DNA of 64,000 nucleotides, from the NCBI RefSeq assembly GCF_023149135.1, contig NZ_JAIWJX010000002.1, forward strand, positions 4,290,757 through 4,354,756, read 5' to 3'. The notes beneath the pieces were generated by a model. It saw only the letters and a program-made list of their open reading frames with translations. It did no database searches and had not been told where the DNA came from. The translations under genes and the position numbers were made by a program. Positions 1 through 64,000 of this stretch are shown here, piece by piece. Each line of letters opens with the position of its first letter. The stretch's first letter is position 1. The stretch comes from Fictibacillus marinisediminis. Its GTDB lineage: Bacteria > Bacillota > Bacilli > Bacillales > Fictibacillaceae.

Positions 1-108
1 ATCAAAAAACGGTTTCTTCCATATTGCTAAAATCTGCGCCAAAACTCCAATGATCAGCAGCGCAATCGGAAAATGTACAAGGACAGGATGAAGGGGTGTA
101 GATAACAT
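1..108 (-). CDS. DUF2231-type small membrane protein, N-terminal 36 residues only
   Basis: The gene runs off the left edge of the window, so only the first 36 codons are visible. They start at an ATG preceded by an AAAAGGAG ribosome binding site. The peptide begins MLSTPLHPVLVHFP and continues into a hydrophobic stretch (IALLIIGVLAQILAIW). The HPxxVHFPIAL pattern is typical of the DUF2231 family, small integral membrane proteins often involved with cytochromes or redox partners. It lies 76 bases downstream of the histidine kinase gene on the same strand, so it could be co-transcribed with it and may be a target or partner of that system (inference). The function is unknown. Confidence 0.6.
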   Translation of the reverse strand, partial: MLSTPLHPVLVHFPIALLIIGVLAQILAIWKKPFFD

Positions 109-184
109 ACCGGTCAGCTCCTTTTTACTCGGTATAGACAACGATACAAGAGGAAACTGAAATTTTACTGAAAAATAAGGTGAA

Positions 185-1447
185 CTATAAAATATTTGCT
201 AAGATCGGCAGTCTTACTGAAAATATCGTACCTTCGCCCGGCCAGCTTGAGACTTTAATCGTTCCATCGTGCAGATCTGTGATGGCCTTGGCGATGGATA
301 ATCCCAATCCTGCACCCCCAGCCTGCCGAGACCGCCCTTTCTCCACCCGGTAAAAACGATCAAAGAGATAAGGAATTTCTTCTGCAGGAATGCCTGCCCC
401 TTTGTCTTCAACCGTAAAGCTCAGGATCCTTCCTTCTTCTTTTTGAACCGTAATGGAAATGGAAGAACCAAGGACTGAATATTTGCAGGCATTATCAAGG
501 AGGACATGAAGCAGTTCTTTTATTCTGACCCGGTCAGCTTCCACCAGCATTTTGTCATCAGGTACATGTAAGGCAATCTGCCTTTTACCCTCGTACAGCC
601 GCTCATATTGATGAACGAGCTGGCCGGCCAGCTCTGCAAATGAAAAGGACTCTTTGTTCATCTTGAGTTGACCTGCATCCTCTTGTGCCAGCATAAGAAG
701 ATTGGCGACAAGTCCGTTCATTTGGCGGACCTCATCCTTCAATTCATTCAATGTTTCCTGAGAAAAGGGTGAAAGTTTATCTCTTTCTTCATTTTCCAAA
801 ACCTCAAGGGAAGCAGAAAAAATACTGATCGGCGTCCGGAGCTCATGGGAAGCATCAGCAATAAACTTTTTTTGTCCCTCGATGTTCTGAATGATCGGCT
901 TCATCGCCTTTCTAGCCAGCCGGTCTCCCATGATAACAGAAATCATTAAAGCGGCAAGCCCGATTAATGAAAGAGAGAAGAACCAATGTTCAATTTTTTC
1001 ATGAATGCTGCTAATGTTCTTTCCTACAAAAAGGGTGGAATTTTTATCGATGCGAGCACTGGCATAAATGATGTGCATCTCGTCTCCGAAATGGCCTTTT
1101 AAATTCTTAAGCTTCCCCTCTGAACGGCAGCAAGGCTGTTTGCGGACAAATTTGCTGAAGGTCTGTGCATCCTTGCCAGCTGGCTGCACACCTCTAATAG
1201 AATGTGCAGATTTGCTCAATACGACCGAAAAATAAAGCGATGGAGAAGCCTCAGGTTTTACTTCAATAGCATCTTGTCCTTTGTATTTCTCCAATTCATA
1301 GTGCAAGATGTCCTGAATATCCTCATTGGCTGTCTCAAACAGCATGCTTTTTACTAACAAAAAAAGAACGGCAAGAACGATGAGAAGTGTTATAAAAAAC
1401 CAGGTGCTGTAGTTCCAAGTGAGTTTTCGTCTGAGATGGTTCAGCAT
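185..1447 (-). CDS. Two-component sensor histidine kinase (OmpR-partner type)
   Basis: A membrane kinase of 420 residues. One transmembrane helix lies at about 15-33 and a second at about 155-173, enclosing an extracytoplasmic loop of about 120 residues. A HisKA box follows with His201 in ADASHELRTP, then a HATPase domain with the N box (DNACKYS), G1 (DKGAGIP) and G2 (GAGLGLSI) motifs. The space between the second helix and HisKA is too short for a standard HAMP domain. The loop has two adjacent cysteines (Cys106-Cys107), which could make it redox or metal responsive, but this is a guess. The ATG shares one base with the stop of the response regulator gene (TAATG), so the two are translationally coupled. 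The signal is unknown. Confidence 0.9.
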   Translation of the reverse strand: MLNHLRRKLTWNYSTWFFITLLIVLAVLFLLVKSMLFETANEDIQDILHYELEKYKGQDAIEVKPEASPSLYFSVVLSKSAHSIRGVQPAGKDAQTFSKFVRKQPCCRSEGKLKNLKGHFGDEMHIIYASARIDKNSTLFVGKNISSIHEKIEHWFFSLSLIGLAALMISVIMGDRLARKAMKPIIQNIEGQKKFIADASHELRTPISIFSASLEVLENEERDKLSPFSQETLNELKDEVRQMNGLVANLLMLAQEDAGQLKMNKESFSFAELAGQLVHQYERLYEGKRQIALHVPDDKMLVEADRVRIKELLHVLLDNACKYSVLGSSISITVQKEEGRILSFTVEDKGAGIPAEEIPYLFDRFYRVEKGRSRQAGGAGLGLSIAKAITDLHDGTIKVSSWPGEGTIFSVRLPILANIL

Positions 1448-2121
1448 TATTCTTTCTCCATTCGATACCCGATGCCTCGGACCGTCTGAATGTATTTTTT
1501 CCCTCCAGATGGATCCAGCTTTTTCCTCAGCAGTTTAACGAAGGCTTCAAGGGTGTTCATCGTAACATCGCTATCTGCTCCCCACACATGCTGGAGGATG
1601 CTATCTCTTGTCAGCACCTGATTCTTATGACGGGCAAACAAAACGAGCAGCTGAAATTCTTTTGGCGTCAGCTGAATTTCTTCTTCTCCGCGATTTAACA
1701 CATGGTTCTGGATATCGAGTCGCAGATCGCCAATCATCACCCAGTTATCTTCATATAAAAAGCTTCTTCTTCTCCCTAATGCTGCAACTCTGGCGAAGAG
1801 CTCTTTGAATTCAAACGGCTTGGATAGGTAATCGTCCACACCGGAATCAAATCCTTGAACAAGATCGTCCACCTGATCCCTGGCCGTCAGCATAAGAATC
1901 GCTCCTTGATAGCCTTTTTTACGGAGCTCCCTGCTGACAATGACTCCCTCTTTCTTCGGCAGCATCCAATCCAGAATCAATATATCAAAGGATTCTTCAA
2001 GGACGCGTTCAAAGGCTGTTTCCCCATCTTCGCATAAAACCACCCTGTACCCTTCGTTTTCCAGCATCCTCATGATTAACCGCGCGAGACGGCGATCGTC
2101 TTCAGCCAGTAAAATTTTCAT
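1447..2121 (-). CDS. OmpR/PhoB-family response regulator
   Basis: A 224-residue regulator with an N-terminal receiver domain (acidic pocket Glu7-Asp8-Asp9, phospho-acceptor Asp51 in LILDWML, conserved Lys in LSKPF) and a C-terminal winged helix (about 125-224, ending TVRGIGYRMEKE). It is phosphorylated by the kinase encoded immediately downstream with a one-base overlap. It lies 23 bases after the helicase stop codon, so helicase, regulator and kinase could share a transcript. The target genes cannot be told from sequence. The downstream DUF2231 gene is the obvious local candidate. It is not WalR, which lies at 37.5 kb. Confidence 0.92.
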   Translation of the reverse strand: MKILLAEDDRRLARLIMRMLENEGYRVVLCEDGETAFERVLEESFDILILDWMLPKKEGVIVSRELRKKGYQGAILMLTARDQVDDLVQGFDSGVDDYLSKPFEFKELFARVAALGRRRSFLYEDNWVMIGDLRLDIQNHVLNRGEEEIQLTPKEFQLLVLFARHKNQVLTRDSILQHVWGADSDVTMNTLEAFVKLLRKKLDPSGGKKYIQTVRGIGYRMEKE

Positions 2122-2144
2122 GTGATCCTTCTCCTGTACGGTTG

Positions 2145-3371
2145 TCAGCGCCTCCGTGGCTTTCTGCTGCTTTTCTGATACTGCGGTCTTGCTCCCGCAC
2201 GGCGGCTCTGCATCTTGTCATTCGTTTCAGAGCGGCTTCCCTCCTTCTTTTTTTCCGGTTTTTCCAGCCGCTGTTTTTGTATCTTCTGCTTAATTCCTTT
2301 TTCAATCAACTCTAAATAATTGCGGTCTTTTGCCGCAACCATCGTCACGGCAAGCCCCTTGCTGCCGGCTCGTCCCGTTCGTCCGATACGGTGGATATAA
2401 CTTTCTGTATCTTGAGGAATATCGTAATTGATGACATGGGTCACACCTTCAACATCCAGGCCCCTTGCCGCAACATCTGTAGCGATCAGGTAGCGGATTT
2501 CTCCCTGCCGGAAGGCATGCATTACCGCTTCCCGTTTAGCCTGGGTGAGATCGCCATGCAGTTCGTCTGCCTGATATCCCGCTTCCTTCAAAGCTTCATT
2601 CAGTTTGCTTACTCGCCGCTTCGTCCGGCAAAAAATAATAGCAAGATACGGACGGTGCAGCTCCAGAAGCAGCTTCAAGTCATCCTGCTTTGAGCGGTCT
2701 GTCGTCTCAATAACCCGTTGTCTGATTTCCTTTAAGGTGATTTGTGTCTTCTTCACCGTAATCTCTGCTGGATCTTTCATATACGTTCCTGCAAGCTTTA
2801 CAATTTCAGAAGGCATCGTTGCGGAAAAAAGCATCATCTGCCGGTTCTCTTCTGGTGTCTGATCAATAATTTCTTCAACATCCTGCAAAAATCCGATATG
2901 AAGCATCTGATCCGCCTCATCTAAAACCAGCATGGAGACGTGTGACAGATCAATGGTTCCTCGTCTTACATGGTCCAGCAAACGCCCTGGTGTGGCGATG
3001 ACAACCTGCACCTTACCGCCGAGTTTATGCATTTGCTGAATAACATCTTGTCCCCCATAAACGGACAGGACATCAATTCCCATTGAACTGCTCAGCTTTT
3101 TTACTTCTTCCGCCACCTGGATAGCAAGTTCTCTTGTCGGCGTCACGATCAGTGCTTGGATAGCTTCATTCTCCTGGTCAATCCGCTGCAGCATCGGTAC
3201 GGCAAAAGCCATCGTTTTCCCGGTTCCTGTCTGGGATTTTGCAATCACATCTTTTCCTTCTAACAGCAGCGGGATCGCCTGCTCCTGAATCGTTGTCGGC
3301 TGGGCAATCCCATAGTCAGCTAACGTTTTCCGGAGCAGAGGATTCACCTGTAAAGCTTCAAAACCACCCAT
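2145..3371 (-). CDS. DEAD-box ATP-dependent RNA helicase
   Basis: An RNA helicase of 408 residues with the two RecA-like domains in order: Q motif (QPTTIQEQAIP), motif I (SQTGTGKT), Ia (PTREL), Ib (TPGRLLD), motif II DEAD, motif III SAT, then ARGLD (V) and HRIGRTGRAG (VI). The last 40 residues are strongly basic and unstructured, typical of RNA-binding tails in Firmicutes CshA/CshE-like helicases that act in ribosome assembly or mRNA decay. I chose the ATG at 3371 because AAGGAGA lies 8 bases before it. A TTG two codons upstream is possible. The specific paralogue cannot be assigned. Confidence 0.92.
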   Translation of the reverse strand: MGGFEALQVNPLLRKTLADYGIAQPTTIQEQAIPLLLEGKDVIAKSQTGTGKTMAFAVPMLQRIDQENEAIQALIVTPTRELAIQVAEEVKKLSSSMGIDVLSVYGGQDVIQQMHKLGGKVQVVIATPGRLLDHVRRGTIDLSHVSMLVLDEADQMLHIGFLQDVEEIIDQTPEENRQMMLFSATMPSEIVKLAGTYMKDPAEITVKKTQITLKEIRQRVIETTDRSKQDDLKLLLELHRPYLAIIFCRTKRRVSKLNEALKEAGYQADELHGDLTQAKREAVMHAFRQGEIRYLIATDVAARGLDVEGVTHVINYDIPQDTESYIHRIGRTGRAGSKGLAVTMVAAKDRNYLELIEKGIKQKIQKQRLEKPEKKKEGSRSETNDKMQSRRAGARPQYQKSSRKPRRR

Positions 3372-3512
3372 AGGCAAGTCTCCTTCCTTTTCTTAAATTA
3401 CTTGGTTAGAGCAATATTATTAATGCTCTTTTTTGTTGAACTTCGCATACTGATGCTGAGAGAGGCCTCAAGTCTATTACCCCTAAAGTAAAGGGTGTGA
3501 ACATGTACCTTC

Positions 3513-3546
3513 TAAAAAAGAGAGCCATATTAAGGCTCCCTTTTTC
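3513..3546 (-). terminator. Rho-independent terminator after tdh
   Basis: An AGGGAGCC/GGCTCTCT hairpin read on the minus strand, followed by a T run, a few bases past the tdh stop codon. Confidence 0.75.
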
Positions 3547-3552
3547 TTCGTA

Positions 3553-4515
3553 TTAATTTGCTACTTTGTTATTCAGCTTGTCGTTCAGCTTCAACAGCAT
3601 ATCTGCTGTCATTTTATCCAAGTCATAGTCCGCTTTAAAGCCCCATTCCGCTATAGCTGCTGAAGAATCGATGACATTCGGCCAGCTATCGGCAATCGCC
3701 TGTCGAACAGGGTCCACATCATAATCCATCGTAAAGGATGGCATCTGCTTTTTGATGGCAGCAGCGATTTGTTCCGGCTCAAAACTCATCGCAGAAACGT
3801 TAAATGAGTTGCGGTGAACCAGTTTCGCCGGATCAGCTTCCATCAAGTTAATAATTGCATTTAACGCATCAGGCATATACATCATATCCATGTATGTGCC
3901 CGCATCAATAAATGAAGTATATCTTCCTTTTCGGACCGCTTCGTAATAAATTTCAACCGCATAGTCCGTTGTGCCGCCTCCAGGAGGTGCCACATAGGAG
4001 ATCAATCCAGGGAAACGCAGTCCGCGGGTATCTACGCCAAATTTATGATAGTAATAATCACAAAGAAGCTCGCCGGACACTTTGTTTACTCCATACATTG
4101 TCGTTGGACGCTGAATAGTATCCTGCGGAGTCTGGTCTTTCGGTGTAGAAGGACCGAATGCTCCGATTGAACTTGGTGTGAAGAATTGGCAGTTCAACTC
4201 TCTCGCGACCTCAAGTGCGTTCACAAGGCCTCCCATGTTCAAGTTCCAAGCAAGCAGCGGCTTCGCTTCTGCAGTAGCAGAAAGAAGAGCAGCAAGGTGG
4301 ACTACCGTATCTGCATTGTATTTTTTAGCGATGCCGGCCATCGCCTGTGCATCGGTTACATCAAGAATCTCGAACGGTCCGGATTGAACGACCGGGCTGT
4401 CTGTCTTACGGATATCTGTCGCAATAACATTATCCTCGCCATATATATCACGGGCTTTCATGACCAGCTCTGAACCGATCTGCCCGAGTGCTCCAGTAAT
4501 CAATATCTTCTTCAT
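3553..4515 (-). CDS. tdh: NAD-dependent L-threonine 3-dehydrogenase, epimerase-fold type
   Basis: A short-chain/epimerase-fold oxidoreductase of 320 residues that oxidises L-threonine to 2-amino-3-ketobutyrate. Visible motifs are the Rossmann loop GALGQIGSE near the N terminus, the active-site serine region PSSIGAFGP and the catalytic pair YGVNK (Tyr and Lys four apart). It differs from the zinc-dependent Tdh of E. coli. I set the start at the ATG at 4515, which follows a GGAGG; the reading frame is open further upstream but lacks conservation. It lies 34 bases downstream of kbl, which uses its product, so the pair forms the threonine-to-glycine plus acetyl-CoA route. Confidence 0.88.
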
Positions 4516-4549
4516 GTTACATCCTCCAAATCTATTACCGGTTCCTGTA

Positions 4550-5743
4550 TTAAGAGATGATTCCCATTTCCTTGCCGACTTTTTCGTAGATGGCAAGTGC
4601 CTGATCAAGCATTTCCTTCGTATGGGCAGCTGTTGGCATGTTTCTTACACGGCCAGTGCCTCTTGGTACGGTTGGGAAGACGATGGATTTTGCATAAACG
4701 CCTTCTTCATTCAGCTTTTTGCTGAACTCCTGAGTTTTTACCTCATCACCTACAATAACAGGTGTGATTGGTGTTTCACTGTTTCCGATATCATAGCCCA
4801 GCTTCTCAAGGCCTTGTTTCAAATACTTGCTGTTGTCCCACAGTTTTTCTTGCAGCTCTGTGCTTGATGTTAAAATTTCAATGGCTTTTGTACAAGCCGC
4901 TACATCTCCTGGAGTCAGTGAAGTAGAGAACAAGAATGGACGGCTTCTTACTTTCAGCCAGTCGATCAAGTCTTTTTTACCGGCTACATAACCGCCGACA
5001 ACACCGATTGCTTTAGAAAGCGTACCGATTTGGAAATCCACTTTATCGGATAATCCGAAATGCTTCACGGTTCCTGCGCCGTTGCCGAGTACGCCAGATC
5101 CATGTGCATCGTCTACGTAAGTGATGAGATCGAACTCTTCAGCAATATCAACGATCTCCGGAAGCTTGGCAACGTCTCCGTCCATGGAGAACACACCGTC
5201 CGTGATGACCATGATCTTGTTGTAAAGTCCGGATTCCTTTGCTTCCTTCGCTTTTGTACGAAGGTCTTCCATGTCAGAGTGGTTGACACGGATAATTTTT
5301 GCTCTGGAAAGTCTGCAGCCGTCAATGATGGACGCATGGTTCAGTTCATCTGATAGAATCGCGTCATTTTTATCCATGACTGCTGAGATGGCAGCCATAT
5401 TGCAGTTAAAACCGGATTGGTAAGCAATCGCTGCTTCTGTATGTTTGAACTCTGCCAATTTTTCTTCAAGTTTTACATGCAGTTCAAGCGTTCCATTAAT
5501 GGTACGCACAGCCCCCGCACCAACACCATATTCGTCAATTGCCTGTTTGGCAGCTTGCTTAAGGCGCTCATCTGTTGCTAAACCAAGATAATTGTTGGAA
5601 GAAAGGTTGATCAGTTCTTTACCATTCACTTTGATCTTCGGACCGTTCGCGCTTTGCAGCGGATCAATCACGTTATAAAGCCCTTTTTCTTTTAAATCCC
5701 CTAAATTTTCTTGCAGGAAGCGATCCAATACATTACTTGACAT
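4550..5743 (-). CDS. kbl: Glycine C-acetyltransferase (2-amino-3-ketobutyrate CoA ligase)
   Basis: A PLP enzyme of the alpha-oxoamine synthase family, 397 residues. It cleaves 2-amino-3-ketobutyrate with CoA into glycine and acetyl-CoA. The family landmarks are present: [21 protein letters not shown], the cofactor aspartate in VDDAHGSG and the Schiff-base lysine in [14 protein letters not shown]. Length matches Kbl. The close relative BioF is less likely because the next gene is the threonine dehydrogenase that makes the Kbl substrate. The 200 bases upstream of its start are AT-rich and presumably hold the promoter, but I saw no convincing regulatory site. Confidence 0.93.
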
Positions 5744-5960
5744 ACAAACTCTCCTTTCAAATTTTAAAAATGTTATGTGAGTCTGAACAAATGTACACGT
5801 GAAAAAAACACAAAAATTCAGAAATAATTCAATGTTATTAAGTATCTATCACTAAAAAATATTTTATCACATTTTAAGTTTGTTTACATCATATGGACAA
5901 AATTCATACTTCTCTGTCTAGTATTTCTTTCCCGTTTCGGAAGTATTTCATTCCAAAACA

Positions 5961-6184
5961 AGGCTCTTTAATAAAGGATTGTTGCTTTGGAAACATTTTT
6001 GTAAAGAGCCTTCATTGACAAGTTGATTGGAGTGCAAGGTGCGAGACTCCTGCGGGACATGCGGGACAGGTGAGACCCGCAGGCGCATGCGCCGAGGAGG
6101 CTCACCGCACGCCCCGCGGAAAGCGAGCATCCTGAAACGGAAATCAACCACTCCTAAGGGCAACAAAGGTTACGAAAACAGCCT
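5961..6184 (-). repeat. Dispersed GC-rich repeat, copy A (short form)
   Basis: Family 1 repeat in reverse orientation. Forward landmarks of the family, in order, are: GTTTTCGTAACCTTTGTTGC, GTGGTTGATTTCCG, CTCGCTTTCCGCGGGGCG, TCTCACCTGTCCCGC, GTCTCGCACC and CTCCAATCAACTTG, ending near a GGCTCTTTA tract. The copy lacks the 60-bp module seen in copies B, E and F. It sits downstream of liaR and upstream of kbl. It fills most of the gene-free interval 5744-6238. Short open frames inside it are by-products of its GC content. Confidence 0.9.
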
Positions 6185-6190
6185 AAAACA

Positions 6191-6220
6191 AAAAAAGCCG
6201 CCTGTTTTGAGACGGCGGCG
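6191..6220 (-). terminator. Terminator of the lia operon
   Basis: A GCCGCC/GGCGGC hairpin, read on the minus strand with a trailing T7 run, just after the liaR stop. Confidence 0.75.
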
Positions 6221-6238
6221 TATACTATGATAAAAAAT

Positions 6239-6871
6239 TTACTTAACAAGCGAATGCTTAAACGCATAGATGACGGCCTGGGTCCTGTCCTGAACATCGA
6301 GCTTGTTTAAAATGTTGCTCACATGTACTTTAACGGTCTTTTGTGCGATGAATAACTGGTCTGCAATTTCCTGATTTGATTTTCCTTCTGTCATTAAGAG
6401 GAGTACCTCAAGTTCACGGCTCGTGAGCTCTTCATGTGGCTGCTGATGATTTTTTTGGCGCATACGGTTCATCATCTTGCCTGTAACTTCGGGTTCCAAG
6501 ACAGACTGGCCGTGATAAGTGGCTCTTACCGCTTCGGCGATCTCACTCGCTTTTGAGGTCTTAAGCATATAGCTTACCGCTCCTGCTTCTATCGCCGGGT
6601 ACACTTTTTCATCATCCAAGAAGCTGGTCACAATGATAATCTTCGCATCCGGCCATTTCTCAATGATTTTTTTCGTAGCTTCAATTCCGTCCATTTCATT
6701 CATGACCAGATCCATTAAAATGACATCAGGACGCAGTTCCAGTGCCAGTTCAACGGCTTTCTTCCCATTCTCAGCCTCACCGACCACCGTAAGATCTGAC
6801 TGGGCAGAAAGATAGGATGAAACACCGATTCTTACCATTTCATGATCGTCCGCAAACAATACTCTAATCAT
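6239..6871 (-). CDS. liaR: LiaR-type NarL/FixJ response regulator
   Basis: A response regulator of 210 residues: receiver domain with Asp8-Asp9 and phospho-acceptor Asp54 (ILMDLVM), and a C-terminal LuxR-type HTH ([19 protein letters not shown]...[13 protein letters not shown]). It is the output of the LiaFSR envelope stress system, which responds to lipid II-binding antibiotics. The start is set at 6871 because GGTGGAGG lies 9 bases before it; an in-frame ATG at 6880 touches that same ribosome binding site. It overlaps the end of liaS by 8 bases. Assignment rests on family features and the full liaI-H-F-S-R neighbourhood. Confidence 0.92.
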
Positions 6872-7910
6872 TTTTATCATCCTCCACCGAAATCACTGGT
6901 ACTTTTACTTCCAGCCGTGTCCCTTTGTCGGGCAGACTCACCACTTTCAACGTGCCGCCGATTTCCAGCGCTCGTTCCTGCATGTTTTGAAGCCCGTAGG
7001 ATCCCGCTTTATCCTCGTCCAAAGCGAAGCCGACTCCATTATCGGCCACGCGAAGTATGATTAATCCCTCCCGTTCGATCAGCAGAATTTCAAGAGAAGT
7101 AGCCTTGGCATGCCTCAGTGTGTTGGAGACGGATTCCTGTAAGATCCTAAACAAGTGGTCTTCCACACCCTTGTCGAGCGGCATCTCTTCAATTTTCGCA
7201 TGAATTTCAATCGGAACTTTTTGAACGAGCTCCGCTAACAGTTCTTTAATTCCATCCTGCAGGGATTTTCCTTTTAATGCAGCAGGGCGGAGGTGAAGCA
7301 GCAGCGCTCTCATCTCAAGCTGCGACTGGTGAATCATTTGTTCCACCAGTTTCAGCTGCCTGTTCTCAGGAGCTTCTTCAGCTTCCCTTGACTCATTGAT
7401 GGCTGACATCAGCATGGAGGCGGCAAAAAGCTGCTGGCTTACCGAATCATGCAGCTCACGTGCTAAGCGTTGCCGTTCTCTCGAGATCATCTCTTGAATG
7501 ATTTTCTCTTGATCTTCTGCTTTTTCGTTCGCCAGCTTTTGTGAAGCCCTGGCCTGATCCGTAACCTGGCGCTGTACATTTTTCAATCTCTTCCAAAGAG
7601 CTTCCATCTCTAGCCCCTGTGCTTGTAAAGGAGGATAGATGGGCCTGCCGTTCTCCATCTCACGCATGCCTTCTTCGATTTGTTTAAGCTGTCTGCGGAC
7701 AGCAAACCCATGCAGCAAACCGAAAAACACACCAAGAACCAAACTCGCCGCCGGAACTACCATAATAAAAGGCAGGCCGAGCAGCTGGCGTTCCCAGAGA
7801 GACGCAAAATCCGGGAAGGGAAACACCATAAATACTGCGACCAAAACCAGAATGGCGGTCAGTATAGATACGCCGATGGATAGTAGGACACTGCGCAGTA
7901 CGATACTCAT
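6864..7910 (-). CDS. liaS: LiaS-type sensor histidine kinase (HisKA_3)
   Basis: A NarL-partner kinase of 348 residues. Two transmembrane helices (about 8-30 and 45-68) enclose a loop of only about 15 residues, the intramembrane-sensing layout of LiaS, VraS and relatives. A HAMP-like coiled region follows, then the HisKA_3 box with His154 in [10 protein letters not shown] and a HATPase domain ([18 protein letters not shown]). Such kinases do not sense drugs directly but are held in check by LiaF. The ATG overlaps the liaF stop by four bases (ATGA), consistent with tight coupling of F, S and R. Confidence 0.92.
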
Positions 7911-8641
7911 GTCCGTTTCACCTCTAAATCCCCGACCACCATGGATGTAACGATCTTGATTCTTTGCTGAGCCTCATGGTAGTTCTCTGTATGGAAATGA
8001 AAAAGCTGATTGAAGATTTTTGATTCATGATGCTGAAAAATCGTCGTGCTTCCTGCCAGCACAGAATGGTGAACACTGACTGCCGCTTCATATGGCACAA
8101 GAATTTTAATGTTTCCAGCCAAATTCCGTATGGCAATGACCGATTCGCCATCCGGTAAAACGGTGTTGCTCAGGTCGATGACGCTATCCCCAATTCCACA
8201 ATGAATGTTGATGTCACTCCATTCATATACATGGTCAGGGGTCTGCTGCCGGCCGTACAGTATATTTTTAAACATCGGCTGTTTCGTAAAAAGTGACTCG
8301 GACAGCCGGGAACTGTCTTCTTTTTGGATGACGGGCTCCATAACAGCCGGCCGCTTTTTGGATTGATAGAACTGAACGACCAGATAAATGAGCACAGCAA
8401 TCAGTACAAATTTAAAAGCTATCATGTTCAGTAATGTGATAGCCAATCCAAACCATCCGACCCAATACAGCAATTTCCCGATTGTCCGAGACATTTTTTT
8501 TCTTCCGATATAGATACAGCCAGCCATGAGGGCAAAAAAGAAAATCAGTTCTCCTCCGCGAAATGAAAGTTCCAGAATAAGAAGCAGTACACCAATCAAA
8601 AGAAGCCAGCTGATCAAATCTGTTTTTTTACCGTTAAACAT
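7907..8641 (-). CDS. liaF: LiaF-type inhibitor of the LiaRS system
   Basis: A 244-residue protein with four hydrophobic N-terminal segments (about 10-100) followed by a soluble beta-rich cell-wall-active antibiotics response domain (about 130-244, with DINIHCGIGDSVIDLSNTVLPDG and the repetitive IRNLAGNIKILVPY). In Bacillus and Listeria, LiaF keeps LiaS off without stress. It starts after a GAGGGGGTG site. It lies directly downstream of liaH, with no liaG between them, unlike B. subtilis. Confidence 0.9.
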   Translation of the reverse strand: MFNGKKTDLISWLLLIGVLLLILELSFRGGELIFFFALMAGCIYIGRKKMSRTIGKLLYWVGWFGLAITLLNMIAFKFVLIAVLIYLVVQFYQSKKRPAVMEPVIQKEDSSRLSESLFTKQPMFKNILYGRQQTPDHVYEWSDINIHCGIGDSVIDLSNTVLPDGESVIAIRNLAGNIKILVPYEAAVSVHHSVLAGSTTIFQHHESKIFNQLFHFHTENYHEAQQRIKIVTSMVVGDLEVKRT

Positions 8642-8695
8642 GGTGCACCCCCTCTATCTCTATCATTTTACTCTTCATTTTTCATGGTACACGTC

Positions 8696-8725
8696 CTAAA
8701 AGGCGCAGTACCCTACGCCTTTTAG
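8696..8725 (-). promoter_or_regulatory. Perfect hairpin between liaH and liaF
   Basis: A 10-bp perfect stem (CTAAAAGGCG/CGCCTTTTAG) with a 10-base loop lies between the liaH stop and liaF. No U tract follows on the minus strand, so it is either a leaky terminator or an RNA-processing or stability element. It would let liaIH be expressed far more than liaFSR, as happens in B. subtilis. Confidence 0.5.
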
Positions 8726-8740
8726 AATACCATTTTTAGA

Positions 8741-9385
8741 TTAGGAAATCGCAGGTTTTTCTTCTTTTTTCCATTTCTTTTCAAGCTGTGCAAACCGCTC
8801 ATCGATCGTGTTGAGATGATAATCTGTGTTCACCTGATGCTCCAGCCGCTCTAGATAGCGTTCCATTTCGTCGAATCTCAAGCCTGGCTTTGTACCCATT
8901 CCGGAATCCAGAACCTTGTTCATTCCTCTGTGAGCCCGTGCGACGTTTTCGCGCCCCATCAGCTCCATCCGCTTCACATACATATCTTTCAGTTTATGCT
9001 TCATCTGTTCAAATTTTTGCTCCAGCGCTTCTAGTTCACGCTTCGCCTCTAATTTAGCTTCATGCATACGGGCTGCACGCTCATCATATCGCTGCTGTTC
9101 GTTTACTGCGAACTCATGCAGATCACTTTCCCCAGCCTGAAGGGCCAAATCTGCCTGCCTCTTTCGCTTTTCAGCATGCGCCTTTGCTTCTCTATACTCT
9201 TTTGTGAATTCTTCAGTAAGTATAAATTGGCGTTCGACCAGTTTTCGTACACGATCCGTTTCTTGTTCACACTGACGCAAATATTGGTTCAGCAATGAGA
9301 TCGGATTCTTCTGCTCCTTCTGATCAAGCATCTCATGAAAATCAGCCGCTATTGAATTTTTGATTCTAGTAAATAGTGTGCTCAT
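8741..9385 (-). CDS. liaH: LiaH / PspA-IM30 family membrane stress protein
   Basis: A 214-residue, almost wholly helical, highly charged protein of the phage-shock protein A family. It starts with the amphipathic helix MSTLFTRIKNSIAADFHEML and continues as long coiled coils (about 25-150), ending with helices containing LRFDEMERYLERLEHQV. LiaH assembles into large rings at the membrane when LiaR is activated and protects a stressed bilayer. It is preceded by an AAAAGGAGAG site and lies 18 bases after liaI, its membrane anchor in B. subtilis. Confidence 0.9.
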   Translation of the reverse strand: MSTLFTRIKNSIAADFHEMLDQKEQKNPISLLNQYLRQCEQETDRVRKLVERQFILTEEFTKEYREAKAHAEKRKRQADLALQAGESDLHEFAVNEQQRYDERAARMHEAKLEAKRELEALEQKFEQMKHKLKDMYVKRMELMGRENVARAHRGMNKVLDSGMGTKPGLRFDEMERYLERLEHQVNTDYHLNTIDERFAQLEKKWKKEEKPAIS

Positions 9386-9403
9386 GTAATTTCTCTCCTT
9401 TTA

Positions 9404-9748
9404 TTAATTTCTTTTCAGTTCCGCCCATTGGTTTTCAAAGTTTACGAATGGATCATCCTCTGATACTCTTTCGCTTTTCTTGCCGTTCCAGCTTTTATAC
9501 ACCAGATACAGTACATAGAGAGCAAGGACGCCTAAAAGGGCCGGCACATTGGAGATGGCTGCACATGCCGCAATCACTCCGACTGCTCCCCACAATACTT
9601 TCTTCGATGTTGTTTCTGCCTTCATAAAGCCCTTAACAGCAAAATATAAAATCACCAATCCGATCGCGAGTCCAATCATTGGACCAAGGTTGGCCAGCAG
9701 GGTGATCGCTGCAATTCCTCCGAGTACAAACAAACCAAATTTCTTCAT
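9404..9748 (-). CDS. liaI: LiaI-like small membrane protein, first gene of the lia operon
   Basis: A 114-residue protein with three or four hydrophobic segments between about residues 4 and 85 and a charged C-terminal tail (KSWNGKKSERVSEDDPFVNFENQW). By position and size it corresponds to LiaI, the membrane anchor of LiaH in B. subtilis. The sequence itself is poorly diagnostic, so the name rests mostly on context. It begins with a strong GGAGG site about 8 bases before the ATG. It is the promoter-proximal gene and, with liaH, probably the main target of LiaR. Confidence 0.7.
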   Translation of the reverse strand: MKKFGLFVLGGIAAITLLANLGPMIGLAIGLVILYFAVKGFMKAETTSKKVLWGAVGVIAACAAISNVPALLGVLALYVLYLVYKSWNGKKSERVSEDDPFVNFENQWAELKRN

Positions 9749-9797
9749 TTGTTGTTTCCTCCTTTCATATCTATAGCTTACCTGCGTTCCAATTTTT

Positions 9798-9842
9798 CTA
9801 TAATGTACTCCGGCTATATTTTCTGATAAGACTTGAGGCGTA
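9798..9842 (-). promoter_or_regulatory. Candidate liaI promoter and LiaR site
   Basis: On the minus strand, TACATTATAG at the proximal end resembles a -10. Further upstream, CGCCTCAAGTCTTATC contains an imperfect CT-C-AAGTC palindrome, roughly similar to VraR/LiaR-type sites. Both are weak matches made by eye. Confidence 0.25.
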
Positions 9843-9891
9843 TTTTCAGAGAATTCATAGGCTTATTGTAAAAGGGGGTGTTTTAATTAGG

Positions 9892-10157
9892 CCAATCTTT
9901 GTTGCTTTTTGGGGTGGTCGATTTCTGTTTCAGGCTGCTCGCTTTCCGCGGGGCGTGCGGTGAGCCTTACTGGCGCAATCGCCTGCCTAGTCTCACCAGT
10001 CCCGCTTTTCCCGCAGGACAAGGAAGGCTTCGGCAGCGTTATATCGCACGAAGAAAATGTGAAATTCATTTCCGAGGAGTCTCGCACCTTGCACTCCAGT
10101 CAACTCGTCAATGAAGACAAAAATATTCTAAAAACAACAATCCTTTAAAAAAGAGCC
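9892..10157 (+). repeat. Dispersed GC-rich repeat, copy B (with 60-bp module)
   Basis: Family 1 repeat in forward orientation, ending in a run that matches the AAGAGCC edge of other copies. It carries the 60-bp module (about 10018-10077) inserted between the GCAGGA and GTCTCGC landmarks. It occupies the gap between the liaI promoter and the 3' end of the ParR-like gene. Nothing else is visible in that gap except the terminator. Confidence 0.9.
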
Positions 10158-10245
10158 TTTACTTAAGAGGATACATTCCCCGTCTCCGGCAAACCGTCCC
10201 AGACACATTCATTTCATTTCATATTTACGGGCTAAAAATACACAA

Positions 10246-10290
10246 ATAAAAAAAGCCAGCTCGAGAGTAATCCTCTCAATCCGGCTTTCT
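10246..10290 (-). terminator. Terminator of the parM/parR-like operon
   Basis: On the minus strand, an imperfect stem AAAGCCGGATTGAGAGG/CTCTCGAGCTGGCTTT is followed by T8, just beyond the stop of the small ParR-like gene. Confidence 0.75.
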
Positions 10291-10308
10291 GGCCTAACAT
10301 CTTATATT

Positions 10309-10620
10309 TTACGTCCAAGATTCGATATCGTCCTCATCGATCTCTTCTTCGTCGATGATATCTTCATACTCAGGAGAATGTTTCGGATCTTCCTGATAGC
10401 CGTGTCCATGTGCACCGGCAGCATCAAACGAGAATCCGCGGTCGGCGGGAACATGCTGCTGCAGGTTCCGTACTCCGTTTGCTTTAATCTCATTCTCGAC
10501 CAAGTAACGGATCGAGTCCATCAGGTTCGTTTGCGAGTTAATCCAGTCAATAATGGCGGGGGCTTCATTCTTCTTCGTCTTTAAAGAAATATTGTCGCCT
10601 GGCTTTTTTTGTTTCTTCAT
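10309..10620 (-). CDS. Small ribbon-helix-helix-like partner of the ParM-like actin (ParR/Alp7R-like candidate)
   Basis: A 103-residue protein. The N-terminal 45 residues look like a ribbon-helix-helix DNA-binding fold: a basic beta strand (ISLKTKK), helix one (APAIIDWINSQ), a turn, and helix two (LMDSIRYLVENEI). The C-terminal half is poorly conserved in character and ends in a very acidic tail (EDIIDEEEIDEDDIE). ParR-type adaptors of actin-based segregation systems combine this fold with an acidic or flexible tail that contacts the filament. It lies 32 bases downstream of the ParM-like gene, the usual parM-parR order. The start is at the second of two adjacent ATG codons, 7 bases from AGGGGG. 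The function is inference from fold pattern and position. Confidence 0.55.
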   Translation of the reverse strand: MKKQKKPGDNISLKTKKNEAPAIIDWINSQTNLMDSIRYLVENEIKANGVRNLQQHVPADRGFSFDAAGAHGHGYQEDPKHSPEYEDIIDEEEIDEDDIESWT

Positions 10621-10652
10621 CATTACACCCCCTTACCATTTAAATTAGAGAC

Positions 10653-11849
10653 TTATACTGGCTGTTTCGCACGATCCTTGATCGCACCGTAGATTTTTCC
10701 GCGTACGAATGCATCCAGTCCGTTTGCATTCATCGTCACTGCATATTTTGCAGGGATGTAAAGAAGCTGGATTTCGCGCTCATTGCAAAGTTCCTTCAGC
10801 ATTGGAGCAAGGATCGGCTGCATCAAGATGCTTCCGCCTCCGTATACGCAGATCAAATCGATTTCATTTCTTGCTTTCGTCAATTGCTTGCGGATATTGT
10901 TGATGATTTGACGTGCTTGTCCTTCAAGCGGTCTTTTCAACGTACTCATCGCACGGGCATGGTATTTATGGTTCGGGTTTTTGATCACGTCACTGAAAAA
11001 TTGACGCGGGCTGTCAGGAAGGTGGATCAGACGGTTAAACTCGCTGAGTGCTTCCTCAATGGCATACCCTGCACCATGGTTTGTGCCATGCACGAACTGA
11101 CGCAAAAATTTGTTTCCTTCTGTGATCGGATACTCTGTAGATCCATCGCCAATATCCGTATGAAGAATTCTTTTGTTTTTAAAGAAGCTCCCATTAAAGT
11201 TATTTGGCAGATTGTTGGCTTCAATGAATTGGTCAAAGATATCGCCTTTTCTCCAGTTACCATCCTGATCCTTTTGAAGAGAGAAGGTAACTGGTGTTGC
11301 TTCCGGAATCACTTTTACAAATTCAAATTCTACTTTAACTGAAACGCGCTGCTTTCCAACATGAACCGTCACATGGTGAGGGCCGTTCATGAAACGCTTC
11401 TCAAATTTGGCTGCTGATTCATCAGAGTGCTGTGTGATCGGCAGTGCAGTCGCCATATCAACCGTTACATCAATGGATGCAGGAAGCTTTTTCTCTTCTG
11501 CAAATCCTTTTTGTACCGCTACTGCTGCGATTTGAGCGAGCGTGTTGACGATTGGAAGATCAATCTCATACTTGTAATCTACGCCGACCTGAATGTTTTC
11601 GATCAGCTCACCGCTTTCTAGTGCGAACTTTCCTACATAATACATACCCGCACGTGCAGCCGGGGAATCAATCGTTACGATTAAGTTCTCCTGAAGGTTA
11701 CGTACAATCGTTTCAGGTGCCTGTTCTTCACTCCATGGCAGCTGATCCACTGCACAGTTCACGTTTGGCTGCTGAAACAAGCGGCCATCAATAAAAATAT
11801 CATGCTCACTGTTTCCATTATCGTTACCTACTAAAAATTGATATTGCAT
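10653..11849 (-). CDS. ParM/StbA-family actin-like ATPase
   Basis: A 398-residue actin-fold ATPase. The phosphate-1 loop is near the N terminus (GNDNGNSEHDI), phosphate-2 is HTDIGDGSTEY and the adenosine motif is YGGGSILMQP near the C terminus. Family members polymerise with ATP and push apart DNA bound by a small adaptor, mostly on plasmids (ParM, AlfA, Alp7A). Here it is chromosomal, with no replication protein or integrase nearby. The start is the ATG after TAGGAGGAATAGATACT; the frame is open upstream without a ribosome binding site. It is followed by a candidate adaptor and preceded by inverted repeats that could be its centromere. Confidence 0.8.
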   Translation of the reverse strand: MQYQFLVGNDNGNSEHDIFIDGRLFQQPNVNCAVDQLPWSEEQAPETIVRNLQENLIVTIDSPAARAGMYYVGKFALESGELIENIQVGVDYKYEIDLPIVNTLAQIAAVAVQKGFAEEKKLPASIDVTVDMATALPITQHSDESAAKFEKRFMNGPHHVTVHVGKQRVSVKVEFEFVKVIPEATPVTFSLQKDQDGNWRKGDIFDQFIEANNLPNNFNGSFFKNKRILHTDIGDGSTEYPITEGNKFLRQFVHGTNHGAGYAIEEALSEFNRLIHLPDSPRQFFSDVIKNPNHKYHARAMSTLKRPLEGQARQIINNIRKQLTKARNEIDLICVYGGGSILMQPILAPMLKELCNEREIQLLYIPAKYAVTMNANGLDAFVRGKIYGAIKDRAKQPV

Positions 11850-11905
11850 AGTATCTATTCCTCCTATTATTTTATCTAAAACTACCTGGTGACACAAGGT
11901 GTTAC

Positions 11906-11994
11906 TCAGCCATATATGTCTTTATGTATCGATATTTCCTGAAAAATAGAGGCACTGGAATATAGATGGCTGAAGTTCTACTATATAGAACTTC
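11906..11994. promoter_or_regulatory. Inverted repeats upstream of the ParM-like gene (candidate centromere/operator)
   Basis: Two nested inverted repeats are present: TCAGCCAT (11906-11913) with ATGGCTGA (11966-11973), and GAAGTTCTA (11972-11980) with TAGAACTTC (11986-11994), a 9-bp perfect palindrome with a 5-base spacer. They lie 57-145 bases upstream of the actin-like gene. parC-type sites in parMRC operons occupy this place and also bind the repressor ParR. The rest of the 11850-12246 gap is AT-rich, and I saw no purine riboswitch there. Confidence 0.4.
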
Positions 11995-12246
11995 GAACGT
12001 TTTGGATAGATTCCGACACTCCTATGCTTAATAATATTTGACAATTTTAGAATAACACCTCCTATTTTTTAAGAATTCATTCAGACTGAACCTTCTGAAT
12101 CTTATTTTGGAAAAACTTCCTGCAACCATACAGGACCTTTTTATGGTAAAGTAATTTTTTGGTTTACCAAAAGTCCGTTATGGAAAAATCTATTAGGTAA
12201 TGATGTCTTTTTCCAAAGAATGAATTTTATAGTTAGGAGTGTCAGT

Positions 12247-13545
12247 ATGTTTAAAATTAAGGAGCGTAATACAACGGTGCGAACCGAGTTCCTTGCCGGT
12301 ATTACAACCTTTCTGACAATGGCGTATATCATCGTTGTCAATCCGATGATCCTGTCTGACGCGGGTGTGCCTTTTAATCAGGGCTTTACCGCTACAATCA
12401 TAGCAACAGTCATCGGTACATTATGCATGGCGTTTTTCGCAAACTACCCAATCATCATCGGCCCTTCCATGGGATTAAATGCTTATTTTGCCTATTCGGT
12501 CATCAGCAGCCATAACATCCCTTATGCGGTAGGTTTCTCTGCCGTATTCATCACCGGTATTATTTTTCTTATCTTATCCCTTACCTCTTTTCGTACCAAA
12601 CTAATCAATGCCATACCCGCAAACCTAAAACATGCGATAGCGGCAGGGATTGGTCTTTTTATTACATTCATCGGACTGCGCCTCTCCGGCATTGTCGCCG
12701 ATCACCCGACCAACCTGGTGACGCTCGGAGATTTCAGTTCCCCGAAAGTGGCTCTCACGCTAATCGGCATCGTCATTACAATTTCTCTGATGACCCTCAA
12801 TGTGCAGGGCGCCCTTTTCATCGGTATGATCGTCACTGGAATCATTGCCTTCTTCACAGGAAAATTGAAGTTCGATAAAGGCTTTGTATCGGCTCCTCAC
12901 CTCCCTGAAGGGGTGCTCGTTTATAATCCGATACAGTCGGTCGCCGATGTGATTCATTTCGGATTGTACAGCGTCGTGTTTTCCTTCCTGCTCGTTATGC
13001 TTTTCGACACTACTGGAGCACTTCTTGGCATCGTACGCCAGGCAGGCCTTCTGAAAAATGGGAAGCTGGATCGTGCAGGCAGTGCTTTTTTTGCCGATTC
13101 CATCGGAACAGCTATTGGAGCCATGTTCGGAACAAGTCCGACTGCCGCCTCTGTTGAATCTTCCGCTGGCGTAGGTACTGGAGGAAAAACAGGATTAACT
13201 GGGTTAACCGTCGTCATCTTGTTTTTGATTACGGCATTCTTCAGCCCGCTCGTGAGCGCCGTATCTTCCGTGCCAGCGATTACCGCACCTAGTTTGATCA
13301 TCGTCGGGAGCTTTATGATTAAAAGTATATCGGAAATCGACTGGAATGACTTCGATGAAGCCTTCCCCGCGTTTCTTGTTATCGTCAGCATGCCGCTCAC
13401 TTCAAGCATCGCAAACGGAATCGCCCTTGGATTCATCTCCTATCCGATCATGAAATTTGCGAAAGGAAGGATCCGCGAGGTCCATCCGCTCGTTTACGTT
13501 TTTGCCATTCTATTTTTATACCAGCTGATCTTTTTGGCTCAGTAA
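12247..13545 (+). CDS. pbuG: NCS2-type hypoxanthine/guanine permease (AzgA/PbuG family)
   Basis: A 432-residue membrane protein with 12-14 hydrophobic segments. Signature stretches of the AzgA-like branch of nucleobase:cation symporters are present: TEFLAGITTFLTMAYI at the N terminus, GPSMGLNAYFAYSV, FDTTGALLGI, and GTSPTAASVESSAGVGTGGKTG. It imports hypoxanthine and guanine (PbuG) or related purines (PbuO); the two cannot be separated by eye. The start is the ATG after TTAGGAGTG. No purine riboswitch was found in the leader, unlike pbuG of B. subtilis. Confidence 0.85.
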   Translation: MFKIKERNTTVRTEFLAGITTFLTMAYIIVVNPMILSDAGVPFNQGFTATIIATVIGTLCMAFFANYPIIIGPSMGLNAYFAYSVISSHNIPYAVGFSAVFITGIIFLILSLTSFRTKLINAIPANLKHAIAAGIGLFITFIGLRLSGIVADHPTNLVTLGDFSSPKVALTLIGIVITISLMTLNVQGALFIGMIVTGIIAFFTGKLKFDKGFVSAPHLPEGVLVYNPIQSVADVIHFGLYSVVFSFLLVMLFDTTGALLGIVRQAGLLKNGKLDRAGSAFFADSIGTAIGAMFGTSPTAASVESSAGVGTGGKTGLTGLTVVILFLITAFFSPLVSAVSSVPAITAPSLIIVGSFMIKSISEIDWNDFDEAFPAFLVIVSMPLTSSIANGIALGFISYPIMKFAKGRIREVHPLVYVFAILFLYQLIFLAQ

Positions 13546-13550
13546 TAGAG

Positions 13551-13582
13551 AAGCACCGGGGGAAATCTCTGGTGCTTTTTTG
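13551..13582 (+). terminator. Terminator of the purine permease gene
   Basis: AGCACC/GGTGCT stem with a pyrimidine-rich loop and T6, starting 6 bases past the stop. Confidence 0.8.
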
Positions 13583-13635
13583 TTTATTTTCAGGGCTAAT
13601 CGGAGATAAAAAGCAGCTTCATCAAAACCACCAAA

Positions 13636-13666
13636 CGAATAAAAACACCCCAACCCGTTCATAGTA
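13636..13666 (+). promoter_or_regulatory. Candidate forespore sigma-G/F promoter of sspH
   Basis: GAATA (13637-13641), an 18-base spacer, then CATAGTA (13660-13666) fits the sigma-G pattern, 24 bases ahead of the sspH start. Small acid-soluble protein genes are normally read by sigma-G. Confidence 0.55.
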
Positions 13667-13690
13667 AAGACGAAAAGGAGGGATCGTACG

Positions 13691-13870
13691 ATGAACAAAC
13701 AGCGTGCACAAGAGATTGCCTCATCCCCGGTAATGGCAAACGTTACATGTGATGGTGTACCAATTTACATCCAGCATGTTGACGATCAAGGAGAAACGGC
13801 CAGAATCTACCCGCTCGGCCAGCCGGAAAATGAACAGCAGGTTTCTCTCAGCAGTTTAATGGAACAGTAA
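13691..13870 (+). CDS. sspH: Small acid-soluble spore protein, H type
   Basis: A 59-residue protein beginning MNKQRAQEIASSPVMANV, containing GVPIYIQHVD and ETARIYPL, the hallmarks of minor SASP H. Members are made in the forespore and stored in the spore core. A strong AAAAGGAGGG site precedes the ATG. A single-gene unit is likely: a sigma-G-like promoter lies upstream and a weak GCCCCTTTTACAGGGG hairpin follows the stop. Its presence shows the host forms endospores. Confidence 0.93.
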   Translation: MNKQRAQEIASSPVMANVTCDGVPIYIQHVDDQGETARIYPLGQPENEQQVSLSSLMEQ

Positions 13871-13989
13871 ATGCCCCTTTTACAGGGGTATTTTCTTTGT
13901 TTGGCAGAAGAATGATTAAGCTTGGAATGAGAGCGGGAATAGTACATAATGTTGAAAATAACAGCTGTTTATTTTGAGGTGATCCCGAA

Positions 13990-15642
13990 ATGCTTCATTT
14001 AGATAAAAATCATAATCCGCAAAAAAACAAAGAACTCATTGCTTCTTTTTCTGAGAATAAAGAAGATCTAAAAAGCTTGCTGGATCAAACCGATACGCTT
14101 TTTCAGGAACTGAACCCTCTGCCTGAACCAGCGCATTCATCAACTTTCACATTAAAAAACTTACTGCAAAGTCTTCCGAAGATCTTACTGTCCACATCAT
14201 GGCATAAAAATAAAGAACCGCTCCCTCAAATAGAAGCAGATGAAGAGGGAGGCTTTTATCCGGATTGGAAAAAGATGCTCGACCAGGAATTCATCCGGCT
14301 GGAACAAGAGATCGTACAAGAAGTAAATGTACGGGATTTCGGTGCAGTTGGAGACGGCCACACCGATGACACAGAAGCGTTCAAAAAAGCCATTGGACAC
14401 GGCAAAGTGAAGGTTATTATTCCTGACGGCGTATATATCACACGTGGAATTCGGCTGCCTTCATGGACGATGCTGATAGGTGCCGGTAAGGGAACGACCA
14501 CCATCAAGCTTCATGATAAGGCACCGAGAAGCCGGCAGCTGGTAACCAACATCAGCCACTGGAGAGGCAACCATCACATCTGCGTCCAAGGGATGAGCCT
14601 GGACTGGAATGTGGAACGTTTGAATCCGTACAAAAAGACAGCAGCAGGCAATAACCAGTCCAGCTGTCTTACATATGCCCATGTAACATTCGGCTGGGTA
14701 AAAGAGGTGGAAGGCATCAATCCCGGCCTGCATTGTTTTGATGTTTCATCTGCCGTTTATACCTATTTCGGGGATGCTACACGCGCACGCAGGAGCAGCC
14801 GTTATATCTGGCTCGACAAACTGAACGGCTATGGATTCGGTGATGATGGGATAACGACCCATCACAGCGACAATATTCTCATTTCCAATTGCCATTTGTG
14901 TGACCCAAGCGGAAGGGCCCATAAGGAAGGGTTCTCCAATTCTAACGGCATTGAAGTCGACGATGGCTCTCGAAATGTCATGCTTCTTAACAATTCGACC
15001 ACACGTTGCTTCGGCGGTGTGGAGATCAAGGCACACCACAATTCTGCAGCGGCAAGCAACACACAGATCGCCGGGCATATCTCGATTAACGACAATCGTT
15101 CGTACAATTTTCGCCATATCGGACATCACATTGAAACAGATCCCGAATCGAAGACGGCATTTAATATTAAAGCCAGCCATATCGTGGCTGTAGCACCAAT
15201 ACGGACTCCTTTATACAAGGACTCAACACCCCGGGCAATGGTGATCTCTGCTTACAAAAATGTGGCCATCAACCATTTCACCGTCATTGGCGACCCTGAC
15301 TATGATTACCGGGGAGAGCCGGTCATTGCGGTTCAGTACCGATCTCGAAATATTATTTTGCATCATCTGAACATACTGGATTTTAAAACAGCAGGAGCGG
15401 ATATTAAAGTATTTGGCGGTCCTCATGGGGCAGACTCGGTTGAAATTCGGAAGGTAAAGATTCAAAATTCTGCACCGACTGCTCTCCACATCGGCTCAGG
15501 TATACATTCCATTAAAATCAGTGATATTCAAGCGGTGTGCGAAAAGGGGAATAAGGGACTCCTCGTTGATCAGTCCAACGCGGAAATTGAAGATTTTCAT
15601 TCACTCGGCTACAAAACTCCCATTTCTATAGTCAATAAGTAG
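13990..15642 (+). CDS. Right-handed parallel beta-helix protein (pectate lyase superfamily-like), no signal peptide
   Basis: A 550-residue protein. Residues 1-110 are charged and helical. From about 113 a Pectate_lyase_3-type opening is seen (VNVRDFGAVGDGHTDDTEAFKKAI), followed by a long beta-helix with repeated short strands and an aspartate pair (GYGFGDDGITTHHSDNI) reminiscent of glycoside hydrolase family 28 enzymes. The usual secretion signal is absent, which is odd for a polysaccharide-degrading enzyme and suggests an intracellular or spore-coat location, or a structural role. The ribosome binding site is GAGGTG. It lies between sspH and phoX and seems to be transcribed alone. The substrate is unknown. 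Confidence 0.7.
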   Translation: MLHLDKNHNPQKNKELIASFSENKEDLKSLLDQTDTLFQELNPLPEPAHSSTFTLKNLLQSLPKILLSTSWHKNKEPLPQIEADEEGGFYPDWKKMLDQEFIRLEQEIVQEVNVRDFGAVGDGHTDDTEAFKKAIGHGKVKVIIPDGVYITRGIRLPSWTMLIGAGKGTTTIKLHDKAPRSRQLVTNISHWRGNHHICVQGMSLDWNVERLNPYKKTAAGNNQSSCLTYAHVTFGWVKEVEGINPGLHCFDVSSAVYTYFGDATRARRSSRYIWLDKLNGYGFGDDGITTHHSDNILISNCHLCDPSGRAHKEGFSNSNGIEVDDGSRNVMLLNNSTTRCFGGVEIKAHHNSAAASNTQIAGHISINDNRSYNFRHIGHHIETDPESKTAFNIKASHIVAVAPIRTPLYKDSTPRAMVISAYKNVAINHFTVIGDPDYDYRGEPVIAVQYRSRNIILHHLNILDFKTAGADIKVFGGPHGADSVEIRKVKIQNSAPTALHIGSGIHSIKISDIQAVCEKGNKGLLVDQSNAEIEDFHSLGYKTPISIVNK

Positions 15643-15674
15643 CAGGATTTTTAGAACAAGTTGGAACTATTTCC

Positions 15675-15716
15675 TTTAACTTGTAACCATTTCTTAACCT
15701 GTTTTCAATATATAGT
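15675..15716 (+). promoter_or_regulatory. Candidate Pho box and promoter of phoX
   Basis: TTTAAC, GTAAC and TTAAC repeats followed by TTCAAT occur in phase, the last three at 11-base steps, directly before TATAGT (15711-15716), a possible -10. PhoP of Bacillus binds TTAACA-like repeats at 11-base spacing. The match is by eye. Confidence 0.35.
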
Positions 15717-15789
15717 CCCTATTTCTTCATATCTCCTTAACAATAAAGTGTTTTAATGAGTGTGAAAACTCAATGAGGAGGAAACAACA

Positions 15790-17691
15790 TTGAAGAAAAA
15801 AGTCTCAATCGGCTTATCCTTGGCGATCATGGCCTCAAGCGCCATTCCAGCCTTTGCTTCATCTGGCCAGAACCATCACTTTCCCCATAACCACAACCAG
15901 ATCAAGAGCATAGAATTTGAATCGATGAAAGCACCAAGCACCATTGAAAACATGGTAAAAACGTATACAGATGCAAAAGTAAAAATCACGTACAAAGACG
16001 GTACGGTAAAAGAAACTCCGTTAACTTATAATCAGCTATTCTTATCCAAGGATAAAATTGTAGACAACAAAGGTGAAAAGATCCCTGCAGGTACCCCTAT
16101 TGATGCAAAAGGCAATCCTATCGTTGATCGAAGCGTGCCTGACAAGCCTTCATATTATATTTCTGACGCACCCGATTCCAATAGTTTTATTACGATTGCC
16201 GGAAAAGATTACATTATCTCTCATTATGAGTATGATTCCATGGATAATGCCGGAAACGAAATTAAAGGACTGCCTGCATCCATGACACTGACTCAAGTTG
16301 ACCGCGATAAGAAAACAGGCAAGCTTACCGTTAATCATGCGAAGAAAATTGACTTTTCTAACGTGAACGGCCTATGGACACCTTGTAACGGCTCCACAAC
16401 TGATTGGGGAACTCATCTTGGATCTGAGGAATATGAGCCGGATGCCCGTGCGTTCGAAGATTCTTCTTCTGATTCCTATCGTGATGTCACCAATTTTGCA
16501 CAGCACTACTTTGGAGACAAATCGAAAGCCAATCCTTATTTCTATGGATGGATTCCAGAGATCTCCATTCACCCTAACGGCAATACCAGCGTGGTAAAGC
16601 ATTACAGCACAGGACGCTTTTCACATGAAATCATGCAGGTGATGCCTGATCAAAAAACAGCATTGTTTGGTGATGACGGCGGTAATACGATGATGTTTAT
16701 GTATGTCGCCGATCAGAAGAGAGACTTCTCTGCAGGGACTCTATATGCGGCAAAATTCAAGCAAACGTCTTCAGATAACGGCGGCGCAGGAGACTTGCAG
16801 TGGATCAAGCTTGGCCATTCAACAGACAAAGAAGTAAAGAAAATAATAGATAAAGGTACGAAATTCAGCGATATCTTTGAAACTTCGGCTCAACCTGCTC
16901 CTGGCTTTAAAGCGATAAAAACAGCGGCAAGCAAGAAAGTAGAGTATCTTAAAGTTAAGCCAGGCATGGAAAAGGCTGCAGCATTCCTAGAATCACGACG
17001 ATATGGCGCATTGCTGGGTGCAACTTCTGAGTTTAATAAAATGGAGGGAATTGCCGTTAATAAGGCTGGCCATAAAGCTTATATCGCCATTTCATACGAG
17101 AACGGAAGCATGAAAAAAGAGGATATCAGCGGCGTGCAGGATGACATCCAAATGCCGGTTCTTGACTCTGGAACAACCTTTGAACTAGATTTGAATGCCG
17201 GTCAAAGAGACCATAGCAGCCACAGCATCAATAGCCGCTATGCGCCTTCAAAAATGAAGGGCCTCCTTGTCGGTGAGGATCTTCCAAAATCTGATGCATA
17301 CGGCAATACTGCCAATCCGGATAAAATAGCGAATCCAGATAATCTTACCTTCTCCAACGACATGGACACGCTATTTATCGGTGAAGACAGCTCGCATCAC
17401 ACCAACAACTTTGTTTGGGCCTATAATGTTAAAACGAAAAAACTTTCAAGAATACTTTCTGTTCCAGCAGGGGCTGAAGCAACGGGCTTGCGAGCGGTTG
17501 ATCAACTGAAGAATTCTCGCTATTTGCTTAGCAACTTCCAGCACCCGGGTGAAGATCTGGATGGAAAACAAATTACAGCAGTAGATAAGGAAAAGCTCGA
17601 AGATGCCATGAAAAAAGGCATAGGTATCCAGGAAACGGGCGGAGTCGGCTACCTTTCAGGACTTCCATCTGGAGATTTGAAAACAAAATAA
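15790..17691 (+). CDS. phoX: PhoX-family (DUF839) alkaline phosphatase, Sec-exported
   Basis: A 633-residue secreted protein with a Sec signal peptide (MKKKVSIGLSLAIMASSAIPAFAS, cleavage near residue 24). The PhoX core is recognised by WTPCNGSTTDWGTHLGSEE, which carries the conserved cysteine and glutamates of the Fe/Ca cofactor site, by EGIAVNKAGHKAYIA and by GEDSSHHTNNFVWAY. PhoX hydrolyses phosphomonoesters outside the cell. Most known PhoX proteins leave through the Tat system; no twin arginine is present here. The start is TTG, supported by GAGGAGG 8-9 bases upstream and a signal peptide that begins there. A candidate Pho box precedes it. Confidence 0.87.
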   Translation: MKKKVSIGLSLAIMASSAIPAFASSGQNHHFPHNHNQIKSIEFESMKAPSTIENMVKTYTDAKVKITYKDGTVKETPLTYNQLFLSKDKIVDNKGEKIPAGTPIDAKGNPIVDRSVPDKPSYYISDAPDSNSFITIAGKDYIISHYEYDSMDNAGNEIKGLPASMTLTQVDRDKKTGKLTVNHAKKIDFSNVNGLWTPCNGSTTDWGTHLGSEEYEPDARAFEDSSSDSYRDVTNFAQHYFGDKSKANPYFYGWIPEISIHPNGNTSVVKHYSTGRFSHEIMQVMPDQKTALFGDDGGNTMMFMYVADQKRDFSAGTLYAAKFKQTSSDNGGAGDLQWIKLGHSTDKEVKKIIDKGTKFSDIFETSAQPAPGFKAIKTAASKKVEYLKVKPGMEKAAAFLESRRYGALLGATSEFNKMEGIAVNKAGHKAYIAISYENGSMKKEDISGVQDDIQMPVLDSGTTFELDLNAGQRDHSSHSINSRYAPSKMKGLLVGEDLPKSDAYGNTANPDKIANPDNLTFSNDMDTLFIGEDSSHHTNNFVWAYNVKTKKLSRILSVPAGAEATGLRAVDQLKNSRYLLSNFQHPGEDLDGKQITAVDKEKLEDAMKKGIGIQETGGVGYLSGLPSGDLKTK

Positions 17692-17701
17692 GCTTTATGA
17701 T

Positions 17702-17735
17702 AAAAGCCCTACCCCGTATGCGGGATAGGGCTTTC
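17702..17735. terminator. Bidirectional terminator between phoX and the DUF697 gene
   Basis: AAAGCCCTA/TAGGGCTTT stem with A and T runs on either side, between convergent genes. Confidence 0.8.
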
Positions 17736-17741
17736 TTTGTT

Positions 17742-18224
17742 TTATTGTGCTGGCAGCTGTTGATCTTCTATCATCTTTTTACAGACTTGATAGCACTCCT
17801 CAATATGAGAATTACCGAGATATTTCATCGCAGCAAAACTAATACCGGCTGCTACAGCCTGTCCCACAAAAGGTACGAACTTCGTGACCTGTTTAACCGC
17901 TATGCGTTTACCCGCCTTTTTTAATAAAAGAGAAATCATCTGTTTCGTTACGACTCTGCCAGCAAACTGGCTGCCCGCTGAAGTGATGAGGACGATGATT
18001 TTCCCTTTCAATGTTGCATCCATCTTCTCAATCTGGCTGGGCGCCAAGCCAAACTTCTCATTAATGGCCGGCAGCAGTTGCATCATGATCGTGATGTCCG
18101 CACCCACATCCACTCCGGGAACCGGGATAACAGCGGCCGCCGCAGAAGCTGACGCTCGTTTATTAACCAGCACTCTACATTCCGTTCGGATGGCTTCTAG
18201 TTCTTCTATCGTTTTAGGAATCAT
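17742..18224 (-). CDS. DUF697-family membrane-associated protein
   Basis: A 160-residue protein with a small-residue-rich hydrophobic N-terminal region (ASASAAAAVIPVPGVDVGADITIMMQLLPAI) and a second hydrophobic hairpin near KFVPFVGQAVAAGISFAAMKYLG. This matches DUF697/YcjF-type domains, which are often fused to or paired with small GTPases. No GTPase gene is adjacent here. The role is unknown. It starts after GGAGATAACC and is separated from neighbours by terminators on both sides. Confidence 0.65.
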   Translation of the reverse strand: MIPKTIEELEAIRTECRVLVNKRASASAAAAVIPVPGVDVGADITIMMQLLPAINEKFGLAPSQIEKMDATLKGKIIVLITSAGSQFAGRVVTKQMISLLLKKAGKRIAVKQVTKFVPFVGQAVAAGISFAAMKYLGNSHIEECYQVCKKMIEDQQLPAQ

Positions 18225-18352
18225 GGTTATCTCCTTTTATGTTAAGCTTTGCTTTAGATTATACCCAAAACTATATGATGAATAACTAGTATTATGCACT
18301 ATTCGACCTATCAACCGCTCACTAATCACTGCAGAAAAGTAATCCAAATAAA

Positions 18353-18383
18353 AAGAAGACCCGACAAAAGTCGGGTCTTCTTT
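18353..18383. terminator. Bidirectional terminator after the RlmN-like gene
   Basis: A perfect 13-bp stem AAGAAGACCCGAC/GTCGGGTCTTCTT with a 4-base loop. Confidence 0.85.
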
Positions 18384-18389
18384 ACAGCG

Positions 18390-19457
18390 CTATTGCGCTT
18401 TTTCTTTTTTAATCTGTTTGCTTCTCAGCTGTCCGCATGCGGCATCAATATCAGTACCGTGCTCCTGGCGGATTTTGCAGTTGATGCCCCGTTTTTTCAG
18501 TGTATCGTAAAACGTCAGCACAGACTCCTCCTCGCTTCGCTGATATTGGCTGTGTTCGTCTACTGGATTGTACGGAATCAGGTTGACGTAGACCTTTTGC
18601 TTTTTATCTTGGAGCAAATCAGCGAGTTGTTCTGCTTCTTCCTTATGATCATTAACATCTCTTAATAAAATGTACTCAATCGTAATTCTCTTGTTTGTTT
18701 TTTCTAAATAATAATCCAAGGATTCCATTAATTTTTCAATAGGAATCGCACGGTTTATTTTCATGATGCGTGTCCGTAATTCATTATTCGGTGCATGAAG
18801 GGAGATCGCCAAATTCACAGGTAGCTGAGAGTCAGCAAATTCATAAATCTTGTTGGCGAGTCCGCTTGTAGAAACCGTGATATGACGCGCACCAATCGCA
18901 AGTCCTTTATGATTAATCACCACTTTTATGAAATCAATCATATTTTCAAAGTTATCAAATGGCTCTCCAATCCCCATGACAACGATATGGCTCACTTTTT
19001 CATCCTGATTTCTTTGATCAAGATGAAGCTGGACGTTCATGATCTGCTCGACGATCTCACCGCTCGATAAGTCACGGCTTTTGGCCAGTAAACCGCTCGC
19101 ACAGAAACTGCAGCCAATGTTGCAGCCGACCTGGGTCGTCACACAAACAGACAAGCCGTATTTGTGCTTCATTAATACCGTTTCGATCAAATTACCGTCC
19201 CGCAGCTTGAACAAAAACTTGATCGTGCCATCCTCTGATTCCTGCTTCACATGCTGCTGCATCGTCTGGAACTCGAAGCTTTCCGAAAGCATTTCGATGC
19301 ATTCCTTTTTTACATCGCTCATTTCAGAAAAGGAAGTGACTCGTTTTCTATATAGATACTCCCAAACCAGGGATGCTTGATATGGTTTATGGCCCCGTTC
19401 TAATAGCCAGGCAGCCAGCTGTTCAAATGTTAATCCATAGATGGATTCCTTCACCAT
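18390..19457 (-). CDS. rlmN: Radical SAM 23S rRNA adenine methyltransferase, RlmN-like paralogue
   Basis: A 355-residue radical SAM enzyme of the RlmN/Cfr family, which methylates A2503 of 23S rRNA. The cluster-binding motif CNIGCSFC is present. So is the upstream cysteine in [11 protein letters not shown] and the C-terminal catalytic cysteine in [25 protein letters not shown] and HITVSTSGL favour RlmN over Cfr, which reads differently in these blocks. In Bacillus the housekeeping rlmN lies far from oriC near prkC, so this copy could be a second, divergent paralogue or simply the relocated gene. It is a single transcription unit ending in a strong terminator. Confidence 0.82.
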
Positions 19458-19623
19458 TTTTTTACCCTCTTTTCAAAACATATAATGAACTGTCTCTGAA
19501 GACAGCATATTTTTTCGTAACCACCTGTTATCTTACCATAAAAAGTCTGGGTATTCAGCGGCGCTGTTTTGTCTTCTTTGGAACATTTTTACCATCCTTT
19601 ATCCTTCTTAATCTTGAAAAGCA

Positions 19624-19995
19624 ATGAAAGACATTCTTGCGTTTCAATCCCAAAATTACGTGCTGCATGATAAAAGCAATGAATTTTATTGGGGAGGTGA
19701 TGGACAGCTTTCGATTAAAACATTTAGGTATGGCCGGGCCCTTTACAAAACGAACCGGCGTTTCTTTGCGGTGGAAGAAGGCCGATATCTTCTTTTAATG
19801 AAGGTGCCTATACGATGGGTATTGAAGAAGAAACTGAGGCGGAGTCTTTCTGTTTATTCTTCAGAAAAGGGCTTGCCGAGGAAGTGCCCTTTTCTTCAGC
19901 TCTCTCCACACAAATCGACTATTTCCGAGGAAATATGACGACAAAAAGCGATCCTCTCTGGAAGGAGGAACAGTTTCAGCAATTGATGGAAACGA
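19624..19995 (+). pseudogene. AraC-type regulator remnant, frameshifted and truncated
   Basis: The N-terminal sensor part of an AraC-like regulator. Frame one runs from ATG at 19624 through FFAVEEGRYLLL; the sequence then continues one frame over as NEGAYTMGIEEETEAESFCLFFRK up to DPLWKEEQFQQLMETI. The break lies at about 19795-19799, where one A seems lost from TTTTAA(A)TGAA. The HTH part is missing: the sequence passes directly into a glyoxalase-like remnant. The AraC identity is inferred from the overall pattern and is moderate. Confidence 0.55.
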
Positions 19996-20269
19996 TTGGG
20001 ATGGCGAGAACATGGCATTCTTTGAGTGCAGCGGCCTTCGTTTCATGCTCAGCCTGCCAGAGAATGAAACATTTGCCCATCCGAGTTCCGTCATCCATTT
20101 CCAAGTGACTCATATTAAGAGCGCTTATGAAGAAATGCTGAAAAAAGGTGCAGCGTTTGTAAGCGAACCTCACCTGACCGCTAAAATGGGACAAACCGAA
20201 ACATGGATGGCTTTCTTTAACGGTACAGAAGGACATACACATGCCTTGATGAGTGAGGCAGAGGTTTAA
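19996..20269 (+). pseudogene. VOC/glyoxalase-family protein, N-terminally truncated remnant
   Basis: The frame reads DWDGENMAFFECSGLRFMLSLPE and continues through SSVIHFQVTHIKSAYEEMLKKGAAFVSEPH to a normal stop. This is the second half of a vicinal oxygen chelate fold protein. The first beta-alpha-beta module is missing and is replaced upstream by AraC remnant sequence. A start at the ATG at 20012 would give an 85-residue product, but it lacks half of the fold and has no good ribosome binding site. A single deletion joining a regulator to its neighbouring VOC gene would explain both remnants. Confidence 0.6.
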
Positions 20270-20344
20270 AAAAGGAGAAGAAAGGATACTAGATCTGTGA
20301 AAGAATCATAAAAGCTATAAATTCAAAGGTTTAATAGAACGAAA

Positions 20345-20375
20345 AAAACCTCAGCAGACAATCTGCTGAGGTTTT
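20345..20375. terminator. Terminator of the gntP-bdhA unit
   Basis: A perfect 14-bp stem AAAACCTCAGCAGA/TCTGCTGAGGTTTT with a 3-base loop, 10 bases past the bdhA stop; it can act in both directions. Confidence 0.85.
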
Positions 20376-20385
20376 ACAATACAAA

Positions 20386-21162
20386 TTATTGTGCAGTATA
20401 GCCGCCATCCATAACGATGGCTTGTCCTGTAATACTTTTTGCCTTGTCGCTTGCAAGGAACATCGCGTAGTCAGCGATCTCACTTACTTCCAATAAACGT
20501 TTTTGCGGAACTAGCGGGTAGATGACTTCTTCAAGAACACTTTCCAAAGAAACGTTTCTTGTTTTCGCTAAATCTTCCATTTGGCCGCGTACGAGAGGCG
20601 TGTCAACATATCCTGGGCAAAGGGCATTTACTGTTACTCCGTGAGTAGCAGACTCTAATGCCGCAACCTTTGTTAGACCGATCACACCATGTTTTGCACT
20701 GTTGTATGCTGCTTTTCCAGCAAACCCAATAAGTCCGTTAATGGAAGCCACGTTGATAATGCGTCCGAACCCCTGCTCTTTCATGATTGGGAATGCATGT
20801 TTAATCGCGATGAATGGAGCAGTCAGCATGATTTTAATCATTAATTCGAATTTAGCAGTCGGGAACTCTTCGATAGGAGACACGTGCTGTAATCCTGCAT
20901 TGTTGATGAGCACATCTACACGGCCGTATTCTTTATGAGCAGCTTCGATCATATTCTTGATGTCTTCTTCACTTGTTACATCTGCTTTAAGTCCGATTGC
21001 TTCATATCCTAGGCCGTTAAGTTCTTCTGCTGCTTTTTTTACGCCTTCAGCATTCAAATCAGTAAGTACCACTTTACTGCCGTTTTCAGCAAACGTTTTT
21101 CCGATTTCAAACCCAATGCCACTTGCAGAACCTGTAATTACAACGACTTTATTTTCTACCAC
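20386..21162 (-). CDS. bdhA: 3-hydroxybutyrate dehydrogenase (SDR family)
   Basis: A short-chain dehydrogenase of 258 residues. Cofactor loop GSASGIGFEIG, NNAGLQHVSPIEEFP, catalytic serine in NVASINGL, and YNSAKHG with the Tyr-x3-Lys pair. NAGLQHVxPIExFP and PxGYVxTPLV are typical of D-3-hydroxybutyrate dehydrogenase, which oxidises 3-hydroxybutyrate to acetoacetate using NAD. It is 15 bases downstream of a GntP-type permease; the same pairing exists in B. subtilis (yxjC...yxjF) without the CoA-transferase genes found there. The pair would import and oxidise 3-hydroxybutyrate. Confidence 0.88.
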   Translation of the reverse strand: MVENKVVVITGSASGIGFEIGKTFAENGSKVVLTDLNAEGVKKAAEELNGLGYEAIGLKADVTSEEDIKNMIEAAHKEYGRVDVLINNAGLQHVSPIEEFPTAKFELMIKIMLTAPFIAIKHAFPIMKEQGFGRIINVASINGLIGFAGKAAYNSAKHGVIGLTKVAALESATHGVTVNALCPGYVDTPLVRGQMEDLAKTRNVSLESVLEEVIYPLVPQKRLLEVSEIADYAMFLASDKAKSITGQAIVMDGGYTAQ

Positions 21163-21177
21163 GTCAATCTCTCCTTT

Positions 21178-22464
21178 TTATATAATCCCTATACTTGCCA
21201 TAATGATGCCGACGATCACAGCGACAGTTGGAATGATTAATCCAACGACAAATACATCTTTGTAACAATCCTTGTGAGACAGCTTTGTTACCGCAAGGAG
21301 AGTCAGCAATGCTCCGTTATGAGGGAGTATTGAAGCACCCGATGCGACGGAAGCCATTCGGTGAAAAGCTTCAGGGCTGATCCCTGTCGACTGGGATAAA
21401 TCATAATACGTTTTTCCTAATGCCTGCAGCGCAATACCCATCCCGCCAGATGCAGAACCCGTAATCATAGCTAGAAGCTGAACGACTAATGATTCTGAAA
21501 CGAGTGGATTGCTTGAGATGCCTAACAGCATATCTGTAATGTGATCAAATTCGGGCACACTCGTTACAACAGCTCCAAATCCAACCGCAGCAGCCGTATT
21601 GATTATCGCCATAACCGATCCTTTTGCGCCTTCATTCATGGATGGAATAAAGGTTTTGTACCTCTTAATGTTGAGAAGAAGAATGACAATAATCCCAGCC
21701 AATAAAGAAGCAATCGGATTTAATTTAACGAAATCAAGTAATATGACAACTACCATAAGTGGAATCAAAGACAATAGCCAGTTTGGCAAATTTTCTGTTC
21801 CTTTTTCCTCATTTTCCTTATCGCCTTCTACTTCTTTAAACATGTCACCGGCTGCTGTCATTCGGTTTTCTCTAAACTTGAGCCAAAAATAGCCTCCAAC
21901 AGCCATGATCAGTGTCGTTACAATTCCAATCATTGAGCCCGCCATCGGAGTGGTTTTAAAGGTATTCATCGGAATTAAGTTTTGAATCTGGGGCGTTCCT
22001 GGAACGGCTGTCATCGTAAAAGTAAAAGCACCCAAAACGATCGTTGGCGCAATAAGCTTTCTGGAGATGTTCGCTTTTTTAAACAATGCAAGCGCAATCG
22101 GATAAATCGCGAACACAACAACGAATAAGCTCACTCCGCCATAAGTTAAAACGGCTGAAGCAACGAGCACACCTAAGATGGCACGTTTTTCACCGATATA
22201 CTTCGTAAACTGAAGAGCAACCGATTTGGCGGCTCCAGTATCCTCCATTAGTTTCCCTAGTACGGCACCTAATAAAAAGATCGGAAACCATTGCTTTGTA
22301 AAATTCACAAAGCCTGTCATATACGTATTGGTATAGGCGTCCAATAGGTTTAATCCGCTTAATAATGCCACAATTCCGGCAACAACGGGCGCAACCCAAA
22401 TGATCGACCAGCCCAGGTAGGCGAAAAACATAAGCAGTGCCAGCCCTATCAAAATACTAATCAA
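21178..22464 (-). CDS. GntP-family permease, probable hydroxybutyrate transporter
   Basis: A 428-residue integral membrane protein with about 12 hydrophobic segments and GntP/CitMHS-like landmarks (PAFTFTMTAVPGTPQIQNLIP-type block near residues 145-165, GSASGGMGIALQALG, SGASILPHNGALLTLL). Context with bdhA suggests uptake of 3-hydroxybutyrate or a related hydroxyacid. Upstream on the minus strand, TTGGGTGAAAGCACGCTT keeps the GG-N10-GC spacing of a sigma-54 promoter but fits the consensus poorly. A palindrome GTAAGC-TT-GCTTAC lies at 22546-22559, about 80 bases before the start, and could be an operator. Nothing else is seen in the 255-base gap before phnA. Confidence 0.8.
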   Translation of the reverse strand: MISILIGLALLMFFAYLGWSIIWVAPVVAGIVALLSGLNLLDAYTNTYMTGFVNFTKQWFPIFLLGAVLGKLMEDTGAAKSVALQFTKYIGEKRAILGVLVASAVLTYGGVSLFVVVFAIYPIALALFKKANISRKLIAPTIVLGAFTFTMTAVPGTPQIQNLIPMNTFKTTPMAGSMIGIVTTLIMAVGGYFWLKFRENRMTAAGDMFKEVEGDKENEEKGTENLPNWLLSLIPLMVVVILLDFVKLNPIASLLAGIIVILLLNIKRYKTFIPSMNEGAKGSVMAIINTAAAVGFGAVVTSVPEFDHITDMLLGISSNPLVSESLVVQLLAMITGSASGGMGIALQALGKTYYDLSQSTGISPEAFHRMASVASGASILPHNGALLTLLAVTKLSHKDCYKDVFVVGLIIPTVAVIVGIIMASIGII

Positions 22465-22674
22465 ACTTTTTCCCCCTTTTGTCTATAAGAAAGCGTGCTT
22501 TCACCCAAAAGCATCCTGTCTACTTGTGAATTTTTTATGAAAATTGTAAGCTTGCTTACCCGAAGAGGAATTTTACTCTTGAATGTTCAATATGTGAAAT
22601 ATATGAAAGTTATAGGTGTCATGCGAAAAAAGAATAGGTGAAAAGTTCTAGAAAACTTACATGAAAAGCAAATA

Positions 22675-22702
22675 AAAAACTCCAGCGCTAGTGCACTGGA
22701 GC
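22675..22702 (-). terminator. Terminator after the PhnA-like gene
   Basis: CTCCAG/CTGGAG stem followed by T6 on the minus strand, 18 bases beyond the stop. Confidence 0.75.
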
Positions 22703-22719
22703 TTCACTCCTTGAACGAT

Positions 22720-23064
22720 TTATATCTTCTTTACAAATTCAGATTTTAACTTCATGGCGCCAAAACCGTCAATTTTGCAATCAATATCGTGGTCACCCTC
22801 GACCAGACGGATGCTTTTAACTTTAGTTCCTATTTTTATAACAGAAGATGTTCCTTTCACTTTAAGGTCTTTAATGACGGATACTGAATCACCATCATTT
22901 AAGACATTTCCATTTGAATCTCTAACAACCTTAATATCTTCATTTAATTCAGCTTCGCTAGTCCACTCATGAGCACATTCCGGACAAACAAAAAGGCTGC
23001 CATCCTCGTAGGTATACTCTGAGCTGCATTTTGGGCAGTTAGGCAATTTAGACAAGACAATCAT
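22720..23064 (-). CDS. PhnA/YjdM-family zinc-ribbon protein
   Basis: A 114-residue protein with an N-terminal zinc ribbon (CPKCSSEY...CPECAHEW) and a small C-terminal beta domain ([24 protein letters not shown]...[13 protein letters not shown]). This is the PhnA/YjdM family, once linked to alkylphosphonate use but with no proven enzymatic role. The ATG at 23064 is very close to its GGAG. A TTG three codons later has better spacing, so the exact start is uncertain. It lies between gntP and the sigma-54 activator gene with its own terminator. Confidence 0.85.
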
Positions 23065-23116
23065 TTCTCCATTCGTTTTTGTTCATTTTACCATATAAAA
23101 TTTTTTTGAATTTGTT

Positions 23117-24823
23117 TCAATTGATCCCTCTGTTGATCTCCCTATCCCACTTTTTCATTTTTTTCACAAGTGTCGAGTGATCGACTCCTAAATATTCTGC
23201 TGCCTTTCTGATGGAGGGTTTCTTGTGAAGCGCATCCATAATCACTCTTTTTTCAAACTGTCCCATTCTTTGTTTGAAAGTATGAACAGACTCTGAGTTA
23301 CCATGAATACTAAAGTGCGGCGGCAGATCAACCGGTTCAATAGTAAGTGATGGCACCGAAACAATCATGCTCTCCACTAAATTCCTTAATTCTCTCACAT
23401 TCCCCGGCCAATGATAGCTTTGTAAAATTTGTTTGGTTTCGGGTGATACATGCTTTTCGATATTAAATAGTTTACAGAAATAGGTAAAAAAATGATCCAG
23501 TAAGACTTCGATGTCCTCAGGACGCTGGCTCAATGGAGGAATAGCTATTTCTATCACTTGCAGCCGGTAATATAAGTCTTCTCGAAATTTTCCTTTTTCC
23601 ACTAACTCTTTCAAATGTTTATTTGTTGCTGAAATGATTCTAATGTCTAGTTGCTTTACTTTGCTGCTGCCTAATTTTTGAATTTGTTTCTCTTGCAGGA
23701 CACGAAGCAACTTGACTTGCAAAGACAATGGAAGTTCCCCTACTTCATCCAGCAAAACTGTCCCCTTGTCCGCCAGTTCCAGCAGACCGACTTTTCCTTC
23801 CTGCCTTGCTCCGGTAAACGCCCCTTTTTCATAACCAAAAAGCTCAGATTCCAGCAGCTGTTCAGGGATAGCCCCGCAGTTCACTTTAATAAAAGGCATA
23901 TCTTTTCTGTCACTTAATTGGTGAACTAAATTAGCAATAACCTCTTTACCCGCTCCTGAAGGACCAGATAGCAATATACTTGTTGGGTATGAAGCGATTT
24001 GTTTTACTTTTTCTATAATTCCCTTCATTTGAATGCTTTGAAAGACTACCTTTTCATCATTTCCCTCCGTGGAAAAGGTATATCGATTCTGACTCATTTC
24101 AGAAAAGCTTTTTGCCTTCTTCAACTCATTTGTCAGTTCATTTAGCTGAGTAATGTCTCTGACACTGGTTACAACCATTTGAATCTCGCCTGATTCATTG
24201 AAAACGGGAGTTCCCGTGACCATGACATCTTTTTGCTGGCCGATTCGCTGAAGAATCGATCTGCGTTTTTTATCCTGCAGGACAAGGAGTGAGACAGATT
24301 GATCAAAGTAGCCGTGGTTCATCAAATCGCCCATGTGATGACCGATAAGTCTTTCCCTCTTGATTCCTGACATAGCCTCGTAAGCTGAATTCACAATGAG
24401 TGTAATTCCTTCACTATTAACGACATAAATGCCATCCGTAGAAAATTCGATGATTTTTTCCATTTGCTTGAGTAATGAACGATAATGTTCGATTTGAGAA
24501 ATATCCTGTATAACACTCACAGCACCAATGAGCTGATTTTCCTTATATAAGGGAGTTTTATTCACCATACATTGCAACCCTGCTATCGTCATTTTCGCTC
24601 CGAGTGTGCTCTTGCCACTATTAAGAACCTGATGGATTTGTGAATTAGGAACAAAATCACGGATATCTTTGCCCACTAAGTCCTGGTGTTCTTGTTTTAT
24701 TAGTTTTTGTGCTGAGGAATTTATGAATAGAATCCTATTATTATGGTCCACGACAATGACCCCGTTGGACATCGAGGAGAAAACGCTTTCTAAAATTTCT
24801 TTGTTCACAGTAAGTGGTTTCAT
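23117..24823 (-). CDS. Sigma-54-dependent transcriptional activator with two PAS domains
   Basis: A 568-residue enhancer-binding protein. PAS domain 1 is at about 10-115 and PAS 2 at about 120-240. The AAA+ domain (about 265-490) has Walker A GPSGAGKE, the sigma-54 contact loop GAFTGA, Walker B TVLLDEVGELP and the arginine region RFREDLYYRLQV. A short TyrR-like HTH ends the protein (SIRKAAEYLGVDHSTLVKKMKKW). It has no receiver domain, so a small molecule sensed by PAS probably controls it. The start is ATG 24823 after AGGAGG. It is divergent from the dehydrogenase-lactonase operon, whose promoter is of the sigma-54 type, and three matching palindromes lie between them, two just upstream of this gene. 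Confidence 0.93.
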   Translation of the reverse strand: MKPLTVNKEILESVFSSMSNGVIVVDHNNRILFINSSAQKLIKQEHQDLVGKDIRDFVPNSQIHQVLNSGKSTLGAKMTIAGLQCMVNKTPLYKENQLIGAVSVIQDISQIEHYRSLLKQMEKIIEFSTDGIYVVNSEGITLIVNSAYEAMSGIKRERLIGHHMGDLMNHGYFDQSVSLLVLQDKKRRSILQRIGQQKDVMVTGTPVFNESGEIQMVVTSVRDITQLNELTNELKKAKSFSEMSQNRYTFSTEGNDEKVVFQSIQMKGIIEKVKQIASYPTSILLSGPSGAGKEVIANLVHQLSDRKDMPFIKVNCGAIPEQLLESELFGYEKGAFTGARQEGKVGLLELADKGTVLLDEVGELPLSLQVKLLRVLQEKQIQKLGSSKVKQLDIRIISATNKHLKELVEKGKFREDLYYRLQVIEIAIPPLSQRPEDIEVLLDHFFTYFCKLFNIEKHVSPETKQILQSYHWPGNVRELRNLVESMIVSVPSLTIEPVDLPPHFSIHGNSESVHTFKQRMGQFEKRVIMDALHKKPSIRKAAEYLGVDHSTLVKKMKKWDREINRGIN

Positions 24824-24849
24824 CGGAATCTCTGCCTCCTGCAAGAAGC

Positions 24850-24940
24850 GGTGAAAATTATCACCAAACGGTGACGATTTTCACCGTCTTTAGTCTTTGT
24901 TACACCAACAATTCTTTTTATTATGGTGAATTTTATCACC
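24850..24940. promoter_or_regulatory. Three GGTGA-N6-TCACC palindromes: upstream activator sites
   Basis: GGTGAAAATTATCACC (24850-24865), GGTGACGATTTTCACC (24870-24885) and GGTGAATTTTATCACC (24925-24940; extended to TTAT...ATAA on both sides). Sites one and two are exactly 20 bases apart centre to centre and site three is 55 bases further. They lie 55-145 bases upstream of the -24 element of the operon, as expected for an enhancer. The nearest is 27 bases from the activator start codon, suggesting autoregulation. Binding by that activator is inferred. Confidence 0.8.
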
Positions 24941-24992
24941 ATAATTTGCTTTAGACAATGTAAATTCTTATATAAAATAAGCATTTTTACTA

Positions 24993-25010
24993 TTGGCATG
25001 AATCTTGCAT
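24993..25010 (+). promoter_or_regulatory. Sigma-54 (-24/-12) promoter of the ALDH-lactonase-ADH operon
   Basis: TTGGCATGAATCTTGCAT has GG at 24995-24996 and GC at 25007-25008, separated by exactly 10 bases, and differs little from the TTGGCAC-N5-TTGCA consensus. It ends 24 bases before the ATG of the first gene. Confidence 0.85.
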
Positions 25011-25034
25011 TATAAAAAGGCAAGGAGGTTGAGA

Positions 25035-26462
25035 ATGGAAATTAAAGAGTTATTCATTAATGGGAAATGGGAATCAAAAGAAAGAACCTATGCACTGCAC
25101 TCTCCTTATAGCGGGGATGTGATTGCTAACATTAGTATGGCAGATGAGGCAGATGTAAAAAAAGCCATTGAAGGAGCAAAAACAGCCTATGAAACGATGA
25201 AAGTGATGCCTGCCTATAAGCGCTCAGAGATTTTGCTGAATGTTGTCCAACTCCTCCGTGAAAGAAAGGAAGAGTTGGCACGAATTGTTGCACTTGAGGC
25301 CGGTAAGCCCATTCGGACAGCACGTGGCGAAATTGACCGCACCATCGCTACCTATCAATTTGCAGCGGAAGAGGCAAAACGGATCTATGGAGAAACCATT
25401 CCAATGGATGCCGCTCCTGGAGGTGAGAATCGTCTAGGATTTACATGGAGAGAACCATTAGGTGTTGTCGTTGCAATCAGCCCCTTTAATTTTCCGGTTA
25501 ATCTCGTCGCGCATAAACTAGGACCAGCCTTTGCTGCGGGAAATACAGTTGTATTGAAACCGGCTGAACAAACACCTTTAAGCGCGTTATTAATCGCTGA
25601 GATCTTCAAGCAAGCCGGCCTTCCGGATGGAGCTCTTCAAGTGATAACAGGCAGCGGAAGAGAGCTTAGTGACGCTCTTATTACTGATGAAAGAGTTAAA
25701 AAAGTAACCTTCACAGGGAGTGCAGAAGTAGGTAAACTGATTAAATCAAAAGCCGGGTTGAGGAAAGTAACATTAGAACTTGGTTCCAATTCAGGGTTAA
25801 TTGTTGAACCGGATGCCCCGCTGGAAAAAATTGTGCCCCGATGTGTAGAGGGAGCCTTTTCCTTTGCAGGCCAAGTTTGTATTTCACTGCAAAGAATTTA
25901 TGTTCATGATTCCATTTATAATGATTTTTGTAAGCGTTTTATTGAACAGACAAAAAAATTAACAGCCGGCGATCCTCTCGACGAAAAAACCGATATTAGT
26001 GCCATGATTAACCTTAAGGAAACAGAGCGAATTGAGTCGTGGGTCCAGGAAGCTAATGAGCAGGGAGCTGACATTGCACTAGGCGGAAAACGCGACGGCT
26101 CGGTCTTCCCGCCAACCGTACTATTAAATGTTAAAAAAGATATGGCGGTTTCCTGCCAAGAAACATTTGCTCCTGTTGTCTCAATCGTTCCCTACCATGA
26201 GCTGGATGAAGCCATCCATATGGTCAATGATTCTTCGTATGGATTAAATGTGGCTATCTATACCCAAAACATCCTTCATGCAATACATGCGGCCAAAAAG
26301 CTGGAGTCAGGCGGAGTCATTATTAATGATATCCCAACCTTTAGGCTGGATCATATGCCTTATGGCGGAGTAAAGGACAGCGGCTATGGACGTGAAGGAA
26401 TTAAATATGCCGTTGAAGAAATGACAGAATTAAAATTCGTTACCATAAAAACAGCATTTTAA
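25035..26462 (+). CDS. NAD(P)-dependent aldehyde dehydrogenase (succinate-semialdehyde or lactaldehyde type)
   Basis: A 475-residue ALDH-superfamily enzyme. It shows SPFNFPVNLVAHKLGPAFAA, the cofactor loop FTGSAEVGK, the general base glutamate in LELGSNSGL, the catalytic cysteine in FAGQVCISLQR, and the C-terminal PYGGVKDSGYGREG. The glycine in the usual ELGGK motif is replaced (ELGSN), as in several lactaldehyde and succinate-semialdehyde members. The start is the ATG after AAGGAGGTTGAGA. It is the first gene of a three-gene sigma-54 operon. By analogy with blcA/attK it could oxidise succinate semialdehyde to succinate; the substrate is inferred from context. Confidence 0.85.
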   Translation: MEIKELFINGKWESKERTYALHSPYSGDVIANISMADEADVKKAIEGAKTAYETMKVMPAYKRSEILLNVVQLLRERKEELARIVALEAGKPIRTARGEIDRTIATYQFAAEEAKRIYGETIPMDAAPGGENRLGFTWREPLGVVVAISPFNFPVNLVAHKLGPAFAAGNTVVLKPAEQTPLSALLIAEIFKQAGLPDGALQVITGSGRELSDALITDERVKKVTFTGSAEVGKLIKSKAGLRKVTLELGSNSGLIVEPDAPLEKIVPRCVEGAFSFAGQVCISLQRIYVHDSIYNDFCKRFIEQTKKLTAGDPLDEKTDISAMINLKETERIESWVQEANEQGADIALGGKRDGSVFPPTVLLNVKKDMAVSCQETFAPVVSIVPYHELDEAIHMVNDSSYGLNVAIYTQNILHAIHAAKKLESGGVIINDIPTFRLDHMPYGGVKDSGYGREGIKYAVEEMTELKFVTIKTAF

Positions 26463-26476
26463 GGAGGAGAAGTACT

Positions 26477-27325
26477 TTGGCAAATATTATTAAACCTAAC
26501 CCAAAGCTTTATGTAATGGATAATGGCCGTATGAGAATGGATAAAAACTGGATGATTGCGATGCACAGTCCAGCAACAGTGGAGAATCCCAATACACCAA
26601 CTGAGTTTGTCGAGTTCCCTGTCTATACTGTACTCATCGACCATCCAGCAGGTAAAATTCTTTTTGATACTGCTTGCAATCCTAACTCAATGGGGCCTGA
26701 AGGCCGGTGGGGGAAAGCAACACAGCAAATGTTTCCAATCAATATGGGAGAGGAATGTTATCTTCATAACCGCCTGGAGGAGCTAGATGTAAGACCCGAA
26801 GATATTAAATACGTAATAGCATCCCACCTTCACCTTGACCACGCTGGGTGCTTGGAGTTATTTACAAATGCGACAATCATCGTTCATGAAGATGAGCTGA
26901 ACGGTGCCCTTCAAACGTATGCCCGCAATGAAAAAGAAGGAGCATACATCTGGGGAGATATTGATGCCTGGATAAAAAATAATCTTCAATGGAAAACCAT
27001 AAAACGAAGTGAAGACAATCTTGAATTAGCAGAAGGAATTAATATCCTTAATTTTGGAAGCGGACATGCCTGGGGTATGCTTGGCCTTCAGATTAACATG
27101 CCAGAAACAGGCGGGATTATTCTCGCCTCAGATGCTATTTATACAGCTGAAAGCTTCGGACCGCCGATCAAGCCGCCTGGCATTATCTATGATTCACTGG
27201 GCTATTCCAACGCAGTTGAGAAAATACGCAGAATCGCGAAGCAAACTGGTTCCCAAGTCTGGTTTGGACACGATGCTGACCAATTTAAAACATTCCGCAA
27301 ATCTACTGAAGGATATTACGAATAA
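26477..27325 (+). CDS. AHL-lactonase-like metallo-beta-lactamase-fold hydrolase
   Basis: A 282-residue member of the AiiA/AttM branch of the metallo-beta-lactamase fold. The dinuclear zinc site is complete: His117-x-His119-x-Asp121-His122 (HLHLDHAG), His197 (GSGHAWG), Asp219 (ASDAIY) and His265 (FGHDAD). No signal peptide. Family members open the lactone ring of N-acyl homoserine lactones or gamma-butyrolactone. Translation starts at TTG, 7 bases after GGAGGAGAAG. It lies 14 bases after the ALDH and 18 bases before the Fe-ADH, so the trio is one operon, and it resembles blcC of Agrobacterium. Which lactone it takes is not visible. Confidence 0.88.
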   Translation: MANIIKPNPKLYVMDNGRMRMDKNWMIAMHSPATVENPNTPTEFVEFPVYTVLIDHPAGKILFDTACNPNSMGPEGRWGKATQQMFPINMGEECYLHNRLEELDVRPEDIKYVIASHLHLDHAGCLELFTNATIIVHEDELNGALQTYARNEKEGAYIWGDIDAWIKNNLQWKTIKRSEDNLELAEGINILNFGSGHAWGMLGLQINMPETGGIILASDAIYTAESFGPPIKPPGIIYDSLGYSNAVEKIRRIAKQTGSQVWFGHDADQFKTFRKSTEGYYE

Positions 27326-27343
27326 AATAGAGGGGGAAAAACA

Positions 27344-28525
27344 ATGAGTGTCGCAAAGTTAGTTTTCACCCCATTAAGCTACACAGGATGGGGATCACTG
27401 AAGGAATTGCTTCCTGAAGTTGCGAAGTATGCGCCAAAGAGAATTCTTGTTATCACAGATCCAATGCTGGCCAAGATAGGAATCGCTCAACGCGTAACAG
27501 AACCGCTTGAAGAACAGGGCTATTCTGTCACTTTATACACGGACGTCGTTCCTGAACCTCCTGTAGAAACAGGAGAAAAGCTGGTTTCCTTTACCCGTGA
27601 AGGAGAATTTGACATGGTCGTCGGTGTAGGCGGCGGAAGCGCACTCGATTTGGCCAAATTAGCTTCAGTATTGGCTGTGCATGATGGTTCTGCAGCTGAT
27701 TACTTAAACTTATCCGGCTCTAAAAATGTAGAAAAAAAAGGGTTGCCTAAAATCCTCATTCCGACTACATCCGGAACCGGTTCAGAAGTGACAAATATCT
27801 CTGTCCTCTCCTTAGAGACCACAAAAGACGTGGTGACACACGATTATCTTCTCGCGGATGTAGCCATTATTGATCCGGAGCTGACCGTATCGGTTCCCGC
27901 CAAAGTAACGGCAGCTACGGGAATTGATGCTTTAACCCATGCAGTGGAAGCCTATATTTCAGTGAATGCAAGCCCTGCCACTGATGGCTTAGCCCTGCAG
28001 GCGATCCGCTTAATAGGACGATCCCTTCGGAAGGCCGTTACAGATGGAAATAACCGGCAAGCAAGAATTGATATGAGCAATGGGAGTTATATCGCAGGCC
28101 TTGCATTCTTTAACGCGGGAGTAGCCGGAGTTCATGCCTTGGCTTACCCGCTTGGCGGGCAATTTCACATTTCCCACGGTGAATCGAACGCCGTCCTTCT
28201 TCCCTATGTAATGGGTTATATTCGGAAAAGCTGCACAAAGCGTATGGCGGACATCTTAAATGCCCTGGGTGGAAATTCTGCCTACTTATCCGAAGAAGAA
28301 GCTTCCTATAAATGTGTAGAAGAACTCCAGAGGCTTGTGAGTGATGTTGGAATTCCAGCTGCTTTATCTGGCTTCAATGTACCGGTTTCAGCCCTGGAGA
28401 GCTTAACACAGGATGGAGTAAAGCAAAAAAGAATCCTGGCCAGAAGTCCTCTTCCTTTATTAGAAGATGATATTAGGAAAATATATCAAGTCGCCTTTAA
28501 TGGAACGATCGTAGAGCCAACTTAA
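27344..28525 (+). CDS. Iron-containing alcohol dehydrogenase (group III), candidate 4-hydroxybutyrate dehydrogenase
   Basis: A 393-residue iron-dependent alcohol dehydrogenase. The nucleotide-binding motif GVGGGSALDLAKL and PTTSGTGSEVT, the metal region ATGIDALTHAVEAYIS with DGLALQAIRL, and the histidines in GVHALAYPLGGQFHISHGESNA are all present. The last gene of the sigma-54 operon, 18 bases after the lactonase and preceded by AGAGGGGG. In Agrobacterium an Fe-ADH (BlcB/AttL) oxidises 4-hydroxybutyrate to succinate semialdehyde beside the same two partners. 1,3-Propanediol or lactaldehyde activity is an alternative. Confidence 0.87.
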   Translation: MSVAKLVFTPLSYTGWGSLKELLPEVAKYAPKRILVITDPMLAKIGIAQRVTEPLEEQGYSVTLYTDVVPEPPVETGEKLVSFTREGEFDMVVGVGGGSALDLAKLASVLAVHDGSAADYLNLSGSKNVEKKGLPKILIPTTSGTGSEVTNISVLSLETTKDVVTHDYLLADVAIIDPELTVSVPAKVTAATGIDALTHAVEAYISVNASPATDGLALQAIRLIGRSLRKAVTDGNNRQARIDMSNGSYIAGLAFFNAGVAGVHALAYPLGGQFHISHGESNAVLLPYVMGYIRKSCTKRMADILNALGGNSAYLSEEEASYKCVEELQRLVSDVGIPAALSGFNVPVSALESLTQDGVKQKRILARSPLPLLEDDIRKIYQVAFNGTIVEPT

Positions 28526-28567
28526 TTAATAAAATATGTAAAGGGGCTGTCCAAGAAGTCTGTAAGC

Positions 28568-28715
28568 TGTTGATTTCCGTTCCAGGCTGCTCGCTTTCCG
28601 CGGGGCGTGCGGTGAGCCTCTTGGTGCAAGCACCGGCGGGAGTCTCACCTGTCACGCTAGTCCCGCAGGAGTCTCGCATCTTCCACTTCAATTAACTTTT
28701 CATTGAAGATTTTTC
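28568..28715 (+). repeat. Dispersed GC-rich repeat, copy C (short, shortened 5' edge)
   Basis: Family 1, forward orientation. It has GTTGATTTCCG, CTCGCTTTCCGCGGGGCG, GTCTCACCTGTC and CCGCAGGAGTCTCGC but lacks the GTAACCTTTGTTGC edge and the 60-bp module. It sits between the alcohol dehydrogenase stop and its terminator, and a copy of the terminator arm (AAAGGGGCTGTCC, 28540-28552) lies before it. Confidence 0.85.
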
Positions 28716-28720
28716 AAGCC

Positions 28721-28773
28721 AAAAAGGGGCTGCCTGAAGGTCAATTTTCGACTTTCTGGACAGCCCCTTTTTC
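28721..28773 (+). terminator. Long-stem terminator of the sigma-54 operon
   Basis: AAAGGGGCTGCC-TGAAGGTC/GACTTTC-TGG-CAGCCCCTTTTT folds as one long hairpin with a U-rich end. It is displaced about 200 bases from the stop by the repeat. Confidence 0.75.
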
Positions 28774-28794
28774 ATTTTCTTTTCATGTCAGCAG

Positions 28795-28872
28795 ATTATT
28801 TTAGCGGATGAACCTACAGCAAGCGAAGTAAAATCCAGAAATAATGCGGATTCTTACTTAGTCAATCATTAA
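28795..28872 (+). pseudogene. Possible relic of an ABC transporter ATPase
   Basis: A short open stretch reads IILADEPTASEVKSRNN...VNH and stops. LADEPTA is the Walker B/D-loop sequence of ABC exporter ATPases such as MacB/LolD. Nothing of the rest of the domain remains. It could be a chance match. The remainder of the 28526-29006 gap is AT-rich and holds nothing I recognise except an MFS gene leader. Confidence 0.3.
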
Positions 28873-29006
28873 TTACTTGTATCTAAAATGACAAAAATAG
28901 TTTTTAATAAATTAGGGAGATCCAAGAAAAAATTTTTATGGTATGATAGTTAGATTGTTTACCAGCTATGTGACACATTTACATTCATCTAAGAAAAGAG
29001 GCAGTT

Positions 29007-30215
29007 ATGCACGCCGCAAAATTATCCAAGCGACATTGGTTACTCATCTTTACACTTACTTTATTAACATTTGTTCTCGGGACAAGCGAATTTGTTATCG
29101 TTGGAATCTTAACCGATATTTCCTCGAGTCTTCATATCACAAATGCAAAAGCAGGCACACTCGTGTCTGCATTTGCGATTACATTTGCCATTGCCACACC
29201 AATCGTAATGTCAGCCACAAGCCATTTTCCAAAGCGTAAATGGATGTTGTTTTTGATAGGATCGTTCATTGTCCTGAATGCTTTGTGCGTGATTTCGACG
29301 AGCTACATCATGCTCCTTGCACTTCGAATGATGACGGCGGTTGTAACAGGAGTTTTAATCTCTCTTGCTATGATCGTTGCAAGTGAAACCATGCCGATCG
29401 CAAAACGCGGACTTGCTATATCCTTCGTTTTCGGTGGTTTTACTCTTGCAAACGTCATTGGAGTACCGATAGGCACTGTCATTGCTGAATGGTATAACTG
29501 GAATGCAACCTTCCTGTTTACGACTCTTCTGGGGGGAATTTCATTTTTTGCATCTTTCTTCATTTTGCCTAAAATGCACAGTCAAATTCGCAGCTCGATG
29601 CGTGATCAATTTTCTTTATTGACACACCCGCGAATCTTAATGGCTTTTTTCATTCCATCACTTGGATTTGGAGCGACGTATGCCATTTATACGTATCTGG
29701 TCCCGATCCTGAAGGGAATGGAAGCACCACGCAGTTCAATCAGTTTGATCTTGTTTGGCTACGGATTTATTTCGATTTTCAGCAACATACTCGCTGGTAA
29801 AATTGCCAGCTATAATGCTATCGGACGCCTTCGGTTTGTTTTCTTTTTGCAGGCCTTGGTTCTGATCAGTTTATATTGGACGACAAATCATTTTATCTTT
29901 GGATTGGTCAACATTGGCTTTATGTCATTAATGGCCATCCTTTTAACCACCTCTACCCAGCTTTATTTGATAGACCTTGCTGGTATTTATCAGCCAAAAG
30001 CAACAGGACTCGCTGCTTCCCTTATGCCTGTGGCAAGCAATGTTGGTATTGCCTTTGGTTCCGCATTAGGCGGATTTGTTTACCATCAAGGAAACTTGAT
30101 GAATGTGACATGGGTCGGGGGGCTGGTTGCTATCTTTGCAAGTCTTCTAACTTTCCTAAGTCACCGCTTAGACCAAAAACAAAAAACCAGCATAACGGAA
30201 AAGCTAATTAGTTAA
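29007..30215 (+). CDS. MFS transporter, DHA1 type (AraJ/YdhP-like)
   Basis: A 402-residue major facilitator with 12 predicted membrane segments. Start features: LGTSEFVIVGILTDIS in helix one, which is typical of the AraJ/YdhP/Sugar efflux branch of DHA1 drug or sugar exporters. The conserved loop 2-3 motif is weak (TSHFPKRKW). It follows an AAAAGAGG site. It is a single unit bounded by the operon terminator upstream and its own terminator. The substrate is unknown. Confidence 0.82.
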   Translation: MHAAKLSKRHWLLIFTLTLLTFVLGTSEFVIVGILTDISSSLHITNAKAGTLVSAFAITFAIATPIVMSATSHFPKRKWMLFLIGSFIVLNALCVISTSYIMLLALRMMTAVVTGVLISLAMIVASETMPIAKRGLAISFVFGGFTLANVIGVPIGTVIAEWYNWNATFLFTTLLGGISFFASFFILPKMHSQIRSSMRDQFSLLTHPRILMAFFIPSLGFGATYAIYTYLVPILKGMEAPRSSISLILFGYGFISIFSNILAGKIASYNAIGRLRFVFFLQALVLISLYWTTNHFIFGLVNIGFMSLMAILLTTSTQLYLIDLAGIYQPKATGLAASLMPVASNVGIAFGSALGGFVYHQGNLMNVTWVGGLVAIFASLLTFLSHRLDQKQKTSITEKLIS

Positions 30216-30233
30216 TCCTTCAATTAAAATTAA

Positions 30234-30284
30234 AAAAAGAAGTATCAAGAACGCAGCGTTGTTCTTTGATACTTCTTTTTTATA
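30234..30284. terminator. Terminator of the MFS gene
   Basis: A long stem AAAGAAGTATCAA/TTGATACTTCTTT with A and T tails; probably works for both strands. Confidence 0.85.
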
Positions 30285-30329
30285 TATTGACTATGTGCTT
30301 ACCTCAAAAAAAATAATGAACAATTATAA

Positions 30330-30809
30330 TTACTTATGGTACGGTTCTCCACGATTAATCCGGAATGCCCGATAAATCTGCTCCACCAGTACGAGCTTCA
30401 TTAACTGATGCGGATATGTGATCCGGCCGAACGAAATCTTCTCATTCGCCCGTTTCATGACTTCATCACTAAGCCCCAGTGATCCTCCGATAACAAATGC
30501 CACTTTGCTTTTCCCGTAGGTCGCCAGCTGGTCCAAGTTTTTGGCTAAATCTTCTGAAGAGATCAGCTTTCCCTCAATCGCCATGGCAACAACATGAGCA
30601 TCCTGTGGGATTTTCGCCAGGATTCGCTCACCTTCTGCCTTTTTCACAATCTGCATTTCCTGATCACTCAAGGTTTCAGGCGCTTTTTCGTCCGCTACCT
30701 CGATAATTTCTATTTTGGCATATGGCCCGAGCCGCTTTACGTATTCATCAATTCCCATTTTTAAATACTTTTCTTTCAGTTTGCCAACGGTTACTACTAA
30801 GATATTCAC
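30330..30809 (-). CDS. rlmH: 23S rRNA (pseudouridine1915-N3)-methyltransferase RlmH
   Basis: A 159-residue SPOUT methyltransferase that methylates pseudouridine 1915 in helix 69 of 23S rRNA. It shows the N-terminal [17 protein letters not shown], the SAM-binding knot [13 protein letters not shown] and the C-terminal [33 protein letters not shown]. The C-terminal Tyr-His-Lys is invariant. The start codon is GTG with AAAAGGAG 9 bases upstream. It corresponds to yydA at the same place near oriC in B. subtilis and is followed by no operon partner. Confidence 0.95.
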
Positions 30810-30835
30810 AGGGGAAAACTCCTTTTATAAACAAC

Positions 30836-31080
30836 TTATCCACAAAAGTTATCCACATATACACAAAATCTATCCACATTTAGTATAGGATCACTCGTTC
30901 GATACTTTATATATGGCCTTTTTTTCGCAATACGTACATGTTGTTGATAACTTTTCTGTTTCTGTTAATAACTCCAGATTCGGATAGATTTCCAATTCAT
31001 CAACGATCTCATCGATCCCGATATCCACATGTTCATCACAGCAAAATTTTTTCAACGTCATTCTCCTTTATTTATCCACA
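30836..31080. other. DnaA-box cluster at rlmH/yyzF
   Basis: TTATCCACA at 30836-30844 and 30849-30857, CTATCCACA at 30870-30878 and TTATCCACA at 31072-31080, with an ATATCCACA at 31021-31029. B. subtilis has a DnaA-box cluster at the same gene (yydA), which titrates DnaA and dampens over-initiation. Confidence 0.7.
30891..31055 (-). CDS. yyzF: YyzF-like CxxH/CxxC small protein
   Basis: A 54-residue protein, MKKFCCDEHVDIGIDE...STTCTYCEKKAIYKVSNE. It has a CxxH motif (CDEH) at the N terminus and a CxxC (CTYC) near the C terminus, probably binding one zinc ion. This is the CxxH/CxxC protein family found next to htrA in Bacillus. The TTG at 31055 has AAAGGAG at 7 bases. An ATG two codons upstream directly abuts that site and is less likely. 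The function is unknown. Confidence 0.8.
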   Translation of the reverse strand: MKKFCCDEHVDIGIDEIVDELEIYPNLELLTETEKLSTTCTYCEKKAIYKVSNE

Positions 31081-31230
31081 TGATGATCTCTTCGTATTTT
31101 AACACAAATCAGTGTCTCACTATTCTGCTTCCGGGTAAATCAATAGACCGTTACTTGCGGTTCGACATGATTTACTTGGCCATTCACACCATTTTCATCA
31201 TCTCAAACTCCTGCCGCTCCAATAAACACA

Positions 31231-31259
31231 AAAAAATCAGGAGATTTCTCTCCTGATTT
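31231..31259 (-). terminator. Terminator of the walR-htrA operon
   Basis: AAATCAGGAGA/TCTCCTGATTT hairpin with T7 on the minus strand, 3 bases beyond the htrA stop. Confidence 0.85.
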
Positions 31260-31261
31260 CC

Positions 31262-32470
31262 TTATGAAGACTTCTGAAGACCCAGTTTAATGGTCGTGAT
31301 TTTCTTTTTGCCTTTGCTGTAGTACGTAATTTTCATCTTATCGTCTACTTCTTTTTTCGTATACAGATATTTGCGAAGCTCAAGTGGAGAGCCGATCTTC
31401 TTGTCATCGAGTGCGACAATAACATCCATCTCTTTGATCCCTGCCCGGTCAGCTGGTGATAATGGATCAACATCCATAACCACGACACCTGATTTAACAC
31501 TTGGCGGCAGCTTTAACGTCGTTTGACGGTGATAGCTGCTGACTTGTGATAATGGGATAGGGCCAACACCCAGGAATGGGCGTTTAACTTCGCCGTAACG
31601 CTCAAGGTCCGCGATAATCGGCTTAGCTGTATCAGAAGGGATGGCGAATCCAATTCCTTCTACTTCCTGCTGTGCAATTTTACTGGAGTTAATGCCGATT
31701 ACCTGGCCGCCGATATTCAGAAGGGCGCCTCCGCTGTTACCAGGGTTGATCGCCGCATCCGTTTGGATGACTTCTGCTTGCCAGTCCGGATTGCCGTCCT
31801 CATCGCTGTCAACTGGCATGGTTCGGTCAGCACTGGAGACAACCCCCTCTGTTACAGAGCCTGGAAATGTTCCGAGCGGGTTACCGATTGCAATGGCCGG
31901 CTCACCCGGTTTCAGTGAGCTGGATGACCCAAATTGAGCCACTTTTTTCACCCTGCTGCCGTCGATTTCAACTACCGCCAGATCCATCAGCGGGTCCGTA
32001 CCGCGCAGTGTGCCCTTCAGCTTCGTGCCATTACTTAGTGTAATCTCAAGGCGGCTGGCACCTTTTACGACGTGATTGTTCGTCACGATATAGGCTTTTC
32101 CGCCTTCTTTTTTATAGATCACACCTGATCCTGAACCGGCAGCCTGCTGGCCTTGGTTCCAGAACTCACCTTGCTGGATGTTCAGCACTTCGACAACTGC
32201 ATCCCGTGCCTTACTGACAGCATCAGTGACGTTGGTCGTGACGTTCACATTCACGTTTTTGTTGATCCCGTTTTGCTCATTAACGCCGGCATTATCTTCA
32301 TTGCTTGAATAGTTATCAGGCAGAAGCCCCATGCCTCCAAGGGCAGGAATTGAAAATAATATGAGCAGGCCGCCTAATATAGCGCCTACTAGAGCGGCCA
32401 GCAAAAATCCGCCTCGGTTTCCTTTTTGCTTTCTTGGACTAGATTCATAATCGTCATCATAATAGCCCAT
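31262..32470 (-). CDS. htrA: HtrA-family membrane-anchored serine protease
   Basis: A protein of about 402 residues: acidic cytoplasmic N terminus (GYYDDDYESS), one transmembrane helix at about 20-42, trypsin-like domain with the triad His (VTNNHVV), Asp (MDLAVVE) and Ser (NPGNSGGALL), and a C-terminal PDZ domain (GVVVMDVDPLSPADRAGIKEMDVI). It degrades misfolded envelope proteins and is the yyxA-type HtrA that closes the walRK operon in Bacillus. The start is uncertain: ATG 32470 has no well-spaced site. A GTG four codons upstream is close to AAAGGA, and TTG codons lie further up. Confidence 0.93.
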   Translation of the reverse strand: MGYYDDDYESSPRKQKGNRGGFLLAALVGAILGGLLILFSIPALGGMGLLPDNYSSNEDNAGVNEQNGINKNVNVNVTTNVTDAVSKARDAVVEVLNIQQGEFWNQGQQAAGSGSGVIYKKEGGKAYIVTNNHVVKGASRLEITLSNGTKLKGTLRGTDPLMDLAVVEIDGSRVKKVAQFGSSSSLKPGEPAIAIGNPLGTFPGSVTEGVVSSADRTMPVDSDEDGNPDWQAEVIQTDAAINPGNSGGALLNIGGQVIGINSSKIAQQEVEGIGFAIPSDTAKPIIADLERYGEVKRPFLGVGPIPLSQVSSYHRQTTLKLPPSVKSGVVVMDVDPLSPADRAGIKEMDVIVALDDKKIGSPLELRKYLYTKKEVDDKMKITYYSKGKKKITTIKLGLQKSS

Positions 32471-32631
32471 TCCCTGCTTCACCGTTCCTTTCAACAATAA
32501 AATGAATGCTGTAATGATTTTTTATTTATTATAAAAAATCAAATCCCTAACTTAAAAAATATGGGTTATTTTTCACACTTTTCCACATTTATTGTTATTT
32601 CCTTAAACGGTGTCCCTTAAACAGAGAGCAG

Positions 32632-33429
32632 TTAAACAAGCACCAAGTCAGTCGGCTGGGCTGCATCCGTATGATAAAGCTGCAGATCTTCACCGATCAC
32701 AAACCCTTTGTTTTCAAGGGTCTGTTTTACAGCAAGATGAGCAATATCTTTCATATTGTTGTCTTTGCTCAGATGGGCGAGGTAGATTCGTCTCGTCTGG
32801 TCGCCTATCAGATCTGCAAGAGCAAACCCGCAGTCTTCATTGGAAATATGGCCGTGATCGCCAAGGATCCTTCGTTTGATGTTCCAAGGATAGCGCCCCA
32901 TCATCAGCATATTGATATCATGGTTCGATTCGATCACAAACGCATCGCTGTGCTTTGTGATTCCTTTCATCCGGTCACTGACATAGCCGGTATCCGTCAT
33001 AAGCGTCAGCTTTTTTCCTTCATGATGGAAGACATAAAACATCGGCTCGGCCGCATCATGGGAAACACCAAAGGACTCAACCTCCAGATCACCGAATGTG
33101 CGGACCGTTTCCATTTCAAAATCAAATTTCTGTTCCGTATCCACTTCACCGATCAGCCCGTTCATCGCTTTCCATGTTTTTGCGTTGGCATAGACTGGCA
33201 GTTTATACTTTCGTGCCAAAACTCCGAGTCCTTTTATATGATCGCTATGTTCATGGGTTACGAGAATACCGTCCAGCTGATCCAGTTCACAGCAGTTTGC
33301 TTTTTCAAATAAGAGTTTCATCTGCTTTGCGCTAAGGCCGGCATCAACAAGCAGGCGCGCATTCCCCGTTTCCACGTAAATCGCGTTTCCGGTACTGCCG
33401 CTTGCCAGCACGCTGAATTGCAAACTCAT
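32632..33429 (-). CDS. walJ: WalJ (YycJ) metallo-beta-lactamase-fold hydrolase
   Basis: A 265-residue metallo-beta-lactamase-fold protein, metal site His59-x-His61-x-Asp63-His64 ([10 protein letters not shown]) with further ligands in [20 protein letters not shown] and ESNHD. In low-GC Gram positives it is always in the walRK operon and has been linked to coordination of cell wall metabolism with replication. It may act as a 5'-3' nuclease. Starts [16 protein letters not shown], 13 bases after yycI. The stretch 32471-32631 between it and htrA is AT-rich and may carry an extra htrA promoter. Confidence 0.92.
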
Positions 33430-33442
33430 TGTTCAATCCTCT

Positions 33443-34243
33443 CTATTGTTCTCTGTCAATCTCCTGAATGGAGCTGTCTGTTGCGTTCACAAGAAAATGA
33501 GCATCCTCCGTTTCGATAGACCACGTTGGCGCATATACCTGCACATCCTCCACATTTGCCAGACTATAATAACCGAGAACAATCTTATTAATTTTGTCAC
33601 CGCTTGAAAGGTGCTGGGTATTAAACAAGCTACCTAATGCTTTCATAGGCGAAATAATTTCCTGCGGCGTACCCTGTCTGTACACAGAAATAAAAGTTTG
33701 TGTATAGCGGGTGAGAAAACCCTTTTCATTCCATTCGAACATCACCATTCCGCTCGGGCGGTTCGTATCATCATCCGTATCAAAGAAAAGTGGTTGTCCT
33801 TGATAGATTTGTGTAAACCAAATCTTATGGTTCTTCGTGTCTTTTTTATAGAATCGGTATTCATCGCCCCGGTAGACGTCATCTTTCAGAAATTGAGAAA
33901 CATCTTTGACAAGGTCGTTCTTATCCAGCTCCAGCGGCTTTTTTAAGTTAAAAATGAGCGTCGTATCTGTACTGCTGCTGTCCAGCTTACTCGTTTTTGA
34001 TTTAATCTCGTTCGCTGAAAAAGGAGCCCGCTGACCGCTAATCAGGGTTTGATGGTCCTTATAGCTCTGCGGAAGACTATCTTTGTAATCAATATTGTTG
34101 TCCGCCAGCCTTTTTTCAAGAGGCTGCTCAGACAGGTACTTGAGATTGCTCTTGTCCATTTTCTGCGAGAGCTGGTACCCGAGAAAGATATTCAGAATCA
34201 GGAACGTCAGAATAAAAATCGTCTTAGTTTTTTTCCAATCCAT
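33443..34243 (-). CDS. yycI: YycI, negative regulator of WalK
   Basis: A 266-residue bitopic protein with a single N-terminal transmembrane helix (about 7-24, TIFILTFLILNIFLGYQL) and a large extracytoplasmic domain. Together with YycH it holds WalK in check in B. subtilis through contacts within the membrane. Its ATG overlaps the last base of the yycH stop codon (TAATG), so the two are made in equal amounts. Sequence similarity in this family is low, and identification rests strongly on order. Confidence 0.88.
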   Translation of the reverse strand: MDWKKTKTIFILTFLILNIFLGYQLSQKMDKSNLKYLSEQPLEKRLADNNIDYKDSLPQSYKDHQTLISGQRAPFSANEIKSKTSKLDSSSTDTTLIFNLKKPLELDKNDLVKDVSQFLKDDVYRGDEYRFYKKDTKNHKIWFTQIYQGQPLFFDTDDDTNRPSGMVMFEWNEKGFLTRYTQTFISVYRQGTPQEIISPMKALGSLFNTQHLSSGDKINKIVLGYYSLANVEDVQVYAPTWSIETEDAHFLVNATDSSIQEIDREQ

Positions 34244-35637
34244 TAGAATTCTCCCCCAGGCCCTTGACTGTCTCGGAATAATGGCTGCCAGTCATGGCTT
34301 GGTCCATAATTGACAAACCATTTCGGCTGGAGATTGTACACATTTTCCTGTCCTCTTGCATGGGTCATCTCATAGCCGACTGCCAGTTTGTTAACAAGGG
34401 ACATGTCATATTCCTTAAGAGCAGCCTTTACTTCTGCTGCAGACTGAAGCTTCACTTTTTTCGGTTTGAATGAATATTCTTTATCGTCCATGACGAGCTC
34501 TACCAAGGAACGCTGATATTCATTCAATTCGTTGTTCGTCCAGCCGAGTTTCATTTCCATATCACTCTTGATCACTGGAATGCCTCTGACAAACAGCAGA
34601 AATTCGACTGAACCGCTTGTAGGGTCCAAGTTGTAAAAATAATATGGATTTCCCCAGCCCGCATGGTTATTAATAAAATCAACACTGTTGAAGAGCGGGC
34701 TTCTCGTCTGCTGGGTCATATCTTCATCAGGGCCTTGTGTGAAATTCGTATATTTAATTCGATTCGTATTGCGGTTCACGTCAAGTGCGGAGCTTTCATC
34801 GGTATAATATTCTCCGGTGTTGCCGCTCTTGACGTTGCCTGGATCACGGAACAGCGCGTTCTTGTAGCGGTCAATCGTATCACTATTAATGGAACGGGAG
34901 AGATAACTGTAGGAGTTAAGCTCAAAGCTTTGTTTTGGAAAGTAGAAGCGTCTGGAAACTTCTGCACCTTGGTCAGTATCCCGCTCCACATCATACGGCT
35001 CATATTCAAGCACACCGCTTTTCGCGTTATTGATAATGTTCTTCAAAGAATCAAACGGGAAGGTTGTGCTTGCAGTGATCATCTTCCGCTGTGTATAGGA
35101 GATGATGTGCGCCTCCACTTCATTTGTATCTTTTTTATAGAAAATCACACGGTCTGCAGACGGGATAGTAAACGTTCCGCCTGAGGATGTCAGGTTGAAG
35201 ATCTGGCTGTAAATATCCGCTGTCATATCGGTCGGATAGATGACCTCGATGTACTCTTTATTCTTCAGCTTTTCATCAATGTTCGTTGAAGGCCGGTTTC
35301 GGCTTTCATAAAACTTCGTGTTTTCAAGCATCTGGTTTACCCGTTCGATAAAATTATCATTGGCGGGCATTCCCCTGTATGAGTTCTTGTCATAATAGAT
35401 GATCTGGCTAGGCCGGATGACATCCGTAATTTTCTTCGTATCTGTCACTTGTGCTTTTTTCAAAGTCCTTGTTTCTTCCAAATTGCTGTAGTTCGGCTTA
35501 AGCGTCCACAGACTCCATGTCAAAATCAGGCTTAGCATGATCAAAAAGATCAGTAAGACCGACTTAATGACTTCAAAATTCCGATACACAGACTTCGCCA
35601 CAAATTTAATAATGTTGTAAATTTTGCTCCACGTCAT
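34243..35637 (-). CDS. yycH: YycH, negative regulator of WalK
   Basis: A 464-residue protein with one N-terminal membrane helix (about 22-45, SVLLIFLIMLSLILTWSLW) and an extracytoplasmic YycH domain. With YycI it forms a heterodimer that restrains the WalK kinase. It lies 3 bases after walK. The family is specific to low-GC Gram-positive bacteria and is always found in the walRK operon. Confidence 0.9.
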   Translation of the reverse strand: MTWSKIYNIIKFVAKSVYRNFEVIKSVLLIFLIMLSLILTWSLWTLKPNYSNLEETRTLKKAQVTDTKKITDVIRPSQIIYYDKNSYRGMPANDNFIERVNQMLENTKFYESRNRPSTNIDEKLKNKEYIEVIYPTDMTADIYSQIFNLTSSGGTFTIPSADRVIFYKKDTNEVEAHIISYTQRKMITASTTFPFDSLKNIINNAKSGVLEYEPYDVERDTDQGAEVSRRFYFPKQSFELNSYSYLSRSINSDTIDRYKNALFRDPGNVKSGNTGEYYTDESSALDVNRNTNRIKYTNFTQGPDEDMTQQTRSPLFNSVDFINNHAGWGNPYYFYNLDPTSGSVEFLLFVRGIPVIKSDMEMKLGWTNNELNEYQRSLVELVMDDKEYSFKPKKVKLQSAAEVKAALKEYDMSLVNKLAVGYEMTHARGQENVYNLQPKWFVNYGPSHDWQPLFRDSQGPGGEF

Positions 35638-35640
35638 CTT

Positions 35641-37485
35641 TTACTCCCCCCTTACCTTTTTTAGAGGAAGGGTAAAATGTATAGTTGTTCCTTGTCCCCA
35701 TTCACTTTCAGCCCAAATATCCCCGCCATGGGCAAGCACGATTTCTTTTGTGATCGCAAGTCCCAGCCCTGTACCGCCTAAGTCCCTGGAGCGGGCACGG
35801 TCTACACGGAAAAAGCGGTCAAAGATTTTAGAGACATTGTTTTTCGGGATGCCGACACCCTGATCGGCCACGCTGACCTTAATCTTTCTGCCGTGAAGAG
35901 AAGCGGAAACGGAAATCGTTCCACCCTCCGGAGAATACTTGATCGCGTTGGAAATAATATTATCCACGACCTGCGTCATCTTGTCGGTATCGATCTGCAC
36001 CATAATCGAGCGCTCAGGCAAATTCCTTAAAAAATGGAGATGCTCATGCTGAAGCATTTCAAAGCGTTCGATAATGTCCTGCAGAAATTGAACAAGGTCC
36101 GTTTGAATAAAGTTAAACCGGTAATCCTTGCTGTCCATTTTGGAGAGCTGCAGAAGATCGGTTACGAGGCGGATCATCCGCTCGGTTTCGTTCTGCGTTA
36201 CTTCCAAAAAGCGGGGAGCGATGTTTTCATCCTGCCATGCTCCTTCAGCAAGCGCCTCCAGGTAGCTTCTCATCGTCGTAAGCGGCGTACGGAGTTCATG
36301 GGAAACATTGAATACAAACTCTCTTCGCTCATTCTCAATCTGCTCCTGCTCTGTCACATCATGCAGAACGGCGATCAATCCGTTTACCGGTCCGCCTTCT
36401 TTTTGGATCACAGAGAAGTTCGCTCTAAGGACATAATGCACTTTATCTGTACTGAAATCGAGCAGCATGCTCTCATACTCGTTGTACAGCTCGTCCCACG
36501 TATACTGGTCATTGAGCCGAAGAAGCTCAAGAAGCGAGTTTCCGAGCGCGTGCTGCCGGGAGATGTTCAGCATTTCTTCCGCACGATCGTTCATCAGAAT
36601 AATGCATCCGTCCCGGTCGGTGGCAATCACACCATCCGTCATATAAGTGAGGACAGAGCGCAGCTTCCTTCTCTCACTCTCAGTAATGGCGGTCGCTTCC
36701 TGCAGCTTTCTCGTCAGATCGTTGAATGTCATCGACAGCTGGCCGATCTCATCATCGCCATAAACCTGCACTTTTCGGGAAAAATCGCCCCTTGCCATAA
36801 CAAGCGCCTGCTTACGCATATCCGCCATCGGCCTTGTGATCGTCCGGGCAAGAAAAATACCGAGTATCGCTGTTATTCCCAGGGCAATAACCGTACCGGT
36901 CGTCAGAATTTTATTAATATCACTGATTTGCTTGTATACACTCTCAATCGAGGATTCGACATAGATCGCTCCAAGAATTTGTTTGTTCTTGTCGACCTGC
37001 TTGTCTTTTCCGGCGATGATCGGTTTAGCCCAGACTATAACCCGCTGTTTCGAATCGCGGTCATACATTTCTGTCTGGTCTTCCGTGCCATTGAGGGCCA
37101 GTTTAATCTTGCTGTTCGTACTCACCTGGCCGATGAGATTCTGTTTGTCGCTGCCAAGAACAACACCGTCTTTGCTAAGTACCTGAACTTCCTTGATGTT
37201 CTGATCCTTCGTTTCGTTTATGAGCTGGGCGATGTCATCTCTCAGCATGCTGTTCTTATCCTCTGTTGCTTCTTTCATCTGCTGGGCATCCAGGATCTTC
37301 TGTTCAGCGTTAAACTCGAAGAAATCCAAATTATTCTTCAGCGCACTGTCATAGTTATTGCGAAGATTGGACTCCAGGTTATTAATGAAATACACACTGA
37401 TAACCTGCATGGCGATTAAAATGAGCAAAACATAGATCAATACAAACTTAACGTGTATTGATCTGAAAAAGCCTACCTTATCCAT
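35641..37485 (-). CDS. walK: WalK essential cell wall sensor kinase
   Basis: A 614-residue kinase: transmembrane helices at about 10-31 and 183-203 enclosing an extracytoplasmic PAS-like (Cache) domain, then HAMP, a cytoplasmic PAS (YMTDGVIATDRDGCIILMN), HisKA with VSHELRTPLTT and a HATPase domain (DNIISNAIKYS, DQGVGIP, GTGLGLAI). It controls autolysins and wall turnover through WalR. The start is MDKVGFFRS, as in B. subtilis; upstream in-frame codons overlap walR and are not conserved. The gap to the walR stop is only 4 bases. A His is expected in the intracellular PAS as zinc ligand, but I did not verify it. Confidence 0.96.
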   Translation of the reverse strand: MDKVGFFRSIHVKFVLIYVLLILIAMQVISVYFINNLESNLRNNYDSALKNNLDFFEFNAEQKILDAQQMKEATEDKNSMLRDDIAQLINETKDQNIKEVQVLSKDGVVLGSDKQNLIGQVSTNSKIKLALNGTEDQTEMYDRDSKQRVIVWAKPIIAGKDKQVDKNKQILGAIYVESSIESVYKQISDINKILTTGTVIALGITAILGIFLARTITRPMADMRKQALVMARGDFSRKVQVYGDDEIGQLSMTFNDLTRKLQEATAITESERRKLRSVLTYMTDGVIATDRDGCIILMNDRAEEMLNISRQHALGNSLLELLRLNDQYTWDELYNEYESMLLDFSTDKVHYVLRANFSVIQKEGGPVNGLIAVLHDVTEQEQIENERREFVFNVSHELRTPLTTMRSYLEALAEGAWQDENIAPRFLEVTQNETERMIRLVTDLLQLSKMDSKDYRFNFIQTDLVQFLQDIIERFEMLQHEHLHFLRNLPERSIMVQIDTDKMTQVVDNIISNAIKYSPEGGTISVSASLHGRKIKVSVADQGVGIPKNNVSKIFDRFFRVDRARSRDLGGTGLGLAITKEIVLAHGGDIWAESEWGQGTTIHFTLPLKKVRGE

Positions 37486-37489
37486 TTGT

Positions 37490-38194
37490 CTACTCCTGAT
37501 CAGGATTTCGTAAATAGTAGCCCACTCCGCGTCTGGTAATGATCCAGAGAGGATGGCTTGGGTTGTCTTCCACTTTCTCACGGAGACGGCGGACGGTCAC
37601 ATCTACTGTCCTGACGTCACCAAAATAATCATAGCCCCATACGGTCTGCAGCAAATGCTCCCGCGTCATGACTTGGCCGATATGCTTGGCCAGATAATAC
37701 AGCAGTTCGAACTCCCGATGGGTCAGTTCAATCGACTCACCGCGTTTCGTTACGAGATAAGCATCTGGATGGATGGTTAAAGAGCCAATCACGATTTCGT
37801 TGTTCTCATCAACTTCACGCTCTGTTTCTTGTTGATGGCGGCGCAGATTTGCTTTAACACGTGCGATCAGTTCCCGTGTACTGAAAGGCTTCGTGACATA
37901 ATCATCGGCACCAAGTTCAAGGCCAAGGACCTTATCAATCTCTGAGTCTTTGGCTGTAAGCATAATAATCGGGGTATCGTATTTTTTCCGGACCTCACGG
38001 CATACTTCCATTCCATCTTTCATTGGAAGCATGATGTCCAAAAGAATCATGTCCGGTTTCTCGTTTTCTATTTTTTCAATTGCCGATACACCGTCATATG
38101 CACACGTTACCTGGAATCCTTCTTTCTCCAGATTGAACTGTAAAATATCCGCAATCGGCCTCTCATCATCTACTACAAGAATCTTTTTGTCCAT
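37490..38194 (-). CDS. walR: WalR response regulator
   Basis: A 234-residue OmpR-family regulator with Asp9-Asp10 and phospho-acceptor Asp53 (LLDIMLP), Thr/Lys switch residues (MLTAKD, VTKPFS), and a C-terminal winged helix with [36 protein letters not shown]. The DNA-recognition helix is identical in type to B. subtilis WalR, which binds TGTWAH-N5-TGTWAH repeats. The ATG at 38194 follows AAAGGAGCG. It is the first gene of the essential walR-walK-yycH-yycI-walJ-htrA operon. Confidence 0.96.
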
Positions 38195-38332
38195 CCGGTA
38201 GTCGCTCCTTTTTGGAAACCGTAATTTCAAGTCTCTTTTATATAAATTAGGTGAATGAATTAGTTTGTCTACCCTTTATTTTACCACAATATCTAAATTC
38301 TCCATAACGTCAGTCTTCTCGCTCTGTAAGAA

Positions 38333-38382
38333 AAGCGGAAGCGGCCTGTTTAGTTCCGACAGGCGCTGAAGCTGGACATTAC
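38333..38382 (-). repeat. Dispersed repeat family 2, short terminal fragment
   Basis: AAAAGCGGAAGCGGCCTG followed by GACAGGCGCTGAAGCTGGAC. The reverse complement carries the GTCCAGCTTCAG start also seen at 60812. It lies in the walR-plsY interval, where no other feature is seen apart from the walR upstream region and the plsY terminator. Confidence 0.6.
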
Positions 38383-38407
38383 TTCTATGTAAGCTTCTTT
38401 AAATCAT

Positions 38408-38440
38408 AAAAATAATCCTCCTTTTTTAAAAGAGGATCAT
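38408..38440 (-). terminator. Terminator of the plsY-like gene
   Basis: ATGATCCTCTTTT/AAAAGGAGGATTAT hairpin with T5 on the minus strand, immediately after the stop. Confidence 0.75.
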
Positions 38441-39022
38441 TCATGTTTTCCCCGTAAAGCGGAGCGCTAAATCATCTTTTTGCACATACACGACAAGCAC
38501 AGAGATCAACAGGAGCAGAAGGGCAACCGTCAGCATCTGATAAATGGCATAATGCAGAATCGGCACCGCCAGAAACGCAATGAGCCCCGCTACGGTCAAA
38601 CTTCTCCTGATGGCAAAAAGGAGGAGGAACAGTACAGCTGCCGCCGCCGCGATTTTCCAATCAAAAACAAGTATTCCGCCAATGAAGGATGCTACTCCTT
38701 TGCCGCCATGAAACTTAAGCGCGACAGGCCATAGATGGCCCGCTATGACCATGAAGAAGGCGGCCAGCTGCAGGGTAGGAGGGAGGCCAAAATAGGATTT
38801 TGCCAGCTGTACAGCCAGAGCTGCCTTAAGCAGGTCTCCTGCAAGCGTCAGAACAAATCCCCAAGGCCCGATTACGCGGCCGGCATTTCGAGCCCCAATA
38901 TTTCCTGTACCCTCAGTTCTGAGATCGACTCCCTTTAACCACTTTGCAACAAGATATCCTGTCATAATGTTTCCGATAAAATAACACGAGATCAAATAGA
39001 GAACCAGCTGAATCGTGCCCAT
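38441..39022 (-). CDS. plsY: PlsY-family glycerol-3-phosphate acyltransferase
   Basis: A 193-residue polytopic membrane protein with five or more hydrophobic segments. Family landmarks are YLVAKWLKGVDLRTEGTGNIGARNAGR (phosphate-binding loop near residues 25-50) and GHLWPVALKFHGGKGVAS. PlsY transfers the acyl group of acyl-phosphate to glycerol-3-phosphate, the first step of phospholipid synthesis. B. subtilis has a single plsY (yneS) far from oriC; this copy may be a second paralogue. The ATG follows a weak GGAAGGAAG. Single gene unit. Confidence 0.82.
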   Translation of the reverse strand: MGTIQLVLYLISCYFIGNIMTGYLVAKWLKGVDLRTEGTGNIGARNAGRVIGPWGFVLTLAGDLLKAALAVQLAKSYFGLPPTLQLAAFFMVIAGHLWPVALKFHGGKGVASFIGGILVFDWKIAAAAAVLFLLLFAIRRSLTVAGLIAFLAVPILHYAIYQMLTVALLLLLISVLVVYVQKDDLALRFTGKT

Positions 39023-39182
39023 ATGTCTGTCTTCCTTCCAACGGCTATTCTTCCTTTGTTCTTACTATACGGGCACCGCCCGCTATTGGTGTAAAAATCA
39101 AAGAGTGTATTAAAAAGGCATGCAGAATGGTAGCTGCATGCCTTTTGTCATGATCGATCAGGTATAGTAATTGTAAGTAAAA

Positions 39183-39259
<77 letters not shown>

Positions 39260-39368
39260 AGATTTAGTATTTTTCTGTCCGTCGGTCCCTGTCTCTTCCT
39301 CTGCATGTGAAGCTGACGATGGGTATCCGTCGAGACAACTCGCTGCTTAATCACGGTGTGTTGCTCGT

Positions 39369-39394
39369 GACTGAGCTATCGAGCCAAGATTTAG
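39369..39394 (-). repeat. Duplicated 5' fragment of tRNA-Phe
   Basis: A perfect 26-base direct repeat (39242-39267 and 39369-39394). It covers the first 18 bases of the tRNA-Phe gene plus 8 bases of its upstream flank, placed 127 bases away between tRNA-Asp and tRNA-Phe. It cannot form a tRNA. It looks like a recombination scar. Confidence 0.8.
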
Positions 39395-39420
39395 CAGTTC
39401 TGTAAAAACTAAGAAAAAAA

Positions 39421-39496
39421 TGGCGGACCCGACCGGGGTCGAACCGGCGATCTCCTGCGTGACAGGCAGGCATGTTAACCACTACACCACGAGTCC
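39421..39496 (-). tRNA. tRNA-Asp (GTC)
   Basis: 76 bases with encoded CCA, start GGACTCGTGGTGTAGTGG, anticodon loop CTGTCAC (GTC). The acceptor stem pairs with one G-U. Confidence 0.93.
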
Positions 39497-39514
39497 AAAA
39501 AATAAAAAATAGAA

Positions 39515-39589
39515 TGGTGACCCGTACGGGATTCGAACCCGTGTTACCGCCGTGAAAGGGCGGTGTCTTAACCGCTTGACCAACGGGCC
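39515..39589 (-). tRNA. tRNA-Glu (TTC)
   Basis: 75 bases with encoded CCA, start GGCCCGTTGGTCAAGCGG, anticodon loop CTTTCAC (TTC), T arm GGGTTCGAATCCC. Confidence 0.93.
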
Positions 39590-39605
39590 ACTCTATAAGA
39601 AAAAA

Positions 39606-39681
39606 TGGTGAGCCATGAAGGACTCGAACCTTCGACCCTCTGATTAAAAGTCAGATGCTCTACCAACTGAGCTAATGGCTC
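39606..39681 (-). tRNA. tRNA-Lys (TTT)
   Basis: 76 bases with encoded CCA, start GAGCCATTAGCTCAGTTGG, anticodon loop CTTTTAA (TTT). First gene of the tRNA array on the minus strand. Confidence 0.93.
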
Positions 39682-39840
39682 TTACTGTAAAAGTCGTTTT
39701 AACACGACAAGAATTATCATATCATCATTTTATCTTTTTTGGCAAGCAGTTTTTTAAAAAAATTGTAGAATTAAGTATTTTCTTCGTTTAGAAGGTTATT
39801 TTAGTGCGGAAATTCAGTGTCCAATGCCCGCATTCCTCCT

Positions 39841-39960
39841 TTTACTAGCCAAAATCGAACATTTTCTGGCCATAAACCAAAAATACTAGCCAAAACCCAT
39901 GATTTACTTGCCATTTTCTCCAATTTACTGGCCAAACCGGGATTATGGTCAACTAGCGGC
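39841..39960 (+). repeat. 21-bp-period array of ACTRGCCA-like units downstream of purA
   Basis: The core GCC recurs at 39848, 39869, 39889, 39910 and 39931 (steps 21, 20, 21, 21), with a final GCG at 39956 in GGTCAACTAGCG. Units read TACTAGCCAAAA, TTCTGGCCATAAA, TACTAGCCAAAA, TACTTGCCATTTT and TACTGGCCAAACC. It lies between the tRNA array and the purA terminator, and fills the 39682-40036 gap with AT-rich sequence. Confidence 0.6.
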
Positions 39961-39990
39961 ACCCCATGAACCAGATTTTCCTCAAAACAA

Positions 39991-40018
39991 AAACCGGCCC
40001 CACATACAGGGCCGGTTC
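39991..40018 (-). terminator. Terminator of purA
   Basis: AACCGGCCC/GGGCCGGTT stem followed by a T-rich tract on the minus strand. Confidence 0.8.
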
Positions 40019-40036
40019 ACCTATTTTCTAATGATA

Positions 40037-41368
<1,332 letters not shown>

Positions 41369-41433
41369 TCAATATTTCTAGTAAATTAAAAAACCATGCT
41401 TAGTTTATCAATTATCAGGGTGAAAGTCAACAA

Positions 41434-41476
41434 AACACGAACATTATAAAATATTTACAGTTTTTCCGTTCGTGTT
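41434..41476. promoter_or_regulatory. Candidate pair of PurR boxes upstream of purA
   Basis: AACACGAAC (41434-41442) and GTTCGTGTT (41468-41476) are a perfect inverted pair with CGAAC cores facing as in PurBoxes, about 33 bases centre to centre, 111-153 bases ahead of the purA ATG. purA is in the B. subtilis PurR regulon. Confidence 0.5.
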
Positions 41477-41486
41477 TGTGTGGGTG

Positions 41487-41522
41487 GAGGAGCGTAAAGG
41501 GCTTTGCCCTTTACGGCTCCTC
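41487..41522. other. Strong hairpin between purA and dnaB
   Basis: GAGGAGCGTAAAGGGC pairs with GCCCTTTACGGCTCCTC (one bulge). No T run follows on either strand. It lies in the 41324-41776 gap between purA and dnaB, with the PurBoxes, the 21-bp array and the dnaB terminator. Confidence 0.6.
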
Positions 41523-41580
41523 AGCGCTGATGACGGGCTTTAGAGGGGCTGTTTTAGCATCAGGCGCTTCTTTTTGGCTG

Positions 41581-41650
41581 ATGGGCCATTTACCCGCGGA
41601 AATGAAGTAAATACCCGCCAAAACCCCATTATGGTAAACTAGCGAGCTCC
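41581..41650 (+). repeat. 21-bp-period array, second copy upstream of purA
   Basis: TACCCGCGGAAA and ATACCCGCCAAAACC units are 21 bases apart, then ATTATGGTAAACTAGCG is 25 further on, the same steps and the same last unit as the array at 39841-39960. Confidence 0.5.
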
Positions 41651-41730
41651 TAGTACTCCTACCACAAGCCCTGGCGAGAGCAACCCGCAGACACCCGCTG
41701 CCCTCTATCCTCATCCTGACCCACATAAAA

Positions 41731-41768
41731 AAAACAGACACTCTCATAACTTGAGAATGCCTGTTTTT
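41731..41768 (-). terminator. Terminator of dnaB
   Basis: AAAACAGGCATTCTCA/TGAGAGTGTCTGTTTT stem followed by T8 on the minus strand. Confidence 0.75.
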
Positions 41769-41776
41769 GATCTATT

Positions 41777-43141
41777 TTATGCGCCGGATGGCATACTGCT
41801 TTCGTCATGCCTTCGGTCGAGGTTTACGAATTTGTTGTATTCTTTGACGAAGGCGAGTTCGACGGTGCCTGTTGGGCCATTACGCTGCTTGGCGATGATG
41901 ATTTCGATGATGTTCTTGCTTTCTGACTCTTTGTCATAGTAATCATCACGGTATAGGAATGCTACGATATCGGCATCCTGCTCGATACTTCCTGATTCAC
42001 GGATATCAGACATCATCGGGCGTTTATCCTGGCGGGATTCTACGCCACGGGAAAGCTGGGAGAGCGCGATGACCGGTACCTGAAGTTCACGGGCAAGTGC
42101 CTTCAGGGAACGTGAGATTTCAGAAACCTCCTGCTGCCTGTTTTCGCCCGCTCTGCCGTTCCCCTGGATGAGCTGCAAATAATCAATCAGGATCATGCCA
42201 AGGCCTTTTTCCTGTTTGAGACGGCGGCATTTGGAACGGATATCTCCAATACGTACACCAGGTGTGTCATCGATAAAGATTCCTGCTGCCGACAGGCTTC
42301 CCATCGCCATCGTTAATTTTTGCCAGTCTTCCGGGACAAGGGAACCGGTACGGAGACGCTGTGCATCGATATTTCCTTCCGCACAAAGCATACGCATGAC
42401 GAGCTGCTCGGCACCCATCTCCAGACTGAAGATCGCCACATTTTCTTCTGTTTTGGTGGCCACGTTCTGCGCGATATTCAGAGCGAAGGCCGTTTTACCT
42501 ACGGAAGGACGGGCCGCGACGATGATCAGGTCATTTCGCTGAAAACCTGCAGTCATGCGGTCCAAGTCAGCAAATCCGGTCGGGATCCCGGTAATGTCAC
42601 CTTTACGGTTATGAAGCTGTTCAATATTGTCATAGGCCGCGACAAGCACGTCTTTGATGGAGATAAAGGCTCCCCCGTTTTTGCGGTTGGCCACTTCCAG
42701 AATCGACTTTTCCGCCTCATTCAGGACAGCTTCTACTTCTTCTTCACGGGCGTAGCCGTTTGCTGCGATTTCCGAGGCCGCACGAATAAGCCTGCGAAGC
42801 AGGGATTTTTCTTCAACAATTTTGCTGTAGTAATCAATATTGGCCGCGGTCGGCGAGCTGTTTGCCAGATCACTTAAATAGGAGACGCCGCCGATTTCAT
42901 CAAGCAGCTTCCGGTCGGCGAGATCGGATGTGACGGTTACAAGATCTACCGGCTCCCCTTTCTCTGACAAGTCCAGCATCACCTGATAGATGCGCTGATG
43001 GGAGGCGCGGTAAAAGTCCTCTGGGATCAAAATCTCTGAAGCGGTGACCAATGCCTCCGGCTCAAGAAAAATAGCTCCCAGGGTGGCTTGTTCGGCCTCT
43101 ATATTCTGTGGTGGAATGCGATCAACAAAAAGATCACTCAT
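41777..43141 (-). CDS. dnaB: Replicative DNA helicase
   Basis: The hexameric fork helicase (named DnaC in B. subtilis), 454 residues. It has an N-terminal primase-interaction domain (PPQNIEAEQATLGAIF), a linker, and a RecA-type domain with Walker A ARPSVGKTAFALN, Walker B MILIDYLQLI and SQLSRGVE. ATG start. It is the last member of a gdpP-rplI-dnaB unit, ending with a strong terminator; there is about 95 bp between rplI and dnaB. Confidence 0.96.
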   Translation of the reverse strand: MSDLFVDRIPPQNIEAEQATLGAIFLEPEALVTASEILIPEDFYRASHQRIYQVMLDLSEKGEPVDLVTVTSDLADRKLLDEIGGVSYLSDLANSSPTAANIDYYSKIVEEKSLLRRLIRAASEIAANGYAREEEVEAVLNEAEKSILEVANRKNGGAFISIKDVLVAAYDNIEQLHNRKGDITGIPTGFADLDRMTAGFQRNDLIIVAARPSVGKTAFALNIAQNVATKTEENVAIFSLEMGAEQLVMRMLCAEGNIDAQRLRTGSLVPEDWQKLTMAMGSLSAAGIFIDDTPGVRIGDIRSKCRRLKQEKGLGMILIDYLQLIQGNGRAGENRQQEVSEISRSLKALARELQVPVIALSQLSRGVESRQDKRPMMSDIRESGSIEQDADIVAFLYRDDYYDKESESKNIIEIIIAKQRNGPTGTVELAFVKEYNKFVNLDRRHDESSMPSGA

Positions 43142-43236
43142 AATACTTCCTCCTGAAAGATAACCTGCTGCAATCAGCAGGGAATATCCTGTTTACAGCA
43201 GATGAGACCGGTTGAACCCGGTCCCAGTCACTCTGC

Positions 43237-43680
43237 TTATTCTTCAACTACATGTACTTTGATCGTACCAGTTACTTCAGGGTGAAGCTTAACGGGTACA
43301 TCTGTATATCCTAAAGATCGGATCGGATTCGTGAGATCAATTTTTCGTTTATCGATGGTAATGTTCATTTTCTTTAAGCCGTCTGCAATTTGTTTGCTTG
43401 TCACGGATCCGAAGACACGGCCGCCCTCTCCTGACTTGGTTTTGAGTTCAACTGTCATTTCACCAAGCTTTTCTTTTAACTGCTTGGCTTCTTCCAGGAC
43501 GGCGGCCGCTTTTTTCTCTTCGCTTTTCTTTTGGCCTTCTACGACGGAGAGAGCTCCTTTTGTCGCTTCAGTTGCAAGGTTGTTGGGCAACAAATAGTTT
43601 CGTGCATAGCCCTCGGATACGTTTTTTATTTCCCCTTTTTTTCCTTTACCTTTAACATCTTTAAGAAAAACTACTTTCAT
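43237..43680 (-). CDS. rplI: 50S ribosomal protein L9
   Basis: A 147-residue protein with the L9 N-terminal domain ([32 protein letters not shown]), a central helix ([26 protein letters not shown]) and the C-terminal RNA-binding domain ([19 protein letters not shown]). Starts with a four-base overlap with gdpP (ATGA), so both are translationally coupled, the usual Bacillus arrangement. Confidence 0.97.
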
Positions 43681-45650
43681 TCTTCTTCTCCCCCTTCAAA
43701 ATACTCGTCGATAATAGCTTTAAGTTTTTTCTCGGCGCCATCCAATGTTTCGTTCTCAAGCTGGCAGGCGGCATTGGTTAAGTGTCCTCCGCCTCCCAAG
43801 CCTTCCATTATCATCTGCACGTTTACATCCCCCAGAGAACGGCCGCTTATGCTGATCTTTTGATCATGTCTTTTGGCAATAACGAAGGATGCGCTCACAT
43901 CGTTCATGGAAAGCAGGATATCCGCAGCCTGTGCAATAAGCACCTGGCCGCATTCTTCGCTTGGCTCTGCTTTGGATATGACAATTCCATTTTTATAAGC
44001 TACAGCATTTTCAATCAGTTTTGAACGTTTGTTATAGGTTTCCAGGTCTTCTTTTAAGAACTTCTGGACGAGGATGGTATCTGCTCCGTGGGCCCTTAAG
44101 TAGGAGGCCGCATCAAACGTCCGTGAACCGGTGCGCAGCGTAAAGCTTTTCGTATCAACGATAATCCCCGCGAGCAGGGCAGTGGCTTCAAGCATACGCA
44201 TTTTAAGCCGTTTAGGCTGATATTCCAGAAGCTCGGTCACCAGCTCTGCTGTAGAGGAAGCATAAGGCTCCATATAGACGAGAACCGGATCTGCGATAAA
44301 TTCCTCTCCGCGCCGGTGATGATCAATCACAACGACATGATCGAGCTTGGAAAGAAGACGCTCTTCCATGACCATCGAAGGTTTGTGGGTATCCACGACA
44401 ACCAGCAGCGTGCCGGCCGTTGAGATCTCAAGCGCTTCTTCCGGTGTGATGAAATGCTTCCAAAGTGAGTCTGTCCCTTTGATCTCATTCATCAACCGCT
44501 GGACGCCAGTATCAAGATCTGATGTATCGAGCACGATATAACCGTCTTTACCGTTGACCTGAGCCACTTTCAATATTCCCATCGCCGATCCCATAGAATC
44601 CATGTCAGGGCTTTTGTGGCCCATGATGATCACTTTGTCGCTATCGAGAACAAGCTCGCTCAAGGCGTGGGATATCACACGTGCACGCACTCTCGTTCTT
44701 TTTTCCACAGGATTGGTCTTTCCGCCATAGAAACGGACTTTTCCATTCTGCTGTTTAATCGCCACCTGGTCTCCTCCGCGTCCCAGTGCCAGATCAAGAC
44801 TCGATTGCGCCAGCTGTCCCAGCTCGGGCAATGCTGACGGTCCTGAGGCAACACCAACACTCAAGGTAAGAGGAACGTTTTCCTTTGTGGTCGAATCCCT
44901 TACTTCATCCAGGACAGAAAAGCGGTTTTTTTCAAGCTCACTTAAGATCCGCTGGTTGAAAACGGCCAAAAAGCGCTCTGAAGACGTGCGTTTTAAGAAG
45001 ATTCCATGGTCATTGGCCCACTTGTTCAAAATGGAGGTGACCTTGGAGTTAATGCTGGAACGGAATTGATCGTCAAGTCCCTGTGTTACCTCTTCATAGT
45101 TATCAAGGTAGATGATCCCGATGCATGTCTGTTCTTCTTCATACATCCGCTCAACTTCAATTTGCTCTGTAACATCAAAGAAATAGAGGAGACGTTCCTC
45201 TTTTTTGAAATGGACTTCAAATTTCCTTGATTTTAAGATTACGATTTCTTCCAGCGCATCACTTTTTATAAAAGGCACTAAATCTTCGGAAATAAGATTA
45301 AGCGAGTGGCCGATAAAAGCCTCTTCTTCAACCCACGCCCCCATAAAAGGATTCGCCCATTCAATTTTATAATCTTCGTCATACAGAATGATTCCGATCG
45401 GCATTTCCATCAGAGCTTCTTCTCCGACCTTTTTGATGCGATGGGAGAGGGTAGAGATATAATCGCCCAAGTCTTCCTGGAAAGAATTTTCGGCCCGCAT
45501 TACGAAATAGAAGAGCAAGCCTAATAAAAGAAAACCAACTGCTCCAATTATCCATTGATAATACGTAATAATGCTCACAAAAAGGACCGATATGACGAAC
45601 AAGGCTATCACGGGATAACCATGCCACCGTTTTAATAAAAACTTAGGCAT
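43677..45650 (-). CDS. gdpP: GdpP, c-di-AMP phosphodiesterase
   Basis: A 657-residue membrane enzyme that hydrolyses cyclic di-AMP to pApA. Two N-terminal transmembrane helices (about 13-53) are followed by a degenerate PAS, a modified GGDEF domain with no GGDEF signature, and DHH-DHHA1 ([61 protein letters not shown]). The DHH motif and metal aspartates are intact. ATG after GTAGGAGC. The homologue is yybT of B. subtilis. Confidence 0.96.
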
Positions 45651-45667
45651 ACTTTCAGCTCCTACTA

Positions 45668-46606
45668 TCAGGTATTTATCCGTTTCTTTAATTCGAACCC
45701 TAAGTCAATTATACCTAAGAATTTAACGACTTCCATAAGAATTGGCAGAAAGGAGGAAGTAAATATTACTAGTACAGCTAGAAAAACGGGAAGGGCTTTG
45801 GGCCATTGCTTTTTCTTGGCATAACTAAAGATAACGGTAAGCCCTTGTACAACAAGTACGAGGGACAAAATAATATATAGATTAATCGTAAGAATGTAGA
45901 GTCCAGACCCATGTTCAGGCCCTGTTAAGGTCAAGACAAGGGCTAAAATATAATACCACAAAAATGATTTTGGAAACGACCATTCCCGGAACGGCGGAAA
46001 TGTCCTGTATTCCATCCTCATTCTTTTTAATACAAGTGAAGCCAGCCACTGCGTCAATAATGTAGAGAGCACGGCTCCTATAATAATAGAGATCGGCAGC
46101 ATATACGGAATCATAGCCACCTGTTCACGCAAAAGGTCAAGCCGCGCCGCTTCGGGGCCGCCATCTTTATAGAACTGTGCGGCTTGATCAATAATATCGT
46201 TAAATCGCCCCTGGGTTACTTTTACGAGATTGAAATGCAATAAATACTTAGCAAAGACAAGCAGCATAAGCAGATTGAATATGCCGGCAAGGCTTCCGCC
46301 GAGCAGTACACCAAAGGCCGATTTTTTTCGCTTGTACAGTTCACCCATCACAATACCGGCAAAGCCTGAAGGAAATGCGTAGATGATGCCGCCGGCTCCC
46401 CCTATCACTCCGGATAACACAAGAGTAACTGCCCAGATGAGCAGCCCGGGTTTCCAGCCGTGTTTGAAAACAAACAGGATAATGGGCAAAGGCAGCAAAA
46501 AGAAAGTAAATGCACCGATCAGCGGCAGGTTTAGACTGATAATCATTAAAATAATGTAGACGCCGGCCATAACCGCTCCGTCTACGATTGTTGATGTTTT
46601 ACGCAT
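45668..46606 (-). CDS. yybS: YybS-family (DUF2232) membrane protein
   Basis: A 312-residue protein with eight or so hydrophobic segments. It begins MRKTSTIVDGAVMAGVYIILMIISL. DUF2232 proteins precede gdpP in Bacillus and resemble ECF transporter substrate-binding membrane subunits; their role is not known. Stops 17 bases before gdpP and probably shares its transcript. ATG after GAGGTG. Confidence 0.88.
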   Translation of the reverse strand: MRKTSTIVDGAVMAGVYIILMIISLNLPLIGAFTFFLLPLPIILFVFKHGWKPGLLIWAVTLVLSGVIGGAGGIIYAFPSGFAGIVMGELYKRKKSAFGVLLGGSLAGIFNLLMLLVFAKYLLHFNLVKVTQGRFNDIIDQAAQFYKDGGPEAARLDLLREQVAMIPYMLPISIIIGAVLSTLLTQWLASLVLKRMRMEYRTFPPFREWSFPKSFLWYYILALVLTLTGPEHGSGLYILTINLYIILSLVLVVQGLTVIFSYAKKKQWPKALPVFLAVLVIFTSSFLPILMEVVKFLGIIDLGFELKKRINT

Positions 46607-46814
46607 GGTTCACCTCTGGCTTTATTGCCTACGGTCTTTATTGTAGTAAATTATTTGCTGTAAATCCAATTATATTAATTAGCTTAACCCCTTCGTGCCA
46701 AATAAAACATACACAACAGTATCTACCTTATCATGATGGCCGTTATAATGGAACCAGACAAACCGTTTACACGCGTGCTGAATGCGGTATTCTAGTTTTA
46801 GAGGAGGAGATAGC

Positions 46815-47258
46815 ATGGAACTAACAGTATACTTGGCAGGGCAGATTCACGATGATTGGCGGGAACAGATCAAATCTCAGGCAAAAGATATGAACCTTCC
46901 ATTAACCTTTGTTGGTCCGATGGAAGACCATGAACGGTCCGACAACATTGGAGAAGAGATCCTCGGCAAACAGCCGAACGCCATCTTTAAAGACGAAGCT
47001 GCATCAAGCATCAATAACCTGCGTACCGATATCTTGATGAACAAGGCGGATGTAGTGGTCGCTCTCTTCGGAGAAAAATACAAACAATGGAACACTGCCA
47101 TGGATGCCGCCAGAGCAGCCGCGCTGCATAAGCCGCTCATTTTGATCCGGCCTGAAGCCCTTCACCATCCTTTAAAAGAACTGTCCAGCAAAGCCAGCCT
47201 CGTCGTGGAAACCCCTCAGCAAGCGATGCAGGCACTTTCCTACATCTTTGAAAGCTGA
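46815..47258 (+). CDS. ytoQ: YtoQ-family protein
   Basis: A 147-residue protein, one of the few plus-strand genes in the core region. It begins MELTVYLAGQIHDDWREQI and contains KADVVVALFGEKYKQWNTAMDAARAAALHKPLI, a Rossmann-like layout reminiscent of nucleoside deoxyribosyltransferase-type folds. The family is found in Bacillales and is uncharacterised. I chose the ATG after GAGGAGGAGATAGC instead of an upstream in-frame codon. It is flanked by its own terminator. Confidence 0.85.
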   Translation: MELTVYLAGQIHDDWREQIKSQAKDMNLPLTFVGPMEDHERSDNIGEEILGKQPNAIFKDEAASSINNLRTDILMNKADVVVALFGEKYKQWNTAMDAARAAALHKPLILIRPEALHHPLKELSSKASLVVETPQQAMQALSYIFES

Positions 47259-47270
47259 AAATGAAAATGA

Positions 47271-47308
47271 AAAAGCGGCCAAATCCTTGGATTTTTGCCG
47301 CTTTTTTT
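47271..47308 (+). terminator. Terminator of ytoQ
   Basis: AAAAGCGGC/GCCGCTTTT stem followed by T runs. Confidence 0.8.
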
Positions 47309-47320
47309 CATGTTATTGTG

Positions 47321-47544
47321 AAAGGCTCTTTTCTATAAGATTGTTGCTTAGGGAACCTTTTTGTAAAGAACCTTCATTGAGCAGTTGATTGGAGTGCAAG
47401 GGGCGAGACTCCGGCGGGACGAGCATGACAGGTGAAACCCGCAGACGCAAGCGCCGGGGGTTCAGCGCACGCCCCGCGGAAAGCGAGCAACCTGAAACGG
47501 AAATCAACCACTTCCAAGAGCACCAAAGGTTACGAAAACAGCCT
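47321..47544 (-). repeat. Dispersed GC-rich repeat, copy D (short form)
   Basis: Family 1 in reverse orientation, without the 60-bp module. It has the same outer edges as copy A: AAAGGCTCTT at one end and GTTACGAAAACAGCC at the other. It lies between the convergent terminators of ytoQ and rpsR and accounts for the 47259-47600 gap. Confidence 0.9.
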
Positions 47545-47552
47545 TGCGAAAC

Positions 47553-47589
47553 AAAAAAGCACAGTAAAGAGTAATCTTTACCGTGCTTC
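47553..47589 (-). terminator. Terminator of rpsF-ssb-rpsR
   Basis: GAAGCACGGTAAAGA/TCTTTACTGTGCTTTTTT hairpin on the minus strand, 11 bases beyond rpsR. Confidence 0.85.
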
Positions 47590-47600
47590 AAGACTGAATA

Positions 47601-47834
47601 CTATTCAGTTACGTATGGTAATAGCGCCATGAAACGAGCACGTTTGATAGCACGAGTCAATTGACGTTGGTATTTAGCAGATGTTCCTGTCACACGACGA
47701 GGAAGAATCTTTCCGCGTTCTGATACGAAACGCTTAAGAAGATCTACATCTTTGTAGTCGATGTAAGTGATTTTGTTTACAGTGAAGAAACAAACCTTAC
47801 GACGCTTTTGGCGTCCACCGCGACGTCCAGCCAT
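47601..47834 (-). CDS. rpsR: 30S ribosomal protein S18
   Basis: A 77-residue basic protein, [51 protein letters not shown]. The single Cys of the KVCFF box is retained, which marks the zinc-independent/C-minus boundary poorly; no other zinc ligand was seen. Part of the conserved rpsF-ssb-rpsR operon. Confidence 0.96.
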
Positions 47835-47891
47835 GAGTATTTCCCTCCTTCTTGTTGAATTTTATATTTAGTCGATCACATATGTGTTGTC

Positions 47892-48401
47892 TTAGAATGG
47901 CAAATCGTCATCAGAGATGTCGATTGGAGTGCCGTCATTGGCAAATGGATCATCATTAAAGTTATTGCGCTTTTGGCTCTGTTGCTGTTGCTGCTGGCCA
48001 TAACCGCGGTCACCTGATGGCCCGCCAAAGTTGTTCCCGCCCTGGCTTTGGTATTGCTGCTGTCCTCCGCCGGCGTTCGCATTCTTCGGCTCCAAGAATT
48101 GAACACTTTCTGCCATGACTTCGGTCACGTAAACACGCTGACCTTGGTTGTTATCATAAGAGCGTGTCTGAACGCGCCCGTCTACTCCGGCAAGTGACCC
48201 CTTCTTAAGGAAGTTAGCCACATTCTCAGCCGGCTTGCGCCAGATTACACAGTTGATGAAATCTGCTTCGCGTTCACCTTGCTGATTCGTAAATGCTCGA
48301 TTTACTGCCAGTGTAAAGTTAGCAACAGCCACACCGTTTGGAGTATAGCGTAATTCCGGGTCCTTCGTTAAACGTCCAACAAGGATTACACGATTTAGCA
48401 T
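47892..48401 (-). CDS. ssb: Single-stranded DNA-binding protein
   Basis: 169 residues: OB-fold at 1-105 ([45 protein letters not shown]), then a Gln/Gly-rich linker ([13 protein letters not shown]) and the C-terminal acidic tip DDDLPF that binds replication and repair partners. It lies between rpsF and rpsR, the usual Firmicute order. In B. subtilis this operon responds to DNA damage. Confidence 0.97.
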
Positions 48402-48426
48402 AAGAACCTCTCCTCAAAGTTAAAAA

Positions 48427-48714
48427 TTATCTCTCGTCTGCAATTGTCATGAAACGAAGAACATCTTCGTTGATCTTCATAAGACGGTCGAATTCATTGA
48501 TCGCTTCAACAGGAGCATTTACGCTTAAAAGCGTGTAATAGCCATCACGATGGTCGTTGATTTCATAAGCTAGACGCTTTTTACCCATTTCTTTCTCGTT
48601 AGCGATTTCCGCACCATTATCAGTAAGGATAGTCTTTGCTCTTTCTTTAACAGATGTAAGAGCATCCTCTTCAAGATTTGGACGGACGATGTACATGATT
48701 TCGTACTTTTTCAT
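48427..48714 (-). CDS. rpsF: 30S ribosomal protein S6
   Basis: A 95-residue protein, [19 protein letters not shown]...[40 protein letters not shown]. Starts at ATG 48714 after the strong AAAGGAGGTGACCGG. It leads the rpsF-ssb-rpsR operon. It can form a complex with S18 that binds a structured leader. Confidence 0.97.
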
Positions 48715-48723
48715 TCCGGTCAC

Positions 48724-48762
48724 CTCCTTTTGGTCTAAACGGCCCAACAATAGGGCAAGGAG
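48724..48762 (-). promoter_or_regulatory. Candidate S6:S18 autoregulatory leader over the rpsF ribosome binding site
   Basis: On the minus strand, CTCCTT pairs with AAGGAG of the ribosome binding site, enclosing an inner GCCC/GGGC stem and an unpaired CCG-containing segment. The S6:S18 complex represses its own mRNA via such a structure in many bacteria. Confidence 0.5.
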
Positions 48763-48847
48763 TAAACTATCAACATTTCAATAAAAATCGATAATTACTC
48801 ACAATAAAGAATTATAGCAAAAACTCTAGCGAAACACAAGACATGAA

Positions 48848-48882
48848 TAAAAAAAGGAAAAAGCATTCAGCTTTTTCCCGGA
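48848..48882 (-). terminator. Terminator of ychF
   Basis: GGGAAAAAGC/GCTTTTTCC hairpin with T7 on the minus strand. Confidence 0.85.
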
Positions 48883-48897
48883 TTCTATCTTTATCTA

Positions 48898-49995
48898 TTA
48901 AACATTAAAGCGGAAGTGAACGACATCTCCGTCTTTCATTTCGTACTCTTTACCTTCCAGCCTTACTTTTCCTTTTTCCTTCGCTGCTGCCATGTTTCCA
49001 GCAGCCGTCAGATCATCATATGCTACAACTTCAGCACGGATGAACCCGCGTTCAAAGTCTGTATGGATGATCCCGGCACATTGCGGGGCTTTCATGCCTT
49101 TTCGGAATGTCCATGCACGGACCTCTTGAACACCGGCTGTAAAATACGTAGCCAGGCCAAGCAACGAGTATGAAGCACGAATCAATTGATCAAGACCCGC
49201 TTCCTTGATGCCCAGCTCTTCCAAAAATGCTTTTTTCTCGTCTCCGTCAAGCTCTGCGATCTCTTCTTCGATCTTTGCACAGATAACGATAACCTCAGCA
49301 TGTTCACGGGTAGCATATTCTCTTACCTTCTCAACATGCTCGTTTCCGCCTTCCAGCAAGTCTTCTTCACTTACATTCGCAGCATAAAGAATCGGTTTCA
49401 TGGTAAGCAGATGCAGTCCATAAACGATTTTCTTTTCTTCCGGCGTAAGTTCGACGCTTCTTGCAGGCAATTCATTTAAAAGCGCATCCTTAATTTTTAC
49501 AAGAACACTGAATTCAGCAACGGCTTCTTTGTCTTTTGACTTGGCCAGTTTCTCAACACGGACAATTCGCTTATCTACGGTCTCCATGTCTGCAAAAATC
49601 AATTCCAGATTGATGACTTCAATATCATCGATCGGATCGACTTTTCCGGAAACGTGAGTGATGTTTTCGTCTTCAAAACAGCGGACAACTTGAAGAATAG
49701 CGTCCACCTGGCGGATATGTGACAAGAACTTGTTTCCAAGTCCCTCACCTTTGCTCGCGCCTTTTACGATTCCAGCGATATCTGTAAATTCAAAAGCTGT
49801 CGGCACTACTTTTTTAGGCTGGACCATCTCAGTCAGCTTGTGCAGACGGTCATCCGGCACCTCAACAATTCCTACGTTCGGGTCAATCGTACAAAACGGA
49901 TAGTTGGCTGATTCAGCCCCGGCTTGCGTGATGGCATTAAAAAGCGTCGATTTCCCTACATTGGGAAGACCGACAATCCCAGTTGTTAAAGCCAT
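48898..49995 (-). CDS. ychF: YchF/Ola1-family redox-regulated ATPase
   Basis: A 365-residue P-loop protein of the Obg superfamily. G1 is GLPNVGKSTLFNAI, G3 is DIAGIVKGASKGEGLG, and G4 reads NVSEED, the family-specific non-canonical form that prefers ATP over GTP. Coiled region at about 130-200 and a C-terminal TGS domain (HTDFERGFIRAEV). It binds ribosomes and modulates stress responses. The ATG after GGAG at 8 bases is used; a GTG three codons earlier overlaps the ribosome binding site. Homologue of yyaF. Confidence 0.95.
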   Translation of the reverse strand: MALTTGIVGLPNVGKSTLFNAITQAGAESANYPFCTIDPNVGIVEVPDDRLHKLTEMVQPKKVVPTAFEFTDIAGIVKGASKGEGLGNKFLSHIRQVDAILQVVRCFEDENITHVSGKVDPIDDIEVINLELIFADMETVDKRIVRVEKLAKSKDKEAVAEFSVLVKIKDALLNELPARSVELTPEEKKIVYGLHLLTMKPILYAANVSEEDLLEGGNEHVEKVREYATREHAEVIVICAKIEEEIAELDGDEKKAFLEELGIKEAGLDQLIRASYSLLGLATYFTAGVQEVRAWTFRKGMKAPQCAGIIHTDFERGFIRAEVVAYDDLTAAGNMAAAKEKGKVRLEGKEYEMKDGDVVHFRFNV

Positions 49996-50187
49996 ATATT
50001 CCACTCCTCATTGATCTCATCATTTTGATTATATATTTTGTCGTTCCATACTTGTTTGCACATCTTTCATAATTATAGGGTGTCAGCAGACAAAAAACAA
50101 GTTGAACCCGCCAAAGTAAGAAAAGCAGCAAGCACACTGATAAGATCCAACAAGAACTGGAGCTGGTAATCACTTCAATGCAAGCAA

Positions 50188-50221
50188 AAAAAAAACAGAA
50201 CCGGGATTGTCGGTTCTGTTT
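50188..50221 (-). terminator. Terminator of mscS-DUF951 unit
   Basis: AACAGAACCG/CGGTTCTGTT stem with T9 on the minus strand. Confidence 0.85.
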
Positions 50222-50225
50222 CTGA

Positions 50226-50241
50226 TGTTTCACGTGGAACG
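50226..50241. other. parS site 1 (one or two mismatches)
   Basis: TGTTTCACGTGGAACG, close to the 16-base consensus TGTTNCACGTGAAACA. It lies between DUF951 and its terminator. Confidence 0.7.
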
Positions 50242-50254
50242 CTGTGTCTTTCTC

Positions 50255-50452
50255 TTACTCCTGATGTGAAACAAGCACTTTTTTCAGTTTTTTAACAAAA
50301 TCTTTTCTGGGGATCAAAACACTGTGCTGACACCCCATGCATTTGATTCGGATATCAGCCCCCATACGGATGATCTTCCAGCGGTTCGTACCGCATGGGT
50401 GAGGTTTTTTCATTTCTACTTCGTCGTTTAAAAAAAATTCTTTACCTTCCAA
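50255..50452 (-). CDS. DUF951-family protein
   Basis: A 65-residue protein with two CxxC-like metal ligands (HPCGTNRWKII...IKCMGCQHSVLIPRKDF). In Firmicutes this YyzM/DUF951 family is always beside ychF or mscS near oriC, with unknown function. The TTG at 50452 is preferred because GGGGGAG lies 8 bases ahead; the open frame extends 21 codons further but without conservation. Confidence 0.85.
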   Translation of the reverse strand: MEGKEFFLNDEVEMKKPHPCGTNRWKIIRMGADIRIKCMGCQHSVLIPRKDFVKKLKKVLVSHQE

Positions 50453-50527
50453 GTCGTCCACTCCCCCAGACATTCGCTTTTTTTCTATTTTATAGAGAAA
50501 ATCGCCTTGAGACAACGCCTTTATATA

Positions 50528-51406
50528 TTAAGTCTCGGATACCGTAGTTTTGTGATAGGAAACCAGCTTCTGATAAGGCAATTCGATGCCTTCTTCATCC
50601 AGTCTGATCTTAATCGCTTTCTTGAGCTCCCTTGCCACTTTAAAATGTGTCATGGGAAGCACTTCGGCTGTTACCCTGATGACAATTTCGGTCGTGCCGA
50701 CAGCCTGGATGCCAAGAACTTCTGGTTCAGCGACCATTTCAGGGTATTCCGGTGTTTTTTCTCTAACCACATCTTCAATGATTGCCTGGGCTTTGTCGAT
50801 GTCTTCTTCATAAGCGATACTGACATCAATGACTGCGACACTGTTATGAATGGAAAAATTGGTCACTTCCATTATGGATGAGTTCGGAAGGATATGCAGC
50901 TCTCCTGTCCATTGTTTCAATTTGGTCGTACGAAGGCCAATCTCCTCGACGGTTCCTTCAAAGTTATTGATTCTCACAAAATCCCCTACCGCAAATTGCT
51001 GTTCAAAAATGATAAAGAATCCGGTAATTACGTCTTTCACCAGGTTCTGTGCGCCAAAACCGATGGCTAGTCCAACCACACCGGCACCAGCGAGCAATGC
51101 CTTCACATCTATATTGAATTCGCTCAAAATCATCAGCAAAGCGATGAAATAAATAAGATAAGCTGCTACATTGTCTAAAAGCCGAATAAGTGTGTTCTCA
51201 CGCCGCTCCGACATTCTAAGCGGACTCTTCATTCGAATTTTAAAAACATTGGATATGGCTGCACGTACAATTTTCACGACAATGGCAGACCCAAAGATTA
51301 TGGCGGCAATCTTAAGCACTTTCATGCCAAGGTTAATCCATAAATCTCCATTCCCTACCTGCTTATAAATATCCTCTGCCTGATGGATCACACTGAGTAG
51401 TTCCAC
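50528..51406 (-). CDS. Small-conductance mechanosensitive channel (MscS family)
   Basis: A 292-residue channel with three transmembrane helices (about 25-45, 70-90, 95-115). The pore helix reads KALLAGAGVVGLAIGFGAQNLVKDVITGFFIIFEQQFAVGDFV, the hallmark of MscS, followed by the beta and C-terminal cage domains. It opens under turgor to release solutes. Start GTG with GGAGG 10 bases upstream. It precedes DUF951. The stretch 51407-51727 upstream holds no gene I can recognise. Confidence 0.93.
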   Translation of the reverse strand: MELLSVIHQAEDIYKQVGNGDLWINLGMKVLKIAAIIFGSAIVVKIVRAAISNVFKIRMKSPLRMSERRENTLIRLLDNVAAYLIYFIALLMILSEFNIDVKALLAGAGVVGLAIGFGAQNLVKDVITGFFIIFEQQFAVGDFVRINNFEGTVEEIGLRTTKLKQWTGELHILPNSSIMEVTNFSIHNSVAVIDVSIAYEEDIDKAQAIIEDVVREKTPEYPEMVAEPEVLGIQAVGTTEIVIRVTAEVLPMTHFKVARELKKAIKIRLDEEGIELPYQKLVSYHKTTVSET

Positions 51407-51669
51407 TCGATTCCAACCTCCATAATGTTCTTAACTATGCATTAATGTACCCAATTTTGGTTGAACTTTCAACGAATAAAACTATTTCTTTTCTCCATCA
51501 GTACTGGTTAAAAAGAGGCCGAAGGGGGTATAAAACACTTAACCCTAAATTAAGCAGTTTAGCTGCCAGGCAAATGTCAGTGCTTGCCATGGCTATATTT
51601 TTTCAAAAAAAACAGCTTGACCCCTTTCCCGCTTTAATAAAAAATGCATCTCGCAACCCGCTTCATAAT

Positions 51670-51699
51670 GTATAGTATTGCCATTTAGTCCGTATACTG
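51670..51699 (+). promoter_or_regulatory. Candidate sigma-F promoter of yyaC
   Basis: GTATA (51670-51674), 15-base spacer, then CCGTATACTG (51690-51699). The -10 matches GGNRAYAMTR at its last six positions. yyaC of B. subtilis is forespore specific. Confidence 0.5.
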
Positions 51700-51727
51700 G
51701 TAGTAACATTTTAAAGGAGTGGATTCT

Positions 51728-52354
51728 ATGTTCCTTAAAAGGAAGCTCGTTCCCGACAAGCTTTTTCAATATAAATTGCACCACGAGGAAAAAGATGCAT
51801 GCATGGTCATTACTGAAAAAATTGGGAACCTTCTTCCTAACACGCAAACAACTCCCGTAGTGGTGGTTTGCATCGGGACAGATCGATCCACTGGCGATGC
51901 ATTAGGTCCTCTTGTCGGCACTAAACTTCATGCGATAAAAGCACTTCCCTTCCATGTGTACGGAACACTGGATGAACCTGTTCACGCTGTAAACCTCTCA
52001 GACAAACTTAAAATGATTGAAAAAAACCATCCAAACGCTTATATCATCGGTATTGATGCCTGCCTAGGAAAGCTGAATCATGTCGGGATGATCTCAATTG
52101 GAGATGGACCGGTTAAACCGGGAGCAGGCGTGAATAAAGAACTTCCTCCGGTAGGAGATATGCATATGACAGGAATTGTAAATGTCAGCGGATTCATGGA
52201 ATATTTCGTACTTCAGAATACCCGGTTGAGCGTCGTCATGAAAATGGCCGAACTTATTGCAGATTCCCTTTACTTCGCCTCAATGAGCCAGCGGGTAAAG
52301 AAGAATATCACGCCTCTTCCGCTCAAAAAAGATGATTTGTATAACATTCAATGA
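51728..52354 (+). CDS. yyaC: YyaC-family putative spore protease
   Basis: A 208-residue protein with a phosphorylase/hydrogenase-maturation protease-like fold (VVVVCIGTDRSTGDALGPLVG, IIGIDACLGKLNHVG, GAGVNKELPPVGDMHMTGIVNVSG). YyaC is widespread in spore formers and forespore expressed; it resembles the spore protease-like family but its substrate is not known. I used the ATG after AAAGGAG at 8 bases. It is one of the few plus-strand genes in the origin region, convergent with the DUF554 gene. Confidence 0.92.
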   Translation: MFLKRKLVPDKLFQYKLHHEEKDACMVITEKIGNLLPNTQTTPVVVVCIGTDRSTGDALGPLVGTKLHAIKALPFHVYGTLDEPVHAVNLSDKLKMIEKNHPNAYIIGIDACLGKLNHVGMISIGDGPVKPGAGVNKELPPVGDMHMTGIVNVSGFMEYFVLQNTRLSVVMKMAELIADSLYFASMSQRVKKNITPLPLKKDDLYNIQ

Positions 52355-52357
52355 AAA

Positions 52358-52640
52358 AAGCTGTTTTCATAACCTTTGTTGCTCTTAGGAGTGGTTGATT
52401 TCCGCTTCAGGATGCTCGCTTTCCGCGGGGCGTGCGGTGAGCCTCCTCGGCGCATGGCCCCTGTGGGTCTCACCTGTCCCGCTGCTCCCGCAGGACAAGG
52501 AAGGCTTCGGCAGCGTTATATCGCACGAAGAAAATGTGAAATTCATTTTCGAGGAGTCTCGCCCCTTGCACTCCAATCACTTAGCAATGATGACTGTTTA
52601 CATGAAGTTTCCCAAAACAACAATCTTTTAGAAAAGAGCC
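52358..52640 (+). repeat. Dispersed GC-rich repeat, copy E (with 60-bp module)
   Basis: Family 1, forward orientation, with both edges and the 60-bp module (about 52495-52554). It fills the gap after yyaC, ahead of the shared terminator. Confidence 0.9.
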
Positions 52641-52645
52641 ATAAT

Positions 52646-52679
52646 AAAAGCTGTTCAGGATATCCTGAACAGCTTTTTT
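52646..52679. terminator. Bidirectional terminator between yyaC and the DUF554 gene
   Basis: Perfect palindrome AAAAGCTGTTCAGGA/TCCTGAACAGCTTTT with A and T tails between convergent genes. Confidence 0.9.
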
Positions 52680-53412
52680 AAATTAAATTCCCGGCAAAAC
52701 CAGAAAGCTTGTCCCAATAGTAAACGATACTAACGATAGTGATCGTAAAGAGAAGCGCAGGGAGGAGGTTGGCTACCCTTATTTTGGTTAATCCCAGGAT
52801 ATTCAAGCCAATGGCAAGAATCATGATCCCTCCTGTACCCGTAATTTCCACAATCATCTGCTTCATTAGATCAGCAGGGACGATTCGGTCGATCTGGGTA
52901 GCAAACAAAGCAATAATTCCTTGATAAAGTATTACAGGAACAGCCGAAAATATCACACCGACTCCTAAAGCAGACGTAAAAAAGATAGCACAAAATCCAT
53001 CGATCAGGGCTTTCGTATAGAGTACGGCATGGTCATGTCTTAGTCCGCTGTCCAGAGCACCTACAATGGACATTGCACCTATGACAAAGACGAGGGTTGC
53101 TGTAACAAACGCATTTGCTATACCGCCTTTTTCTTTCCCGCCCAGCTTCTTTTCAAGCCAGTCGCCCAGTTGGCCAAGCTTTCCTTCAAGATCCAGCCGT
53201 TCGCCAAGAACGCCTCCGATGGCAAGGCTGGCAATCACGATTAAAAACTGTTTGCTTTTCAGCCCCATGCCGATTCCGAGAATAATGACTGCAAGCCCCA
53301 TCGCCTGCATGATCGTCACTTTTGTTTTTTCGGGTATATTCCGCCAGAACAAGCCAAGCAGGCTTCCGATTACTATTGCAAGGCCGTTTACCAAAGTCCC
53401 TAATAATGCCAA
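52678..53412 (-). CDS. DUF554-family membrane protein (YdfK/YqgA-like)
   Basis: A 244-residue polytopic protein with six or seven hydrophobic segments, MALLGTLVNGLAIVIGSLLGLFWR at the start and EITGTGGIMILAIGLNILGL near the end. DUF554 proteins (YdfK, YqgA, YdfK-like) are uncharacterised membrane proteins sometimes compared with transporters. In B. subtilis no such gene lies between spo0J and yyaC; here it is bracketed by repeat copies E and F, which are direct repeats. Confidence 0.82.
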   Translation of the reverse strand: MALLGTLVNGLAIVIGSLLGLFWRNIPEKTKVTIMQAMGLAVIILGIGMGLKSKQFLIVIASLAIGGVLGERLDLEGKLGQLGDWLEKKLGGKEKGGIANAFVTATLVFVIGAMSIVGALDSGLRHDHAVLYTKALIDGFCAIFFTSALGVGVIFSAVPVILYQGIIALFATQIDRIVPADLMKQMIVEITGTGGIMILAIGLNILGLTKIRVANLLPALLFTITIVSIVYYWDKLSGFAGNLI

Positions 53413-53471
53413 TGTCTTTCCCGCCTTTTCATCTAATGTACAAGCTGCGTTTTCAAGCTTAAAATCTAAGT

Positions 53472-53764
53472 CTGTTTTCGTAACCTTTGTTGCCTTAGGA
53501 GTGGTTGATTTCCGTTACAGGATTCTCGCTTTCCGCGGGGCGAAGCTTAAAGCCTTACCGGCGCAAGCGCCTGTGGGTCTCACCTGTCCCGCTTCCCCTG
53601 CAGAACAAGGAAGGCTTCGGCAGCGTTATATCGCACGAAGAAAATGTGAAATTCATTTTTGAGGAGTCTCGCACCTTCCATTCCAATCAACATAGCAATG
53701 AAGGCTATTGTGAAAATGTTCCAAAAGCCACAATCTTTTAGAAAAGAACCTTTAGAAAAGAGCC
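53472..53764 (+). repeat. Dispersed GC-rich repeat, copy F (with 60-bp module)
   Basis: Family 1, forward orientation, 60-bp module at about 53600-53660. Its right edge has a partly duplicated TTTAGAAAAGAGCC end. It occupies the gap between the DUF554 start and the parB terminator. Confidence 0.9.
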
Positions 53765-53770
53765 AAATCA

Positions 53771-53802
53771 AAAAAAGTAAAACCACCGTATGATGGTTTT
53801 AC
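53771..53802 (-). terminator. Terminator of parA-parB
   Basis: GTAAAACCA/TGGTTTTAC stem on the minus strand that begins in the parB stop codon, followed by T7. Confidence 0.85.
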
Positions 53803-54644
53803 TGCTTTCCGATCAGATCCAAAATCCTCTCCAAATCTTCATCAGAGAAAAACTCAATTTCTATCTTGCCCTTCCGCTTCGTTCGTTTGATAGAAACAGA
53901 GGTGCCAAAATGATCACGGAGACTTGATTCTTTTTCAATCAAGAAGATGTTTTTCTCCTGATTTTTTTTCTTTGTTTCACGTGAAACATTCTGATTGACC
54001 TGCTGAATCAGCTTCTCAAGCTGGCGGACGTTCATTTTGTCGTTTAAGCACTTCTCAACAACAGCCTGCATTTTTGCTTTCTTTTTCAAACCAAGCAGTG
54101 CTCTGCCATGCCCCATAGACAATGCACCTTTTGACAGCATGTCCTGAACGGGCTCAGGAAGCTGCAATAAGCGGACAAAATTGGCAATATGGGGTCTGCT
54201 TTTGCCTACCCGCCCTGCAAGTTCTTCCTGAGTGAGTTTGAGGTGCTCCATCAGCTTTTGATAAGCCTGAGCTTCTTCAATCGGGTTAAGATCTTCACGC
54301 TGCAGGTTCTCGATGAGGGCGATCTCCATCATCTTCTGCTCTGTAAATTCACGGACGATAACAGGCATTGTCTTCAGCCCAGCTTCTTTAGCAGCTCTGA
54401 AACGCCGTTCACCTACTACAATCTCATAACCCTTGATGCTTTTTCTTGCAATAATAGGCTGCAGAACTCCGTGCTCCTTAATTGAGTCGCTTAATTCTGC
54501 AATGGCTGACTCACTGAACACTTTCCTCGGTTGATAGGGGTTGGGGCGCAATTCCTTTACGTTAATTTCAGTAACAGCATCCTCTTTTTCAAGTTCTGTA
54601 CCCGGAAAGAATGCATTGATTCCTTTACCTAACCCTTTCGCCAC
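53799..54644 (-). CDS. parB: ParB/Spo0J chromosome partition protein
   Basis: A 281-residue CTPase clamp that binds parS and spreads. It begins MAKGLGKGINAFFPG. CTP-binding pocket and helix-turn-helix are visible (ERRFRAAKEAG, NLQREDLNPIEEAQAYQKLM, RVGKSRPHIANFVRLLQLP) with a C-terminal dimerisation region. It recruits condensin and regulates sporulation through ParA. I used GTG 54644 because AAGGAAG is 9 bases upstream; a TTG two codons earlier is possible. The start overlaps parA by 20 bases. It contains a perfect parS site. Confidence 0.96.
   Translation of the reverse strand: MAKGLGKGINAFFPGTELEKEDAVTEINVKELRPNPYQPRKVFSESAIAELSDSIKEHGVLQPIIARKSIKGYEIVVGERRFRAAKEAGLKTMPVIVREFTEQKMMEIALIENLQREDLNPIEEAQAYQKLMEHLKLTQEELAGRVGKSRPHIANFVRLLQLPEPVQDMLSKGALSMGHGRALLGLKKKAKMQAVVEKCLNDKMNVRQLEKLIQQVNQNVSRETKKKNQEKNIFLIEKESSLRDHFGTSVSIKRTKRKGKIEIEFFSDEDLERILDLIGKQ
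53973..53988. other. parS site 2 (perfect), inside parB
   Basis: TGTTTCACGTGAAACA, exact match to the consensus, in the C-terminal part of parB as in B. subtilis. Confidence 0.92.
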
Positions 54645-55398
54645 TGCCAATCACTTCCTTCGCTAATTCTAAATAAACCTCTGCACCTCTGGATTTAGGA
54701 TCGTATATGATAATCGGTTTTCCATGGCTTGGCGCTTCAGAAAGTCGAACGTTTCTTGGAATAATGGTCGTATAGACTTTATCCTGAAAGTACTTTTTCA
54801 CTTCTTCAATTACCTGGATTCCTAAATTCGTTCTGGCATCAAGCATTGTCAAAAGCACACCGTCAATCATCAGATCCGTATTCAAATGCTTTTGCACTAG
54901 CCTGACAGTGTTTAACAGCTGGCTCAGACCTTCCAGCGCGTAATATTCACATTGCACCGGAATGAGCACTGCATCCGCTGCGGTAAGTGAGTTGATCGTC
55001 AGCAATCCCAAAGAGGGAGGACAGTCGATGATAATGAAATCATATTGGCTGCTGACCGAGGAAAGAGCTCTTTTCAGTCGAACTTCCCTGGAAATCGTCG
55101 GCACCAGCTCAATTTCTGCACCTGCCAGCTGTATCGTAGAGGGCAATATATGTAATCCTTCACAAATCGTTTCTAAAATGATGTCCTTCACTTCTGCATC
55201 GTCAACAAGTACGTTATAGATACATTGATCAATATCGCCTTTGTCAACTCCCACACCGCTAGTAGCATTCCCCTGTGGGTCTATATCAACAAGTAAAACC
55301 TTTTTGCCGAAATAAGCCAGACATGCTCCGAGGTTTACGGATGTAGTTGTTTTTCCAACACCACCCTTTTGATTGGCAATTGCAATGGTTTTAGCCAC
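54625..55398 (-). CDS. parA: ParA/Soj chromosome partition ATPase
   Basis: A 257-residue deviant Walker A ATPase (KGGVGKTTTSVNL) that binds DNA nonspecifically as an ATP dimer, helps position origins and controls DnaA activity. Walker B reads IIIDCPPSLG. GTG start after GAGGTAGGTG. It overlaps parB. The pair is co-transcribed. Confidence 0.96.
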   Translation of the reverse strand: MAKTIAIANQKGGVGKTTTSVNLGACLAYFGKKVLLVDIDPQGNATSGVGVDKGDIDQCIYNVLVDDAEVKDIILETICEGLHILPSTIQLAGAEIELVPTISREVRLKRALSSVSSQYDFIIIDCPPSLGLLTINSLTAADAVLIPVQCEYYALEGLSQLLNTVRLVQKHLNTDLMIDGVLLTMLDARTNLGIQVIEEVKKYFQDKVYTTIIPRNVRLSEAPSHGKPIIIYDPKSRGAEVYLELAKEVIGSGERVR

Positions 55399-55519
55399 GA
55401 TGACACCTACCTCAATTCTTTACGAGAGTTCATTTCCTTTATCATATCATGAATATCTGCATTTTCTTATGGAAATCTATCAAAAAAAAACAGAAAAGTT
55501 TTTTATAAGAGAACATAAT

Positions 55520-55557
55520 AAAAAGCCCTTCTCACATCAAAATAAGAAGGGCTTTTT
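55520..55557 (-). terminator. Terminator of noc
   Basis: AAAAAGCCCTTCT/AGAAGGGCTTTTT stem with a T tail on the minus strand. Confidence 0.85.
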
Positions 55558-55560
55558 GCA

Positions 55561-56421
55561 TTATTTTTTCGGAATTCGAATAGTGAACTGATAGAATTCT
55601 TCGTGATCTTCTTCTTCCGTGTTAATCGTCAATCCGCTCTTTAATACCATATCGACAGATTGTCTGACCGTATTGATGGCAAGCCGAGTATCTTTACTGA
55701 AAGATTTTCTCTTTGCAACAGGCTTTTTCTCGGTATTTTCCCCTTCGATCATCCGTTTCACACGTTCTTCTGTCTGTTTTACATTCAGATGCTTCTCTAA
55801 AATTTCCTGCAGGACCGCTTCCTGTTTGTCTGGAGTTTTTAAAATGATGAGAGCTCTTGCATGCCGTTCTGTGATCTGCTTCAACAATAATGCATCCTGG
55901 ATAGGCTGGGGAAGTTTCAGCAGCCGGAGCTTGTTGGCGACCGTAGATTGGCCTTTTCCAAGTTTCTGAGCAAGACTCTCTTGGGTAAGGCCGTGGATTT
56001 CAAGAAGTTTTGCATAAGCCATGGCTTCCTCAATGGCTGTCAGCTCTTCCCGCTGCAGGTTCTCGATCAGTGCAACAGAGGCTGTCTGTGAGTCATCAAA
56101 TTCCTTTATAATAGCCGGAATCGTTTCCCAGCCCAGTTTTTGTACCGCCCTCCACCGCCGTTCACCGGCGATGATCTCATAAGTTTGGTCTCCCGCTGAC
56201 CTGACAACAATCGGCTGGATGATCCCATGAGTCTCAATCGTTTGGGATAACTCTTCAATTCTTTCATCTATAAAAACGGTACGAGGCTGGAATTGATTCG
56301 GATGGATATCTTTGACCTGGAGTTGCAGTATTTCTTCATTTTCGTTCTTCTCTTCAGCTTCAGCTTCAGCTGTCTGATTTTTCTCACCGATGCCGAATAA
56401 GCGTGAAAAAGGATGTTTCAT
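55561..56421 (-). CDS. noc: Noc nucleoid occlusion protein
   Basis: A 286-residue ParB paralogue that binds its own sites over the chromosome and the membrane to stop division across the nucleoid. It starts with an amphipathic membrane-binding helix ([15 protein letters not shown]). ParB-like CTP box [51 protein letters not shown]. It lies next to rsmG as in B. subtilis. A parS site is directly upstream. Confidence 0.95.
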
Positions 56422-56528
56422 ATGAATGACACCACCTTTTGTTATCTATCTTAGATTTTCGCTCTGTCCATCAGTTTTCCTGCCAGATTTTGAAATTTCT
56501 TTGTTCCTCGCGGGATATGTAGACCGGA

Positions 56529-56544
56529 TGTTTCACGTGAAACA
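56529..56544. other. parS site 3 (perfect), between noc and rsmG
   Basis: TGTTTCACGTGAAACA, exact consensus. Confidence 0.92.
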
Positions 56545-56557
56545 TTCGGCTTATGAA

Positions 56558-57274
56558 TCAGGAAAGAGGATTCTTATTTGGCGTCCCAGGCTTTCTTGGG
56601 TATTTCTTTGGTGTGGTTTTTACTTTATCAACCAGCACGATGTATCTGTCACTGTTCTCAACCGGAAGCTTAAAGGAATAAACATCTTTTACGCTGCCGC
56701 CCAGCATTTGAACGGCTTTTTTGCTGTCCTTCATTTCGTCCGGAAGCTGTGAGCCTTTCATAGCAAGGAAATGGCCTCCCTTTTTAACAAGGGGAAGACA
56801 AAGCTCGCTCAATACCGACATCCTGGCAACCGCGCGGGCCATGACAAGATCATAAGCTTCTCTTATCTCGGGGCGGTGTCCGAACGTTTCTGCACGGTCA
56901 TGATACAACGAAATATCAGTTAATTCCAGTTTTTTTGAAAGGTGTTCTAAGAAAGTGATTCTCTTCTGCAGCGAATCACAGATCGAGAGCTTAATTTGCG
57001 GGAAACAGATTTTCAGCGGAATTCCCGGAAAACCCGCTCCTGCACCTACATCACACACCGTTAACTCCTGATTAAAATCGAAATAGAAGGCTGCTGACAA
57101 AGAATCATAAAAGTGTTTTAAGTACACTTCTTCTTTATCCGTAATAGCCGTTAAGTTCATTTTCTCATTCCACTCGACCAGGATATGAAAATAGTCTTCG
57201 AACTGCTGGAGCTGGCGGGGAGAAAGGCTGATTCCCTTCTCTGCCAACTTTTCTTGAAAGGTTGTAATATTCAT
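56558..57274 (-). CDS. rsmG: 16S rRNA (guanine527-N7)-methyltransferase RsmG
   Basis: A 238-residue SAM-dependent enzyme that methylates G527 in the 530 loop; loss gives low-level streptomycin resistance. SAM motif [17 protein letters not shown] and downstream [25 protein letters not shown] set the start at [10 protein letters not shown], after TGGAGG. The annotated gene gidB follows mnmG with a 16-base gap. Confidence 0.96.
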
Positions 57275-57290
57275 TTTGTCCTCCAAAAAC

Positions 57291-59177
57291 TTAACGTGCA
57301 AGCTTAGCTAGTTTCCCTTGCTCCAGGTAAACAAGCAAAATCGAAATATCCGCAGGGTTAACACCCGACACCCGTGATGCCTGTCCTACTGATAGAGGAC
57401 GGACTTCAAGCAGTTTTTGTTTAGCTTCAGTAGCCAGGCCGTTGATTGCACCGTAGTCCAGATCCACTGGAAGTTTTTTGTTTTCCATCTTTCTCATCCG
57501 GTCAACCTGTGCAAGCTGCTTATCGATATAACCTGCATATTTCACTTGAATTTCAACCTGCTCGGCAATAACTTCGTCCACAGGTGTTTCAGAAGGATGG
57601 ATTTGAGCCACTACATCATACGTAATTTCGGGTCTCTTCAGGAGCGTCGCTGCTGTCATTGGCTCTTTAAGCGGAGAGCTTTTTGCCCCCTCAAGAATTT
57701 CCTGAACGTCAGGCGACGGTTTGACTGTCAGATGCTCCAAACGGTCGATTTCCTGTTTGATCTTTTCTTGCTTTTCAACAAAACGGTCATAACGCTCTTG
57801 AGGAATTAATCCAATTTCATATCCCTTTTCCGTCAGCCTGAGGTCTGCATTATCATGACGGAGAAGCAGACGGTATTCTGCACGAGATGTAAGAAGACGG
57901 TAGGGTTCATTTGTCCCTTTTGTGATCAGATCATCAATCAGCACACCAATATAGGCATCTGATCTGCTGAGAATAAGAGGTTCTTTCTTCTGAACTTTTA
58001 AAGCCGCGTTGATCCCTGCCATGACCCCTTGGCCGGCAGCTTCTTCATAGCCGCTCGTTCCGTTCAGCTGGCCGGCAGTGAAAAGCCCTTCGACGTTCTT
58101 CGTTTCAAGGGACGGCCATAGCTGTGTCGGTACGATGGCATCATATTCAATTGCATAGCCTGCACGCATCAATTCCGCTTTTTCCAATCCTGGAATAGTT
58201 GAAAGGATTTTTCGCTGAACATCTTCAGGCAAGCTCGTTGAAAGTCCTTGAACATACACTTCTTCCGTATTTCTTCCCTCAGGCTCTAAAAAGATCTGAT
58301 GGCGCGGCTTGTCATTAAAACGCACGATCTTGTCTTCAATTGACGGGCAATAACGCGGGCCTGTACCTTCAATCATCCCTGAATACATAGGTGAACGGTG
58401 AAGGTTTCCATTAATGAGTTCATGAGTTTCAGGACTGGTATAGGTCAGCCAGCACGGAAGCTGGTCTGTAATATACTTCGTTGTTTCATATGAAAAAGCA
58501 CGGGGTACTTCATCACCTGGTTGAATTTCCGTCACGGAATAATCAATGGTTTTGCTGTTCACGCGCGGAGGAGTACCTGTTTTGAAACGGACCATCTGAA
58601 AACCAAGCTCTTGAAGATGGTATGACAAGTTAACGGATGGCTGCATGTTATTCGGTCCGCTTTCATAGGACAGCTCACCGATAATAATTTTGCCTCTTAA
58701 GTAAGTTCCCGTCGTCAGAACAACGGATGAAGCATGATATTCCGCTCCGGTTTTCGTAACGACACCTTTACAGACGCCGTCCTCGATCAAGAGACGTTCC
58801 ACCATACCTTGTCTTAAGGTAAGATGCTCCGTGTTTTCCATCGTTCTTTTCATTTCGTTCTGGTACAGAAATTTATCGGCCTGGGCACGCAAAGCACGTA
58901 CAGCCGGGCCTTTACCTGTATTCAGCATTCGCATCTGAATGTGTGTTTTATCAATATTCCTGGCCATTTCTCCACCAAGAGCGTCAAGCTCCCGGACGAC
59001 AATCCCTTTGGCAGGGCCGCCGACTGATGGATTGCACGGCATATAGGCAATGGTATCTAAGTTAAGGGTTAAACACAGAGTTTCTGCCCCCATTCTTGCC
59101 GAAGCAAGTGCGGCTTCAACTCCTGCGTGGCCTGCTCCGACAACAATGACATCGAACCGGCCTGCATCATATCCCAT
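57291..59177 (-). CDS. mnmG: MnmG, tRNA uridine-5-carboxymethylaminomethyl synthesis FAD enzyme
   Basis: A 628-residue FAD protein that with MnmE installs cmnm5 on wobble U34 of several tRNAs. FAD loop [47 protein letters not shown] near residues 75-105 with the two catalytic-region cysteines CNPSVGG at 48 and further down. ATG with AGGAGGAAG. Confidence 0.96.
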
Positions 59178-59190
59178 TTTTCTTCCTCCT

Positions 59191-60567
59191 TTATTTCCCT
59201 AAGCAGAACTGGGAGAACAATTGGTCAATTAAACTCTCGGAAACCGTATCTCCAATAATCTCACCGAGAATCTCCCATGCTCTGGTAATATCAATCTGAA
59301 CCATATCGATCGGCAGGTTCAAATCTATTCCGTTTAACGCTTCATCTATATGGTGAATGGTTTGCTGCAAAAGGGCAATATGCCTTGAATTGGAAACATA
59401 CGTCATATCCTGCGACTCGATGCCTCCCTGGAAGAAAAGCTGAGCGATCCCTTCTTCAAGCAAGTCCACTCCTTCTTCGTGAAGGAGAGAAGTGGTGATT
59501 ACAGGATGTTGTCCTGCCAATTCTTTTACCCTGTCCATTTCTATTTCTTGTTTAAGGTCTGTTTTGTTGACAATCACAATAACATCAAGCCCTTTTACTG
59601 CTTCAAAAAGATTCTCGTCTTCATTAGAAAGAGGTTCATTGTTATTGACCACAAGTAAAATAAGATCTGATTCTTTAAGGACTTTTCGCGATTTTTCAAC
59701 GCCGATTCGTTCAACGATATCTTCAGTTTCACGGATTCCTGCAGTATCAACAAGGCGAAGAGGAACTCCTCTAACATTCACGTATTCCTCAATCACATCG
59801 CGGGTCGTTCCGGCAACATCTGTTACGATGGCTTTGTTTTCATGAACGAGCGCATTCATAAGCGAGGATTTTCCGACGTTGGGGCGGCCGATAATAGCAG
59901 TAGACAGGCCTTCACGCAAAATCTTTCCTTGCTGTGCAGTAGTCAGGATCTTATCTACTTCCCGTTTAACAAACGTCAATTTCTCGTTCAAAAGGGAATG
60001 AGTCATTTCCTCTGCATCGTATTCCGGATAGTCAATGTTCACTTCTACATGTGCAATGGTCTCCAGCAGTGTCTGTCTTAGTTTTCCGACCAGCTTGGAT
60101 AAGCGTCCTTCCATCTGGTTAAGCGCCACGTTCATCGCCCGGTCTGTTTTGGCGCGGATCAAATCCATAACCGCTTCAGCCTGGGACAGGTCAATCCTGC
60201 CGTTCAAAAAGGCGCGTTTTGTAAATTCGCCTGGTTCAGCCAGTCTTGCACCATTGTTGAGTACCAGCTGAAGTACACGGTTTACAGAAACAATACCCCC
60301 GTGGCAGTTGATCTCAACCACATCTTCCCTCGTAAACGTACGAGGGCCTTTCATGACCGAAACCATGACCTCCTCAACAGGTTCCCCCGTTTTTGGTTCA
60401 ATGAGTTTGCCGTAATGAATCGTATGTGACTCCACTTCCAGAAGCATTTTTTTCCCTTTATATATAGAATCGGCAATGGCTATAGCCTCACTGCCGCTCA
60501 ATCGTACAATGGCTATAGCACCTTCCCCCATCGGTGTGGAAATGGCCGTAATTGTATCGTATTCCAT
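59191..60567 (-). CDS. mnmE: MnmE GTPase, tRNA modification
   Basis: A 458-residue GTPase partner of MnmG. N-terminal folate-binding domain ([25 protein letters not shown]), then an inserted G domain ([28 protein letters not shown]) and the C-terminal CLGK with the catalytic cysteine. The ATG after AGAGGTGAGAAGG is chosen; the frame is open 40 codons further upstream. In Bacillus it is the mnmE-mnmG pair. Confidence 0.96.
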
Positions 60568-60639
60568 CCTTCTCACCTCTCTTTGAAACCCAAAACATAC
60601 TGTATCTATTGTATTATTTCCTTTATTTGCGTTTCTAAC

Positions 60640-60688
60640 ATATCCACAGTGGATAACTTCCCTGAAAAAACAGACATAATTATCCACA
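60640..60688. other. DnaA boxes upstream of mnmE
   Basis: ATATCCACA (60640-60648) overlaps the reverse-oriented AGTGGATAA (60648-60656), and a perfect TTATCCACA is at 60680-60688. Confidence 0.55.
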
Positions 60689-60804
60689 ATACCTTTTAGT
60701 TTAACCTAGCAGGGATATAAAAGGCAATGAAAAAAGCCGGGTGTTTTGTTAATTTTGGCGGGTGTCTTCCATTTTCAAACCGGGATCCAGTTTCAGCTTT
60801 TCCA

Positions 60805-60925
60805 CGATCCAGCTTCAGTGTCCAGGCCCTCGAGGTCGCTTCACTCTCACACCTCAACACAAAGAGCGTGTTGCTGTGTAAGAGCTCCAGCGCTTGTCGA
60901 GCCTAACCGGACACTTCAGCTTTTC
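60805..60925. repeat. Dispersed repeat family 2, longer copy
   Basis: ATCCAGCTTCAGTGTCCAGG, CCCTCGAGGTCGCTTC, AGCTCCAGCGCTTGTCGAGC and ACTTCAGCTTTT, with an inner AACACAAAGAGCGTGTTGC imperfect inverted region. It is the same family as the fragment at 38333. It lies in the 60568-60962 gap together with DnaA boxes, one isolated GGCGGGTGT unit at 60757 and the jag terminator. Confidence 0.65.
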
Positions 60926-60930
60926 CAACT

Positions 60931-60957
60931 AAAAAACTCCGGGCATCAGCCCGGAGC
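60931..60957 (-). terminator. Terminator of jag
   Basis: CTCCGGG/CCCGGAG stem with T6 on the minus strand. Confidence 0.85.
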
Positions 60958-60962
60958 AGATC

Positions 60963-61583
60963 TTACTTTTTCACGGGGCGGATGATGACCTTGCGGAATG
61001 GCTCTGCCCCTTCAGAAGTAGTTTCTATTTTTTTATTGTTTCGCAGTGCCATATGTATGGCTTTTCTTTCGTTGGAAGGCATCGGTTCGAGTGCTACTCC
61101 TTTACCAGTCGCCGAAACTTTTTGAGCTGTATGGACAGCCAGTCTTTCAAGCGATTCGCGGCGTCGTTCTCTGTAATTTTCTGCATCAATGATGATGCGG
61201 AGATAGCGGCTCGAGTGATTATTGGCTACAAGATTGGTCAGGTACTGAAGGGAGTTAAGGGTCTGTCCCCTTTTTCCGATCAAAATGGCAATCTTTTCAC
61301 CCGTTAATTCCAAGATGATTTCTTCCCGCGTTTCTTTCAGTGAAATGGTAACAGGCACACCCATTTTATCGGTGACTTCCTGTAAAAAAGCAACAGCCAG
61401 CTTTACCGGGTCTGGTTTAAGAGAGACTTCTATTAAAGCCGGTTTTCCGCCAAAACCCAAAAATCCTCTTTTAGATTCTTCGAGTACTTTTACCTCAACC
61501 TCTTCTTTAGAAGCCTGAAGCTCGGCCAATGCTGTGGAAACTGCTTCTTCTACTGTTTTTCCCGTTACCTTTATCTGTTTCAC
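60963..61583 (-). CDS. jag: Jag/KhpB (EloR) RNA-binding protein
   Basis: A 206-residue protein with a Jag-N domain ([36 protein letters not shown]), a KH domain ([18 protein letters not shown]) and an R3H domain ([22 protein letters not shown]) with R3H arginines. It binds RNA and takes part in cell elongation. ATG overlaps the yidC stop by four bases. Directly downstream of yidC, as in all Bacillus. Confidence 0.95.
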
Positions 61584-62353
61584 TTTTTAGCTCCCCTATC
61601 AATTTCATTTTTCTTATTCTTTTTCGGGGCTGTAATAAAATAAGTCTGTACGATCATAAATAAGTTACCAATTACCCAGTAGAGTGATAATGCTGCAGGG
61701 AAATTAATCGCAAATACAACAATCATGACCGGCATGATATAAAGAAGCATTTTCATTTGCGGGTTCGGGTTGTCCGTTCCGCCCATCATAATTTTCTGCT
61801 GAAGGAAGGTGGTAAGACCCGCAACAACAGGCAAGATATAATAAGGGTCATGCACACCTAAATCGAACCATAGGAAGCTGTGATTCTTAATTTCCTGAGT
61901 ACGCATAATCGCATGGTAAAAACCAAGCAGGATCGGCATCTGAATCAGCAGTGGCAGACAGCCAGCCAATGGGTTAACCCCTTGGGATTGGAAAAGCTGC
62001 ATGGTTTCCTGCTGAAGCTTCTGCTGCGTTGTTGCATCCTTGGAACTGTATTTCTCACGCAGTTTTTGAAGTTCTGGCTGGATGTTTTGCATAGCCTTCG
62101 AACTTCTTGTCTGCTGAATCATGAGCGGCAGCAAAGCCAAACGAATAAGAATCGTTACAACCACAATGGACAGACCATAGTTGTTGCCCATCATTTCAGC
62201 AAACTGTGTAATAACCCATGAGAGCGGATAAACAAAATATTCATCCCAAAATCCGGTACTTTCGGGGGTAATCGGCGTTTTAGTCGAGCTGCAGCCAGAT
62301 AAAAGTACCATTAAACTGACTAAGGCAAACGTAATTCCTAATTTCTTTCGCAC
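61580..62353 (-). CDS. yidC: YidC/SpoIIIJ membrane protein insertase (lipoprotein)
   Basis: A 257-residue insertase. Lipoprotein signal with lipobox LLSGC (Cys21), five transmembrane helices and the hydrophilic groove with Arg in [12 protein letters not shown]. It inserts small membrane proteins and, in spore formers, works with SpoIIIAE in the engulfed forespore. The tail is basic ([14 protein letters not shown]). Confidence 0.95.
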
Positions 62354-62381
62354 TCCTCATCCTCCTTAAAGCGTTGTTTCT

Positions 62382-62612
62382 TTATTTTCGGCGATTCTTT
62401 CTTTCAGGCACAGGATCAATTCCGCCTGGATGGAAAGGATGGCATTTTAATATACGTTTTAAAGTCAGCCAGGTTCCTTTGATTGCTCCAAATCGCTGAA
62501 TTGCTTCAATTCCATAGGTCGAACATGTGGGATAAAACCGGCAAGCTGGCGGAGTCATTGGGGAAATAAATCGCTGGTAAAAACGGATGATCAAAATAAA
62601 GAGCCGTTTCAT
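62382..62612 (-). CDS. yidD: YidD membrane protein insertion efficiency factor
   Basis: A 76-residue protein ([31 protein letters not shown]...[16 protein letters not shown]) with three conserved cysteines. Membrane-associated, helps YidC. Overlaps the rnpA end by 4 bases and lies in the rnpA-yidD-yidC-jag operon. Confidence 0.95.
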
Positions 62613-62968
62613 TTTCGCCTTCCCTTAGACTGTCTGATCGAACCGGCTCGCTGTAAAACGTGTAGAAGGCTTTTTTCCATCTCAAAAAAATCCATATCTG
62701 CTGTTGGATTTCTGGCAATAATGATGTAATCTCTTCCGGATGTGATCTCTTCTTCATGTTTCATGAAGATTTCTTTGACCACACGCTTGATCCGGTTCCG
62801 GGTCACCGCATTTCCGACCCGCTTGCTGACTGATAATCCAAGCCGCAGATGAGGCTGATCGCCTTTTTCCAGCGCATATATTACAAATTGGCGATTGGCA
62901 GACGATTTTCCTCTTTTAAATACTTCTTGAAATTCTTCATTTTTCTTGATGCGCTTTTTCTTTTCCAT
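62609..62968 (-). CDS. rnpA: Ribonuclease P protein component
   Basis: A 119-residue basic protein ([36 protein letters not shown] motif in [13 protein letters not shown]). It helps the catalytic RNA of RNase P to bind pre-tRNA. ATG 62968 chosen as it follows GGTGGAG at 9 bases. It is downstream of rpmH, as in most bacteria. Confidence 0.95.
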
Positions 62969-63078
62969 CCGGCAACACTCCACCTGGATCTGATACGGCT
63001 TATTTATTCATTCAATTACTATTAACAGTATCGGTTACTTATTTTAATCTAAACTGATTTCTGCTATTCCTACATCAG

Positions 63079-63103
63079 AAAAAAGACCACTGATGTCAGT
63101 GGC
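63079..63103 (-). terminator. Hairpin between rpmH and rnpA
   Basis: CCACTGA/TCAGTGG stem with T6 on the minus strand, just after the rpmH stop. It may partly terminate rpmH transcripts. Confidence 0.75.
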
Positions 63104-63238
63104 CTATGCAGATAATACTTTTCTTCCTTTTTGGCGGCGGCGAGCAAGAACTTTACGGCCGTTCTTAGTTGCCATACGCGCACGAAAACCATGTACTTTC
63201 TTACGTTTACGGTTATTTGGTTGGAACGTTGGTTTCAT
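63104..63238 (-). CDS. rpmH: 50S ribosomal protein L34
   Basis: A 44-residue protein: [20 protein letters not shown] at the start and GRKVLSA at the end, identical in type to all Bacillus L34. First gene of the operon that runs away from dnaA. AGGGAGGTG precedes the start. Confidence 0.97.
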
Positions 63239-63997
63239 TATATATTACACCTCCCTGAGGATATATCAAAAAAGACAGTCTAAGTAAGTATAAGGATGCT
63301 ACCCTCGATTTGTCAAGTCTTCACAGAATTTAATTATAAAAACGGGAAAACTCCCCAGAGTAAAACTTTTTGCTGATCCGTACGGCAGTTTTCGTTTTCA
63401 TCCTCACTGTGGATACTTTTTTCGACACTTTTTTCATTATCCACACCCTTTATCGACAAGTTTTACACAAAATCTAGTGCTGTGGACAACACCCGTACAC
63501 AAGTTGTAGGGGTTGTGGATAAGTGCGAAAAACACATTGCATTCATGGGATTTATTTGTTATGATTGTTGTGTTTTAACTCGTTGATAACTTCATGTGAC
63601 AATGTTTTTATCCACAGCGTGTGGATAAAGTTGTGGACAGTTTAAAATTGATGTTTATAAGGTTGTCCACATCCTCTGCATGACTTACCTTATACTGATT
63701 TTCTACTATATTAATAGATTGTGCACTTTTGCTGTGAATAGTATATTTATTCGATTATATACATATCGCTGTACAAAGCTTGAACAACGTCAAGCGTTTT
63801 GTGAAAAGTGCCTTTATAAGCCTCAAGATGAACCTTTACCCGCGACGGCTATTTTATGATTGGAACATCAAATCTGGTTTCACTCATTAAAAATTGCCCT
63901 CGACTGTCTTGAGGTTTTCTTTCGCGCTGCCTTTGAATTAAAGCTGTAAGCAAGGAAGAAAAAGCTTCGTTTATATAAATATTTTTAGGAGGGACAG
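63239..63997. other. rpmH-dnaA intergenic part of oriC (incA/incB-like) with DnaA boxes
   Basis: Perfect TTATCCACA or its complement at 63437-63445, 63514-63522, 63608-63616 and 63620-63628. One-mismatch boxes at 63408-63416, 63450-63458, 63481-63489, 63632-63640 and 63663-63671. In Bacillus this interval is the upstream part of a bipartite origin; the unwinding element lies beyond dnaA and is outside the window. AT-rich dnaA promoter sequence follows from about 63680. Confidence 0.9.
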
Positions 63998-64000
63998 TTG
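63998..64000 (+). CDS. dnaA: Probable start codon of dnaA
   Basis: TTTTTAGGAGGGACAG precedes a TTG at the very last three bases. Only the start codon is inside the window, and the identity is from position next to rpmH and the DnaA boxes. Confidence 0.5.

Follow-up and report, generated by a model that had tools for sequence, protein, structure and literature searches.

Three closely packed genes of Fictibacillus marinisediminis, encoding an aldehyde dehydrogenase (ALDH), a metallo-lactonase and an iron-containing alcohol dehydrogenase (iron ADH), are best read as an operon for the assimilation of lactones, with gamma-butyrolactone as the likeliest substrate. We give this reading as a whole a probability of about 0.62. 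The general route, from a lactone to a hydroxy acid, a semialdehyde and finally a dicarboxylate, is very probable; that gamma-butyrolactone and 4-hydroxybutyrate in particular are the compounds handled is something we infer, and regard as reasonably probable. The key support for the pathway is that related operons keep the lactonase and swap in a zinc ADH or succinate-semialdehyde dehydrogenases (SSADHs) of the GabD/BlcA type. The features discussed here lie in a window of 64,000 nucleotides, i.e. the whole stretch of DNA that was analysed:

23117-24844, minus strand: divergent PAS-PAS-AAA+-HTH sigma-54 activator (Pfam: two PAS, Sigma54_activat, HTH)
24850-24865, plus strand: inverted repeat GGTGA-N6-TCACC, distal, probable activator site (pattern scan, conservation)
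24870-24885, plus strand: inverted repeat GGTGA-N6-TCACC, middle, probable activator site (pattern scan, conservation)
24925-24940, plus strand: inverted repeat GGTGA-N6-TCACC, proximal, probable activator site (pattern scan, conserved spacing)
24993-25009, plus strand: sigma-54-type -24/-12 promoter, TTGGCATGAATCTTGCA (pattern scan, conservation)
25035-26462, plus strand: ALDH, probably for an anionic aldehyde (Pfam Aldedh; Arg102, Arg437)
26477-27325, plus strand: AhlS/GcL-family metallo-lactonase, TTG start (Pfam Lactamase_B)
27344-28525, plus strand: iron ADH (Pfam Fe-ADH and ADH_Fe_C)

A first-pass annotation of this DNA had picked out the three genes as tightly spaced. The open reading frames are indeed there, Pfam agrees with their naming, and the gaps are 14 bp (ALDH/lactonase) and 18 bp (lactonase/ADH). 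We place the start of the ALDH at the ATG at 25035, which is preceded by AAGGAGG; the listed frame begins at an upstream TTG (25005). An Rfam scan of positions 18000-36000 in the window returned no match.

A predicted sigma-54 circuit

Control by sigma-54 and a PAS-AAA+ activator had also been proposed, and the prediction has held up well. The activator sequence contains the GAFTGA loop and the host genome encodes RpoN. The exact pattern YTGGCAY-N5-TTGCW has a single match in the 64 kb window, at 24993-25009, and the exact repeat GGTGA-N6-TCACC has three, starting at 24850, 24870 and 24925, all between the activator and the operon; the proximal repeat begins 68 bp ahead of the -24/-12 match. 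When one mismatch is allowed, the promoter pattern has five matches in the window (as many in 23/100 shuffles) and the repeat three (as many in 11/100 shuffles). These raw counts are not rare, therefore the case for the promoter and the repeats rests on their placement and conservation.

Conservation was assessed across lactonase loci, 80 of which were kept out of 107 confirmed. An activator orthologue (>50% identity) adjoins the lactonase in 36 of the 80. The promoter, with at most one mismatch, is found in all 36 of these loci versus 1/44 without the activator, and the repeat in 34/36 versus 1/44. The spacing between repeat and promoter is 66-69 bp in 26 of the 36 activator loci, 25 by script and one, L026, by hand; L026, which carries an ALDH remnant, was placed by hand among the activator loci for all three counts. 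Of 1600 upstream stretches with their bases shuffled, 11 attain the promoter score. A composite pattern of repeat plus promoter matches 13 sites in 12/398 genomes (our own genome included) and its reversed control matches none; ten of the 13 sites lie at this operon and one at a lactonase fragment. The conservation of the operon with its activator extends to other Bacillales. In two loci (L133 and L134) repeat and promoter stand beside a 43-44%-identical activator and a gene that, named from its sequence alone, is acyl-CoA dehydrogenase-like, which indicates that the repeat is common to a wider activator group.

There is little sign of a larger regulon in the host. Its genome holds four more single repeats, the same number as the reversed-pattern control, and no second cluster. 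We also considered control of the neighbouring 3-hydroxybutyrate dehydrogenase and GntP permease genes by the same activator, but a scan that tolerated one mismatch gave no repeat at these genes. At the related locus L002 the 3-hydroxybutyrate dehydrogenase beside the operon is present in part only, with no permease.

Judged by sequence, the marks of an operon controlled by sigma-54 and an enhancer-binding activator are all present, namely a -24/-12 promoter, upstream repeats, an adjacent AAA+ activator and rpoN in the genome. We propose that the activator senses the lactone or its hydroxy acid, binds the GGTGA-N6-TCACC repeats and would drive RNA polymerase-sigma-54 at 24993-25009. The activator comes with a defined set of candidate sites for binding.

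Exchange of dehydrogenases around the lactonase

An ADH lies directly downstream of the lactonase in 59 of the 80 loci (52 iron, 7 zinc), the zinc enzyme occupying the place of the iron ADH in those seven; in the other 21 there is none, one of these (L051) being a contig end. An ALDH adjoins in 42 loci, of the window type and upstream in 31, and of the GabD type and downstream in 11, while 38 have no adjoining ALDH. The GabD-type enzymes sit after the ADH, not in the slot of the window ALDH. Eight of the 11 were put in a tree, where they occupy two separate places within the GabD clade (support 100/96). Identity to BlcA is 54-55% for the ALDHs of L038, L060 and L074; with the SSADH model (cut-off 646.35) they reach 682.6, 636.3 and 639.9 bits, one passing the cut-off and two narrowly missing it. 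GabD-type enzymes can also serve C5 semialdehydes. Outside blc, four more distant lactonase loci were considered. Two of these (Natronococcus and Deinococcus) adjoin a hydroxyacid-oxoacid transhydrogenase, a member of a 4-hydroxybutyrate-oxidising family; the AiiB and Rhizobium phaseoli loci have neither ADH nor ALDH alongside.

This pattern of exchange bears on the idea that lactaldehyde or propanediol is what the ADH and ALDH act on, with the lactonase as a passenger. The first-pass annotation had named a grouping with such enzymes as evidence against its pathway, and profile scores and trees disagree on the matter. The best NCBIfam models are lactaldehyde dehydrogenase for the window ALDH (570.6 bits) and lactaldehyde reductase for the iron ADH (302.3 bits), both below their cut-offs (650 and 523.15). 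In the trees, however, the ALDH lies away from E. coli AldA, and the ADH, in an iron-ADH tree with long branches, does not group with FucO and YiaY, which form a supported pair; it is just 32% identical to FucO. As the lactonase also stays the same across related loci while the ADHs and ALDHs next to it can come from other families, we consider this idea extremely improbable.

Does the lactonase primarily destroy the N-acyl homoserine lactones (AHLs) of neighbouring bacteria, with the ADH and ALDH merely detoxifying or salvaging by-products? Passages of the literature describe efficient AHL hydrolysis by the close homologues GcL and AaL (for AaL, PMC6062542). In addition, an HxlR-type gene stands beside a lone lactonase in 11/80 loci, and an aspartate kinase beside the lactonase in nine more, five of them without an ADH. 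Set against this, an ADH is tightly clustered with the lactonase in 59/80 loci and a dedicated activator is present in 36/80. The HxlR-linked lone lactonases, moreover, look derived, because they nest among the Paenibacillus lactonases of the operon type, with moderate support (91/94 and 86/93) from a bootstrap that had not converged. A primary role in quorum quenching is distinctly unlikely in our view; AHL quenching may be something that the lactone-assimilation operon does on the side, or a second purpose that it serves.

The frequency of the downstream ADH among the sampled loci suggests that much of the AhlS/GcL family in Bacillales serves lactone catabolism, some lone lactonases being perhaps derived. 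GcL, AaL and AhlS are enzymes researched for quorum quenching, and what they ordinarily do may be to supply nutrients and not to block signals. Their native substrate becomes a testable question, with likely inducers indicated.

The enzymes and the likely substrate

The dizinc site of the lactonase is complete, with His117, His119, Asp121, His122, His197, Asp219 and His265 all as first annotated. The AiiA/AttM-type label has not stood: the protein scores 556.3 bits against the AhlS equivalog NF047976 (curated cut-off 475), with a full HXHXDH site, and we rejected the AttM (139.1 bits, cut-off 390) and AiiA (106.5 bits, cut-off 375) families. AaL (entry 6cgy) matches it at 557.5 bits. By analogy with GcL and AaL, whose activity is described in the literature, the lactonase would open the lactone ring and may also hydrolyse AHLs.

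The reported kcat/KM values of AaL are 1.4e5 per M per s for gamma-butyrolactone, 4.5e5 (about threefold higher) for delta-valerolactone and 1.3e6 (about tenfold higher) for C4-AHL (PMC6062542). Hydrolysis of gamma-butyrolactone by so close a homologue supports the preferred reading. The preference for delta-valerolactone, together with the position of the window ALDH outside the GabD clade, fits the same three steps acting on another primary-alcohol lactone, chiefly delta-valerolactone (giving glutarate by way of 5-hydroxyvalerate) or a butyrolactone substituted at the alpha position. This is rather unlikely, given that succinate semialdehyde is the best, if not the exclusive, fit for the GabD/BlcA-type ALDHs of related operons. 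The preference for C4-AHL raises a further possibility, namely full assimilation of AHLs under a signal-sensing sigma-54 activator, in which ADH and ALDH would convert N-acylhomoserine to N-acyl-aspartate semialdehyde and N-acyl-aspartate. If true, the signals of other bacteria would be both silenced and eaten. In Planococcus and Planomicrobium the lactonase does adjoin aspartate kinase and homoserine dehydrogenase genes (9/80 loci), but the GabD-type ALDHs of related operons argue otherwise, and we judge this very improbable. Overall, the ALDH's place in the tree and the quality of AHLs as substrates of these lactonases are points against gamma-butyrolactone.

The window ALDH scores 405.2 bits against the SSADH model (cut-off 646.35). 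Of three columns compared in an alignment with GabD, two do not have the GabD residue, an Arg and a Ser. Arg102 and Arg437 of the window enzyme are kept in 31/31 window-type operon ALDHs. The same residues occur in the lactaldehyde dehydrogenase 3pqa, in ALDHs that we take to be from Burkholderia, and in three proteins of our own genome (L099, L102, L107). We therefore ruled them out as strong evidence for succinate semialdehyde; they are at most a pointer to an anionic aldehyde, on which the enzyme probably acts. They also align with arginines of moss ALDH21, a succinate-semialdehyde dehydrogenase (PMC7823795). The host encodes three further BlcA-like ALDHs (49-58%), one of which (L097) has an in-frame TGA. 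In the iron ADH, Asp195, His199, His264 and His278, presumably the iron ligands, are in place by motif. The published passages searched held no assayed ADH or ALDH from this operon.

Family, gene order and the exchanged homologues suggest that the ADH oxidises an omega-hydroxy acid to a semialdehyde and that the ALDH takes this to a dicarboxylate. The likeliest route would run from gamma-butyrolactone through 4-hydroxybutyrate and succinate semialdehyde to succinate. Of the initial proposal that gamma-butyrolactone or an AHL is converted to succinate, a catabolic lactonase-ADH-ALDH operon is thus probable, with gamma-butyrolactone as its inferred substrate.

Comparison with known systems

The GcL gene itself (L027 of P. 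caldoxylosilyticus, 282/282 identical; 570.1 bits to the AhlS model, above cut-off like the window lactonase) resembles the window in having an activator orthologue, an iron ADH and a -24/-12 site, here with a single mismatch; unlike the window it has no adjoining ALDH. GcL, AaL and AhlS are treated as single enzymes in PMC6062542, PMC11423328 and PMC7193897: the word 'operon' is absent from the first two and refers to Pseudomonas genes in the third. The operon had been thought undescribed in Bacilli. Part of the neighbourhood has in fact been published for Priestia megaterium in 2025, with a sigma-54-interacting regulator upstream and an iron ADH downstream of the aiiB lactonase (PMC12501872). 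That report discusses the locus in terms of AHL degradation being gained or lost, and its main text mentions neither an ALDH nor a pathway ('aldehyde', 'catabol-' and 'pathway' are absent). AiiB of pTiC58 (L084) is 42% identical to the window lactonase, scores 306.9 bits against the AhlS model (below the cut-off of 475) and, unlike the window, adjoins ABC transporter and acyl-CoA dehydrogenase genes; published passages describe it as agrocinopine-induced.

The closest functional parallel is Agrobacterium blcABC (attKLM; L082), likewise an operon of ALDH, iron ADH and metallo-lactonase beside a divergent regulator, and reported to convert gamma-butyrolactone to succinate (PMC5924552, PMC4086400). 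As first noted, gene order and regulatory logic differ: ALDH-ADH-lactonase under the IclR-family BlcR in blcABC, and ALDH-lactonase-ADH under an unrelated sigma-54 activator here. The suggestion of a counterpart holds for the kind of chemistry and fails for kinship as a unit. Identities are 35% (BlcA), 40% (BlcB, in a long-branched tree) and 31% (BlcC), the lactonase belongs to another family and the ALDH lies outside the GabD/BlcA clade. Simple orthology is ruled out by these identities and trees. The operon works like blcABC, yet is not a member of it, and offers another, differently assembled case of the same logic outside the Proteobacteria.

Operon layout and the sigma-54 circuit

The three operon genes are separated by gaps of 14 bp (ALDH/lactonase) and 18 bp (lactonase/iron ADH). 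The relevant features of the window are:

23117-24844, divergent from the three-gene operon: PAS-PAS-AAA+-HTH activator
25035-26462, co-directional with lactonase and iron ADH: ALDH
26477-27325, co-directional with ALDH and iron ADH: lactonase
27344-28525, co-directional with ALDH and lactonase: iron ADH

The sole exact match to YTGGCAY-N5-TTGCW in the 64-kb window sits between activator and ALDH, as do its only three GGTGA-N6-TCACC inverted repeats. With one mismatch allowed, 23 of 100 shuffles reached the observed promoter count and 11 of 100 the repeat count. Neither count is rare by itself, and the argument for a sigma-54 circuit is built on the placement and conservation of these elements, not on window counts. 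RpoN is encoded in the same genome. Among named relatives, Fictibacillus sp. FJAT-27399 comes nearest, with a lactonase at 99%.

A lactonase-based scan of GTDB species genomes confirmed 107 loci, of which the best 80 were kept. An activator, counted if adjacent and more than 50% identical to that of the window, is present in 36 of the 80. All 36 have an upstream -24/-12 site that deviates at no more than one position (28 are exact), versus 1 of the 44 other loci, and the repeat is present in 34 of 36 versus 1 of 44; for both counts the upstream region of the Anoxybacillus locus L026, where an ALDH remnant precedes the lactonase, was assigned by hand. The exception carrying a promoter site is L079, where the adjacency and identity rule detects no activator. 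Base-shuffled upstream stretches held an equally good site in 11 of 1600 cases. Where an activator is present, the proximal repeat begins 66-69 bp ahead of the promoter site in 26 of 36 loci. This conservation supports the control by sigma-54 and a PAS-AAA+ activator proposed in the first-pass annotation. In 8 of these 36 loci the adjacent ALDH is missing or not intact.

Repeat and promoter at the operon spacing occur at 13 sites in 12 of 398 genomes of the class (this one included), versus none for a reversed control pattern in the same genomes. Ten sites stand at this operon with its activator; at three of the ten, activator and ALDH are all that the 3-kb stretch covers, and at one the lactonase is only partly matched. 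One lies at a lactonase fragment. The other two (L133, L134) adjoin a 43-44%-identical activator and precede a gene resembling acyl-CoA dehydrogenase; they may mark a further operon type of this activator group.

Just past the operon, at 28540-28775, is a 236-bp interspersed repeat element with apparent inverted-repeat ends and no Rfam match. The genome holds at least 54 places matching it (40 of 109 candidates scored), among them at least 11 near full-length copies, itself included, at 92-100%. Near the activator gene, at 20386-22464, lie genes for a GntP-family permease and for a dehydrogenase that exceeds the NCBIfam cut-off as 3-hydroxybutyrate dehydrogenase; in two Fictibacillus loci (L009, L011) the same pair is divergent to a second lactonase-ADH locus type without activator.

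The lactonase and its other settings

The lactonase had been taken for an AiiA/AttM type. It passes neither the AttM nor the AiiA model, and reaches 556.3 bits against the AhlS equivalog model (cut-off 475). Its top PDB match is GcL (570.7 bits), and the next beyond GcL and its likely variants is AaL (entry 6cgy, 557.5 bits). According to excerpts of the respective papers, GcL hydrolyses C4- and 3-oxo-C12-HSL (PMC7193897), and AaL acts on C4-AHL, delta-valerolactone and gamma-butyrolactone at 1.3e6, 4.5e5 and 1.4e5 per M per s (PMC6062542). GcL itself, also above the AhlS cut-off, is encoded at the P. caldoxylosilyticus locus L027 (282/282 residues identical), with activator and promoter before its gene, an iron ADH after it and no adjacent ALDH.

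Reduced loci may be derived, since in Paenibacillaceae the HxlR-linked lactonases that stand alone branch from within the operon type (moderate support of 91/94 and 86/93, bootstrap not settled) and L026 of Anoxybacillus caldiproteolyticus keeps an ALDH remnant (6678-6974, 57% over residues 363-470) directly before its lactonase. Four loci of more distant lactonases were inspected besides blc: in Natronococcus and Deinococcus a hydroxyacid-oxoacid transhydrogenase adjoins the lactonase, and at the AiiB and Rhizobium phaseoli loci neither ADH nor ALDH was found beside it.

In nine Planococcus/Planomicrobium loci (L021, L022, L024, L025, L029, L033, L034, L049, L052) an aspartate kinase gene precedes the lactonase and is transcribed divergently from a homoserine dehydrogenase gene; an iron ADH accompanies the lactonase in 4 of 9. 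Plasmid pB of Peribacillus sp. R9-11 (L083), typed as non-mobilizable, carries the complete activator-ALDH-lactonase-iron ADH set with a 93.6%-identical lactonase, which hints at horizontal spread.

Exchange of the dehydrogenases

Among the best 80 of the 107 loci, with ADH and ALDH types assigned from the best tblastn match, an iron ADH directly follows the lactonase in 52, a zinc ADH in 7 and no ADH in 21 (one of these, L051, stops at a contig end). A window-type ALDH lies upstream in 31 and a GabD-type ALDH downstream in 11, and 38 have none. The neighbouring regulator or context is a sigma-54 activator in 36, a LacI-type regulator in 11, an HxlR-type in 11 (both labels from a Pfam check on one member each), aspartate kinase in 9, and none or other in 13.

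Identity to BlcA is 54-55% for the GabD-type ALDHs of L038, L060 and L074 and 35% for the window ALDH. Against the SSADH model (cut-off 646.35) these three score 682.6, 636.3 and 639.9 bits, compared with 405.2 for the window ALDH and 737.3 for BlcA itself. A tree with eight of the eleven GabD-type operon ALDHs (L016, L075 and L079 left out) puts them at two separate positions within the GabD/BlcA clade (100/96); window-type ALDHs form a separate clade with a paralogue from the same genome, L107 (99/100). As the ADH and ALDH families vary around a constant lactonase, the loci are best explained by one pathway that turns a lactone into a dicarboxylate. Succinate semialdehyde is the intermediate to which the GabD-type enzymes of related loci point. 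We infer the activator's ligand, repeat binding and all steps beyond ring opening.

The window ALDH itself lacks two of the three aligned GabD residues checked, which have a carboxylate role. It keeps two arginines common to moss ALDH21, a succinate-semialdehyde dehydrogenase (PMC7823795, in excerpt); both also occur in lactaldehyde dehydrogenase. Fifteen places in the genome match BlcA, the window ALDH included, and three others do so at about 50-58% (one with an in-frame TGA). Given these further BlcA-like genes, SSADH activity is probably present outside the operon as well.

Comparison with known systems

The first-pass annotation knew of no description of such a unit in Bacilli. For the operon as a lactone pathway, we found none in the open-access search results and the excerpts read. 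The neighbourhood of regulator, lactonase and iron ADH is already in print for P. megaterium (PMC12501872, excerpts), in a main text where the words 'aldehyde' and 'pathway' are absent.

The proposed likeness to blcABC probably holds for the chemistry. In Agrobacterium, blcABC converts gamma-butyrolactone to succinate (excerpts of PMC5924552 and PMC4086400), as proposed here. However, its genes (L082) stand in another order and under another regulator, its lactonase is of another family and its ALDH of another clade: the window lactonase is AhlS-type and the window ALDH falls outside the GabD/BlcA clade. The operon probably works like blcABC but is not a member of it. The iron-ADH tree does not place BlcB.
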